DNA of 64,000 nucleotides from the NCBI GenBank assembly GCA_030765065.1, contig CM060977.1, positions 100,395,795 through 100,459,794 on the forward strand, read 5' to 3'. The first letter of the stretch is position 1, and each line of letters starts with the position of its first letter. Both the position numbers and the translations under genes were made by a program. Source of the stretch: Deroplatys truncata. Taxonomy: Eukaryota; Arthropoda; Insecta; Mantodea; Mantidae. Below, in pieces: positions 1 to 64,000 of this stretch. The notes below the pieces were generated by a model. The model was not told the DNA's origin. It worked only from the letters and a program-made list of their open reading frames with translations, and did not search any database.

Positions 1-142
1 CCGTTTAACCGAAATAAAGTGAGCAGAGCCGATTCGGATAATGCATGTTTTGGGATAATTGATAACAATAAAATTTCAAGCCTACGTATGGAAGAAAATA
101 TTTGTATTCCAAATGCACGCAGTAATATTTAGGAATATGATT

Positions 143-858
143 TGTTACATTTACATGACTTTCTCTACCCCCTAGAGCTTATTAGTGGGTACACAAATTA
201 TTCTTCTGAAAGTTCATCTTCTTATCTACTCCATTTTGATGACATAAGCCATTCCGAAAAATAGCTTACATTACACCCTTTGTTATATATACAAAGGGAA
301 TAGCGATAGTCAAATGTTTAAGAACTGGACGCTATACGCTAGCCTTAAAATTCCATACTGTTTCCATACATCCCGAGAAACAGTTGAAAATCGACAGGAC
401 TTGAAAGGAAAGACTAAGTATTGAACAATTCAAACCATTAATGACAGATATCTTAGAAATTCCTGATGCCAGAACAAAACGTTGTTTGAAATAACTTGTG
501 TGTTTTAAAGAAATCTTTGTCAGAATGTTTTCATCTATCGTTTAACGTTTACCAATTATACAAGATTACTGAGGTTCCTTTCGAATGAGGAGGACCTCGC
601 AGGCTGTTCTCAGAAAATTCAAGAAAAGCCCTTTATTTGTCATATGAATATCTAAATATATGATATTTCAATCAAAATCCTTAAGAGGTTTTTCTATAAA
701 AGCAAAAATTTCGAAAAATTATGCAAATGACCATTTGGAGTGATGAGATATTCTGGAAAATTCTTTAGTGTTATCTGACTTTTCGTTTCGAGTTATACTG
801 TTCTCTGTCTCTGTCTCTCTCTCTCTCATACACACACGGAGATTTTTTCTAAAATGAT

Positions 859-943
<85 letters not shown>

Positions 944-1040
944 ACGGGTCTCCAAATATGTATTTACGGTGAAATCCTGGTATCAAAAGTTTAGGTAGAA
1001 TGCTTGTCTATCTAGTATGAATGTGGTAGAGGAAGTGATG
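143..1040 (+). repeat. family R repeat, nearly complete copy
   Basis: It runs from GATTTGTTACATTTACATGACTTTCTCTAC to GTGGTAGAGGAAGTG. Family R copies share ends ACTTTCTCTAC...GTAGAGAAAGT, an internal ATCGAATTTTTGGGTGGAAT near the 3' end and a CA-rich microsatellite before it. No coding potential is seen. An (ATT)n microsatellite of ~80 bp sits inside at 861-941. It behaves like a non-autonomous element with short inverted ends; its class is not known to me. Confidence 0.75.
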
Positions 1041-1329
1041 AGAAGCATTATATATGTTGGTGTTATTCACTGCTATGTATTACAAACTGCAAGACAAACT
1101 ACACCAAAGAGTTTTATGTTCTTGATAGTGGCATTATTCAATATTTCCCGTTAAGATTGTATAGGTATATGAATTTATAGTCTTTCTTACATCTAATACT
1201 TTGAATCTATCGTTCGCTGTCCGCTTAAAGCTTTTCCTCAATGTATATTACGATACGTTTTCTTTTCGCTGACATCTTAAACTACACTGACCAACACTAA
1301 CAATAAAATAACATTGAATTTAATTCCGC

Positions 1330-1645
1330 GGCGCTACAGCTCATGAAGGGCCTAGAGTGGCAAACCAACTGCTGGTCTCACATCCACGTACGCACGGCAG
1401 AGGTGGGCGATCATCGAACCCATATGGGGAGGTGATATGGCCAGCATCACGCATCCCCCAGCCAGAATGTTGTCCTCCGTGGTCGGAATCGCTACCTATC
1501 GCATTTCCTCACTCTCCTCACGATGCTGAGTGGGTACTTTTCTACACCTGGGACTTAAAATCCACACCCCCACGGGTGGGATTGAACCCGGGAGCATTCC
1601 GTGGCGGAGCTCCATGCTTTAGACCACAGTGCAACGGCACAGGAA
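1330..1645 (-). mobile_element. tRNA-derived SINE (minus strand)
   Basis: The minus strand starts GTGCCGTTGCACTGTGGTCT and has a good B box, GGGTTCAATCCC, about 50 bp in. The body contains a CACCTGGGA...GTGGATTTTAAGTCCC segment. The head looks tRNA-like but does not fold as a functional tRNA, so it is a SINE head. Confidence 0.7.
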
Positions 1646-1751
1646 TAACACTTGTTATAAGGTACAACATATCTTAGAATGTGAGACAGGGAGTGACGAT
1701 TATACTGCATACAATATCAAGTACTTGAACTGGAACTTAGGGTTGGGGGCA

Positions 1752-2312
1752 ACCGAGCGGAATGGCTCAGGCGGTAACTTCTGTGGCCGGCATTCGGGTG
1801 GTCGTGGGTTCCATTCCCGCAGCCGACCTTCCTGATCCATAGGTTTTTCGGGGTTTCCCTAGGTCGCCAGGTGTGTACTAGGAAGGTTCATTACATCCCC
1901 CGAAATTCCTGTACCTCCATTTCACCTTTCATTTGCTTGGTCTGTTTCAGGGTTGAAAATGTCACCAGGAGTTTCGGCGTTGCATAGCAGGGGAAAATAT
2001 TGCTCTATGTAACCTTTCGTCTCCCGAAATAGGGGTGGTCAGCGAGTTCCGGGCTCCCCAGTGGGATGTGCAACCCTGTATGTGAGAGGGGAGTCGGTTG
2101 CACCAGCTGATATCAGGGGAGTTTTAATCTGTAAAAGGTAGAGACCCTGCCCTCATGGTCCGGCCGCCCTCCGTTTCCTCTCACTTCGCACTTACCTCCC
2201 CGGAGCACCCCGTCAGGTCTTGGGTACAAAAGTTCTTATAGGCTGAGGTGCTGAGTCCCCCTCCGTACCTAGCGCTACTCCCACTAGGGTGGGTCAAAAA
2301 AAAAAAAGAGTG
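1752..2312 (+). mobile_element. tRNA-derived SINE, family 2 (copy 1)
   Basis: The head ACCGAGCGGAATGGCTCAGG is an A-box region and GTGGGTTCCATTCCC is the B box. A ~450 bp body ends at a run of A at 2298-2308. The head is closely related to that at 50941, so at least two copies are in this window. The open frames in it are incidental. Confidence 0.85.
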
Positions 2313-2639
2313 CCGATTATTATCTTAGCAATGTTGCCAGTACGAATTTGAATACCTCGTATTTTTTCATTCGCTCATTCGTTCATTCTTTCTTTCTTGG
2401 TTTTCCTTCCTCCTACGCCACTTCGGTTAAGGGGGTTAGTGCTACTGTAGGGTAAGTTTTATTATTTCCGATTTACGGATATTGCTAAGTAGGTGCAGTG
2501 TAAAAACTAGAATATGTACAGTCACAAGATATGAGCATCGGTTCAAACAGGAACTTTTGTTCCCATTGTTTTACTTACCACTGTGATTAGGGTGTTGAAA
2601 GTATTCTATAGTGCGACCCTTCGTTTGCCCAATATTGGA
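2313..2639. other. no feature seen
   Basis: Low-complexity T/C stretch (repeated CATTC at 2367-2390) and AT-rich DNA between a SINE and a partial family R copy. Nothing else supported. Confidence 0.4.
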
Positions 2640-2940
2640 CTTCATATATGATATTTAAATAAAATCGTTACACCATATTTTAGAAACATAAACTTTCGAA
2701 AAAGGTAATTTGGGGTGAAGGAATTTTCTTAAAAATCTTCGTGTCGCAACTTTGTAAGGTACTGAACCTAAATACGATATTTGGTATTTATCCGACTTAT
2801 CGTTTTTGATAATGCTGTTTGCAGACACACACATTTGTTTTGGATTCATGGGACCTCATTAACGTATATTCGGGAGCTATCGATATCGAATTTTTGGGTG
2901 GAGAGCAATACCTTCTCTACCTACTATGTAGGCTGCCGTT
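2640..2940 (+). repeat. family R repeat, 3' portion
   Basis: It matches the family from ATATATGATATTTAAATAAAATCGTTA through GGTACTGAACCTAAATAC, CAGACACACACA and ATCGAATTTTTGGGTGGAG to CTACCTACTATGTAG. The 5' half is missing. Confidence 0.7.
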
Positions 2941-3630
2941 CATAAAATATGGCCCAATTGCCCTAGATCGCCACAGAGAGAAAAACACTATGGCGATGTT
3001 TTCTCTCCGTAAGGTTTACCCTTCAGTTAACCAACCGGTCGGTAGCAGTTTTCTATGTGACTAGCCTGAAAAACAGTTCAGGGAAATAACAACTAATCAA
3101 TAAAAGATGTGTATAATCCACGTGGAATGAAAGGGTGGTTCGGCTACCGCTCTATGAAAGAGTTTTGCTACAATAGGCACACAAGGAAGGGCTAAACCGA
3201 TCACAAATAATTCGGGCTTCTAGAAGAACGTCATATCTGGTTAGACGAAAGACATTTCGACAATTATGTGAGAGATTTTATCAGCCAAGGGAGACGAAGG
3301 AAGTTTTTGCTACTACTATACAGCAATAAGAAAACCTGCATTAAGAAAACGGTAGTGTAGCATGAAAATATAAGCTTTAAGTTGTAATTTTACCCTTCGA
3401 CAGTTCGGCCATACCTACTCTTGTGGCAAGAATTATCCTTGAAAAACAGAGGTGGTCACGCTGGCAGGGGTGGCTAGATATTGTCAGTACCAACAAAAAC
3501 ATCTCCGTTTCATTGTGGGCTACATTTTATGCACGCCGGTATACGTGACAGAGAAAGTAAAAATGCATTATAAATTATAATATGACATAATCATAATATA
3601 CTTAATAACAATATTTGGTTTAAAATCATA
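2941..3630. other. unassigned stretch
   Basis: No recognisable protein, RNA gene or repeat boundary. A short inverted motif (GAGAGAAAAACACTATGGCGATGTTTTCTCTC) occurs at about 2976-3007. Confidence 0.4.
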
Positions 3631-3634
3631 AAAA

Positions 3635-3955
3635 TTACACATTTTTATTATTGTATATTGTCACATAGTAGTGCTGTAAATGCTCTTGTGTTAGACTCTG
3701 TTTACACAAATCTAATGAAAACTGTAACACTGACTGCTGGATGTGGTAACCAACTTTTGGAAGTAGCCTTATTTCTTTATCCCCACTCTTTGAAGGGAGA
3801 GCAGATTTATGATATGTTATTAACACGTGTTGATTCATAAAATACTTTTCACAAACCTTACACAATAAAGCTGTTCTATCCGTTAACACATGTGCAGCAA
3901 GTTCACTAACGTAACTGTGAAGTTTATTTTTCAACAATTCACTGAGTTTATACAT
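3635..3955 (-). pseudogene. hAT / CGGBP1-like BED-finger N-terminal fragment
   Basis: The 106-codon frame has LKNKLHSYVSELAAHVLTDR, then LLCKVCEKYFMNQHVLITYH, a compact C-x2-C...H-x5-H finger as in CGGBP1-like and hAT transposase N-termini. It ends with FSLDLCKQSLTQEHLQ, which resembles the F..DLC.....A.IPL.KL segment downstream of that finger. The rest of a transposase is absent. A ~55 bp portion of this fragment (3661-3716) is repeated in inverse orientation inside the mariner at 4611-4665. Confidence 0.55.
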
Positions 3956-4354
3956 CGTAAGTAAATGACGTTATATCTGTTTTCACTTGACAGTAACTGA
4001 CCATAACTATTCCTCAAAGTATTTTTCCGGTGCTGGGGAACCACTTTCAAAGAGAAATACCAAACATCACAAGATGGCCAAATTCCAACATAAAGAATAT
4101 CCAAGTGGTACCCATCATCAAAAACTCCCGAAATTAATGCCAAATTTCAAAATAATTTAAAGTTTTAGCCGATTTAAAAAAAACAAAAAAAACTGTCATT
4201 TATAATCCAAATAGACTGGACCACAATTAAAACTGGTTCTTACGTCCGTTTTACCTGCATGTAAAATATTCTCCACCTTTGTGTGCTATGTCTTGGGCAG
4301 CGTCTTGTAGATGATAATATACTGCTTGCCTCTGGGTGATGTGTGTGTATATTA

Positions 4355-5626
4355 CTAGGTGGTCCCATAAGTAATGTGGTTTTTAAGTTTGGTGTTTCAT
4401 CAGAAGAATTGGTTTTCTTTGGTTCGCCAATCCTATTTAGAGGATGCCATGGCTATTATTGCGTATGTGTCAGTCGTGAGTTGTTAATACGCAATCACAA
4501 ATTGGAAGTTACAAAGTTTAAGGTTAGAGCCCTTCTAAAGCACTATTAGAAACAAGATTATAAAGCTGCTGCCGCCGCTCGACAAGTATTTGAAGTGGAA
4601 GGAGAAGATTAGATTTGTGTAAACAGAATCTAACACAAGAGCATTTACAGCGCTACTTTGTGAGCGTGTGGCACAATGATGGTTCCAACGTTTCAACACT
4701 GGAGAAGAAAGCACTAAAGATTCACTACGTTCTAGAACACCTACATTATGGTATATTGAGAATAAACGCAGAGTTTGGGAAGAAAATCCGCAAAAAAGTA
4801 CTCTTAGGTTGCCAGAAGTACTTGGTCCATCAAAATATACCACACATTGCCAGAATAAGAAACTTGGAAAACGAAACAGAAGCTGTAGATCTGTACCTCA
4901 TGAATTGATGCCTCAACGGGCTCAACGTAGAGTGGATATCTGTCGTCAACTTATCGGTAATCCCATTGATGATAGATTTAGCAGAAGAATTGTCACATGT
5001 GACAAAAAATTGGTCTAATTACGCAACTCTGACGCCTCGAAACAGTGGTTCAGTCCCCATCAACTTGCCAAAGTCATCGTTAAAAAAGATCAGTTCGGCC
5101 CCAACGTAATGTGTGATTGGTGGAGTTGTGAAGGAGTGACTTACTAGGAGTTTGTTCCAAGCGGGCGTGCTTTCAGTACGGATCTTTATTCTCAACAACT
5201 GGAATGAGTTCATGAAATTTTGAGACGGAGATACCGAGCATTAGTTAACCGAAATAGAGTTCTCCTGTAGCAGGACAATGCAACACTCAATACTGCACGA
5301 ACAACCATACAACCGAACTGCTACCACACTCAGCATACAGCCGTGATCTTGCTCCTTCAGATTACCGTCTGTTTCGATCCATGTCCCATTTCTTGCGTGG
5401 AAGAAATTTCAAAAACACTGAAGCTGTGGAAGTGGGTCTCACCAAACTTCTCGCAACAAAAATCAGAGACTAGTACCATCGCGGGATAATAAACTTTGCT
5501 GAAAGATGTCTAAAAACCATAGAAGCTGATGGTCTCTAATTTGAAGAGTAGTTTAATTTCCTATCATAAAACGTTCCAAATAAAGTTTTGCCTAAAAACC
5601 TACGTTAATTATTAGACACCATCTAT
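4355..5626 (+). mobile_element. mariner element, decayed, with TIRs and TA duplication
   Basis: The ends are CTAGGTGGTCCCATAAGTAA and a related inverted copy near 5600-5626, flanked by TA. Translated pieces in shifting frames read VRALLKHY, QDYKAAAAARQVFEVEGE, WFQRFNTGEES, then PHELMPQRAQRRVDICRQLI and DDRFSRRIVTCDKKLV, then SKQWFSPHQLAKVIVKKDQF, DLYSQQLE and ALVNRNRVLLQQDNA. These are the helix-turn-helix, WVPHEL-type linker and DDE catalytic region of a mariner transposase. The first catalytic Asp is in TCDKK (usually TCDEKW). Many breaks, so inactive. About 50 bp of foreign sequence sits at 4611-4665. Confidence 0.9.
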
Positions 5627-5639
5627 ATAATTTCTCAAT

Positions 5640-5877
5640 TTGGTGTAAATACTGTTTTATTTGCTAACTCTGTATGGGTAGCTATTTACTCTTATCAGGG
5701 TTGGGACGAGGAATATTAACTATTTAAGTGACACGCACGTTTCACTTCTATATTACACAAATGCATTAGCAGTTCAGAAAGTCACAGTTATCACATAACA
5801 ATCGTTACAAAATGAGTAAGCTTTCAGTGTCAGCCAGAGTATTGCGTGTTCTCATTGAGATTAAAACTTTCACATTT
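5640..5877. other. unassigned stretch
   Basis: AT-rich; no gene or repeat recognised between the mariner and the GC-rich retroposon tail. Confidence 0.4.
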
Positions 5878-6260
5878 TTAGTACTTTAGGTAAGGTTGCA
5901 TAAGGTTGCATAAAGCTCTTAACGCATCCCTGTCACTCCCACCCATACTAACCCATACTAACCCCCGAGCGCCAGCCAGGGCTTGCCATGGCTGGCGCCG
6001 GTAAACCCAACCAGGCACGCTTGCATGTTCTGCATGCTCGCATGAGTAGTTTAACTTACTAACCGGGGTGCTTCCGCGGAACCCGACCATGTTTAACTCA
6101 CATCTTTCTCCACGCACTAGCACGTCACTACTAACAAAGCACCCCCCCCTAGTTGCATGTTAGAACTAACAGCACGGGGAGACGATGTAGCCTCTGAGGA
6201 TGATCGTCACCGGGGGCGGCGGGTGTGGGGCCGCCCCTTTAGAAATAAAAAAAAAAAAGT
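5878..6260 (+). mobile_element. GC-rich retroposon 3' end with A-tail
   Basis: A GC-rich block contains short tandem doublings (AGGTTGCATA at 5893-5912; ACCCATACTA at 5940-5959) and ends GGCCGCCCCTTTAGAAATA followed by a run of A at 6247-6258. An A-tail after a GC-rich 3' region fits a truncated LINE or a SINE. No tRNA head or coding region is visible. Confidence 0.45.
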
Positions 6261-6619
6261 TTAGCTTACTATAGAGAAAGATTTTACGCTTATTTATACT
6301 TTAACACTTAAACTGTATTTCTCTAGTGTTTAACACTCAAACGCGGAAATATCGTGAAGTAAACAACGTGGCTGCCTAGTGCCTAGAAGCTCTAAGTCGA
6401 AACGTTTTTTTTATTAAGACAAATACATGTTGACCAGTAATGCTTGACAGATATCAGTGAACAGAATAGACATTTAACCCAGGACATACATAGAGGTTAA
6501 CCTAAGTGGCTCCTCGAACTAAAAAATAAGCGAACAATGCAGTAAATAGAAGGCACAGAAAACAATATAGGACAAGAAATAACACCTAGTATAAAACAAA
6601 ATAGTCACTGAACACATAA
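6261..6619. other. no feature seen
   Basis: AT-rich DNA between the A-tail and the LINE 3' fragment; nothing recognised. Confidence 0.4.
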
Positions 6620-7066
6620 ATCAGTGAGTGTCTGAGGCAGAACTGGGATCACTGAGAAGCAAATCTTGTGCTAAGAGTTTTACAAATTTGATTGTCTACT
6701 GCACTATGACCCTGGTCACTCATTCAGTAGACAGTCACTACAGTTTATTTACATTTTACAATTTCTTGTCAATAAATTATCTTGCTCTTTTTTCAGTTTT
6801 TTTCATGTCCCATTTCCACTTGTTTTTCACTTTTCATTTATTGATTACTTAACCATCACACATTCACTATAGTTTTCCATTCAAAGTAAGATGCACTACC
6901 TCTTACTTTTCTCTTTCCACTGTCCAAAGCCATTTATTTTTTACTTTACACAAAACCTGTCCAATGCTTCTAGCGTCCTTACATATCATTTCAATCATAA
7001 GTGTATTTCTATCCCCCTTCAACCACTTCTTATTAAAAAAATTCTTTTCTCAGTAGCAATAGAATA
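6620..7066 (-). pseudogene. 3' part of the interrupted LINE
   Basis: On the minus strand from about 7044 a frame reads FFNKKWLKGDRNTLMIEMIC, then KDARSIGQVLCKVKNKW and ends soon after. LINE C-termini of this type end with a W-rich tail of the form KW...IG..L.K....KW after the zinc knuckle. The knuckle is at 24150-24240, on the far side of the palindrome. The remaining ~300 bp down to ~6620 would be the LINE 3' untranslated region, which is AT-rich and shows no other feature. Confidence 0.55.
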
Positions 7067-7330
7067 GCGACTTGAGCGCAGTAGAGAGATGCCGACAAGC
7101 GATAAAGTTCTTTGTTCTACGCCGACAAGCCCCGCCCCCTCCCTTTGTGCGCTACTATTTGCCGCCCGGTCGCGTGGCGCTAGCTCCGCCCCCTTCCCTT
7201 TGTGTGCTCACCTAATGCCGGCAGTATCTGTGCCGGCAGGTTCTACCCTCTCCCCCATGCGTTCTACTGTGGCGTCATGACTTGATGGAATTGTTTTCTC
7301 GAGTCCTGCCGCCCCTCGGCAAATTAATTA
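7067..7330. promoter_or_regulatory. GC-rich terminus of left arm with GC boxes and short direct repeats
   Basis: This terminal segment is far more GC-rich than the AT-rich surroundings. It holds two CCGCCCCC-type GC boxes, each followed by CCCTTTGTG. GCCGACAAGC occurs twice near the outer end and GCCGGCAG twice further in. A promoter or transposase-binding terminus would look like this, but no transcript or protein is known, so the function is inferred. The mirror copy is at about 23885-24147. Confidence 0.5.
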
Positions 7331-7867
7331 GGTAATGTTCGTCAAACATTTTTTTTATGACTACTAAGCCCTGCACATTGCATCCTCGAGCAATTAAGTT
7401 TTTTGATTAATGAATTGTTGACTGGAGCTTGAGTATAAGTAGTCTGCTCACGGGAACAGTCTGTCATGTAATGAAACACTGCAGCCTTCTTCTTCTATCC
7501 GGGGAAGGCGCTTGTCCATTAGCTGAACATGTTAGACGCTTTCAACACATTAATAGGCTTTCCGTCTGGAGGTAACGGTGACCCACATTAGCTAACCCGT
7601 TAGACGCTTTCACCACATTAGCGAACATTGTCAGTAATTGTTTTCCTAAGTGCTCTGCCCAACACTCAACACTTTAGATTTTAGCGATGGAAATGATATA
7701 AAAAGCAGCACCTTCTCCAACGAGTTCCAAGTTGACCAGGATGGCCGGGTTCGAATTACAAATTCAGCTTCTAATAACTCAGAGACTAATTACGATAAAG
7801 ACATCAAATAAAGTTTATTACATTAATGTCATTAGATAGTTTCTTGTGAATGTATATTTGGGTACAT
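7331..7867. repeat. left-arm subterminal segment with ~36 bp direct repeats
   Basis: Two related copies of a ~36 bp motif (TAGCT, then GTTAGACGCTTTCA, then CACATTA) begin near 7518 and 7589. Positions 7740-7867 look like a diverged partial copy of the ~415 bp unit that follows. The mirror segment in the right arm carries a 52 bp block at about 23601-23652 that is absent here. That block contains a further GCTAATGT motif, so the left arm may have lost it or the right arm gained it. Confidence 0.6.
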
Positions 7868-9620
7868 GGTGTCCAGGGTTCGAATACCGATAAAATGTAA
7901 TTTAATTATAAATTTAATAACTCCTAAACTAATTAAGATAAAGACGCCAAATAAACTTTATTGTCTTTATGTTATTAGGTAGTATCTTGTGGAGGTGTAA
8001 TTAGATACCTGACGTTCTGGGTTCGAGCCTAATGTTTAAATCGTCATTATCTCAGAAACTAAGAGAGGTAGAGGAATTGACCAAAGCATGATTGATAGCT
8101 CCTATGATGGGTAATTAATACGGTATATAATTTTCAATCAGTTGTCCTTACTTCGAATCCCGATCTTTCAATCACATACTTATTTTTCTCTATACTCTAG
8201 AATATATCACTTAGATTGATGCTGTAACTGTATACAGCACCTTTAAACATATCAAACTAATATTGTAAATAATTTTGTTTCTGGTGTCCAGGGTTCGAAT
8301 ACCGATAAAATGTAGTTTAATTATAAATTTAATAACTTCTAAACTAATTAAGATAAAGACGCCAAATAAACTTTATTGCCTTTATGTTATTAGGTATTAT
8401 CTTGTGGATGTGTAATTAGATACCTGACGTTCTGGGTTCGAGCCTAATTTTAAATCGTCATTATCTCAGAAACTAAGAGAGGTAGACGAGTGAACTAAAG
8501 CATGATTGATAGCTCCTATGAGGGGTAATTAATACTGTATATAATTTTCAATCAGTTGTCCTTACTTCGAATCCCGATCTTTCAATCACTTACTTATTTT
8601 TCTCTATACTCTAGAATATATCACTTAGATTGATGCTGTAACTGCATACAGCACCTTTAAACATATCAAACTAATATTGTAAATAATTTTGTTTCTGGTG
8701 TCCAGGGTTCGAATACCGATAAAATATAGTTTAATTATAAATTTAATAACTTCTAAACTAATTAAGATAAAGACGCCAAATAAACTTTATTGCGTTTATG
8801 TTACTAGGTAGTATCTTGTGGATGTGTAATTAGATACCTGACGTTCTGGGTTCGAGCCTAATTTTAAATCGTCATTATCTCAGAAACTAAGAGAGGTAGA
8901 CGAGTGAACCAAAGCATGATTGATAGCTCCTATGAGGGGTAATTAATACTGTATATAATTTTCAATCAGTTGTCCTTACTTCGAATCCCGATCTTTCAAT
9001 CACTTACTTATTTTTCTCTATACTCTAGAATATATCACTTAGATTGATGCTGTAACTGCATACAGCACCTTTAAACATATCAAACTAATATTGTAAATAA
9101 TTTTGTTTCTGGTGTCCAGGGTTCGAATACCGATAAAATGTAATTTAATTATAAATTTAATAACTCCTAAACTAATTAAGATAAAGACGCCAAATAAACT
9201 TTATTGCGTTTATGTTACTAGGTAGTATCTTGTGGATGTGTAATTAGATACCTGACGTTCTGGGTTCGAGCCTAATGTTTAAACCGTCATTATCTCAGAA
9301 ACTAAGAGAGGTAGAGGAATTGACCAAAGCATGATTGATAGCTCCTATGAGGGGCAATTAATACTGTATATAATTTTCAATCAGCTGTCCTTACTTCGAA
9401 TCCCGATCTTTCAATCACTTACTTATTTTTCTCTATACTCTAGAATATATCACTTAGATTGATGCTGTAAATGCATACAGCACCCTTAAACATATCAAAC
9501 TAATATTGTAAATAATATTGGTTCTGGTGTCCAGGGTTCGAATACCGATAAAATGTAATTTAATTATAAATTTAATAACTCCTAAACTAATTAAGATAAA
9601 GACACCAAATAAACTTTTAT
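7868..9620. repeat. ~415 bp tandem repeat, left arm (4 full copies plus partial)
   Basis: Units start at 7868, 8283, 8697, 9111 and 9526, so the period is 414-415 bp. The last copy is cut off near 9620. Copies are nearly identical. Each unit contains three TTCGA-centred motifs resembling a tRNA B box (GGGTTCGAATAC, GGGTTCGAGCC and ACTTCGAATCCC). Two of them are followed by a related AACTCnnnAACTAA-like segment, which suggests the unit grew from a ~130-150 bp sub-repeat. Confidence 0.92.
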
Positions 9621-9622
9621 AG

Positions 9623-10240
9623 GGGAAAGGATGCTCTCCTGAAACATTAGGTCTCTAGATAGAAGTATTTATAGGGGAGAGATAGGGAATACCAGGGCTG
9701 ATGCTAGGCTAGTCAGATGCTAAAGGAGGGAGGGATATGCTTTATACGAGAGAGATAGGGAACACAAGGAAAGATGCTATACTAAACAGGACTTGAAGGG
9801 TAGAATATGAGCGATATAGCAAACCGAGGAGAGGTATTAGGATAGGAGTTTTGAATGATGGAGTAGGCGTTTATATGCGAGAGATAGGGAATACGAGGGT
9901 CGATGCTAGGCTAGACGGTGTTGAATGAGGGAATGCATCTTATATGAGAGAGGTAGGGGAATATGAGGAGAAGTGCTAGGCTAGTCGGGAAGGTCTGAAT
10001 GAGAGAGTATACGTCTATATGGGAAAATATAGGGAAAACGAAGGTAGGTGCTAGATTGAGAGAGTCTTCAAGGAGGAAAATGCATTTATATGAGAGCGGT
10101 AGGGCATACGAGAGGTGCTAGTCTAGACATGGTTTGAGGATTAGAGTATACGTTTATATGGGAGAAATGGAAAACGGGAGAGATACAAGGATAGACAGAG
10201 ATTGAAGGAGGTGGAATGTAGGTTTATACTGTAATATAGA
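9623..10240. repeat. degenerate ~70 bp tandem repeat, left arm
   Basis: About eight diverged copies recur every 68-80 bp. Each has TTTATATG, then GAGAGATAGGGAATACGAGG, then GATGCTAGGCTAGAC, then a GAATGAGGGA-like segment. Sequence decay is much greater than in the 415 bp array next to it. The block opens (about 9623-9665) with a motif, GGATGCTCTCctGAAACATTAG, that recurs on the other side of the gene segment near 12707. Confidence 0.8.
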
Positions 10241-10780
10241 GAGTAATTCGATTATAAAACTTTCCTCATCCAGCGTTACAATACTTTTATATACTTATTT
10301 TCTAAACCTTACACACTTTATATTTGTTAAACAGTAGTGCGCGAGACGGAGAGGGACAAACAGTATATCGGTTTACAGTGAAGTATACGTCCTAACCTAT
10401 TCCCACCTTGTTTGTTCTGGATCTTCTCATTGTCTATCATCATCTAACGTAACCACGTAACAAGACGTAACACAGGAAATCATACATATGGCACATTAAT
10501 AAAAAAAATAAATAAATAAAGGTATATATAATGAAACATAAACAAGTAGACAGAGGGTCATTGATACACAGAAAACCAGGAGTTGTATGTACTGAGACCA
10601 TAGATTAGTATAGGCAAACAACAAAGAAGTGAATTTATAGTGTAAATAACCTAATATTTTCAAATATTATTATAGTCTAAAAGTATATAACTTAATTATG
10701 TACAGAGTATTGAGAAATAAACGTTATTCATGATTCACTAATCTAAGATCACTGCAATTGTATTGAATCAATTCACAATT
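10241..10780. other. left-arm AT-rich spacer with clustered CGTAAC motifs
   Basis: No gene is visible. Positions about 10443-10475 hold three close CGTAAC motifs in the same orientation. The same core recurs near 12855-12890 and resembles the TGTAAC core of the 21 bp array nearer the axis. Short A-rich and TATA-rich stretches lie around 10500-10530. Confidence 0.5.
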
Positions 10781-10809
10781 GTTAATGCCATTCAACTTTC
10801 ATTTGTCTC

Positions 10810-11580
10810 TGATACATAAACAAATTGCAAAATGGAGAAGGACGAAAGTAATAAAAAGACTCAGGCAGCAAATTTTAAGAAAGAAGAGAAAGATATATGC
10901 CCGACATTGTTTTAGAACACAAATTAGTGTTGAAAATAAAATGACTGATAGCTCTGCTAAGCGTAAGGAAGAGACAAGGAAATAAATTGCAAATGAGTAC
11001 AATTCTAGGAAGATCATCCTATGTGAATGAAAATCCCTGAAATGATATTATGAGAACATAAAGAAAAGAATGAAGCAAGCAAATACCATTGACAAGGTAC
11101 GATTGTACAAAACTGGAGGCGCATGTATGTACCGCCTTTCTTAGACAATAGTAGCCAAATAACAATTGTTGCTCTTCTATTCAATCACCAATGAGTTTGA
11201 TGATGAAGTTGGATTCCATTCAGAAGTAATCATCACAGTGAAGGACATTGAAATAGTAAATCCAGGTCCAACATGTCCTTCAGCAATTTTAATAACAGGT
11301 AAGGAATTTGAAGAAAGAGAAAGTGTAAAGGTGGCGTCTGCAGTTCCCATACAGAACTTTCAACTCCATTGCCTGAAAAGAACAAAGATGGCATAAGGGA
11401 GGGTTTTTATGAGAGGAGACTTGAGTGTTTGGAAGAAGAGTACACAGTGAAAATGAAGATCTTGAAATTGGATCTAGAAATGAAAGAATCTCAGAAAAAT
11501 TAAGCGTTGTTAATAACTTATACAACCATAAATATATTACAAAAAAGTAATGAAACAGGCAAGGAATAATATGGATAAAG
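10810..11580 (+). pseudogene. Myb/SANT-like (zeste-type) DNA-binding protein, decayed, left arm
   Basis: Reading from about 10830 in shifting frames gives MEKDESNKKTQAANFKKEEK, then pieces with KRKEETRK, IANEYNSRK and a YENIKKRMKQANTIDKVRLY segment. An open piece (11166-11396) follows with NEFDDEVGFHS and PSAILITGKE, then EGFYERRLECLEEEYTVKMK. This order matches the insect family of regulatory-protein-zeste-like / Myb_DNA-bind_5 proteins: an N-terminal trihelix-like domain, a KTGG segment and a C-terminal coiled coil. Several frame changes and in-frame stops separate the pieces, so no single protein is encoded. Such proteins are often carried by or derived from transposons. The copy in the other arm has the same breaks. 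Family assignment is from memory of motifs, not a search. Confidence 0.7.
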
Positions 11581-11882
11581 AAACTGTTAAGCAGATCTAC
11601 TACGCTTTCATTTATTTGCACATACTCAAAGTATGGAATTACACTTTCGGGAAATATTGCAGAAATAGACATGAAAAAGATATTTACGCAAAAAAAATAA
11701 AAAGGACTTAGAATATTAGAAAAAGAAGATAAACAACATTCATGTAAACCAATTTTTAAAAATCAGTTTACCTGAATACATGTAAAAAAACATATCACTT
11801 TACAAAAAGTAATGCAGACATCATTTATTTTTTATAAACATTATCCTATTACATTCCTTTACAAAACAACCATACATATTTC

Positions 11883-12092
11883 CTAAAGGCAAAGGTGATA
11901 GTCTAGACATTCTAAACACTCAATTATATAATCATATACATCACACAGAAAGAGACATGCATTATCACTAAAAAAACTAAACATCTCAACAATGTCTGAA
12001 TGATGTATTTTTATAAGTACAAGTTTTTGATATTTCAAAGTTCCTGTTAACCATGGCCGTAATTGATTAACACAATTTCTCGATCCTGTCAT
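11883..12092 (-). CDS. unrecognised 69-codon frame, left-arm copy
   Basis: This is the mirror of 19070-19279 with the same overlap to the zinc-finger gene. The reverse complement of AATAAA is at 11824-11829. It is best read as a likely 3' untranslated region with an incidental open frame. Confidence 0.2.
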   Translation of the reverse strand: MTGSRNCVNQLRPWLTGTLKYQKLVLIKIHHSDIVEMFSFFSDNACLFLCDVYDYIIECLECLDYHLCL

Positions 12093-12556
12093 GCTATAAC
12101 TTTAGAAGCTTTCAGCTTACTTATAATTTCTTCAATCTCTTGTGTGTGACTATTATTACCAGCACCCCTCGATGCAATTAGTAACCTCAATATATTTACT
12201 AGTCTATTCGGATTTTCAAGCGTTGATATCACTGAATCATCATCATATGAAGATTTCATATTCTCGCAACTTCCGATGTATCCAGATTTTTCACCAACAG
12301 TAGTCTCCAGTGAAGGACAGAGGCCTGATCCGGTATAACATTCCCCTCTATTCATCTTCGGATCTTCAAGTGCAGGAGAGAGAGTCGATTCAGCATAACA
12401 TGTTGCTCTATGAAACTTAAATCTTGACAAAGAACGATTCTTAAAAATCCGCCCGCATACACAGCATCTAATAACGCGTTTTCCTCCATGTGTAATGTAT
12501 GAAAAATCGAGTTTCTCATTCGTCAGTTGCACAGATTTTCTCGGGCAGTAGCTCAT
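12089..12556 (-). CDS. small C2HC zinc-finger-like protein, left-arm copy (155 aa)
   Basis: This is an open frame of 155 codons. Residues 31-53 form C31-x2-C34-G-R-x-F-x10-H49-x3-C53, close to the C2HC finger called zf-C2HC_2 (CxxCGRxF...H...C). Three degenerate ~20-residue repeats follow, with cores LSPALEDP (59-66), LCPSLETT (79-86) and VISTLENP (109-116); the first two each start with CYxxS. The C-terminus (about 118-155) is predicted helical, with LVNILRLLI and IEEIISKL segments that could dimerise. A pyrimidine-rich stretch ending in AG lies just upstream of the ATG, so the start may belong to a spliced exon. The whole protein is not recognised. It differs from the right-arm copy by one residue noticed, Leu43 here against Met43. 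A DNA- or RNA-binding role is inferred from the finger only. Confidence 0.6.
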   Translation of the reverse strand: MSYCPRKSVQLTNEKLDFSYITHGGKRVIRCCVCGRIFKNRSLSRFKFHRATCYAESTLSPALEDPKMNRGECYTGSGLCPSLETTVGEKSGYIGSCENMKSSYDDDSVISTLENPNRLVNILRLLIASRGAGNNSHTQEIEEIISKLKASKVIA

Positions 12557-13097
12557 GCTAAAACTAAAAGAAATTAAATGAATACGTGAATGCTAACGCT
12601 CGAAGGAATTAAAAGCGAATGAATGAATTCATAACACGCACCTATGTATATATCCAGGATGAGGACGACGGAGGGAATTGCGATCAATGCATAGCAGGGA
12701 GAAAGGATACTCTCTTGAAACATTAGTCATCTAGACAACTATTGTTCACGGAGCCTGTAGACGTCAGGTTGAATGGGACAGACCTCAGGTTCAAATCTTT
12801 AAGGGCACGGACCCAGCCTTTTGCCTGTCATGTATACTAAACCATCCTAACAGCGTAACATTACGTTACAACGACACGTAACCAGAACATGGCGAGTGCG
12901 AGCATGGAAAAAAGGATGCTCTCTGGGAACATTACTGGAAAAGGATGCTCTCTGGAAACACTAGTCATCCACACAACGGGTTGTCCCTAACATTTCCAGA
13001 TTTCGGGTCGTTCAACATCGTGACGCGCCCCTGTCATCTACATTTCGACGAAATTTTACCTCCTGAATTAAAGTTTGGTGATCTGTATAGACCTGTA
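12557..13097. repeat. left-arm segment with repeated GGATGCTCTC boxes
   Basis: A motif of about 35 bp, GGATgCTCTCtGgAACAtTAG followed by TCATCtAgACAAC, occurs near 12707, 12913 and 12945 and again at 9630 beyond the gene segment. Its copies therefore bracket the Myb/SANT and zinc-finger genes in direct orientation. A short cluster of GTAAC motifs lies at about 12855-12890. No gene is seen. The mirror segment is at about 18065-18605. Confidence 0.65.
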
Positions 13098-15390
13098 CAA
13101 CATGCATTACGCTATGTAACAGACTCATCACGTTATGTAACAACACGATCACGCTAGGTAACAACATGTTCACGCTATGTAACAACATGATCACGCTATG
13201 TAACAACATGATCACGCCATGTAACAACATGATCACGCTATGTAACAACATGATCACGCTATGTAACAACATGATCACGCTATGTAACAACATGACCACG
13301 CTATGTAACAAAACGATCAAGCTATGTAACAACTGATCACGCTATGTAACAACATGATCATGCTATGTAACAACCTGAGCACGCTATGTAACAACATGAT
13401 CACGCTATGTAACAAACTGAGTACGCTATGTAACAACATGATCACGCCATGTAACAACTGATCACGCTATGTAACAACATGATCACGCCATGTAACAACT
13501 GATCACGCTATGTAACAACATGCTCAAGCTATGTAACAACTGATCACGCTATGTAACAACACGATCACGCTATGTAACAACCTGATCAAGCTATGTAACA
13601 ACAGGATCACGCTATGTAACAACCTGAGTACGCTATGTAACAACATGATCACGCCATGTAACAACTGATCACGCTATGTAACAACATGCTCAAGCTATGT
13701 AACAACATGTTCACGCTATGTAACAACATGATCACGCTATGTAACAACATGTTCACGCTATGTAACAACATGATCACGCTATGTAACAACATGACCACAC
13801 TATGTAACAACATGATCACGCTATGTAACAAAACGATCAAGCTATGTAACAACACGATCACGCTATGTAACAACCTGATCAAGCTATGTAACAACTGATC
13901 ACGCTATGTAACAACCTGAGCACGCTATGTAACAACCTGATCACGCTATGTAACAACTGATCACGCTATGTAACAACATGCTCAAGCTATGTAACAACAT
14001 GATCACGCTATGTAACAACATGTTCACGCTATGTAACAACATGTTCACGCTATGTAACAACATGATCACGCTATGTAACAACATGACCACACTATGTAAC
14101 AACATGATCATGCTATGTAACAAAACGATCACGCTATGTAACAACATGATCACGCTATGTAACAAAACGATCAAGCTATGTAACAACCTGAGCACGCTAT
14201 GTAACAACATGTTCACGCTATGTAACAACATGATCACGTTATGTAACAACATGATCAAGCTATGTAACAACCTGAGCACGCTATGTAACAACATGATCAC
14301 GCTATGTAACAAAACGATCAAGCTATGTAACAACCTGAGCACGCTATGTAACAACATGTTCACGCTATGTAACAACATGAACACGCTATGTAACAATACG
14401 ATCACGCTATGTAACAATCTGATTACGCTATGTAACAACTGATCACGCTATGTAACAACATGATCACGCTATGTAACAACCTGAGCACGTTATGTAACAA
14501 CATGACTACGCTATGTAACAAAACGATCACGCTATGTAACAACTGATCACGCTATGTAACAACCTGAGCACGCTATGTAACAACATGACCACGCTATGTA
14601 ACAAAACGATCACGCTATGTAACAACTGATCACGCTATGTAACAAACTGAGCACGCTATGTAACAACCTGAGCACGCTATGTAACAATACGATCATGCTA
14701 TGTAACAACCTGATCACGCTATGTAACAACCTGATTACGCTATGTAACAACTGATCACGCTATGTAACAACATGATCACGCCATGTAACAACCTGAGCAC
14801 GCTATGTAACAACATGATCACGCTATGTAACAACATGAACACGCTATGTAACAATATGATCACGCTATGTAACAATCTGATTACTATGTAACAACGGATC
14901 ACGCTATGTAACAACATGATCACGGTATGTAACAACCTGAGCACGCTATGTAACATCATGATCACGCTATGTAACAACCTGATCACGCTATGTAACAACA
15001 TGCTCACGCTATGTAACAACTGATCACGCTATGTAACAACATGATCACGCTATGTAACAACCTGAGCACGCTATGTAACAACATGATCACGCTATGTAAC
15101 AACATGTTCACGCTATGTAACAACACGATCACGCTATGTAACAACACGATCACGCTATGTAACAACATGGACACGCTATGTAACAACATGAACACGCTAT
15201 GTAACAATACGATCAAGCTATGTAACAACCTGAGCACGCTATGTAACAACATGATCACGCTATGTAACAACATGAACACTCTATGTAACAACCTGAGCAT
15301 GCTATGTAACAACATGATCACGCTATGTAACAACCTAATCACGCTATGTAACATGATCACGCTATGTAACAACATGATCACGCTATGTAA
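13098..15390. repeat. 21 bp satellite-like array, left arm (~110 units)
   Basis: Tandem units of CTATGTAACAACATGATCACG, mostly 21 bp with some of 20 bp, run without interruption. Variation is concentrated in the TGATCA half (ATGTTCA, CTGAGCA, ACGATCA and so on), while TATGTAAC is almost invariant. The 21 bp period is a multiple of three, so long stop-free frames exist on both strands (LLHSVIM and TLCNNMI heptads). These are a by-product of the repeat and not good gene candidates. Confidence 0.97.
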
Positions 15391-15750
15391 ATAGGGTGGA
15401 CCATTTAAGTTGAGGCTATACAATATATCCAAAACTAAGCGTTGTAGAAAGAAATGTCTTTAATAAAACTTGATTGATATTATGGCGAAAGTAAATGCTG
15501 CTAGTCGTGTTTCGTTTGGAGGCCGTTATGAGGGTCATTTTGGGTCAATTTATTTTTTTAAATGGGAACCTACAATTAGGGTCCCATTTAAAAAGACCCT
15601 GAAATGACCCTCACTACGTCCTCCAAACGAAATACGGCTAGCAGCATTTACTTTCGCCATAATATCAATCAAGTTTATTAAAGACATTTCTTTCTACAAC
15701 GCTTAGTTTTGGATATATTGTATAGCCTCAACTTAAATGGTCCACCCTAT
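15391..15750. mobile_element. 360 bp hairpin at the palindrome axis, MITE-like
   Basis: This unique sequence folds on itself with ends ATAGGGTGGACCATTTAAGT and its complement. The left and right halves match for ~150 bp. They diverge only in the last ~35 bp around the axis, where the left half has a longer T-run. The outer ~58 bp of the right half is closely repeated at about 38957-39015, so it belongs to a dispersed family with such ends. It may be an old fold-back element from which the large palindrome grew, or it may have inserted at the axis. Superfamily is not assigned. Confidence 0.65.
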
Positions 15751-18064
15751 TTACATAGCGTGATCATGTTGTTACATAGCGTGATCATGTTACATAGCGT
15801 GATTAGGTTGTTACATAGCGTGATCATGTTGTTACATAGCATGCTCAGGTTGTTACATAGAGTGTTCATGTTGTTACATAGCGTGATCATGTTGTTACAT
15901 AGCGTGCTCAGGTTGTTACATAGCTTGATCGTATTGTTACATAGCGTGTTCATGTTGTTACATAGCGTGTCCATGTTGTTACATAGCGTGATCGTGTTGT
16001 TACATAGCGTGATCGTGTTGTTACATAGCGTGAACATGTTGTTACATAGCGTGATCATGTTGTTACATAGCGTGCTCAGGTTGTTACATAGCGTGATCAT
16101 GTTGTTACATAGCGTGATCAGTTGTTACATAGCGTGAGCATGTTGTTACATAGCGTGATCAGGTTGTTACATAGCGTGATCATGATGTTACATAGCGTGC
16201 TCAGGTTGTTACATACCGTGATCATGTTGTTACATAGCGTGATCCGTTGTTACATAGTAATCAGATTGTTACATAGCGTGATCATATTGTTACATAGCGT
16301 GTTCATGTTGTTACATAGCGTGATCATGTTGTTACATAGCGTGCTCAGGTTGTTACATGGCGTGATCATGTTGTTACATAGCGTGATCAGTTGTTACATA
16401 GCGTAATCAGGTTGTTACATAGCGTGATCAGGTTGTTACATAGCATGATCGTATTGTTACATAGCGTGCTCAGGTTGTTACATAGCGTGCTCAGTTTGTT
16501 ACATAGCGTGATCAGTTGTTACATAGCGTGATCGTTTTGTTACATAGCGTGGTCATGTTGTTACATAGCGTGCTCAGGTTGTTACATAGCGTGATCAGTT
16601 GTTACATAGCGTGATCGTTTTGTTACATAGCGTAGTCATGTTGTTACATAACGTGCTCAGGTTGTTACATAGCGTGATCATGTTGTTACATAGCGTGATC
16701 AGTTGTTACATAGCGTAATCAGATTGTTACATAGCGTGATCGTATTGTTACATAGCGTGTTCATGTTGTTACATAGCGTGAACATGTTGTTACATAGCGT
16801 GCTCAGGTTGTTACATAGCTTGATCGTTTTGTTACATAGCGTGATCATGTTGTTACATAGCGTGCTCAGGTTGTTACATAGCTTGATCATGTTGTTACAT
16901 AACGTGATCATGTTGTTACATAGCGTGAACATGTTGTTACATAGCGTGCTCAGGTTGTTACATAGCTTGATCGTTTTGTTACATAGCGTGATCATGTTGT
17001 TACATAGCGTGATCGTTTTGTTACATAGCATGATCATGTTGTTACATAGTGTGGTCATGTTGTTACATAGCGTGATCATGTTGTTACATAGCGTGAACAT
17101 GTTGTTACATAGCGTGAACATGTTGTTACATAGCGTGATCTTGTTGTTACATAGCTTGAGCATGTTGTTACATAGCGTGATCAGTTGTTACATAGCGTGA
17201 TCAGGTTGTTACATAGCGTGCTCAGGTTGTTACATAGCGTGATCAGTTGTTACATAGCTTGATCAGGTTGTTACATAGCGTGATCGTGTTGTTACATAGC
17301 TTGATCGTTTTGTTACATAGCGTGATCATGTTGTTACATAGTGTGGTCATGTTGTTACATAGCGTGATCATGTTGTTACATAGCGTGAACATGTTGTTAC
17401 ATAGCGTGATCATGTTGTTACATAGCGTGAACATGTTGTTACATAGCTTGAGCATGTTGTTACATAGCGTGATCAGTTGTTACATGGCGTGATCATGTTG
17501 TTACATAGCGTACTCAGGTTGTTACATAGCGTGATCCTGTTGTTACATAGCTTGATCAGGTTGTTACATAGCGTGATCGTGTTGTTACATAGCGTGATCA
17601 GTTGTTACATAGCTTGAGCATGTTGTTACATAGCGTGATCAGTTGTTACATGGCGTGATCATGTTGTTACATAGCGTGATCAGTTGTTACATGGCGTGAT
17701 CATGTTGTTACATAGCGTACTCAGTTTGTTACATAGCGTGATCATGTTGTTACATAGCGTGCTCAGGTTGTTACATAGCATGATCATGTTGTTACATAGC
17801 GTGATCAGTTGTTACATAGCTTGATCGTTTTGTTACATAGCGTGGTCATGTTGTTACATAGCGTGATCATGTTGTTACATAGCGTGATCATGTTGTTACA
17901 TAGCGTGATCATGTTGTTACATTGCGTGATCATGTTGTTACATAGCGTGATCATGTTGTTACATAGCGTGAACATGTTGTTACCTAGCGTGAACATGTTG
18001 TTACCTAGCGTGATCGTGTTGTTACATAACGTGATGAGTCTGTTACATAGCGTAATGCATGTTG
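15751..18064. repeat. 21 bp satellite-like array, right arm (~111 units)
   Basis: This is the reverse complement of the left array with the same order of variant units. It has one extra unit near 17980-18000 and a few substitutions (for example a TTGCG in place of the usual ATAGCG near 17920). The invariant core on this strand is GTTACATA. Confidence 0.97.
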
Positions 18065-18605
18065 TACAGGTCTATACAGATCACCAAACTTTAATTCAGG
18101 AGGTAAAATTTCGTCGAAATGTAGATGACAGGGGCGCGTCACGATGTTGAACGACCCGAAATCTGGAAATGTTAGGGACAACCCGTTGTGTGGATGACTA
18201 GTGTTTCCAGAGAGCATCCTTTTCCAGTAATGTTCCCAGAGAGCATCCTTTTTTCCATGCTCGCACTCGCCATGTTCTGGTTACGTGTCGTTGTAACGTA
18301 ATGTTACGCTGTTAGGATGGTTTAGTATACATGACAGGCAAAAGGCTGGGTCCGTGCCCTTAAAGATTTGAACCTGAGGTCTGTCCCATTCAACCTGACG
18401 TCTACAGGCTCCGTGAACAATAGTTGTCTAGATGACTAATGTTTCAAGAGAGTATCCTTTCTCCCTGCTATGCATTGATCGCAATTCCCTCCGTCGTCCT
18501 CATCCTGGATATATACATAGGTGCGTGTTATGAATTCATTCATTCGCTTTTAATTCCTTCGAGCGTTAGCATTCACGTATTCATTTAATTTCTTTTAGTT
18601 TTAGC
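18065..18605. repeat. right-arm segment with repeated GGATGCTCTC boxes (mirror)
   Basis: This is the reverse complement of 12557-13097. It is the presumed upstream region of the right-arm zinc-finger gene. Its last ~20 bases before the ATG are a pyrimidine tract ending in TTTTAG, which could be a splice acceptor. Confidence 0.6.
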
Positions 18606-19073
18606 ATGAGCTACTGCCCGAGAAAATCTGTGCAACTGACGAATGAGAAACTCGATTTTTCATACATTACACATGGAGGAAAACGCGTTATTAGATGCTG
18701 TGTATGCGGGCGGATTTTTAAGAATCGTTCTATGTCAAGATTTAAGTTTCATAGAGCAACATGTTATGCTGAATCGACTCTCTCTCCTGCACTTGAAGAT
18801 CCGAAGATGAATAGAGGGGAATGTTATACCGGATCAGGCCTCTGTCCTTCACTGGAGACTACTGTTGGTGAAAAATCTGGATACATCGGAAGTTGCGAGA
18901 ATATGAAATCTTCATATGATGATGATTCAGTGATATCAACGCTTGAAAATCCGAATAGACTAGTAAATATATTGAGGTTACTAATTGCATCGAGGGGTGC
19001 TGGTAATAATAGTCACACACAAGAGATTGAAGAAATTATAAGTAAGCTGAAAGCTTCTAAAGTTATAGCATGA
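18606..19073 (+). CDS. small C2HC zinc-finger-like protein, right-arm copy (155 aa)
   Basis: This is the mirror copy of 12089-12556, also fully open, with Met43 in place of Leu43. The candidate zinc ligands C31, C34, H49 and C53, the three ~20-residue repeats and the helical C-terminus are all retained. Both copies point away from the palindrome axis and have a 21 bp repeat array upstream. The stop codon overlaps the ATG of a following 69-codon frame (ATGA). A polyadenylation-type AATAAA lies at 19333-19338, about 260 bp after the stop. The open frame contrasts with the broken Myb/SANT gene beside it, which hints at some selection or recent origin. With only two near-identical copies this cannot be shown from the window alone. 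Confidence 0.6.
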   Translation: MSYCPRKSVQLTNEKLDFSYITHGGKRVIRCCVCGRIFKNRSMSRFKFHRATCYAESTLSPALEDPKMNRGECYTGSGLCPSLETTVGEKSGYIGSCENMKSSYDDDSVISTLENPNRLVNILRLLIASRGAGNNSHTQEIEEIISKLKASKVIA

Positions 19074-19279
19074 CAGGATCGAGAAATTGTGTTAATCAAT
19101 TACGGCCATGGTTAACAGGAACTTTGAAATATCAAAAACTTGTACTTATAAAAATACATCATTCAGACATTGTTGAGATGTTTAGTTTTTTTAGTGATAA
19201 TGCATGTCTCTTTCTGTGTGATGTATATGATTATATAATTGAGTGTTTAGAATGTCTAGACTATCACCTTTGCCTTTAG
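19070..19279 (+). CDS. unrecognised 69-codon frame overlapping the zinc-finger gene stop, right arm
   Basis: It begins at the ATGA overlap with the zinc-finger gene and ends in a Cys/Leu/Tyr-rich stretch with CLFLCDVYDYIIECLECLDY. No family is recognised. It may simply be 3' untranslated sequence; the AATAAA at 19333 fits one transcript covering both frames. The left arm has the same frame at 11883-12092 on the minus strand. Confidence 0.2.
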   Translation: MTGSRNCVNQLRPWLTGTLKYQKLVLIKIHHSDIVEMFSFFSDNACLFLCDVYDYIIECLECLDYHLCL

Positions 19280-19581
19280 GAAATATGTATGGTTGTTTTG
19301 TAAAGGAATGTAATAGGATAATGTTTATAAAAAATAAATGATGTCTGCATTACTTTTTGTAAAGTGATATGTTTTTTTACATGTATTCAGGTAAACTGAT
19401 TTTTAAAAATTGGTTTACATGAATGTTGTTTATCTTCTTTTTCTAATATTCTAAGTCCTTTTTATTTTTTTTGCGTAAATATCTTTTTCATGTCTATTTC
19501 TGCAATATTTCCCGAAAGTGTAATTCCATACTTTGAGTATGTGCAAATAAATGAAAGCGTAGTAGATCTGCTTAACAGTTT

Positions 19582-20352
19582 CTTTATCCATATTATTCCT
19601 TGCCTGTTTCATTACTTTTTTGTAATATATTTATGGTTGTATAAGTTATTAACAACGCTTAATTTTTCTGAGATTCTTTCATTTCTAGATCCAATTTCAA
19701 GATCTTCATTTTCACTGTGTACTCTTCTTCCAAACACTCAAGTCTCCTCTCATAAAAACCCTCCCTTATGCCATCTTTGTTCTTTTCAGGCAATGGAGTT
19801 GAAAGTTCTGTATGGGAACTGCAGACGCCACCTTTACACTTTCTCTTTCTTCAAATTCCTTACCTGTTATTAAAATTGCTGAAGGACATGTTGGACCTGG
19901 ATTTACTATTTCAATGTCCTTCACTGTGATGATTACTTCTGAATGGAATCCAACTTCATCATCAAACTCATTGGTGATTGAATAGAAGAGCAACAATTGT
20001 TATTTGGCTACTATTGTCTAAGAAAGGCGGTACATACATGCGCCTCCAGTTTTGTACAATCGTACCTTGTCAATGGTATTTGCTTGCTTCATTCTTTTCT
20101 TTATGTTCTCATAATATCATTTCAGGGATTTTCATTCACATAGGATGATCTTCCTAGAATTGTACTCATTTGCAATTTATTTCCTTGTCTCTTCCTTACG
20201 CTTAGCAGAGCTATCAGTCATTTTATTTTCAACACTAATTTGTGTTCTAAAACAATGTCGGGCATATATCTTTCTCTTCTTTCTTAAAATTTGCTGCCTG
20301 AGTCTTTTTATTACTTTCGTCCTTCTCCATTTTGCAATTTGTTTATGTATCA
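19582..20352 (-). pseudogene. Myb/SANT-like (zeste-type) DNA-binding protein, decayed, right arm
   Basis: This is the mirror copy of 10810-11580 on the minus strand, with the same order of motifs and the same breaks. It therefore decayed before the arms were duplicated, or the arms have been kept alike by gene conversion since. It lies tail-to-tail with the zinc-finger gene at 18606-19073. Confidence 0.7.
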
Positions 20353-20921
20353 GAGACAAATGAAAGTTGAATGGCATTAACAATTGTGAATTGATTCAAT
20401 ACAATTGCAGTGATCTTAGATTAGTGAATCATGAATAACGTTTATTTCTCAATACTCTGTACATAATTAAGTTATATACTTTTAGACTATAATAATATTT
20501 GAAAATATTAGGTTATTTACACTATAAATTCACTTCTTTGTTGTTTGCCTATACTAATCTATGGTCTCAGTACATACAACTCCTGGTTTTCTGTGTATCA
20601 ATGACCCTCTGTCTACTTGTTTATGTTTCATTATATATACCTTTATTTATTTATTTTTTTTATTAATGTGCCATATGTATGATTTCCTGTGTTACGTCTT
20701 GTTACGTGGTTACGTTAGATGATGATAGACAATGAGAAGATCCAGAACAAACAAGGTGGGAATAGGTTAGGACGTATACTTCACTGTAAACCGATATACT
20801 GTTTGTCCCTCTCCGTCTCGCGCACTACTGTTTAACAAATATAAAGTGTGTAAGGTTTAGAAAATAAGTATATAAAAGTATTGTAACGCTGGATGAGGAA
20901 AGTTTTATAATCGAATTACTC

Positions 20922-21539
20922 TCTATATTACAGTATAAACCTACATTCCACCTCCTTCAATCTCTGTCTATCCTTGTATCTCTCCCGTTTTCCATTTCTC
21001 CCATATAAACGTATACTCTAATCCTCAAACCATGTCTAGACTAGCACCTCTCGTATGCCCTACCGCTCTCATATAAATGCATTTTCCTCCTTGAAGACTC
21101 TCTCAATCTAGCACCTACCTTCGTTTTCCCTATATTTTCCCATATAGACGTATACTCTCTCATTCAGACCTTCCCGACTAGCCTAGCACTTCTCCTCATA
21201 TTCCCCTACCTCTCTCATATAAGATGCATTCCCTCATTCAACACCGTCTAGCCTAGCATCGACCCTCGTATTCCCTATCTCTCGCATATAAACGCCTACT
21301 CCATCATTCAAAACTCCTATCCTAATACCTCTCCTCGGTTTGCTATATCGCTCATATTCTACCCTTCAAGTCCTGTTTAGTATAGCATCTTTCCTTGTGT
21401 TCCCTATCTCTCTCGTATAAAGCATATCCCTCCCTCCTTTAGCATCTGACTAGCCTAGCATCAGCCCTGGTATTCCCTATCTCTCCCCTATAAATACTTC
21501 TATCTAGAGACCTAATGTTTCAGGAGAGCATCCTTTCCC
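20922..21539. repeat. degenerate ~70 bp tandem repeat, right arm (mirror copy)
   Basis: This is the reverse complement of 9623-10240, with the same order of diverged units. It separates the 415 bp array from the gene-bearing segment in the right arm. Confidence 0.8.
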
Positions 21540-21541
21540 CT

Positions 21542-23294
21542 ATAAAAGTTTATTTGGTGTCTTTATCTTAATTAGTTTAGGAGTTATTAAATTTATAATT
21601 AAATTACATTTTATCGGTATTCGAACCCTGGACACCAGAACCAATATTATTTACAATATTAGTTTGATATGTTTAAGGGTGCTGTATGCATTTACAGCAT
21701 CAATCTAAGTGATATATTCTAGAGTATAGAGAAAAATAAGTAAGTGATTGAAAGATCGGGATTCGAAGTAAGGACAGCTGATTGAAAATTATATACAGTA
21801 TTAATTGCCCCTCATAGGAGCTATCAATCATGCTTTGGTCAATTCCTCTACCTCTCTTAGTTTCTGAGATAATGACGGTTTAAACATTAGGCTCGAACCC
21901 AGAACGTCAGGTATCTAATTACACATCCACAAGATACTACCTAGTAACATAAACGCAATAAAGTTTATTTGGCGTCTTTATCTTAATTAGTTTAGGAGTT
22001 ATTAAATTTATAATTAAATTACATTTTATCGGTATTCGAACCCTGGACACCAGAAACAAAATTATTTACAATATTAGTTTGATATGTTTAAAGGTGCTGT
22101 ATGCAGTTACAGCATCAATCTAAGTGATATATTCTAGAGTATAGAGAAAAATAAGTAAGTGATTGAAAGATCGGGATTCGAAGTAAGGACAACTGATTGA
22201 AAATTATATACAGTATTAATTACCCCTCATAGGAGCTATCAATCATGCTTTGGTTCACTCGTCTACCTCTCTTAGTTTCTGAGATAATGACGATTTAAAA
22301 TTAGGCTCGAACCCAGAACGTCAGGTATCTAATTACACATCCACAAGATACTACCTAGTAACATAAACGCAATAAAGTTTATTTGGCGTCTTTATCTTAA
22401 TTAGTTTAGAAGTTATTAAATTTATAATTAAACTATATTTTATCGGTATTCGAACCCTGGACACCAGAAACAAAATTATTTACAATATTAGTTTGATATG
22501 TTTAAAGGTGCTGTATGCAGTTACAGCATCAATCTAAGTGATATATTCTAGAGTATAGAGAAAAATAAGTAAGTGATTGAAAGATCGGGATTCGAAGTAA
22601 GGACAACTGATTGAAAATTATATACAGTATTAATTACCCCTCATAGGAGCTATCAATCATGCTTTAGTTCACTCGTCTACCTCTCTTAGTTTCTGAGATA
22701 ATGACGATTTAAAATTAGGCTCGAACCCAGAACGTCAGGTATCTAATTACACATCCACAAGATAATACCTAATAACATAAAGGCAATAAAGTTTATTTGG
22801 CGTCTTTATCTTAATTAGTTTAGAAGTTATTAAATTTATAATTAAACTACATTTTATCGGTATTCGAACCCTGGACACCAGAAACAAAATTATTTACAAT
22901 ATTAGTTTGATATGTTTAAAGGTGCTGTATACAGTTACAGCATCAATCTAAGTGATATATTCTAGAGTATAGAGAAAAATAAGTATGTGATTGAAAGATC
23001 GGGATTCGAAGTAAGGACAACTGATTGAAAATTATATACCGTATTAATTACCCATCATAGGAGCTATCAATCATGCTTTGGTCAATTCCTCTACCTCTCT
23101 TAGTTTCTGAGATAATGACGATTTAAACATTAGGCTCGAACCCAGAACGTCAGGTATCTAATTACACCTCCACAAGATACTACCTAATAACATAAAGACA
23201 ATAAAGTTTATTTGGCGTCTTTATCTTAATTAGTTTAGGAGTTATTAAATTTATAATTAAATTACATTTTATCGGTATTCGAACCCTGGACACC
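21542..23294. repeat. ~415 bp tandem repeat, right arm (mirror copy)
   Basis: This is the reverse complement of the left-arm array with the same copy number, the same truncation point and the same unit-specific variants. Shared variants between arms, rather than within an arm, show that the arms were copied from one another after the array had formed. Confidence 0.92.
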
Positions 23295-23884
23295 ATGTAC
23301 CCAAATATACATTCACAAGAAACTATCTAATGACATTAATGTAATAAACTTTATTTGATGTCTTTATCGTAATTAGTCTCTGAGTTATTAGAAGCTGAAT
23401 TTGTAATTCGAACCCGGCCATCCTGGTCAACTTGGAACTCGTTGGAGAAGGTGCTGCTTTTTATATCATTTCCATCGCTAAAATCTAAAGTGTTGAGTGT
23501 TGGGCAGAGCACTTAGGAAAACAATTACTGACAATGTTCGCTAATGTGGTGAAAGCGTCTAACGGGTTAGCTAATGTGGGTCACCGTTACCTCCAGACGG
23601 AAGTATGTCGTTGATCGCTAATGTATGTAAACAGATCCAGAATGTAAACTTAAAAGCCTATTAATGTGTTGAAAGCGTCTAACATGTTCAGCTAATGGAC
23701 AAGCGCCTTCCCCGGATAGAAGAAGAAGGCTGCAGTGTTTCATTACATGACAGACTGTTCCCGTGAGCAGACTACTTATACTCAAGCTCCAGTCAACAAT
23801 TCATTAATCAAAAAACTTAATTGCTCGAGGATGCAATGTGCAGGGCTTAGTAGTCATAAAAAAAATGTTTGACGAACATTACCT

Positions 23885-24147
23885 AATTAATTTGCCGAGG
23901 GGCGGCAGGACTCGAGAAAACAATTCCATCAAGTCATGACGCCACAGTAGAACGCATGGGGGAGGGGGTAGAACCTGCCGGCACAGATACTGCCGGCATT
24001 AGGTGAGCACACAAAGGGAAGGGGGCGGAGCTAGCGCCACGCGACCGGGCGGCAAATAGTAGCGCACAAAGGGAGGGGGCGGGGCTTGTCGGCGTAGAAC
24101 AAAGAACTTTATCGCTTGTCGGCATCTCTCTACTGCGCTCAAGTCGC
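23885..24147. promoter_or_regulatory. GC-rich terminus of right arm (mirror copy)
   Basis: This is the reverse complement of the left terminus, with the same paired GC boxes and short direct repeats. I noticed one difference: a C-run near the middle carries a base substitution. If these ends drive inward transcription, each promoter would read through both arms and give a self-complementary RNA. That consequence is inference. Confidence 0.5.
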
Positions 24148-24149
24148 CA

Positions 24150-24900
24150 TTATATCTCTACTTTTCTCCAATTTTCTGTTCCTTGTCACTTAAATACTAT
24201 GTGTTCAATGTCTTCATTACCACCACATATCAGACAATGGTTCTGAGGAATACCCTGTCTTGGCGGTCTGCGCTTCAGCCGAGTTGGCCCACGAGTACTT
24301 ACTCCAAAGTTGTATTCAACTGTTCCCTGCACTTGCTGAAGGTTGGCGAAGAAAGGTTTAGAGACGGTGTGGATAAACTAGTGTATAGTAGAAAGTCCCA
24401 AATCACGTTGAAGCCGTCGATTTCGGATGAACAATGGGGATCTCGTGACAATACGAATTGCTGTATTTTGTATGATCTGAAGGCGGCGAATATGACTATT
24501 GCTGACAGCATCCCATACAGGAGTTGCATAGGTGATCATGCGTTGCACGAGAGATGTATATAACAGCAAAGAGCATTCAAGAGCCAAAGGTGACCGCTGG
24601 AGAAACACGGAATACAGTTGTGAGGGTCTGTCTGAAGCTAAGGTGACCATGCATTGTACATGGGAATTTCACGTAAGCCTGTGTCAAATGTCAAATAGTA
24701 CACCCAGATATTTCACCGATGTTTGTAGTGGTAACCCTGAGTCGAAACTGGTTTGTAACGAACTCTTTGTGTCGTTTCCTTCTACGTTGTATAATTGTGC
24801 ATTAAGTTTATTGGCCATCAGAGGACGAATCTCACTAGCTAGTCTATCACGTAATATCTCCATATTTTGTTTTAAAAAGGGAACGTTAGCTTGTTTTTAA
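24150..24900 (-). pseudogene. non-LTR retrotransposon (LINE) reverse-transcriptase C-terminal part, broken
   Basis: The minus strand reads LLYTSLVQRMITYATPVWDA, then NSHIRRLQIIQNTAIRIVTR (24378-24650), the typical RT thumb region of Jockey-like LINEs. A second frame then runs to a zinc-knuckle motif HCLICGGNEDIEHIVFK followed by QGTENWRK. The frame stops at the palindrome border near 24147. Sequence related to the expected continuation is found on the other side of the palindrome (about 6900-7056), so this LINE was the target of insertion. Truncated, with at least one frame change and an in-frame stop in the knuckle. Confidence 0.75.
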
Positions 24901-25227
24901 CGGATATAGAATGTTCTGGAAGTTCTTGGCGGTTAATATAGCCTTACATTGTTTAATATGCTTTTCCTTGCAATTTCTTATATAAACTTTTAGAACAGAA
25001 TCTTTACCTGTAAATGCTACTGGCGTTACCTATTTGTTATTAACATACATGTATATAATCTATAATCTCTTATAGTTAAAAACATTTATAATAAAGAAAA
25101 TGAAGTATACCAATACCGTATTAATTATAGTTGGGAATTACTTAAATAATTTCATTAAGGTATCTATAGTAGGGAGTACTGCTTCATTCTGTCGCTTCCA
25201 AGTAGTTAAAATCACGATCATATCTAC
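24901..25227. other. no feature seen
   Basis: AT-rich DNA between the LINE fragment and a family R copy. Confidence 0.4.
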
Positions 25228-26045
25228 ATAGGTTTTTACTTCCTCTATCACGTACATAGTATAGTTCTATACAGAGATTTCATCGTAAATACATGTTTTG
25301 AGGCCCTCCGAATCCCAAAAACAATTTTACTTTCTCTACATAGTATTTTTAGAAAATACTAGCATTTTTAGAAAATGGTCCGTGTGTGTCTTTGTGTCTG
25401 TGAACAGTATGACTAAAAAACGAAAATTCAAATAAGTACCAAACTTGGTAGTTAAGTTCAGCATCTTTCAAGAATGCCACACGAAGGTTTTCAAAAAAAT
25501 ACCCGCACCTCAACCACCGTTTAGTGGAACAGTTTTCGAAAATTTTGATTACCTAAAAATGGCTCTTACGATTTTGATTAAAATACCATATATTAAAGAT
25601 ACTTACTTGACAAATCAAATTTACAATTTGAATTTTCTGGGAACAGCTTATGAAGTTTTCTTCATTCGGAAGGAGGTTTGTATGATCTTGTATAACTGAT
25701 AAACGCTAAGCGATAGACGAAAACGTACTCCACAAAAAATGTAAATCTCTTTAAAACGCAATTTATTTTAAATAGCTTTTTTGTTATTTAAACTGGGGCC
25801 TGGACAAATAAATAACAGTTTAAACTGTTATATATTTGAGGCGAGTATATAGCGTCCAGTTCTTAAACATTTTACTATCGCTGTTCCCTTTGCATTTGTA
25901 ACGAAATTTGTAATATAGCTATTTCTACGAAGGTTCATCTCGATTAAAATGAAGTAGAAAACAAATGCTTTCATAAGAATATATTTTATACCCATTAATA
26001 AATAATAGAAAGTAGATAGAAAATCATGCGGATGTAACATATAAG
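25228..26045 (-). repeat. family R repeat, nearly complete, inverted
   Basis: In reverse orientation it runs from TTTTTACTTCCTCTATCACG to AAAATCATGCGGATGTAACA. It retains the GTCTGTGAACAG segment and the GTCCAGTTCTTAAACA segment seen in other copies. The open frame at 25445-25699 is incidental. Confidence 0.75.
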
Positions 26046-27242
26046 ATTTTTATTTATTATTATCCAGTAGAAAAACATTCTGCTAACATTCGGTCTGTAG
26101 TCATTAGTAAGCTATGACGACGTGTTACGTTTGAACACACTACGGTAAGAAACATTCAGTGTAAAATGTGCTCACGAGAGTTCCAAACCCAGAGCATGTT
26201 ATAGGATGCTGGTCCTCAACAGCGGAAAGCAATTTATCTTCCTTCACTTTCCTGAAGTTTTCACGTTTTCTAAGAAGTTGACGGACACCTCGGAATGCGC
26301 CTATGGGCCCACTTGCAGCCGGAAAGCCAAAAGCGTTAAATCATAGCATTTTCACTACTATCTGAGATACTATCTCACGCGAATAAATTGGTGTAATGAA
26401 TCAGAGCTTGCAAACAAAAGCTTCCATTCCAGACATTTTTTTTCTGTTTAAACAGCAAACATTTCTGAATACTGCCGGAGACTAAGATTCCCACAATTCA
26501 TTGTGCCACAGTGACTCCCGGAAATTACATTTTCTTTTCTCTGGAAATAAAACAATAAACGCTTTTAGAGGAAAATGCCGAGAGCAGATACTGCTCTTTT
26601 TTCAATATAGCCCGAAGAGAGGGCGCTCTTTTGTTTAGTGAAGCAAGAGGAGCGCTTCTGTTCAACACATACACTGCACGGGATTACGAATTAAATAAAA
26701 ACTGATACAAATTCTTTGCTTATCCTCTCTGCTTTTTTCCATCGGTAGCACAACTTTACAAGAATTGCAAAGATTATCTCAGCCTAAGCCACTTGTAATT
26801 CGCTTCTGCAAATATAACTAACTTTTATTATTTGAAAGAATTGCTGAAGTGGAATTGAGATGTCACACAAAAAAACTCCTCTTCTTGCTTTCTTTAACTT
26901 TTCATTTCATTTATATCTTCAGACTATTTGTTGAATTAATAGTAATTTTAAAGGATAAAGAAGGTATGAGATAAAACGAAACAAAAACTTATAATTGGTT
27001 CGGAGTCGTAGATATCCAATCAGAGTTTTGACTGTAGTAGGAATAGAAGACCTAAAAGAAAGAGTTTTCTCTTACTTCTGGATGTTAAAAATTTCAATAT
27101 TTCTGGAGGAATTTATAAAATATGGACCGCAAGACACATCTGGTTCAAAAATGCTTTTTGGACAGCTGGCACTACTTATATAATCTTATAATCTTCAATT
27201 TCTAGTGTGAGAAGTTGAAGATTATAACACTCAATCGAATCA
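26046..27242. other. unassigned stretch
   Basis: About 1.2 kb without a recognised gene, element end or tandem repeat. Composition is AT-rich like the flanks. Confidence 0.4.
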
Positions 27243-27244
27243 TA

Positions 27245-28519
27245 CGAGGCGTATTCCAAAACTAAGGTCCGTTTGGTCACAATAACATCGCTCACGAGAC
27301 AAGGTTTTTATTGACAGTAATATGTGCTTACATATATACTTTACTTTTCCACTTAAACGTCGTTCACATCTATACACTTGCTGTAATGCTGGCACCAGCT
27401 TCTTTAACCCCTCGGCATAGAAGTCTGCTGCCTGGAACTTGAAACAATTGGTAACGTTCCTCTTGAGTTCATCGTCGGGTTGAAATCGTTGTCCACCCAG
27501 CCAACGTTTCAAATGCAAGAGGAGGAAATAGTCACTTGGAGTTCACGAAGCTCAAAGAGATCCCAACGAAACTCTTGGATCTTCTCTTTGGTGTTGGCAG
27601 CTGTGTGCGGGCGTGCGTTGTCGTGCAGCAGTAGGATGATGCCGACGACAGTTTCCCCGGCGTCGATTTTGAATCAGTTTGGCAAGCGTTGAGCAGTACA
27701 CGTCAGCTGTAATTGTTGACCAATGGGTCATGAATCAATCAAAAGGACGCCCTTTTTGTCCTAAAACACGGTAGCTATCATTTTGCGATTCGTGTACGGC
27801 GATCGCTTACACTTGTTTGGTTTGGGTGAACCGGAAAGGCGCCACTGCATTGACAGTTGTTTCGATTCTGTGCTGATGTTTGCTATGTCTCGTAGCCCCT
27901 AACAATGTGGGAAAAACAAACAATCTCCATTCCTGTCTACAGCATCTAATAAATGTCGTGCCCTACGCATTCGTTGCTCTTTGTGCTGACTGGTGAGCAT
28001 TTTTGGCATACAACTCCCACAAAGTTTTCGAAATCCAAGCTGTTCAGTGATAACCTTGTAAAGTCAGGTTTGAGCAACATTTGGGAGTACATCAGCCAGA
28101 CCACTAATTGCCAAACGACCATCACTTCGAAGTTTTTGGATCACTTGCTCAACGATGTCGTCGGTCCGAAAACCTCTCTGCAGTTCATCGTGCACATTTG
28201 TGTGGTCATTTCGAAATTCTCGACACCAGTGTCGAAACTGTTTGTCGCTCATTATGTCCGGTGCATACACGAGGCATAACTCGCAGCTGACGAAACTTTA
28301 GCCAGCAAACATCTAATCACACCGCGCACTTCACAACAGGCGGGATCTACGATTTTCGCGGACATTACAATCTGCTCTCACCAACTGGAAAACCCCTACT
28401 GCGTCACACCAACACTGCGGTAGGTGAGTTGGTAGACAGCGCTGGAGGCGTGAAATGTCATTCAGTCTTACCATACGTTAAATATTGTTCACCGGGCCTT
28501 AGTTTTGGAATACGCCTCG
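27245..28519 (-). mobile_element. mariner-family element with perfect TIR core and TA duplication
   Basis: The ends are CGAGGCGTATTCCAAAACTA (27245) and its exact complement (to 28519), flanked by TA at 27243-27244 and 28520-28521. Length 1275 bp is typical of mariner. The minus strand gives MYAPDIMSDKQFRHWCREFR then GRLAISGLADVLPNV, the N-terminal helix-turn-helix region, and near the other end MHLKRWLGGQRFQPDDELKR then FKFQAADFYAEGLKKLVPAL, the transposase C-terminus. The middle is open only in short pieces, so the transposase is broken. It is related to, but distinct from, the element at 32938. Confidence 0.93.
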
Positions 28520-28521
28520 TA

Positions 28522-29799
28522 TTTTATCCATTTTAATCTATCGGGCTTAATATCCTGAGGATTATGCCTATATATCGTTGCATATATTTAACATTGAAGG
28601 GAGTTTATACAAAGTAGTAATGGGACCTCGGTACTGTCGATACCTTGACACTCTCGATACTCGGTGGTATCGAAGTATATCAACATTCGTGATGCACCTT
28701 CGATACTTTTAATGCCTTAAGTTTTACATTACTTTATGCTAGATAAGGAAGGCTTCATGTTATTTCCTTGCACGTGTCCCCAAAATTTGCTGTACTATAG
28801 TTCTTGAAAGAACTTGACTGCGTTTCCTGTGGGTAAAACAATGCAGCCTTCCACAGACACTTGAGTGCAAAGTAAAAATACGCAAACAACGGGGGAGTAG
28901 GGGTACTCCTGTAACATGCAGTGTTAACGAATTGCGAATGAAACTGATTTAGCTGACGCAGTAAATCACGTTTCTGCAATAGCCTGGCTTGGTGACTCAT
29001 TCTAAAACTATTACATTTAGCTGCTCCGGTGACAATTCCAGTGCCAATTTTATTATACGGAAGAAAATCGTGAATCCTAAAACAGAGGGATAGAAATAAG
29101 ATACAGAGAATCGAAATAGATTTATGCACGGTGTGAAAGCTTGTACAAGAAGGGATCTAATAAGAAATGCAGATATAAATTAATAATTAAAGATATATAG
29201 CTGAAATGAGAAGACTGAAGAAAATAAGAATAGCTGGAAAAACACGTGAAGATAATGAATGAAAGCAGAATACCCAGGATAGTATATAGTTATACACCTC
29301 AAGGTAGAAGAGGTGCCAGTCGCCAAAGAAAGAGATAGAAATGATGGAACAGCCTATAGACCCCTGGAATATAGAACAACACTCCAATTTTACCACCATT
29401 GTTTCTTGCGATGGAAATTATACGTATATCAAGCGGAGGCCTTGTATCGACTTAATGTGATGTATTGTTTGATTGACTCTGAAATGTATTCGACAGAACC
29501 AGAGGTTTTGCAAGCGCAGGGAGGATAACGTTGGAACTCTTTCTAAGGAAGTCGAGGAAACAGTATGACACTGCGTACAACAGATTTCTTGAACGGTCCC
29601 AGGTAAACAAATTACAAAATAATTATAGTGAAAATGTGTTGTTTTGTCGCTACTGTTGCTAACAAGGTCAAACAGCAACGAAGGCCAAACCACAACAAAC
29701 TAGAGCTCACAATTGCGCATGTGCAAGTGTATACTGTTATTTCCACACAAATTCCAGGCAAGTACTTTATAATTTAATATTCAGTGCTGTTTAAAATAA
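28522..29799. other. unassigned stretch with a small inverted-repeat patch
   Basis: At 28630-28715 several copies of TCGATAC/GTATCGA occur in both orientations, as in some MITE or hAT subterminal regions, but I see no matching second end. A 124-codon minus-strand frame at 28755-29129 with a hydrophobic start is not recognised and is probably incidental. Confidence 0.35.
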
Positions 29800-30535
29800 T
29801 CTGATGTGTTATATTCACATGACTTTCTTTATCTCTATCGTTTATTGGTTATAGTACGCAAAGTATTCTTGCGAAGGCTTATTTTTATTTAGATACTTCA
29901 TTTTGATTGAGACAAACATTTGCAGAAATAGCTGCATTTCATATTTAGTTAAGGATACATAGGGAACAGCGACAGTCAAATCTTTCAGAACTGGACACTG
30001 TATGCTGACTTTAAATTTCATACTCTTTTCATCCAGTGACATGAAACAACCCAAATTGATATGAACTGAATATAATGACAAATAATTAACAATTAGAATA
30101 CTTAATAAGGGATAACTAGGAAGTGCTTATGTTGCAACAAATTATTTGAAGTAAACTGTGTGTTTTAATGAGATCTGCTTTATTTATTTATTTTTTGTAG
30201 TACATTTTAATCTATAACTTAACAAGTACAAGTTATACAAGATTGTACAACTTTGTCTGAGTGAAGAGGAATACCCAAGCTATTCTCAGAAAACTCAAGA
30301 TGTACATTTACTTGTTATGTAAATATCTTTGATATATAACATTTTAATCAAAATCGTTAAAGGCATTTATGAGAAAATAAAACAATTAGAAAAATGTTCT
30401 AAGTAAAGGGTAGTTGGGGTGGCGTATTTGCTTAAAAATCTTCTTGTCGCAGCTTTTGAAGATAATGAACCTCAAAACATGTATTTCCGGTGAAATCTTC
30501 GTATCGAATTTTTGGTTGTAATGCCATTTTTTCAA
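29800..30535 (+). repeat. family R repeat, plus orientation
   Basis: It starts CTGATGTGTTATATTCACAT and ends near TATCGAATTTTTGGTTGTAATG. The 3' terminus is lost where it meets an inverted copy. Confidence 0.75.
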
Positions 30536-31125
30536 TTATTTGCTTCCTAAACATTGCCCTAACAATTCTGATGAAAATAGCCTGTATTAAAGACATTTAC
30601 ATAAAATAAAATGTATATCTCGAATTTTCTGGGAATAATTTGTGAAGTCCTCTTCATTCGGAAGGACTTTTTTATAAACGTTTATTACTAGTAAACGTTA
30701 AGCAGTAAACGAAAACTAACTACACAATAAATATAGATCTCTTTAAAGCAAACAATTTATTTCAAATACGTTTTATTGTGGTATAAGCCATTTGTGAGAT
30801 ATCTGTTATTTCGATATATTCAAATATATGGAATTGTTAATACCTCGTCATTCTTTTCAAGTCCTTTCAATATTCAGTTCTTTCTCGCGATTTTCACGCA
30901 AAAACATGGAATTTTAATGCCAGCATGTAGCGTCCAATTCTTAAATATTTGACTATCTCTATTCCCTCCGTATCTATAACTAAATGTGTAATGTAGCTAT
31001 TTCCTGAAAGATTTCTGTGAATTAAAATGAAGTAGGAAAATAAAACTATCGTAAGAATAGCTTTTATGCCAACTAATGAGCAGTATAGCGTAGAAAAAGT
31101 CATGTGAATGTAACACATATTTTTA
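30536..31125 (-). repeat. family R repeat, minus orientation, head-on with the previous copy
   Basis: It begins inside the family and ends AAAGTCATGTGAATGTAACA. Together with 29800-30535 it makes an imperfect fold-back of ~1.3 kb whose outer ends are the 5' ends of family R. Confidence 0.75.
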
Positions 31126-31679
31126 ACACACATAAATAGCTGTTAATGGGTTCAGTTGTTTCCTTAAATCTGTTAATATTCACTAACAGGGCTTTAGTAA
31201 CTGGCTCATAACAAACTAGAAACTGGCCGTTAAATGTTAAAGGCCAGCTGGAATGGTATCAGTAGTAGTCCAGCCCTTTGTCGCACAGGTGTAGCACTAA
31301 CAATATTCAGATCTCCCTCCAGCGACCCGCGCTATTGACCCACCTGTGTCTTGAATTTAAATTTCCTTAAGGGGACATCAAAAGTCCCATCCCGCCAATG
31401 TTAAATCCGCTAAAATTCATACCCATTGTCTCGAAAACTATGCAAGATATCAGACTGACATTTTACAGGATGTAGATGTATTCTTTCTAAGTTCACCGAT
31501 CTACTTTTAAAACAACAAGCTTGTTTATTAAGAACATACGACTATTTTCTTAATTGTACTATCTTTTGTTTAAAATTTATCCTCAATCATATATGAATAA
31601 CGTAAACACCGCGCACGTTATCGGCACTGCTCCAGAAAGTGTCTAAAATACTTCTAGAACTTTCGAGAACCATGTGGAA
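31126..31679. other. unassigned stretch
   Basis: No recognised protein or element ends between the family R pair and the GTGA-rich repeat. Confidence 0.4.
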
Positions 31680-32090
31680 TGATTCCACTGCCTATGTAAG
31701 CGAGCGCTCTCGCGGAAGTCAGTCAGTGCGAGTGATTCAGTGCAAATCGGCGAGTAGTTGAGTTGCGTCGGATAGTCAACGAGCGACTTGGTGAACGAGT
31801 TTATGATAGAATAACACGTGCGATTCTCCGAGCGAGCAGGTGACGGCTGCTATGACGTGCAGCGAGTGACTGGAGGTCTTGTGTTCGACTCCCCGTGAGT
31901 GAACCGTGAGGAGGCTACGTCGTGAGGAAGTGAAGTGACGTAAAGTGAAGTAGTTCACCGAAGTGAGGTGAAGGTGTGAACTAAAGGAACTCCCAGTGAA
32001 GTTGAACTGATAAAAACAAATCCGTGATAGTAAAAACAGTGAAGAGTGACATGGTAAAGCTGGACAAAGTCACAATACTTAAAGGTTGTT
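31680..32090 (+). repeat. GTGA-rich dispersed repeat, copy 1 (promoter-like, retroelement leader?)
   Basis: A TATGTAAGCGAGCG box is followed ~30 bp later by TCAGTCAGTG (initiator-like) and a ~380 bp leader with many GTGA motifs ending AAAGCTGGACAAAGTCA. Copy 2 at 44593-44980 shares the same order of motifs. TATA box, initiator and leader suggest the 5' end or long terminal repeat of an old retroelement, but no coding part is attached here. Fossil fragment. Confidence 0.6.
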
Positions 32091-32437
32091 TTATAATTAC
32101 AATATTTTATTTATCTGTCTTTAATAGTTTGAGAAAACGGGCTATTTATACCAGAAAATGTCATCACAGAAAAAGCTATTCAAAAAACTCATATACTCAA
32201 AGCAATACGAGTCTTTCATAAGTAAGGAATAATACAAATAAAACTAAAACTCCTATTTTAAAAAATGCTTGGACACTCAAATTTAATATTTAAAACAGAA
32301 AAATTTTCAAAAAAGAAACAAAGTTTCAGCCATTATTATACAGGATGTGACGTCATCGTAAAATCATAAGTGCCAAAATATAATTTTTTAAGTTTTACTT
32401 ATTTTATTTAGTCTCGTCAGCAATTTCATACCTGATT
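32091..32437. other. no feature seen
   Basis: AT-rich DNA between the GTGA-rich repeat and a SINE. Confidence 0.4.
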
Positions 32438-32730
32438 GGCCCCCTAGCTCACTCGGTAGAAAATCTCTTGCTGTGCGAGGCGTCCCGGGTTCGATTCCCG
32501 GCTGCGGGTGGGAATTTTTCTCTAGCCAAGATTATTCCCTATCCTACTTAGAGTCTGGAAGTATGAATGCGAGTATGAATGTGTGTGATCTAATGTTTAA
32601 AACCCAAAGACAGAAATCCAATGACAAGAGTATACGGGTTAATACCATTGCTGGTAGGCAATGCTTTCCAAAGGCCGCCGATATGACAATGTAGTTAAAT
32701 GGCAGGATATGAATTAAGCCATAAAAGAAT
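32438..32730 (+). mobile_element. tRNA-derived SINE
   Basis: The head GGCCCCCTAGCTCACTCGGT has a clear A-box region. CCCGGGTTCGATTCCCGG is a perfect B-box/T-arm. The acceptor ends do not pair well, so this is a SINE head and not a working tRNA gene. A body of ~200 bp follows with GGTAGGCAATGCTTTCCAAA, and the end is near 32730. Confidence 0.85.
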
Positions 32731-32937
32731 TAATTTATCTGATTAAATAGGTTTGGTTGCCATAGTAACAGTTTAATGGTTTGCTTGTTTAACAAGTTTC
32801 TTCACAATTTATACAACTACTGCAACAAATGGAATTCTAATTATTTAATAAGGTGTTCAACATGGTGGCATAACCGATAGTATGCATATGCTTAAAGGAT
32901 GGAGCTACAAATTCTCAACAATCAAGTCCTGCTAATA

Positions 32938-34197
32938 CATGGCGCATTCAGGAGGTAAGTTTCCCGATTTTGCTTCCTTTAAAGTAAACTAATTAGCCGG
33001 GAAAATTGCGCATGCGTAACAGATTTATGATGTAGCAATCCTATACCAGTAGCGCGGTAGCAGTGCATGGCAGTTCTTATTCGTTCTCCCGCCGCCTATG
33101 AGGTTTGGTCAGTGATAGAGTACCTTACTGCACAAAACACAGCGCCGATCGAAATTCATCGTCAGTCCTGTCTGGTCTACGGACCGGACATCATGAGCAA
33201 ACAGATGGAGCGTCATTGGTGTAGACAGTTTTCTGAAAGTCGTCAAAAGTGTCCATGATGAACAGCGCCGTGAGCGACCGTCCCTCATCAATGAGAACCT
33301 TTTTGAGTTGGTGCGGTCGCTTCAAGTTTACGAGTTCGCAGCCATTTTCCGCAGATATCGCAATCCTTGTTGCTGAAAGTGTCGCTAAGCACCTGCTGTT
33401 CAGCAAATTGTGTGCCCGGAGGGTGTCAAAAAGTCTGACACCCGAGCACAAAACGATACGCTTAGGAGCAGCACTGACATTTTTGCAGTGGTATCATGAC
33501 GCGTTCCTAGACAGGATCGTCACGGGCGATGAGATGTGGATTTCACACTTTCTCCGGAAATCAAGCTGCAGTCAGTGCATTGGCGTCACAGAGGACTGCG
33601 GCCAAGACGAAACTCAAACAGACTGTGTCGGTTTAGAAATTGATGTGCACGGTGCTCTGAGACAGGAAGGGCATTCTGCTTATTGACCTTCTGCCCAGGG
33701 TAAAACAGTGAACGCTGACCGTTACTGTGAAACACTGCGGAAATTGCGACGTGCCATCCAAAACAAGGGGTGTGGAATGCTTACTGCAGGTGTTGTAGTG
33801 CTCTATGGCAATGCTCGTTCACATACGGCTCGGTGCACAGCAACTGCTCTGCAGGAGTTCGGCTGGGAACTATTTGATCATCCACCATACACCCCTGATT
33901 TTCTCTCCGCGATTTCCATCTTTTCTTGCACCTCAAGAAATTCCTGTCCTCCGGTCAGCATTTTGACAACGACGAAGAGCTGAAGGCGACTGTCACACGC
34001 CGCCATTCACGGGCGGCAGAACTCTACAACACAGGAATACAAAAGTTGATCTCATGATATAAGAAGTGTCTCAGTTCTTGTGACTATGTCGAAAAATAGC
34101 TAAAAAATTGCTGTACCTGTTGCCAATATAGTTTTTCGTCTAACTATGTTTTCTTTATTTTAAAAAATAGGGAAACTCACTTTCTGGATGCACTTCG
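32938..34197 (+). mobile_element. mariner-family element, decayed, with TIRs and TA duplication
   Basis: The end CATGGCGCATTCAGGAGGTA (32938) and the inverted end near 34165-34197 match over ~32 bp and are flanked by TA (32936-32937; 34198-34199). Length is 1260 bp. The plus strand gives SCLVYGPDIMSKQMERHWCR, then broken pieces including NADRYCETLRKLRRAIQNKG, and a C-terminal FHLFLHLKKFLSSGQHFDND and ELYNTGIQKLIS. The sequence corresponding to the DNAR/HPPY...SPD motif (VVLYGNARSHTARCT, DHPPYTPDF) is visible at 33800-33900. Several breaks make it inactive. Confidence 0.92.
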
Positions 34198-34199
34198 TA

Positions 34200-34820
34200 C
34201 TTCTAAAAATATATTCTAAAAATGTAAACTGCCCTTTATATGGAATATATTTCAAAATTTGAGAATTTCTAAAACATGGTTGTAACGCTTTCTTTTTTGG
34301 TTAAAATACAATATATTAAACGTATTTACATGACAAATAGGTAAGATCTTGAATTTTCTAAAATACTTTATGAAGTCTTCATTTTGAAGGAATTTTGTAT
34401 AATGTTCTACAACTGGTAAACGTATTACACAAGAAAAGCATATTTCTTTAAAACATGCGATTTATTTCAAATAACTTTTTTGTGTCATAAGCCATTTCCG
34501 AGATATTCTATTAATCGTTCGAATAGTTCAATACTTAGTCATTCCTTCAAAGTATTCTGGATTTTCAATTTTTTTCTCTCGATGTCATGGAAACAGTATG
34601 GAATTTGAGTGGCAAGCATATTATATCCCATTCTAAAACATTTGACTATCGCTGTTCCCTTTGTACCTATAACGAAATGTGTGATGTAGCTACTTGCGTA
34701 AATGTTTATCTTAATTAAAATGAAGTATATAGGTAAACAAACTTTCGTAAGAATAATTTGTACCCTCAAATCAATAAGAGGGTAGACAAAATCGCATGAA
34801 TGTAACATATCAGATTTTTA
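34200..34820 (-). repeat. family R repeat, 5' two-thirds, inverted
   Basis: It abuts the mariner and ends TAAAAATCTGATATGTTACA on the family strand. The portion with the CA microsatellite is missing; the mariner may have inserted at or beside it. Confidence 0.7.
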
Positions 34821-36442
34821 AAAATATATTTAAAATGTATGTATTATGGCTGCAGGGATAAAACACATATAAAATTAAAGAAAATATTCGAATTTATGCG
34901 GCTGCATAGAAGCAAATAATTGGTTATTGTCAAGTGTTTAATCTCGCATTAAACAAGTAGTTTATTGCACCTGTTTTGACAGTGTTCTCTCTTAGAAAGT
35001 TCCTAAAGAGCCGTACATAGTTTAGTATATTAGGGAAGGAGGTAGCATAGATATTTCGCGGTTGGAACATTTATATTAGACTCTGTTTACAGATTGTTAT
35101 CTTACTTTTCTGTCTTCCTACCCTATAAACTTTCTCACATCTCCTCCAGTATAGAGAGAAGAACAAAGCCAACACTGAGACCAAACTTCCACACAATGAA
35201 CTCCACTAAAGAAATGACGAAAGCTTGTTTGCTAACTTGTATTGACAATAAAGAAAACGGGCGACAAAACTTTTCCTTTCTTTTCTTTGCGGTTGAAACA
35301 TCCTTCCTTACCCCCTTATTTTTCTTATTTTGTTGGTTTTACCGGTGGCAAATGTCGATGCGGAATTCTCTAACAGGGTTCCTTCTGAATAAAGACCTTA
35401 AGTAAAGGGGAAGTTCGCTGTTCGTCTGTTATTTAGTCCTTTTCACGAATGTTGCTTTAAATTAGCGCTCGGCGAAACTTGCAGAAAGAAAACAGAACAG
35501 CTAACGGCCCAACTTTTCTCTTTACGAAATGTATTCATTCGCAAAACAATATATTCTGAAACTAGGAGTGTTTAGGAGCAATTTTAGAAAGAAGTACTGA
35601 AATGAAAAAAAAAATGAAAGAAGGAAATAGAAAGGAAAAGTGAATGTGGAGAAGAGAAGGCTATATTAAATTCCTAAGGAAGACGCAAGGGTATGAATAC
35701 CTTAGAAAAAGATAAGGAATGTTATACATTCTCGACTTCGCCGCAAATAACGTAAAGTATGAATGCGTTAGGCTAGCGGCTATTTCGATGTGTCGTTGAG
35801 GTATTATTTTCTTTCTTCCATGCGTCACAGTTTTTCTGTATCTAAGGGAACCGAATATACTATTAATAATTATTATAAAGTCATATTCTCTAGGAACGTT
35901 TTCATGTGAATGTTTTTATTATCGAGTGATATGCGGGAGTTACGTAACAATATAAATAAACCCGAAGGAGGGCATGATTGCTTAGTTGAGGCTCTTTCTG
36001 ATACTACTAACATTTTTTTAAAAAATGTGCAACATTTTATACACATAACGTAAAGGTTTATAAATTATGGTCTTTAACCCAAAGTATATCATATTTTATG
36101 CAAAATACATCAGTAGAATTTCAAGCTATTAGAATTATGGCTAACTTATCTGGCAGAACTCATTGTAAACCTTATTTTAGAAGTATATTATTTTGATAGT
36201 TATAAATTTGTGCACACACAAACACACACACAAAGATCTTTTTATAAAAATATTTTTCATTATTACTTAGGAAGCCTAAGATACATACATACATACCGGG
36301 TGAGTCTTCTCAGCCTGCGGATTGAGAAGTAATGCAGTCCTGGCGTTGTACAGACTATCTATGCCGTAAGCACTGTCCACTGCATCGCGTCGTATCAATT
36401 TCGACCGAAATAACTGCTTTGCGCCGTTGTGCGTGCAGAGAC
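34821..36442. other. unassigned stretch
   Basis: About 1.6 kb with no recognised gene. The segment near 35820-36200 resembles 40090-40460 (shared AATATATCAGTAGAATTTCA-like and CTGGTAGAACTCACTGTAAACC-like sequence), so both are copies of another dispersed repeat. Confidence 0.5.
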
Positions 36443-36445
36443 TAA

Positions 36446-37207
36446 GGCCCATTCTCAATGAAATGTAACCGTTGACGCAGCATAAGCGCAAGAATTTACA
36501 TCCATGTTATTTAATGAAAGCGTTCGCATAGAGTCACGCAATGCGGTACACAACGTAAGAGTTTGCAAACTCCAAACTTTATGCTTGCGTTGCATGCATA
36601 GAGGAAGAACTTTGCATTTCTTTCTCCTTGCATTGACCGTTATTCAACAGCACACGATCGCGATGCAAGACTTCACGCCGTGTAAGGTACATGCATGCTC
36701 TCTTCCATTTGGCCGTGGCACTCTCATTTCCCTCAAGAGGTTATCGTAGTCTCCTTACCGAATCCTCCTTTTATTTAATGGATGAACCCAACATCTTCGT
36801 CCCGAAATCGTAAGGCGCAAAGAGATAATGAACATTGCATTAATATAACTTGTGCATCTGTATCATCACATATATAACTTGCTGCAGTTTTCATACTTTC
36901 ACAACTATTTTCAATATTTTGGTCAAACATTCGTGATGTCACTAACGCATCGGGCGGCAGATGGGCGTATGTATGTTTTTGTGATCTATTTATTTATAAA
37001 ATATTGAGTGAAATTTCTTACTTGGTATTGTTGGTTATATCTTTCAATTTGAAACTAACGGTGCACTCTGAAGATTTCCGCAATTGGTTTAAGGATCTAG
37101 AAGCCCATGCCAACTTCTTGTCTTACACCTACAGCTGCGTTGTGAATGGTGTTGCCTGCGCTTATGCTGCGTTATGTTAGCGCTTACATTTCATTGTGAA
37201 TGGGTCC
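36446..37207. mobile_element. PIF/Harbinger-like non-autonomous DNA transposon
   Basis: The ends GGCCCATTCTCAATGAAATG and GGACCCATTCACAATGAAAT (inverted) continue as TIRs of ~50 bp including GCAGCATAAGCGCA. They are flanked by TAA (36443-36445) and TTA (37208-37210), which fits the 3 bp TWA duplication of Harbinger elements with one change. No transposase is present. Confidence 0.75.
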
Positions 37208-37489
37208 TTACACTCGTATCGCAACAGTGTGCGCTTGGCCTTCAGTGGTGACGTTCCCAGGTTCAAATACTAACTCTCGAAGGTACTTTTTATGTTTAGT
37301 AAATTTAACGGGAACTGGTAATTTGGCATGGAAGTGTCATTTCAGTTAATTAGTTTAATTATGTGAATTTCATTAAAATACAAATTGTTACTTGTCAAAA
37401 TATGCAGATCTACTTTCTAGTGCATTCGGAAAGAAATCATGATTTGCTAGAACGTTCTCGAACCATGAACAGAAATGAATAACGAACTC

Positions 37490-37605
37490 ATTTATTCGCA
37501 GGCATGATTTGAACTTCCGACCTTCACCATGACTTTCCAGCATGTTAACTATTGCGCCACTAGAGCACATTAACAATCGGCACCACCGTATCCCTAATCA
37601 GCGGA
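37490..37605 (-). mobile_element. tRNA-like SINE head (minus strand)
   Basis: The minus strand reads AATGTGCTCTAGTGGCGCAA, then AAGTTCAAATCATGCC, a weak B box. Only the ~100 bp head is recognisable. Confidence 0.5.
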
Positions 37606-37689
37606 CTGATGGATGCGGTGTCAGCACATCCATTTTGCAGCATCAATAAAATACAGGGTTGCCTAGTTACCAAACCACAGGATAAGAAG

Positions 37690-38290
37690 GCTCACGCGGT
37701 ATATATAAGAGAGGATAATGTACACATTTCTGAGCAGTTTTTTGCAATATAAGCAGAAGGGATGCAAGTTAACAATGAGTGATGTTTCAGACTTCATACG
37801 CATGGCATGGCAGCGCTGTTGTGCATAGGAGACACAACAGCGCACTCAATGTGAAATGTATCGTATGAGACGTATGGGTTCTTAGATTCCCAAATAATGC
37901 AGTTATGCCTGTTACCTCGGCCACTCGCATGAGATGTGGCTTTGTCTATGAACATCCGCTTCCTACCTCTTGCATATCATGACAGAAAACTAGAGATGAG
38001 CTTCGTAATTAAGCTGTGTCAGAACATGCTATCGCTGAATATGGATGGACACATCTTAAGCATTGTCTAACGATCCTCTTCACACGTTGCGTATGGCGTA
38101 TTCTGCTCTGCTGATATGTGGTGGAGTGACTTCCATGGACTTTCACCATTTTGTTTAATATGCACGATAGTGCTGCCATCCCACGCGGATGAGGTCTGAA
38201 ACATTACTCATTGTTAACTTCCATCCTTTCCGTTTATTGTACAGTAAACTGCTCAGATATGTGTGCATTATCTCTTATATACATAACGTT
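37690..38290. mobile_element. fold-back element with ~135 bp imperfect inverted ends
   Basis: GTATATATAAGAGAGGATAA...GAGTGATGTTTCAGAC at the left end is matched in inverse orientation at 38150-38290 over ~135 bp at roughly 75-80% by eye. The loop of ~330 bp shows no gene. Exact ends and target duplication are not clear. Confidence 0.65.
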
Positions 38291-38299
38291 TTACTTTTC

Positions 38300-38950
38300 T
38301 GGCATCTCAAACGGATTACTCCTTTCCATTGAAATCTCGGCGTCAAATGTTTGGGTGGAATAGGTTAACAAAGAAAGTAAAAACTGTTGTTTTACACTCA
38401 TGGGGACTTCTTTTTCAAACATACTTTCATAAGTATTTCTAGTACACTAAACTCTTCGCATAAAAATTAGTTCTTACGTTACGATACCCATAATTTTCGT
38501 ACCTAACATATTAATAACACTTAAATTTAGATGATAGAGCGAGAGGTAATCCGGAATCTTTACATTTCCTCACAATCACCACGAGATCGACAGGAGCGAG
38601 CCTAAATATTCATTAAGATTTATGTATTCACACTTAACTTACATGGGATTATGACGTAAGGTCACCTATTTTAATAATTAATCCATTTTAGCTTTGGATG
38701 GCCATTATATTATGCAGAAATATACAGATTACTTTTATCTAATTGTTTCAACGTGGACTGCCATGTTCTAATACGTGTTAACTCTCCAGTTGCCTTGCAG
38801 AAAGAGGAAGGTACTGCTCACACACCCCACGATTATCAAGTTAGCCCCACCCTTTACGGCACGTCACATCTTGTCCGTGTTACTAACCTACACTACCGTG
38901 TTGCCAGTACTAACATCCCCAGTGCTACCAACACGTCGCATAATATATTT
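38300..38950. other. no feature seen
   Basis: AT-rich DNA; open frames at 38753-39016 are incidental. Confidence 0.4.
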
Positions 38951-38956
38951 TTGCCG

Positions 38957-39016
38957 CATTTCTTTCTACAACGCTTAGTTTTGGAGATATTGTACAGTGT
39001 CAACTTAAATGGTTGA
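38957..39016 (+). repeat. solo end related to the palindrome-axis hairpin
   Basis: CATTTCTTTCTACAACGCTT through CAACTTAAATGGT matches the right half of the axis hairpin (15685-15742) with few changes. It shows the axis sequence belongs to a dispersed family. Confidence 0.75.
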
Positions 39017-39075
39017 GGTATGTATGTATGTATGTATATATATATATATATGTGTGTGTGCGCGCGTGTGTGTGT
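39017..39075. repeat. simple repeat (ATGT/AT/TG)
   Basis: GTATGTATGTATGT, then (AT)n, then (TG)n and CGCG, directly followed by a family R copy. Confidence 0.9.
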
Positions 39076-39925
39076 AATATTTTCTCTATCCTGTATGGGG
39101 TATACAAATTATTCCTACGAAAGGTCACTTTCCTGTCTGCTTTATTTCAATCTAGGTAAACCTTTCCGGACGTAGCTGCATTACGCATTTCGTCACAGAT
39201 AGGAAGCGAATTGCTGTATTCAATGTTTTAAAACTGGACGCTTACCTGACCTTAAAATTGTATATTCTTTCCATCCAATCGCGAAAAACGACTAAAAATT
39301 GACAGGACTTTAAAAGATTGGCTAAGTAATGAACAATTCGAACGATTAATAACGAATATCTGAGAAATGGCTAATGCACAAAAAAGTCATTTGAAATAAA
39401 TTGTATGTTTAAAAGAGATCTACATTTTTCGTGAAGTACGTTTTCGTCTATTGCTTAACGTTATTCAATTATACAGTATTGTACCAAATTCCTTCTAAAT
39501 TAAGAGGAATTCACGAGCTATTCTCATAAAATTCAGTATGTACATTTTAATACGTATAATACATGGTATTTTAATCAGTGATTAAAGCCATTTTCTTGGA
39601 AAATAAAAAGTTTCAAAAAAGTTTCCATGTAAAGGGTACTTTGAGGTTGAGATATTTTCTTGAATATCTTCGTGTCGCATCCTTAGAAGGTACTAAATGT
39701 ATATACTAAGTTTGGTATTTATCCGAATTTTCGTTTTTGAGTTATGCTGTTCACAGACACACACAGGTATCCAAACACCACACACACGGGTCACTTTTTA
39801 AAAATTCTTATTTGTTTCAGCTGGGCTCAAAACATGCATTTCCAGTGAAATTTCGGTATCAATTTTTTTCTGTAATGCAATACCTTCTTGGTCTATCATG
39901 TAAGTGGCAGAGAAAGTAAAAATGA
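39076..39925 (+). repeat. family R repeat, nearly complete
   Basis: It runs from TTTTCTCTATCCTGTATGGG to GTGGCAGAGAAAGTAAAAAT and includes GTTATGCTGTTCACAGACAC and the 3' segment. Confidence 0.75.
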
Positions 39926-40670
39926 ACAATGTAATCAAAGGGAACAATTAGCACAAATTGAAAGGCTGTTAAAGGATATGGTATATAGAATTTTTTTTTA
40001 AATTGAAAGGAATCCTTTAGTGGCCAACAGTGAAACATTCCTAATTAGCTGTCTGCCTAGGCGAGTCTAATACGGAAGGAAACGAACATACTGGGGATTG
40101 CGTTATATTATATATTCTATTATTATTTAGTAGGATTCTCTTGGAACGTTTTTGTGTAAATATTTTTGTTATCGAAGTGAAAAAGAGAGAGTTACATGAC
40201 GATTTAAATAAGCGTGAGCGGAGAGCGTGGTTGTGCATTTGAGACTTTTTCTTATATTTTTTTCTCATAGGTTTCCCATTTTCCAACAAAATATAGTGTT
40301 TTGAGACATTTACTGCACATATGTTTATCGTTTTCTAAAATATAAATGTTATTCACTGTTTTATGGAAAATATATCAGTAGAATTTCAGGCATTGAACTT
40401 ATGGCTAAGATATCTGGTAGAACTCACTGTAAACCTTATTTTAGAAGACATATTTTGGGCATTGTAAATATGTACATACATATGTTTCTGTTTATGAAAC
40501 AGAATTAATATATTATGACATATGATCCAATATTTGTAATTCTAATGATCGAAATTGACAAATTATTGAAACTCCTTAAAATAGGCTTAAAAAGCTTCAC
40601 TAGGTTAGCTTTATGTTGGTTAAAGCTTTTAATAAGGCATGCCAAGGAGTAATAACATTACCAGATAAAA
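39926..40670. repeat. unassigned stretch; shares a dispersed segment with 35.8-36.2 kb
   Basis: No gene. The part at 40130-40460 is similar in order to 35870-36200, with related sequence around GGAACGTTTT and AACTCACTGTAAACCTTATT, so it is a second copy of an unclassified repeat. Confidence 0.5.
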
Positions 40671-40672
40671 TA

Positions 40673-42442
40673 CAGTAAAATTTTTTAACCTGGACACCAA
40701 TGTTTTAATAAAGAATTGTCCAACCTAACGGGGTATCCAACAAAGAGGGGGTAAATTTTTGTTTGTATGTAATTGATAAGAAATGCGTGTAGGCTACATA
40801 ATGCCAAGCAACTGCTGTATCAAAAAAAGACTAAAAAAATTGTACAAAAAACGTATGTACTGTGTTACTGTTCTATTCATTTTAAATCACATTCAGATGA
40901 AATACAGTACATATGTATTGTGGCGTGTATATGTATGTATTGTCACACCGGACACATTGTTGCTTTGTTAGCGGCAGTATTGTTGGTGCAATTCTTTCGG
41001 CTGGAGGTTTTGAATTTCGTCGACCTGGCATCTCTCCCCACCTCCTGGTCAAAGGTGGAGAGAGGGGGGAAGTAAGCGTTATCTTCTTTGTGTGGTGTGT
41101 GTAGGGTGGCGTAGCGGCAGTATTGTTGGTGTAATTCTTTCGGCTTGGGGTTTTGAATTTCGTCTGACGTAGCATTTCTCCCCACCTCCTGGTCAGAGTT
41201 GGAGAGAGGGGGAAGTAAGCGTTATTTTATTTGTGTGGTGTGTGTAGCGTGGCGTCACTTACTTCAAGTCTAGTGTCTGGCATGGAAGGATGTGTGTGAA
41301 TGTGACCTCGTGTGTGTAACATCTCCCTCCAATGTCTTTCTTTTAGTATTTGCTGTATGATGTAGGGACATTAATATTCAATAAACCGCAGGTAATGTGA
41401 TTAATGTAAAATTATGTGTATTTTTGTAATAAAAATCCCACGCCTGCTCTGAAATGTGTAGTTAACATCCTGGTCCTCTTGTTGCCACTGCAGCTACGTC
41501 TCCCAATGTTTATGCTGGGCTAAATAAAACTTAATACCTAGCTGCAAACCTTATGGCCTTACTCCGGTATATAACAGTATTGACTAATTGCCACTGCTGT
41601 TTGAAAAAGTATGTTAAAAGACACCGCTTGGTATTCTTAATTTCTGGGCCATGCTCCTTTTCTCAATATCTCGTTCAAGTCCAAATAAAAATTTATTCAG
41701 TTTTGGCTGACCGTGTGGATATACATAATTCTCCAATTCCTTAATGCTCTCAAGAGCTCATTGATGGGTGGGTGGAATTTCAGGAACAGACATCACATCA
41801 TCTTCCTCCGAAGATATTTCTTCATCCTTGTTATCGGTTGATAAAACCTTCTCTGTCACTTCTTGAGTGGTAGCAGGAACGTCTTCATGAACCTCTAATA
41901 CGTCATACAAATTTCCTATGGCTTCAATGTTAGGAAATTGACTAAGATGAACTTCGGGAAGGCGCTCTTAGTAAGATGTTCTCAATAGGGTGTACCTCTG
42001 TTGCAGCAATATTCTCAATGATATCTTCTACTTATGTCTCTGCAGTTGCTTCTTGTAGAAGTCCTGTTTGCCTAAAACATTTCACTATTGTATCTTGCAA
42101 TACATATTTCCGGTCCCATGAATCCATCTTATTGGATCAAGAATAGTTACTGCTTTAACAAATTCTGTTGCATTATTGTAGTGGTCTGCAGCATTAGTTG
42201 AATATCACTTAACCCTTACAGGTACATGCATACGTACGTACAGAAATACACGACAAAACTAAAGAATAATTGTCTAAGATAGAAACATAGGGGATGTCCA
42301 GCTTCCAGGATTCAGGAATATCCGACATACAGGTTCTATTTGGACATGTAAAAACTTGGGAGTTTGTCCGGTTTCAAGAAAATATGTACAACGTAACGAG
42401 GTGTCTAACATACCGGGGTGTCTAAATATAGAGGTTTTACTG
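40673..42442 (-). mobile_element. pogo/Tigger-like DNA transposon, decayed
   Basis: The right end reads inward as CAGTAAAACCTCTATATTTA followed by GACACC, the usual Tigger start. The left end is CAGTAAAATTTTTTAACCTGGACACC. TA flanks both sides (40671-40672; 42443-42444). On the minus strand, pieces read ADHYNNATEFVKAVTILDPI, then IVKCFRQTGLLQEATAET and a Glu/Asp-rich EDVPATTQEVTEKVLSTDNK, matching the acidic C-terminal region after the DDE domain in Tigger/jerky proteins. The DDE core itself is absent, so this is an internally deleted copy. A 143 bp tandem duplication lies inside. Confidence 0.85.
40968..41253. repeat. 143 bp tandem duplication
   Basis: Unit 1 begins at GCGGCAGTATTGTTGG (40971) and unit 2 at 41114. 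Units are ~90% alike by eye, with CTTTCGGCT, TTTTGAATTTCGTC, TCTCCCCACCTCCTGGTC and GGAAGTAAGCGTTAT in each. More GC-rich than its host element, so possibly an inserted fragment that then duplicated. Confidence 0.85.
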
Positions 42443-42444
42443 TA

Positions 42445-42918
42445 TTTAGTTCAAGATTGCACTCTTGGCTTGTGAATAACCCAGCTTACTGTAACAATGA
42501 ATTTATCGTTCCTAATGCATGTGCTATTGATATTCAATTTGTAACATTCTTGAGTTTAGACGGAATGTGCCCGATTTAATTTTATGTGTTAATTTATTTT
42601 GTGTTTAATTTGATATACGAATGATATGTGTGTACAATGTGAACACCATGTAAATAGCCATTTTTTTATAATGTAATATTTGTGTTATATATAATGTTCC
42701 TGTGTCACTAGCTTAGAATGTCTTAAACTCTGCCGTTTGTAGAAAATATGTTATTCGCATGTGCAGAGGAAACCGGTATCTTTTGTGTTAGTCTAGGATA
42801 AGATTTTATGACTTTGTCTCCGCTACGGAAGTATGGAGTGAGGAAAATATAACAGAATGGAAAATTACCGAAAGAAGCCCGGGAAAAAGCCACGTGACAT
42901 ATTCAAACTAGCCAACAA

Positions 42919-42960
<42 letters not shown>

Positions 42961-43350
42961 TAAATAATATTTAGCCACGCTGAGAGAACCGCGAGAATTC
43001 ATCCAATAAGAAATCCGATCCTAAAATGTCAAGTGGAGGGTGGTCTTCCATAAATAGTCGAGATTTACCCCAAATACCAAGGAGTTGACTTGTAGATAGA
43101 AACGAGGAATCCACGCTACTCCGTATGGCAAAGTTGGCGCGCAAATGGTATTCTTTTGTGCGGACGTGTAAATGTGACCAACCATATATTAATTAAAAAT
43201 GTATCGGTGATTCCCGTGTTCTATATAGTGATAAGTGAACAGGAATATTATTCAGTGCCTTTAAAGTGATAAGTGACAATAAATTGCAGTTACCTAAACA
43301 TTATGATAAGTAGTGAATTCACCTCTGAGCTCCTTTGTATCACTACCGAG
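42445..43350. other. unassigned stretch with a (TA)n microsatellite
   Basis: (TA)n lies at 42921-42957. The part around 43030-43320 has a terminal-repeat-like look (TATATAGTGATAAGTGAAC...CAGTG), but I cannot delimit an element. Confidence 0.35.
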
Positions 43351-43353
43351 ATC

Positions 43354-43590
43354 GACGAGCTTATTTGCAATCCTGATAGGCAAAGTCCATGCAGACATCG
43401 CCGTTGAGAATCAACCAGCCAGGGCAATAAGATGAAGCCACGTCAGACGGAGAACATAAAACAGGTAGAGTGAATTTTCCCATTACTTCCCCTGTATCTG
43501 CCACTACACCGCGTTCGACTCCAACCCGCGCGGTCATCGAACCCGGGACCGCAACCAACGGTCTTCGTAGCATAGAGGCGCGACGACTGA
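43354..43590 (-). mobile_element. tRNA-derived SINE (minus strand)
   Basis: The minus strand reads CAGTCGTCGCGCCTCTATGC then GCGGTCCCGGGTTCGATGACC, with a good B box. About 150 bp of body follow. Confidence 0.75.
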
Positions 43591-43815
43591 TGCAGAGTTA
43601 CATTAATATTGTGACGTAGTGGCTATGGCTCAAAGTTATAGCAAGTCAGCGGCATTTAAGTTGGACAAAAACATAAGCAAATCGCGTTCTCACCCTTGTA
43701 AATGTCGGAAATGCTATCAGCAAATAACAGAATCTTTTGGAAATTTCTTCTTCCTTCCTCCAGAACGTGTGTCCCGATAGCTCAGGAATTTCTGTGGAAA
43801 ACTCCATTGGTTATA

Positions 43816-44592
43816 CAGAGTGTATCATGATTAATAGCGCAAACTGAAACGGTTAAAGATATACGATAATAGGAGCAAGAAGTTCCAGTAGATATGGATC
43901 GCAAATAAACCGTGTGCGTGGTTTATTATTGCGAATGTGTGGTTATGAACCGCCACTGACGTGAATTGCTTGAAGATAGTCTCCTTGAGCAACGTCGGAG
44001 TATGTGGTACATGCATGATGGAGCACCGGCACACCCGGTCGAAGAGGGTCTGTTCCTGGGCCTCCACGATCACCTGATGTCAATCCTTTGGATTTTTCTC
44101 AATGGGATCACCTCAAAAACGTAGTGCGCAGCACTCCCGTTGAAGTACTGGAGCAGAGAATTGTCTGTGCTTGTCAGGAATTCGGAGATGTTCCGGAGGT
44201 GTTTGAAAGAATTCAAAAGTCACTGCAGAGATGAGTGTGGCATTGCATCCAGATACAAGGACGCGACACTTTGAATACCTCCTTTAATAGGGTACAGGGT
44301 CAGTATTAATAACATGTAACCTACTAAAGTAAAATTGTATTCCTTGTTAAGTTAAGCTATGAGTGAACTTTGAGGCAACTTAGAATGTCAATTATTAAAC
44401 GAAAAGCCACTTTTAAAATTAATTTGTACTAATTAGGAACGGTGTTGCTTAATGAAGTCAATGGCGGCTTGTAATCACACATTTACAATTATTATGGTTC
44501 ACTTGCGGACCCATGTTTACTGGAACGTTTTTGCTTCTACTATCGTATACTCCAACCGTTTCAGTTTGCGCTATTAATTATGATACACCCTG
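43816..44592 (+). mobile_element. mariner-superfamily element, internally deleted, inserted in the GTGA-rich repeat
   Basis: The ends CAGAGTGTATCATGATTAAT and CAGGGTGTATCATAATTAAT (inverted) continue for ~65 bp as TIRs and are flanked by TA (43814-43815; 44593-44594). Inside, the plus strand reads MWYMHDGAPAHP, then PRSPDVNPLDFSQWDHLKNV-like pieces in two frames, then REFGDVPEVFERI-like text: the C-terminal third of a DDE transposase with the HDGAP and SPD motifs. Truncated and non-autonomous. Confidence 0.88.
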
Positions 44593-44980
44593 TATAAGCG
44601 AGCGTTCTCGCGAGATAGCTGAGTTGAATCAGTAGAGTCAGTGAACGAGTTAGCGAGTGCGATTCTGGTGCATCAGGTGCGGTTCTACGAGAGAGTTTGT
44701 GATAACTCTGACGTGCAGTAAGTGCTGCTACGTAGGAGAGGTTGAAGAGGCCCTGTGCTCGTCTCCCTAGCGAGTGAACCGTCCAGAAGAATTGGCTACT
44801 GCATGCGTATTGATTACGCCGCTACGTCAATAAGGAAAGTGAAGTGACGGGGTATTAAACTAGTTCACATTAGTGAAGTGATAGTGTGAACTAAGAGAAG
44901 TTTAACTACATTAAAACAATAAAGTTATATTAAGAACTTAGAGAAGTGACAGTTTAAAAGCTGGACAAAGTCAAATTATT
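44593..44980 (+). repeat. GTGA-rich dispersed repeat, copy 2 (split by the mariner-like element)
   Basis: It follows the same order as 31680-32090: TAAGCGAGCGTTCTCGCG, then GTGCGATTCT, GACGTGCAG, GTGAACTA and AAAGCTGGACAAAGTCA. About 30 bp upstream of the mariner-like element (TGTGGAAAACTCCATTGGTTA) also align with copy 1, so the element split this copy at its TATA-like box. Fossil fragment. Confidence 0.65.
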
Positions 44981-46300
44981 GTAAATTTGTATTAAGTTTG
45001 GTTTACAGTGTATACAATTAATTTGTATTTTACTCTTATCTACTGACCATTACAGTTGTATTTAATTATCTAACGACAGTAAACCTGAGTGATTGAATTT
45101 TCCGTGCATTTTTTCTCCGGTGTAATATTTTGCACTTCTCTCAACTTTTATTATGATATTTATGATGCAATTTTTAAATTCGCAGAGTGAAAGATCGCAA
45201 ACAAGTTTCCCAGTATATGGCTATTGAAACTTGCTATGCAGTTACTAATATATGACAAATGTGTTACGCCACCAAGCTCATTCAAGTTTGATAAGTATAT
45301 ATTTATGCAGCAGCTGAAACTCATAATTGAATATAACATAAAAGCTACGTTAAACTGACTATTCAAAGCTATACTTCTTAGAAAACTTATTTTTCCCAAT
45401 AAGGAATATATATCTGAAATCTGCTAAAAATTACGAAAATGGCATCATAAAAATTTTCTGTAAAATAGTTTAAATTTGTGTTTTGAAACGCATAATCCAG
45501 GAACGGCTTAACATACATATACCAAAATTGCAACCAGACTTCTTTATACAGGTGTAAGTTATGGTAAAAGATCCAAAATATCCAGTAGAATAGAACTTCA
45601 TCGCTCTCCGCTGGGTTGGAACCCCCGAGTAGATCACTGATACCATAATTATTGACGGGGAGATATAAATATTTAAATAAAGAAATTATAGTAAGATAAA
45701 TAAATAGTTGCAATAAATAATTTCTTTATATTGGAGCAATATATAATGTTTTGTAATAAGTCCAAAATGAAATATTTGTCCGGAAAGAAAAAGTTATGTA
45801 AGGAAGACATTAGCAACAGCCGAGCATAGAACGTAGTAGCTTAAAGATTCTTGGAATGCAGTTAGGATTTAGTTCAGTAAGTTTGAAAAGTCACGTAGGC
45901 AGCAATTCTGTAAATTTAAAATGTGAAAGGTACGGCTTAGGAACAAGGTAAGCGACGCATATGTAGGATTTTAAGATTGGCCCGTGTAAGGAGGAACGTT
46001 GGGATGGAGGTTAAGTAGGTGGAGCTTAAGTTAAGAAAGGTTCGTGCATTTTGATCAGAGACACTTTGGTGAGACATTAGTGACTCTCCTGAGATTCTTG
46101 ACTCTCGTGTGACTTACTCTTGTGTGTAATTTTTAAGTTGTGTAGCACATATTCACGCACATGAACGGTGTTAGGAAGATTTAGTGGCTATTCAGAGGGA
46201 CCCTTCCGAGCAACATTCTACGACCTATGGCAACTGACAATTAGCTTAATTATTCTTATAGAAGTAATTAATTCGTAAATTTAACAGTCATCGACTCTTC
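44981..46300. other. unassigned stretch with an unrecognised minus-strand frame pair
   Basis: Two adjoining minus-strand frames (45387-45713, 108 aa; 45160-45399, 79 aa) are rich in Phe, Tyr and Trp. They match nothing I know; aromatic-rich text is common in translated AT-rich DNA. No splice or start context supports a gene. Confidence 0.25.
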
Positions 46301-46520
46301 TCAAACTGAACATTTTAAGTCAACATTAAAATTTCTCAGTTCACTAAACTGGCATTATCCTTTAATAATATACTCGCACATACCCTGAGATAAAGAACTC
46401 ATAGGTATACCACTGGAGCAGCTGGCGAACCAGACAACGCGGAACGAGCTACGAGATGACGTCGTAGAACTCATCAACAGACTGTGTAACATTAAATGTT
46501 ATCAAAATTTGAAGCAAAGG
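46301..46520 (+). other. possible remnant of a retroelement leader
   Basis: The stretch around 46415-46480 (GAGCAGCTGGCGAACCAGAC and CAACGCGGAACGAGC) resembles the TGGCGAxC primer-binding region that follows the long terminal repeat in many insect retroelements. No matching repeat or coding part is seen. Old fragment at best. Confidence 0.2.
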
Positions 46521-46837
46521 GTACTGTATCAAATGTGTGGCAACGCGATTGGCTTCATCACGAATAACAAAAGTAATTCGGAGGCACTTAACGCTTGGTA
46601 ACACGCAAACATAAAACAAGGAACATTATATTTTAACGATCTCTTCATTTTTCCTTCAGTAAGTTCCTCTCTCTTATGGAGAGAATTCCACAGAATTATA
46701 CAAAATCCAATTTCAGTCAAAAGGACCTCAAAGGCTATTTGAAAAATCCAACATAACCGCTTTGTTTTCTAAATGCCTGATATTTGTAATAAAATTGTTA
46801 AGAAGCATTTCTGAGAAAGCAAACAATAACTTTTGAC

Positions 46838-46985
46838 TTCTCTACCACCTACCTGTAATAGATGCGAGGAAGTATTGTATTCCACCCAAATATTTCATAC
46901 GAAGGTTTATTAGGTACGTGGAAGAGAAACTGTACCTGAAAATACATATTTCTGATGAAATACTGATATCGAATTTTACGAACGA
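46838..46985 (-). repeat. family R repeat, terminal fragment
   Basis: ACTTCTCTACCACCTACC through GAAGTATTGTATTCCACCCA to ATCGAATTTTACG. Confidence 0.65.
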
Positions 46986-48059
46986 AAATTAATAAAGAAC
47001 GGAAGAAAATCAAATACTTTCAAGTATAGGTAGTCAATTACAGTTTTGCACGCAAGTTTAATGCGCTGCTTTGCAGATATACAAATTAACATTAAGAGTT
47101 AATTTTTGAAAAACTTGAACTGTTTCTTTTTTGTTTTCGTTCCATGCGGGCCTTTAACAATAAAATGCAGGTATTTGTAACGATTTTGTATTACAAATAT
47201 ATTTATGAACTACAATAATATTGTACTGTTTTTCTTTTGTTATACAAAAAGCAACATACATGCAACTCAAGTCAAATCTAATCCCGTCGGCTTCCCGCGT
47301 GCCAACACACCGGTTATTTCACGTGGGCCCTCCTCATCCTTTATCACAGATACAATTGGATTGAAGGATTAAGATACTACTGCTTTAGCACCAAAGCGCA
47401 ATACCACATGCAGCCTCAATAATAGTTAATTAAAAAGACATTCGCTGCTTGAAGAATCAGTATGAATAAATAACATGCTGTTAATCTTTTCCATGTTCCA
47501 TTTTCATTTTCCATTGTGGATGTTTCGCCTTGTTTTGATTACTAGTGAGCAAAAAACAAACTCTATCAATGTAGAAGTTTCGGAAATGAAAACAATTAAA
47601 ACCGGTAAAAAACGTGCATTTTCCGCTCACATTTAAAGTGAGGGTGTACTATTGCAACCATCATATAAATTTTAATCACTTTATCGCGAAAACGACTTCG
47701 CTTCCAGGATGTTTTGAGTCGAAAACGTACTGCTCAAATTACACCTCATTAGGGAAGTAATTTATACCTCGGAATGCACCGCATCCTAAATTACTAACTA
47801 CGAGACATTTCCGTATCTAGCTCATGTATCCATGGAAATCGCTTTCCTTAATGCATTTATTTTAAGCTAATAATCTATAGCGCATTAACCATTACCAATC
47901 TGAATATTAGAGTACCAATAAAAACCCGATTACAATGCATTGTGTGTTTGCTGAAGCATTAAAGGTATTTCATGGTGTAAAAGTGCTTCAAAGTAATCAG
48001 TTTTGTTAACATGCACAGTGAATCCAGAAACTATTCGTGTGGAGTTTAAAACATTAATG
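46986..48059. other. unassigned stretch
   Basis: About 1.1 kb AT-rich DNA with no recognised gene, RNA or element ends. Confidence 0.4.
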
Positions 48060-48915
48060 TGTTACTTTACAGGACTTTTTCCTCCCTCTATTACTTATTA
48101 GTGTGTATACAAATTATTCCTACGAATGCATATTTTCTTATTTTCTTCATTTTAATGGATAGAACCTTTGTGTAAATAGTTAATTACACATTCCGTTATA
48201 GATACAAAGAGAATAATCGAATGTTTAAAAACTGGAGGCTATATGCTGCACTACAATGCTACACCTTTCCATGACATCGCGAGAAACAACTGAAAGTCGA
48301 CCGGACTTAAGACTGGCAGTATTGAACAATTCCAATCATTAATAACGGATATCTCGGAAATGGGTTATGCCACAGAAATGTTAATTTAAATAAATTGTGA
48401 ATTTTAAATTAATGTACGTTTTTTGTGTAGTACATTTCTGTCTATCGCTTAACGCTTACGAATATCACAAGATTATACATAATTCCCTAGAGGACTTCAC
48501 AGGCTATTCCCAGAAAATTCAAGATGAACATTTTATTTGTTGTATACATATACTTAATATATGAGGTACACCAGCCAAATTGTTAGAGCCATAGTTTTAG
48601 AAAATCAGAAATTTTAAAAACTGTTTCAAATAAAAGGTAGTTTGGTGTAGAGATATTTTAATGAAAAGCTTCGTGTCTTATCTTTGGAAGGTACTGAACC
48701 TAAATACCAAGTTTGGTGTTTATTCAAATTTTCGTTTTAGAGTTATGCTGTTCACAGACAAACACACACAGAGAAATTTTTCTAAAAATGTTCTTTTGGA
48801 TTCAGGGTCTCAAAACGTGTGCTTTTGGTGAAATATCGGATTCGAATCTTTGGGTGGATGCAGTACAATCACTACCTACTATAAACGTGGTAGAGAAAGA
48901 AAACATTATTTTGTA
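48060..48915 (+). repeat. family R repeat, nearly complete
   Basis: From GTGTTACTTTACAGGACTTT to CGTGGTAGAGAAAGAAAACA, with GGTACTGAACCTAAATACCA and CTGTTCACAGACAAACACAC. Confidence 0.78.
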
Positions 48916-48937
48916 TGAATTTAGGACATGAATTTCT

Positions 48938-50160
48938 ACTTCTCTACCTGGTACATAGAAGGTAGAGGAAGTATGGTATTCCACCCAAAAATTCTATGCC
49001 AGGATTTCACCGAAACTTTGAGGCGCCCCGAATCCAAAAGAAGCACTTTTAGAAAAAGATCCATATGTGTATATCCGTACGTTTGTATGTATATGCAATA
49101 GCACACTTAGCATTAAGTTCGTATCTTTCACGGATGCAACACGAGGATTTCCAATAAAATCTCCCTAAGGCAAACTACCATTTCTATAGCAAATGTTTCG
49201 CTAGTTTTTGCTTTCTCAAAGTGTTTCTAATGATTTCGATTAAATCTGGGTTAAGTTATTCCCATACCAATATATATACATATATATGTTACATTTTCTG
49301 TATCTTAATTATATGTTTGTATTTAGCATATATCATGTATATCGTAAAAATCCTTTGAATTCCCCTTCATTTGGAAGGACTTCTGTATAATCTTGTATAA
49401 CTGGTAAACGTTAAGATATATATAAAAAACAAAATAACCGCACTACACAAAAGATCCAGACATCTTTCAAAAACACATTTTATTTCAAATACTTTTTGTT
49501 TGTTTTGCATTAACCATTCCCAACATATTCTTTACTATTATTATTTCAATTGTCAAATGCTTTGCAATTTTTAATTTTTACTTTCTCCACTGCTTACCTA
49601 TAATAAGTACAGGAAGTATTGAATTCCACACAAAAATTCTATATCAAGTGTTCACTAGAAATACACGTTTTGAGTCGCCCTGAATCCAAAAACCATTTTT
49701 TTGAAAACGTACATTGTATTTGTGTGTGTTTCTGTGAACAGCATAATTCAATAAACAAAATATTAAAGCTAAGCTACCCTTAAATGGACAACTTTTTCGA
49801 CACTTGTATCTTCTCTCAAAATTAGTTGCAACGATTTTGATAAAAGTATTATACATATATTTGAGATCTTTACATATCAAATAAAATATATGTCTTGAAT
49901 TTTCTGGGAGTAACCTGCAAAGTTCTCTTTTATTATGAGTGGTTTTGTATAATTTGTAAACTATATGAGGTAGAGAAAATGTTAGTAAACAAAAAATGTG
50001 GACCCCTTTAAAGCACACAACTTATGACAAATAAAAAACTTGTGGCATTAACCATTTTCGAGATATTGCTTGTTATTGGAAGTCTTTATTCGTTTTCTTT
50101 CGTGGTCATGCATAAAGCATGGAATTTCAAAAGCAATAACTACCGTATCGCACAACGAAA
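48938..50160 (-). repeat. family R repeats, two inverted partial copies in tandem
   Basis: Copy one starts ACTTCTCTACCTGGTACATA (48938) and runs to about 49585. Copy two starts TTTTTACTTTCTCCACTGCT (49586) and fades near 50160. With the plus-strand copy at 48060 this gives a head-to-head arrangement. Confidence 0.72.
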
Positions 50161-50940
50161 TGTGCAAACGTGAATTTAAAGCTTATATGGATTAAGAAGA
50201 ATTATGAATTATAATAAGGTTTTGTAATAATGGTTTGTAGGAGAGTGAGTAGAGAAGATGAGGTACATGCAGCATATCAGTTTTGTTTAGACAGTATTGA
50301 ATATTGGCCTTAGATTTAGTTAGTGTATTTTAGTCGCCATGTGGTATGTTTTGTTCTCTCAAGTTGTCACTTTTTATGAATGTTAGACTGTCGTCTTTAA
50401 TACAAATAAATTTTCATGTTACATTTGTAGCATGCAGCATATGTAGTGAGGAATGCTATTTATGAGTAAATAGCATGCAACTTCTCGTTTATCAGTGTTT
50501 GTTACTCAATCGAAAATGGCAGGCACACAGAAAGTTTATACTGAGTTTTTGGGCTCTCAGAAGTAATTTTATGCACATGCAGGCTTTCTCCATAGTTGTT
50601 AAACTCATTCGCATCATAAATGTATAGTGTAAACTTCATATCCGAGTTCGATTCGCAAGTTCGAGAGCGAATTCAAGACTGTTTATGGGTAATTTTCTTC
50701 TTCCGGTCCATTTCCTTTTCCACTGGCTTGCCGTCTAGGTTTCCGAAGTAATTGGCAATTTCTAGTATCTTTCCCTGTGCTTCTTCATTTTCTAAGTCTA
50801 CTTGGAAGTCGAATACAAGCGAAAAGAAATTGACAATTTTTCCATTAAGTATAGATTACGTTGTTTACGAGCATATTATTGTATTGTGGACTTTTAATTT
50901 AACACAAATAAATTTTATTATAAACAGTACCTTTATTATC
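50161..50940. other. no feature seen
   Basis: AT-rich DNA before a SINE; nothing recognised. Confidence 0.4.
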
Positions 50941-51440
50941 ACCGAGCGGGATGGCTCAGGCGATTACGTCTGTGGCCCGCATTCGGGAGGTCCCGGATCG
51001 AACCCCGGTGACCCCCCACTCTGTCCCATGTGTTTTTCGTGGTTTCCTCTGGTCGGCAGGAGAATTCTGGGTGGTTCATCATCCACCACGACTCCCCTTC
51101 CTCTCATTTCCTGTACAAGTTATCTTCCTTGTCATGTATTTCAGGGTTGTATGAGCAGGCGACGGTGTTCGGTGAATTGCGGCTGGGCGGTGACTTGCGC
51201 TCTGTAAAGGTTTCTTCCCTGGCATCGCTGCGGTACCACTCAGTTAGGTCTCTCCTCGGTGGAGGTTGGTGGTCTGTAGGCTGGGACCGGGCGGCGTTGG
51301 ATGCGTTCTATCTGGAAACGTTAGGGACTCCGTCCATACTTGTGCCCGCCGGCATCCGGATCTGATGGCCTTTCGGGTCTCTCCCCACATCCTTCCCTCC
51401 CAGGGGGCACGTTGGAAGCATAAAGGGCCGGTAAAAGTAA
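50941..51440 (+). mobile_element. tRNA-derived SINE, family 2 (copy 2)
   Basis: The head ACCGAGCGGGATGGCTCAGG and B box GGATCGAACCCCGG match the head at 1752. The body has TTTTTCGTGGTTTCC and a G/C-rich 3' half ending near AAAGGGCCGGTAAAAG. Open frames across it are incidental. Confidence 0.85.
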
Positions 51441-51619
51441 CCGAAATTCTTCAAAGAGTGCATTTTGTACTTAGAAATCATTATTAAAACTAAATCATAT
51501 AGTTTTAAAACATTTATTTAGTGTATATTATGAAGATTAAAAATAATGTTACACAACATTTTAAATGCGCACAAGGCGAAATGGCCCTTTAATATTTTAA
51601 AGATACTTTTGTCACTTTC

Positions 51620-52625
51620 TCTTTGTTACGTCCTCTACAAATACATACGTAGCAAAAGTATTGCATTCCACCCAAAATTCGAAACTGATTTTTCACTGGA
51701 AAGACATGTTAAGTCCGACGTGGGAGAAAATCTCGGACAAATACCAAAACTGGTATTTAAATCGAGTACCTTCCAAAGATTGTAAAAGAAATCCGCTTAT
51801 CTAAAACTTTCCTTTACATGCAGTATTTTTCCAAAGATTTAACTGAAGCCAATAACAACAGATATCTTGGAAATAGCTAATGCCACGGATAAAGTTACTT
51901 GAGATAAACCGTGTTTTTTAAAGAGATCCATAATTTTTGCATAGTAAATCATTGTCTATCTCTTATGATTTACCAGATAAACAGAATTATACAAAATACC
52001 TTCCTAATGAAGCTGATTTCAAAGGCCATTCTTATAAGGTGCAAGTTTTTTAATCTTTTCTAAACAAGTGATACTAAGACAAGGAATTTGGCGTAGACAA
52101 TAAAAATGGGTGTCTTAACAAGTTTACCTTCTGTGTAATTATATCATAAAATTTAATCTTACTAAACCACCACCCTTGATCTCCATGAAACTGTTGTTCT
52201 ACCCAAATGAATTCTCGAGACAATTACAACAGAATAAGCTACAAGAGTCATCCGCCACTACGTAGACTCAGAAAGCGAAAAGAGACAGACGGCAAGAGCA
52301 GCAATTGATCGTCAAAGGTAAAGATCTACAAAATTCACGCTTGTTCATCCACGGAAACAGTACTACACGACAACAAAGAAAAGCAGCACAATTGTATTCA
52401 CCGAAGGCCTTTGCATAAAGGTACTTCTCAACGCGGGGCAACCACACAATCGCTAGAGCCATTTTTTAGAAAATCAAAAGTTTCGAAAATGTTCCATGTA
52501 AATGGTAATTTAGGGTGCGGGATTTTCTGGAAAACCATCTGTCGTATCTTTGGAAGATAGTAAACTTAAATACCAAGTTTGATATTTATCTGACTTTTCG
52601 TTTTTGAGTTATGCACACTCGTGAA
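51620..52625. repeat. family R fragments, mixed orientation, around a unique segment
   Basis: An inverted terminal fragment lies at 51620-51780, a plus-strand fragment at about 51830-52060 (GATATCTTGGAAATAGCTAA) and another at 52445-52625 (TCGAAAATGTTCCATGTAAA to GTTTTTGAGTTATGC). Positions 52061-52444 are not recognised. Confidence 0.6.
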
Positions 52626-52639
52626 CCTTTTCCTAATTT

Positions 52640-53160
52640 TATATTTTCTCTGCTGCGTATAGTAAGTAGGGGAAGTATTGCATTCCCATGGGCTGGTCTC
52701 GTGGTATTCTAAGAGCTACCGAGAATTCACCGGACATGCATGTTTTGAGGTGACCGGAATCCAAATAAAACATTTTTGGAAACATGTCCTTGTGTGTGAA
52801 TAAATATTTGAGTTTAGTATCTTCGGATGACTCGAAGAATTTTAAGAAAATCTGCCACTCCAGACTATTCTTTACATAGAATATTTTTCGAAAATTTTGA
52901 TTTTCTCAAAAATGATTAACTATTCTGATTAAAATATCATGTAACGATTCTGACCAAAATATCATATTTTTAAGATATTTTCATGGCTAATGAAATGTAT
53001 ATATTGAATTTTCTGGGAATATCCCCAAAAGTCCTCTTCAATCTGAATAAATTTTGCATAAGATATAGACAAAATTTTACTACACGAAAAATGTAGATTT
53101 CGTTAAAACACACAATTTATGTCACATACATTCTTTTTGAGTGACACATTTACGAGATAT
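52640..53160 (-). repeat. family R repeat, inverted, partial
   Basis: TATTTTCTCTGCTGCGTATA through TCTTCGGATGACTCGAAG to GATATTCCTTGTTATC. Confidence 0.72.
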
Positions 53161-53177
53161 TCCTTGTTATCTTTTTT

Positions 53178-54075
53178 TTTTACTTTCTCTACTACGTATA
53201 GTAAGTAGGGGAAGTATTGCATTCCACCCAAAAATTCGATACCGAGATTTCACCGGAAATACATGTTTTGAGACCTCCTGAATCCAAAAAAAGCATTTTT
53301 GGAAACATGTCCGTGTGTGTGTCTGTGTGTGTGTGTGTCTGTGTGTGTGTCTGTGTGTGTGTGTCTGTGTGTCTGTGAACAGCATAACTCAAAAACGAAC
53401 AGTCGGATAAGCACCAAACTTGGTATTTAGGTTCAGTATCTTCCAGAGATGCGACACGAAGGTTTCCAAGAAAATCCCCCCACCCCACACTACCCTTTAC
53501 ATGGAAGATTTTTCGAAAATTTTAATTTTCTCAAAAATGGCTCTAACGATTTTGATGAAAATATCATATGTTTAAGATAATGTTATGAGAAATGAAATGT
53601 ATATCTCGAATTTTCTGGGAATGTCTCCAAAAGTATTCTTCATTGTGAACGACTTTTGCATAACTGGTAAACCATAAGAGATAGACAAAATGTTACTACA
53701 CAAAAAATGTAGATCGCGTTAAAATACACAACTTATGTCATATGTATTTCTTTTGTTGAGTGAACCGTTTTCGAGATATTGCTTGTTATTTCCTTAAATT
53801 TTCCAATACTTATACTTTTTCTCAAATTCGTTATTCATTTTTTTTATGTCCTGGACATGCAAAGAGAATGGAATACTCCACATAGCAACCAGCGTTAAAA
53901 TATTTGACTATCGCTTAAAAGCTACTATATTCCCCTTGCATCTACAAGAAAATTAGCAATAAGATTGACATCTCGATATCTCGATTAACATGAAGCATAT
54001 GGAGAATAAGCGTTTGTAAAATTAGATTGTAGAAGAGTAGAGAAAGTCATGTGAGTGTAACACATCAGATTTTTT
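53178..54075 (-). repeat. family R repeat, complete copy (reference copy)
   Basis: The best full copy. It starts TTTTTACTTTCTCTACTACG, with a (GTGTGTCT)n block at 53313-53376, GTGAACAGCATAACTCAAAA, a middle part with GTAGATCGCGTTAAAATACA, and the end GTAGAGAAAGTCATGTGAGT then GTAACACATC. Terminal inverted match is about 12 bp (ACTTTCTCTACT). No coding frame. Confidence 0.82.
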
Positions 54076-54084
54076 TTTTATTTT

Positions 54085-54478
54085 TACAATACTTATATTA
54101 GTTTTACTCAAATACGATTTCATTATTTGCTTTTTTATGTCCTGGCCATACAAAGAGAATAAAATACTCCACATAGCAACCAGTTCTTAAGCATTTGGCT
54201 ATCGCTTAAGGCCTACCATATTCTCCTTGCAGCTACAAGAAAATTAGCAATAAGATAAACATGCAAATGTTTATCTCGATTAACATGAAGTAAATGGAGA
54301 ATAAGCGTTTGTAACAATAGTTTTTATAAGAGTAGAGAAAGTCATGTGTGTACCATATAGATATGTTTTTTTATTCAAGAAGTCTCAAAATCTATATTTT
54401 GTGATGAAATTTGTACATAATTTTTTTTGGTGGAATGCAGTACTAATTATGTATTTACCGTGGTGGAGAAAGTAAAGA
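54085..54478. repeat. family R fragments (inverted end, then plus-strand 3' end)
   Basis: 54085-54360 repeats the last ~270 bp of the preceding copy in the same orientation, a tandem partial duplication. 54365-54478 is a plus-strand 3' end closing in GTGGTGGAGAAAGTAAAGAT. Confidence 0.7.
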
Positions 54479-55199
54479 TTTTTCAGCAAATGCTAACCTA
54501 GCACGTTGTAGCTGTATAATTCTACTCAACATCCCCTGGGTGGTTTGCGTTCAATAAATAGCCGAGGCAGACTTACGAGGTTCCAAAGCCATCAAGTAAA
54601 CCAATATATTCAAGCGGTAGCTATGTTTGTTTCCTCGACCAAAGGCACACAAACTAGGTCAGAGGGTGAGTAAATGCAGGGTTAAATTCCATCAATGCAA
54701 TATACCGGACACATTCCACAAGTCTGAGCTAGCCTCAAAAGGCATCTTTGATGGTCATGCCACAATAATCTTCCAAGGGACCGTAATGTCGTCATGTTCA
54801 GAATACTACTGACCTATACATCAAAGCTTTGGATTGTATCTGTCAAGATCAATGGGGGCGTAAGATGAAAGTAACCCTTCTCTTATGACTGAGAACTGGC
54901 CCCTTCCTTAAAATTCTGAGGTAGACAAGGGCTATACTAAATAGCCTAAAACCGCAAAAACGAGTTAAAGAAATAATATCAAATTAAATTAGTATCTTCA
55001 TGACCTTTCCACATGCTGGAAATGCGTTTAGGTAACTGGGCTTAAAGGATTGCTAATAAAATGTAAAACTAAAATAAATTCTGTTTCTCTAATAATCCAG
55101 CAAAGACTAAATGATAATATTATTTTAAGAGCGTAGTAAAAATAAGGCAAATAGAAGATTAATAAAAAAAAACGGTGAAGTCAGGATAACCATATGTGA
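54479..55199. other. unassigned stretch
   Basis: No recognised gene or repeat; it separates two family R blocks. Confidence 0.4.
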
Positions 55200-57012
55200 A
55201 AAAAGTCTGATGTGTTACATTCACATGACTTTCTCTACTCTTGTAAAACTATTTTTACAAACTCTTATTCTCCATCTATTTCATATTAATCGAGATAAAC
55301 ATTTGCAGAAACGATCTTTTGACATGTAAAGAGAATTGCATTTTAAACATAGTGACTAGGACTAAAAATATTTGAGTATGGCTCAAGGCCTACTAAGTTC
55401 TCCTTGTTTTGTATTTGCAAGGGCAATACAGAAATACAGTAGCCTTTAAGCATCGACAAATATCTTAATAGTGGTTGCTAGGTGCAGAACCATTCTCTTT
55501 GCCACAGATTAATACTCTTTGCATATCGAAGACAAAAAATGAACATCGAATTCCCATTTGAGAACATTTTTGAAAACTTTAAGGGAATAACAAGCAATAT
55601 CTCGAAAATGGTTCACTCAACCAAAAAAGTGTATATGACATAAATTGTGTATTTTAACGCGATCTACATTTTTTGTGTAATAAAACTTTGTATATCTCTT
55701 ATGGTTTACGAGTTATGCAAAAGTCGTTCACAATGAAGAATACTTTTGGAGACATTCCCAGAAAATTCGAGATATACACTTCATTTGTCATGAAAGTATC
55801 TTAAACATATGATATTTTAATCAAAATCGTTAGAGCCATTTTTGAGAAATTTAAAATTTTCGATAAATGTTCCATGTAAAGGGTAGTTGGTTGGGGGAAT
55901 TTTCTTGAAAACTGTTGTGTCGCATCTCTGGAAGATACTGAACCTAAATACGAAGTTTGGTGTTTATCCGACTGTTCGTTTCTGAGTTATGCTGTTCACA
56001 GAAACACACACACACACACACACGGACATGTTTCCAAAAATGCTTTTTGTTTTATTAAGGGGTTCTCAAAACATGTATTTCCGGTGAAATCTCGGTATCG
56101 TATTTTTGGGTGGAATACAATACTTCCCCTACTTACTATACGTAGTAGAGAAAGTAAAAATCTGATTTGATACACTCACATGACTTTCTTTACCCTATCA
56201 TTTATTAGTGAGTATACAAGCTATTCTTACTAAAGCTTACTTTTCTATCTACTATGTTTTAATCCAAATAAATATTTGCAGAAATAGCTACATTACACAT
56301 TTGGTTATAGATACAAACAGAACAGCAACCGTCAAATGTTTAACAACTGGACGCTAAATGCTGATCTTAAAATTCCATACTGTTTCCATGCAATCGCGAG
56401 AAGCAACTGAATGTTGACAGGACTTTAAATGACCAAATAATGCAGAATGCGAACCATTAATAACAGATAACTCAGAAATGGCTTATGCTAAAAAGCTTAG
56501 TTGAAATGAGTTATGTATTTTAAAGACATTACATTTTTTGTGTAGTGTGTTTTCGTCTATCGCTTAACGTTTACAACATACAAGATTATACAAAATTATT
56601 TCCGAATGAAGAGGTCATCACAGGCTATTTCCATAAAATTTAAGATATGCATTTTATTTGTGATGTAAATATCTCTAATATATGATATTTTAATCAAAGT
56701 CATTAGAGCCATTTTTTAGAAAATAAAAATTTTAGAAAAAGGATCCATGTAAAGGGTACTTGGTGTGTGGGATTTTGTTAAGAATCCTCGTGTCAAACGT
56801 TTGGAAGGCACTGAGCTTAAATACCGATATTGGTGGTTATACAACTTTTCGTTTTTGAATTAATCTATTCTCAGACACACAGACCTAAATGCTTTTTCGT
56901 TTTGGATTCGGGGGCCCTAAGACACGTATTTGTGGTGAAATACTGGTACTGAATTTTTTAATGGAATGTAATATTTTCTCTACCTACTATGTGCGTGGTA
57001 GAGAAAGTAAAA
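55200..57012 (+). repeat. family R repeats, two complete copies in direct tandem
   Basis: Copy one runs 55200-56160 and copy two 56161-57012. The junction reads GTAGTAGAGAAAGTAAAAAT then CTGATTTGATACACTCACAT, the end of one and the start of the next with no spacer. Both contain a CA-rich block before the 3' end. Confidence 0.82.
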
Positions 57013-57013
57013 A

Positions 57014-58488
57014 ACAATTTTTCAATAAACTATTCTCACAAAAGCGTATTCTTCTAAGTCATTAATCGAGATAAACGTTTTTAGAAACGAATTTATTACA
57101 TACTTCCTTGTAGGTACTACGGGAATACACTAGGCTTAAGAGATATTCAAATCTTTTAAGTGTGTGTCGTTATGCGATGTCTTTGAAATTCTCTTTGTAC
57201 ACGAGAAAATAAAAACAAACAACGGCTTCCCATTTGAAAAAAGTATAACTTTTTGTAATTTCAAACCAGTAAAAAGGATTACCCTGGATTTGTGTAGTAA
57301 GGTTTCATGCATTTCTTACGTTTACCAGTTATACAAAATTCACTCAGATTGAGGACTTCACAAGGTGTTCACAAATTATACATTATTTACCATGCAAATG
57401 GTATGAAACTTTAATCAAAATTGTTAGAGCCACTTTTGAGAAAGTAAACAATAACGAACATTATTCCATTTAAGGTGTAGTTTGGGGTAGGGGACTTTCT
57501 TGAAAATCTTCGTGTCGTAAATTTGGAAAATACCATGTTTGGTATTTAACTGACTTTTCCTATCTGAGTTATACCTACTGTTCATAGGCACACGGCAGGT
57601 AGGAAGACAGACAGATACACACACCACATACACACACAGACACAGGGATCTTTTTTTTTTTTTAAATGGCTTTTTGGATTCATAACTAGGGCTGCGACAT
57701 CGGAGTCGTTACGTTTGTTTGGAGGCTAACTGTAGTCGACTGTTTACGACGAGAGGATTACCTGTACAATTGAGTCAAGTGTATCAGCGCACAGTTTTCA
57801 CGTAGACGAAATGCCAATGGAAAGGTGCGACAGTCTACAATGTTGCAAATCTATGTATTGGAGTATGGGCGGATGTTTTCTCTATTATTGACAATATTTA
57901 TTGCAAACCGTGCAATAGCATAATTGCTTCTGCACAAGAAGATCGAATGATGTGTGAAGATATGTCAACACAGAAACATATAAGCGTTGTATTGCAAAAT
58001 GTGAGGATAAACCTCTTCAAACGTTCAAACGCAGATCAAAGGTTTAATGAAGAACTATGTTCGGCATTTTTTTTCTGCCGATATTCCCTTATATAAACTA
58101 CAGGTTACAAAGTTTGAGGTTGTAATTCATTGCAATAAACTGACATAAAATGTTATCCATGTGCACATTGTGACGTAGCGCTTGGCATTAATGATTTAAT
58201 GAGGACATTTCAGTTATATAAGTCAGCTGTATATCTTATAAATAATATTGCAGGATTAAAGTAATGTTCCCGAGACAGGCGTAATTCATCTTGTATAGAC
58301 TGTACCGCACAGGGTTGATTTCAGCCCTTATTGCTACACCCTTACCTTCCTATTCTATACACCTTCCTCCACGAAGCGACTCCGATGTCGCAGATCTACT
58401 CATAACATGCATTTCCGATGTAATTTTGGTATGGAAGTTGTGTGTGAAATGCAGTAGATACTTCCTATACTTAGAGAAGAAAACATGA
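57014..58488 (+). repeat. family R repeat split by a hAT-like element
   Basis: The first part runs 57014-57687 up to TTTTTGGATTCATAACT. The family sequence resumes at 58400 with TCATAACATGCATTTCCGAT and ends near 58488. Removing 57688-58399 and one duplication restores the expected order of the family. Confidence 0.8.
57688..58399 (+). mobile_element. hAT-like DNA transposon, internally deleted, 8 bp duplication
   Basis: The ends AGGGCTGCGACATCGGAGTCG and (inverted) CTGCGACATCGGAGTCGCTTCG share ~17 bp. TCATAACt/TCATAACa flanks form an 8 bp duplication with one change, as for hAT. At about 57860-58100 the plus strand reads VWADVFSIIDNIYCKPCNSI and EDMSTQKHIS, then RSNADQRFNEELCSAFF, a BED/CGGBP1-like finger and following helix of a hAT N-terminus. 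The catalytic domain is missing. Confidence 0.88.
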
Positions 58489-58499
58489 ACGATGGTATC

Positions 58500-59520
58500 T
58501 GAATGCCCAACAGCTAGAAGTAGTAAAGGAGTTTGATTATTTAGAAGTAAGTTTAAGTAAGAATGGTGGGTGCGAAACACATGGTAGGAAGGTAATGACA
58601 AAAAGTAATAGCTGCTATGACAAATTAAGATTAAATGATTAAAAATTGGAAATTCGTTTTAAATGGTTGGAAAAGATGTGCGAAGCATGGTAGAAATATG
58701 TGAGGCTTCGGAATTAGGCAAAACGGTAGATCAAATATACAGATTATTTTTCAAAGAAGTTTTGGAATTAATCAGATCAGCACCAAGGGGAAGTAGCATT
58801 GTCAGAGTTAGGAAGAACAGCGAGTAAAGGAATAATTAGAAAAAATATTGAAATATTGATATAGGTGCCATCAAAAGAGAAGGTCAGTATTTATTAAAAA
58901 TTTGTGTCAATCAACAGAAGATAACTTCAAATAAGAATGTCTGATGGGCAGGGATAGGCATAGGTGATATTTGGCAACTAAAATAAAAAATAACAGATTT
59001 TGGAAAGTAGTGATAAATGGTTAGAAATATAGAGAAGCAAGAAATCTGGGGAAATCCAGAAAATAAAAAGGTCTTACGTTCATATAGAACAATTAGGAGA
59101 GATTGGGAGCGAGAAGGTTATGTTGACTTATGTAGCAGATAGGAAAGGGAAGGTTTAGCATGGTGAGAACAGGGATCTTGTTCCTAAGAGGGTTAAGAAC
59201 GAGTAAATCGGGAAATGTGTCAAGTGGAGAAAAGGAGAACAAGATACATTACTTGGTAGAATTTAATGAGTTAGAGAAGTGAATACAGGATATTTGGGAT
59301 CCAAAATGGGACAAAACGGGCAAAGAAATAATAGCTATAAAGTATTAATAGTTAAGGAAGGAAAATAAATAAAGGATATGAGAGAGTTTTCAAGGAAAGT
59401 CAAGGAAAAATGCTGGAGTAAAGTAAAAAAGCAAGGGAAAGGAGCAGAAAGATCAAAGAAAGGAGGATAATGGGAAACTAGGAATCAGGGAACTGTAAAG
59501 GGAAGGAAAAGAATAAGGGC
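58500..59520 (+). pseudogene. LINE C-terminal fragment, decayed
   Basis: Readable pieces on the plus strand include MVEICEASELGKTVDQIYRL then FFKEVLELIRSAPRGSS, and later VEFNELEK, IQDIWDPKWDKTGKEIIAI and a Lys/Trp tail (KVKEKCWSKVKK). This is the region after the reverse transcriptase in one insect LINE type, ending in a knuckle-plus-W tail like that of the LINE split by the palindrome. Many frame changes and stops. Confidence 0.6.
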
Positions 59521-62500
59521 TAACTGAGAGCCAAAGGGCCAGGGTGCCAGTCCCAAAGTACCTTTTAAAAAGAAGGAAAATCGGACTTGATGTATGTAAG
59601 TAGCTTTAAGAATTAACAAAAATGTGTTTAAATGTATTTAAAATTGTTGTGTGCTTTTCGGTACAAATACATATTCTATTCCACTTAGATGAAGTAGAAA
59701 TCGTTTTGACTGACACAAGTGAGATTTCTTATCGAAATTATATTAATTAGCTAGATTTGTGTTTATATTGCAATTAACTTCAAACCTTCATTTACAATGA
59801 AGCCTATAGGTTCATGGATTTTATTGAACGCTTTCCTAGTGATGAATGGCAAGCAATGTCAATAGCTATATGCCATCGGGGATATATGGCTGACTAATAA
59901 GGAGGAGGAAAGTGCGTGAATTCCAGGCCCCTATTAATGTAATTGGGTAGCTTCCGGTGTTAATGTCCCGTAAGGTTAAGTGTTCCGATTTCTCAACGGT
60001 ACGTTCCCGCTGACGAAGCTGGTTAGAAGAGAACCCAGGGAGCGAAACCTTCCTTGCTGATCTAGATCATTAAGGTGAAAACAGTATAATGCCTACAGCG
60101 TACAGTGTCGTTCTGAAAGTTGAGATATCTGACCATCCTGATCGACATACCTAGCTATAGGAATCATCTTTCGTAAATCCTGAGGCAGTATTTTTAACAC
60201 TTAAATGATATCAGTCAAATTATATAATATGTAAATTCAATAACAGCCCGCCTTGAAGCAATATGTGTATGTAATAATTTGTAAAATGTAAGTCATATTA
60301 TTATGTATTATTGCATCCATGTGTAATAATGTTATGTGAACAGATTACGTAATTTAATAATGTAGGAGCTGTGAGAATAATAAGTTAAAATTTGCTAACA
60401 ATGAGGTAACAATGAGGTAACCTTGAGGCCATAATGAGTAACAATGTTCAATAATGCTACTAGTCATTATTAGAGCAACAATAATAGGATTTTGTGGCAG
60501 TTTATAAAATAGCCAATCAACAACCAGAAAAAGCTTTAGTTACATGAAGGTATTCTATTGGAGTAGGATTAGCCAATCAGAAACTGAAAAAGAGAAAATT
60601 TTACTAATTTATAGTTCAGTTGGTTGCAGACAGCGTTACTAAACAGACGCAAAGTGTCCTCAAGAAATATAATATATATTCGTGTGAGACGAAAGGTAAA
60701 TTACGTGTTAAAAAGTGTAATTAATTAATAAAAACATCTCACAGTGGTGTTATTTAAATCCTGTCAAGCATTACTAAAAAACACTAAGTAAAATTATAAT
60801 CTGTGTAAGCCTACATTCTTGTCGCATCACAACCCTGCTAAGAGAAACGTGTCTCTAACAATAATACTGACGCAGCCGAGGCAAACATAAATATATAATA
60901 TTTAAAGAACAGTTTAAATACAAAGTTAATATTTTTAATCTTGGGACAAAGGCCACCGGAAGGTACATTTGGGGCGAAGGCTACCGGAAACCGGGTACCA
61001 TACATGCGGTTGCAACTACTTCAAGTTTTCGGCTCCCCAGCAGTTGAAATATAATACAACTCCTTCAATACAACCTACTTTAAATTGATGCCCAAAGCGT
61101 GTTGCTAATAATGTAACAAACCACCTACTTCAATCCCACGTGTAGTGCCCCATGTTTCCGACAACAAAGGATGATGCGAGTACTTTGTCCTAACGTGGAC
61201 GTCTTTTAGATTCGTTGTTGCTTGCCTACATTGACGTCACGGAGGCCAAATGTACCGCACTGTAAAAGGAAAGGGAAACCTGTTTTGTTGCGTCGGAGAC
61301 TGAAAGTGCATTCGGTCAAACTAAAAGTGGTCGGTCTCATGAGCAGTTAAATTTTTTCTGTGTCCCTTCGAGTGAGCGTGCGGTTCATAACCATCCACTT
61401 CTGTGCGCCGCTTTGGTTAATTCTATAATGCAATCCACAGGGTACTGATTTGTGCTATCGCCACGCCGTGCTTGGCTGGGACTGGTTAAGCTGTTTAACT
61501 TCTATGCCAGCAGTTCGATTTACCGTAGTGGATTGTTATCTTTTATTTTTTACATCTCACTTTACAGCAATATAGTTAAATAATAATACTTGTGTTACTC
61601 ATTTTACATACAAATATAATTACAATAGTGGTGAAATTTCTGATTATAAAATTAAACTGATTCAGTATAAAACCTCCTCCGACCGATAAATAAATGTTAT
61701 GTTTTACCCTCTATCGGTATGACGGACTAAAAAATAAACGCCAGGTACATAAAAATGAAGAAAACCTGTTATATGGTACTAATGTATTTAAAATACACGT
61801 CCATTCAGATTTGAAGTTTCAGCCTCAGGAACAGTAAGCTAATTCTCAACTACTAGGTTAAAGTGCTGTAGTAAGCGTGACACTGTAACGAGCTTTAGTC
61901 ATACTCCAGTTGAGAAGAAGAAATCAAGAGTGTAGTGTACTTTAATAATAGTATGTAGTAATTTTTAACAATAATAGTGTATTAAGCGTACTTTGGTTTC
62001 AATGGTGAAACACTCTGAAGTATCTGTCTGTTTGAAATCTATATAGTAACTATTTTCTCTGAAAAATTTTTTGATTACAGTTTTGTTCCCCATTATAACT
62101 ACTACAAGAGTCTTGTGAACAATACCCGGCTGTCTTGAGCACTCCGGAAGCACCGGATTCGAGCTTCGTCGCTGAGATACCGGTCAGTTAATTAACCGAG
62201 TGTACGTTTCATTTGTTTATATTTCGATTCCTGGTTATTCAGAAGTGTGTAAAATAAACAGCAGTCAGCTTGGATTCAATGAGTAGATATTAATGTTTAT
62301 TTTAAATAGCACCTATAACAGTATGCAATATTGAGCTATATTTCATAGTACAAGCATATATTCAGTGAAAATAAAAGGAATTTCACTTTTTCACGTTTAA
62401 AAATGCGCGTTGTTATATATTGTAACGGAATATAGTTTCTATCAGAATAATGTATCTAGATTGTAAATACGTATGTGTAATTTGACTAACTGGTCTGTTT

Positions 62501-62559
62501 TGTTTATGGTGTTACAAAAATTGAATTGAATTTTATTTGTGGATGCTCTTTAACTGCTG
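59521..62559. other. unassigned AT-rich stretch
   Basis: About 3 kb with no recognised gene. A short doublet (AACAATGAGGTAACAATGAGGTAACC) is at 60398-60423. The part around 61150-61450 is less AT-rich and contains TGACGTCACGG, a perfect CRE-type palindrome at 61232-61242, but no promoter can be defended. Confidence 0.35.
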
Positions 62560-62790
62560 TAGTCCTTAGCGGCCCATTCTACAGTGGGCGTGAAATACTT
62601 AATTTTTCTCAGAAGCCTCTTTATCAGGCTTGAGGTTCTTTTACGTGTCGTAAATCTACGACACGGGAACACCGGCTTTATTTCCCTTCCAATGGAAGCC
62701 ATGCTAAGAATTTTTACGCCCAAAAAAATCCATCGCCCTCCGCCGGGTTTTAACCCGCGTCCCCGGGAAGTTTGTGGTGTTGTAAGTATA
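62560..62790 (-). mobile_element. SINE-like repeat
   Basis: The segment with TACGTGTCGTAAATCTACGA, CACGGGAACACCGG, TTCCCTTCCAATGGAAGCCA and CCGCCGGGTTTTAACCCGCG is a type of short dispersed repeat I associate with many insect genomes. The B-box-like GGGTT..AACCCGCG suggests a tRNA link on the minus strand. Assignment is tentative. Confidence 0.4.
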
Positions 62791-64000
62791 AGTAAGTAAT
62801 GTTGTAAACATGTAAATAATCAAGGCATGTGCTATGCGCATACATATTATATGGAGTGGTAACCAGTAGAAAACTTCCGCCAATGTATACCAGCGAAGAG
62901 TCAACTGTTGTCGATGGACTGCTGTTATCTGCTAGTAAATACAAGTACTCTATATACCAGTACCAGTCAACCTCGCGGCGAACTCCTACAAAGTGTCGTC
63001 CCTACTGATAACATACCTTTGGCTGTTGCCTTCAATCAGATGTGGGAAAAGAATCTGATGTGTTCATCTGGCCTTTTCTACTCGCACATCTAGAAACTAT
63101 TCTTAAAAACTCAATTCTTCCACCTAATTCTTGATAATCTAGATAAATGTTCATTACACATGTCGTTGTACGTATTGTGACGATGGGAGAGCTACACGGC
63201 TGACGTAACTCAGTTGGAGAGTACTTGCCAGGGGACGTGTAGATTTCGGGGAGGGGGTGTTGGTTCTGGTGACAATAAAAACTCTAGACAACATTCCTGC
63301 CTATGCCTTGAGCCCTTTTTAACTCCTAAGGACCTAACACCCAGTCTATTAAATACCTGAGCTTACTATGCGATGGATGGTGAATTTTATACTTATTCAC
63401 AAATTTGTGACCACAAACAGCTTGGAGACGTTTCGTATCGAGACGTTCCCTGTGACCTCGATTTGGTCAGCTTAAATATCCTGTGCTGTGAGGCGTTAGC
63501 GTTCTGTTAATCTAGTCACCACGTACGTTAATTTCAACACTTTCTTAGCTATTGTCTGTCTTCGATATCTGGGCTTCGTTCCCAGCCTTGGGACGTTAAA
63601 GCATAAGAATAATACTGTAGTCTAAAGCGATTCTCATATTAATAAAAAAACTAATCACTATGTGGCGGCATTGAAGTGGCATGCTCTTTGTGGAATCACG
63701 AGCAAAAACGAATAGCGACTTGCTACTTGAAAAACTGTAGATGTCTTAAAATTGTAGCAGAAATAATATGGTGAACAATTGTCAGTAAATGTTTAACTAT
63801 ATTTGGTTTAAATATTCTGAATAACACGCAGAAGAACAGGAATAACTTAGGAGGCAAAAAATAAATAGTGTAAAACACAGGATTTGCGAGATTCCCCAAA
63901 CAACTTAATTGCTAAATAATTGTAAGTAGCTTTAGCTAACTGATTTTAAAATGACTCCATATGTAATTATTTTATCATATAACAGATTAACCTATTTCTT
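62791..64000. other. no feature seen
   Basis: AT-rich DNA to the window end; open frames are short and unrecognised. Confidence 0.4.

Follow-up and report, generated by a model that had tools for sequence, protein, structure and literature searches.

A 17-kb near-perfect palindrome with a divergent hairpin axis in the mantis Deroplatys truncata, a candidate foldback-like element

The window analysed here, a 64,000-nucleotide stretch of the Deroplatys truncata genome (GenBank assembly GCA_030765065.1, contig CM060977.1, positions 100,395,795 to 100,459,794), contained a single palindrome of ~17 kb at window positions 7067-24147, with its axis at 15571/15572 in the global alignment (Table 1). 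An earlier note had described a near-perfect palindrome of this size and extent, and inverted arms were found there, the two halves being joined in one 8595-column alignment with 98.8% identity and 5 gap openings. The inverted-repeat search returned the arms in three parts, 7560-13332/17830-23602 (5773 bp, 100% complementary), 13094-15467/15674-18047 (2374 bp, 99%), and 7052-7561/23653-24162 (510 bp, 99%). In the global alignment the outermost matching run reached 7067 and 24147; three further bases (7063-7065) also matched past one mismatch, and the border may lie 3-4 bases farther out.

Outside the centre, the arms were 99.95% identical, with four substitutions over 7067-15464 (at 7249, 12430, 13218, and 14000). 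Without the core, the left and right arms measured 8398 bp and 8471 bp, respectively, a difference accounted for exactly by a 52-bp indel after 7559, whose surplus sequence lies in the right arm, and by one additional 21-bp monomer that the same arm carries near 13148. The arms had been described as more than 99% alike, which holds for this outer part but misses a far more divergent axis of ~130 bp. At the axis, the two halves differed by 10 substitutions and a 7-bp gap in ~60 aligned positions, with 6 unpaired loop bases. This divergence set in at 15505, preceded only by a single 1-bp indel at 15465, and the step was steep: four substitutions in 8398 bp of the arms versus 10 in ~60 aligned positions at the axis (Fisher p ~2e-17 for 10/97 versus 4/8398, counts entered by hand). 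The mismatch remaining at the axis was ~17%, so that the short inverted repeat lying there has diverged more than the arms around it.

Table 1 Features of the palindrome, in window coordinates.
Feature	Position	Strand	Basis or mirrored copy
Left arm	7067..15571	+	Inverted-repeat search, alignments
Right arm, an inverted copy of the left arm	15572..24147	-	Inverted-repeat search, alignments
Outer flanking domain	7067..7866	+	Repeat-family comparison
Terminal CpG-rich block (21 CpG in 264 bp) with short subterminal direct repeats	7067..7330	+	Mirrored at 23884-24147
414-bp tandem repeat, 4.2 copies, with GGTTCGA (tRNA B-box-like) motifs	7867..9617	+	Mirrored at 21545-23295
Degenerate 70-75-bp GA-rich tandem repeat	9668..10168	+	Repeat families D5, D6, D8, D9
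Decayed Myb/SANT-like pseudogene	10833..11141 (approximate)	+	PF13873
Open frame, 167 codons (155 from first Met), possible zinc-finger stretch	12089..12592	-	Mirrored at 18570-19073
21-bp tandem array, ~110 copies	13097..15390	+	Mirrored at 15751-18065, variant monomers in the same order
Central imperfect inverted repeat, ends GGGTGGACC...GGTCCACCC beside TA	15394..15748	.	Sequence, alignment, folding
Divergent axis, proposed fold-back site	15505..15637	.	Global alignment

From the outside inward, each arm, made up in large part of tandem repeats, consists of the flanking domain, the 414-bp array, the 70-75-bp array, a region with the pseudogene and the open frame, and the 21-bp array. The three kinds of tandem array reported earlier were thus all present, and these long inverted arms with their internal repeats extended to both ends of the palindrome. 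Within the flanking domain, 94 bp (7772-7865) matched a portion of the 414-bp unit at 79-80% identity. The GGTTCGA motif occurred 25 times in the window, where 3.8 occurrences were expected, and 20 of these lay in the arms (per arm, nine in the 414-bp array and one in the flanking domain); a stricter B-box pattern had no match in the arms. Tandem Repeats Finder reported two copies of the 70-75-bp repeat, in the right arm only. In the 21-bp array, 102 of the 105 pieces matched in order between the arms, which identifies the arms as copies of one another and rules out an independent expansion of the repeat in each arm. A 38-nt motif around AAAGGATGCTCTC (family D7) recurs at 9622, 12698, 12907, and 12936 with 63-84% likeness, and its copies flank the pseudogene and open-frame region on both sides.

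The coding content of the arms is modest, and the earlier mention of genes was generous. The pseudogene, translated by hand across its stops, which were entered as X, matched PF13873 (E 6e-5, 23.3 bits against a cut-off of 21.7) and weakly a T1R_D3-like profile (E 0.031). The other candidate is the 155-codon open frame, whose identity is doubtful and whose resemblance to zinc fingers is weak. Its profile matches were to the Spin-doc zinc finger (E 0.05), Utp13 (E 0.033), and the BIRD-IDD finger (E 0.98); the best PDB chain was 2i13_A 'Aart' (E 6e-4), followed mostly by other zinc-finger proteins. A structure predicted without an alignment had a mean pLDDT of 41 and is not interpretable, and four stretches in viral contigs fitted a pattern of the frame, none of which was confirmed as a relative. 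The frame at 11532-11711 matched Vta1 with E 0.0025, below the Vta1 cut-off. As noted earlier, no transposase was recognised, here in eight of the 48 open frames and the hand-read pseudogene, and the eight arm frames gave no THAP match at E up to 1.

The central 361 bp were predicted to fold into one long imperfect hairpin with a free energy of -183.9 kcal/mol as DNA, compared with a mean of -31 kcal/mol for 100 shuffled sequences. This is 38 standard deviations below the shuffles, and the folding of this segment alone rules out a chance origin. Part of the outer stem (57 bp, 15400-15456) was found again at 38957-39013 with 93% identity, so the central sequence is at least partly a repeat present elsewhere. 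The ends of the hairpin, GGGTGGACC...GGTCCACCC beside TA, suggest a small MITE-like inverted-repeat transposon; since no further copy with these ends was found in the 64-kb window, we treat it as a candidate of that kind. The position of this older, imperfect hairpin between near-identical arms is what would be expected had one arm served, via a fold-back intermediate, as the template for the other.

Within the 64-kb window, neither the ends nor the arms had a second copy, and no Rfam match reached the gathering threshold. The palindrome terminus had no exact match in viral contigs or prokaryote genomes, where an animal repeat is not expected, and neither a 20-base piece of the 57-bp core-flank motif nor a 22-base piece of the 21-bp repeat was matched exactly in viral contigs. 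A bacterial promoter and terminator scan of 7000-7600, which has little meaning here, also returned nothing.

At the borders, the left 1-kb flank had nothing in common with the right one (best E 0.12), which excludes a mirror symmetry continuing past the palindrome. By eye, the right flank resembles the terminal part of a minus-strand non-LTR reverse transcriptase that has decayed; its three frames gave only a zf-RVT match in Pfam, in one frame (E 0.15). Other frames in the window looked mariner-like and non-LTR-like by eye, and Pfam gave no confirmation in the frames tested. No convincing adjacent target-site duplication was found in registers 7061-7069 for lengths of 4 and 7-10 bp, the best of the adjacent matches listed being 5/8, 4/7, and 5/10.

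The composition and subterminal-repeat tests were picked after the sequence had been viewed, and they describe the two edges differently. On the left, 7066/7067 was the best GC change point in the range 6667-7330, and in the shorter range 6867-7230 it came a close second to 7119. The step at 7066 was reached or exceeded by 0.25% (GC) and 0.13% (CpG) of window positions outside the palindrome, compared with 6.2% and 1.3%, respectively, for the step at 24147. At the right border, the best change point fell at 24095 (support interval 24082-24152), which lies 52 bp into the arm. Judged by these steps, the left edge resembles a natural terminus; the right one does so only weakly. The terminal block (7067-7330) contained six repeated 9-mers against a shuffle mean of 0.27 (none of 500 shuffles had as many), 11 repeated 8-mers (0/500), and two repeated 10-mers (6/500). 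Repeats of equal density were also present in 52 of the 2109 overlapping windows taken from elsewhere; among the 83 such windows with GC above 0.5, five had them.

Taken as a whole, the arm anatomy and the terminus-like left border fit the giant fold-back type of element proposed earlier, but the target-site duplication such an element would be expected to carry is absent. We tentatively favour, at somewhat less than even confidence, a foldback-like DNA element of non-autonomous type, whose extreme terminal inverted repeats were equalised by hairpin-templated copying; the term denotes structural likeness and not family membership. It is preferred over duplication of arbitrary sequence because the outer ends are sharp and mirrored and one lies at a composition boundary, which points to a copied unit with its own terminus, and it is held below one half because the target-site duplication is missing.

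Under this foldback-like reading, an ancestral one-armed unit would have comprised the flanking domain, the 414-bp repeats, the 70-bp repeats, the pseudogene, and the 21-bp array, and would have ended at an inverted repeat that was short, old, and imperfect. Once the DNA had broken there, a single strand could fold back at this repeat and anneal, its mismatches being kept, and then prime copying of the entire arm out to the outer end of the unit. The product would be a palindrome with identical mirrored termini, now lying between unrelated flanks. Capture by end joining might account for the lack of a target-site duplication; so might an exchange involving two copies, of the kind seen in Galileo chimeras.

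In both human and yeast, inverted sequences are established sites of fold-back duplication (available parts of PMC3907307 and PMC7467729). There is counter-evidence as well. A target-site duplication is present in about 89% of those Galileo copies whose ends are preserved (PMC4168063, in the part available). In sae2-deficient yeast, fold-back events removed the short repeat's mismatches in every clone but two, which came from a proofreading-deficient double mutant (PMC10622511, accessible part), whereas ~17% mismatch persists in the palindrome. Divergence between inverted repeats also impedes their interaction, although divergent repeats still give inverted dimers when long single strands arise, according to the accessible portion of PMC10164571.

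Two Drosophila elements resemble the palindrome. In Tetris of Drosophila virilis, as in the palindrome, an outer flanking domain is followed by tandem repeats that partly match it and then by an inner domain; the part of PMC4079207 available describes 37 bp at ~80% common to flanking domain and repeats, a middle domain without apparent coding capacity, and three structurally complete copies without transposase. However, the arms of Tetris are at most 1,735 bp long and its target-site duplications measure 8-10 bp, whereas the palindrome has 8.4-kb arms and no such duplication was found. Galileo, of the P superfamily, is represented by D. willistoni copy 112 (9,021 bp, arms of 4,246 and 4,680 bp), which likewise carries tandem repeats in its arms and no transposase in the described part of PMC4168063. 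The palindrome was earlier called far longer than such elements; its arms are about twice those of copy 112, but given arms of 4.2 and 4.7 kb there, the wording was overstated. Furthermore, the palindrome has three kinds of array in the same order in both arms, whereas the arrays of copy 112 are unlike between arms, and copy 112 has a target-site duplication (PMC4168063). In D. mojavensis, 12 chimeric Galileo copies lack matching target-site duplications, as reported in the available section of PMC3573991, and copies without transposase are common in foldback-type families (PMC4168063, PMC4079207). As Tetris and Galileo were compared by their described structure rather than by sequence, their relation to the palindrome would be one of structural likeness, not membership. 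Among the open-licence literature, as far as its texts were available, we found no foldback element with arms this long, which is not proof of absence in print; larger inverted repeats of other kinds exist, such as those of 38-76 kbp in bacteria (PMC5345009, available part).

The strongest rival, which we consider rather unlikely, is an ordinary chromosomal inverted duplication, in which a break near a short inverted repeat led to fold-back, 8.4 kb of local sequence were copied, and the product was joined elsewhere. Position 7067 would then be the mirror of the join at 24147 and not the end of an element. This explanation draws on an established mechanism and agrees with the divergent short inverted repeat at the axis, the unrelated flanks, the missing target-site duplication, the window without a second copy, and a right-border change point that lies off the exact edge. 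Human and yeast fold-back duplications likewise have inverted sequence at the axis, arms that are alike, and a new junction (PMC3907307, PMC7467729, PMC10622511, in the parts available). However, the left border would fall by coincidence at a composition step that ranks among the strongest of the window, unlike in those duplications as described there, and the step at 7067 counts against the left flank having once been contiguous with the arm. The ordered arm anatomy is also like that of foldback elements. In addition, human fold-back spacers span 766-70,466 bp, whereas the loop of the palindrome is a few bases, and the human cases described lie at terminal deletions, translocations, or rings; in yeast, axis mismatches are lost with few exceptions (PMC10622511), whereas those of the palindrome persist.

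It is improbable that the palindrome, mobile or not, is old and that gene conversion has kept its arms alike while the ~130-bp axis escaped and diverged. Such conversion, also raised by the earlier note, is possible: it would account for high arm identity adjoining a divergent axis, the decayed pseudogene common to both arms indicates that the arm content is old, and the target-site duplication of an old insertion could be lost. However, the transition is abrupt, with a 1-bp indel alone between the end of the 21-bp array (15390) and 15504, so conversion would need a fixed stopping point near the axis. Moreover, a 7-10-bp duplication as aged as the core should still be recognisable, and none was found. 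A single recent copying event through an older hairpin explains the divergent core at least as well. Finally, an assembly artefact, either a fold-back chimera or a false haplotype join, is very improbable, since the two clean indels (52 bp and 21 bp), the four substitutions, and the core's own differences do not suit one molecule read twice, and a false join should run on into similar flanks, which are unrelated here.

To return to the foldback-like reading, the near-identical arms together with an older, imperfect axis hairpin would preserve a record of the order of events. If the element is mobile, its arms would be about twice the length of the longest Galileo arms we met (4.2-4.7 kb; PMC4168063, in the part available). 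Foldback elements made by hairpin-templated copying should have divergent cores, and this can be predicted for other such elements. Why foldback arms exceed the needs of a transposase in length and likeness is, to our knowledge, not settled. A further, unlikely reading is a one-step origin of foldback transposons. In it, a one-ended transposon fragment with a hairpin-forming repeat at its inner limit would fold back and be copied as far as its outer terminus. If so, a single event would yield a near-perfect palindrome of giant size, its two ends identical and transposase-ready, and the old hairpin would remain as the scar at its axis.

The outer stem of the central hairpin, an imperfect inverted repeat at the palindrome axis, had a 57-bp match at 38957-39013 (93%). 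The surroundings of this second site were otherwise unrelated, with TATG/TG microsatellites adjoining it. Elsewhere, a 143-bp unit was tandemly duplicated at 40969-41255 (91% matches).

An interspersed repeat family (unit of roughly 600-800 bp) is represented in the window by nine or more copies, whole or partial, which lie in both orientations; their mutual likeness was mostly 66-84%. Decayed non-LTR reverse-transcriptase-like frames, recognized by eye on the minus strand at 24150-24896, terminate near the right border of the palindrome; Pfam returned only a weak zf-RVT match for them. Among the mariner-like fragments, the single frame checked against Pfam (33237-33686) gave no match.

Coordinates of repeat copies and transposase fragments
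Feature	Positions	Basis
Interspersed family, copies or partial copies	134-718, 25361-26059, 29795-30461, 30524-31125, 34227-34822, 39100-39923, 48057-48912, 52445-53931, 55433-57021	
Mariner-like transposase fragments	4600-5500, 27240-28380, 33237-33686	by eye

Scanning the 414-bp tandem arrays of the two arms (7867-9617 and 21545-23295) with a stricter B-box pattern yielded no hits. The motif GGTTCGA, which resembles the tRNA B box, recurs nine times per arm in these arrays and is possibly a trace of a tRNA-derived origin.
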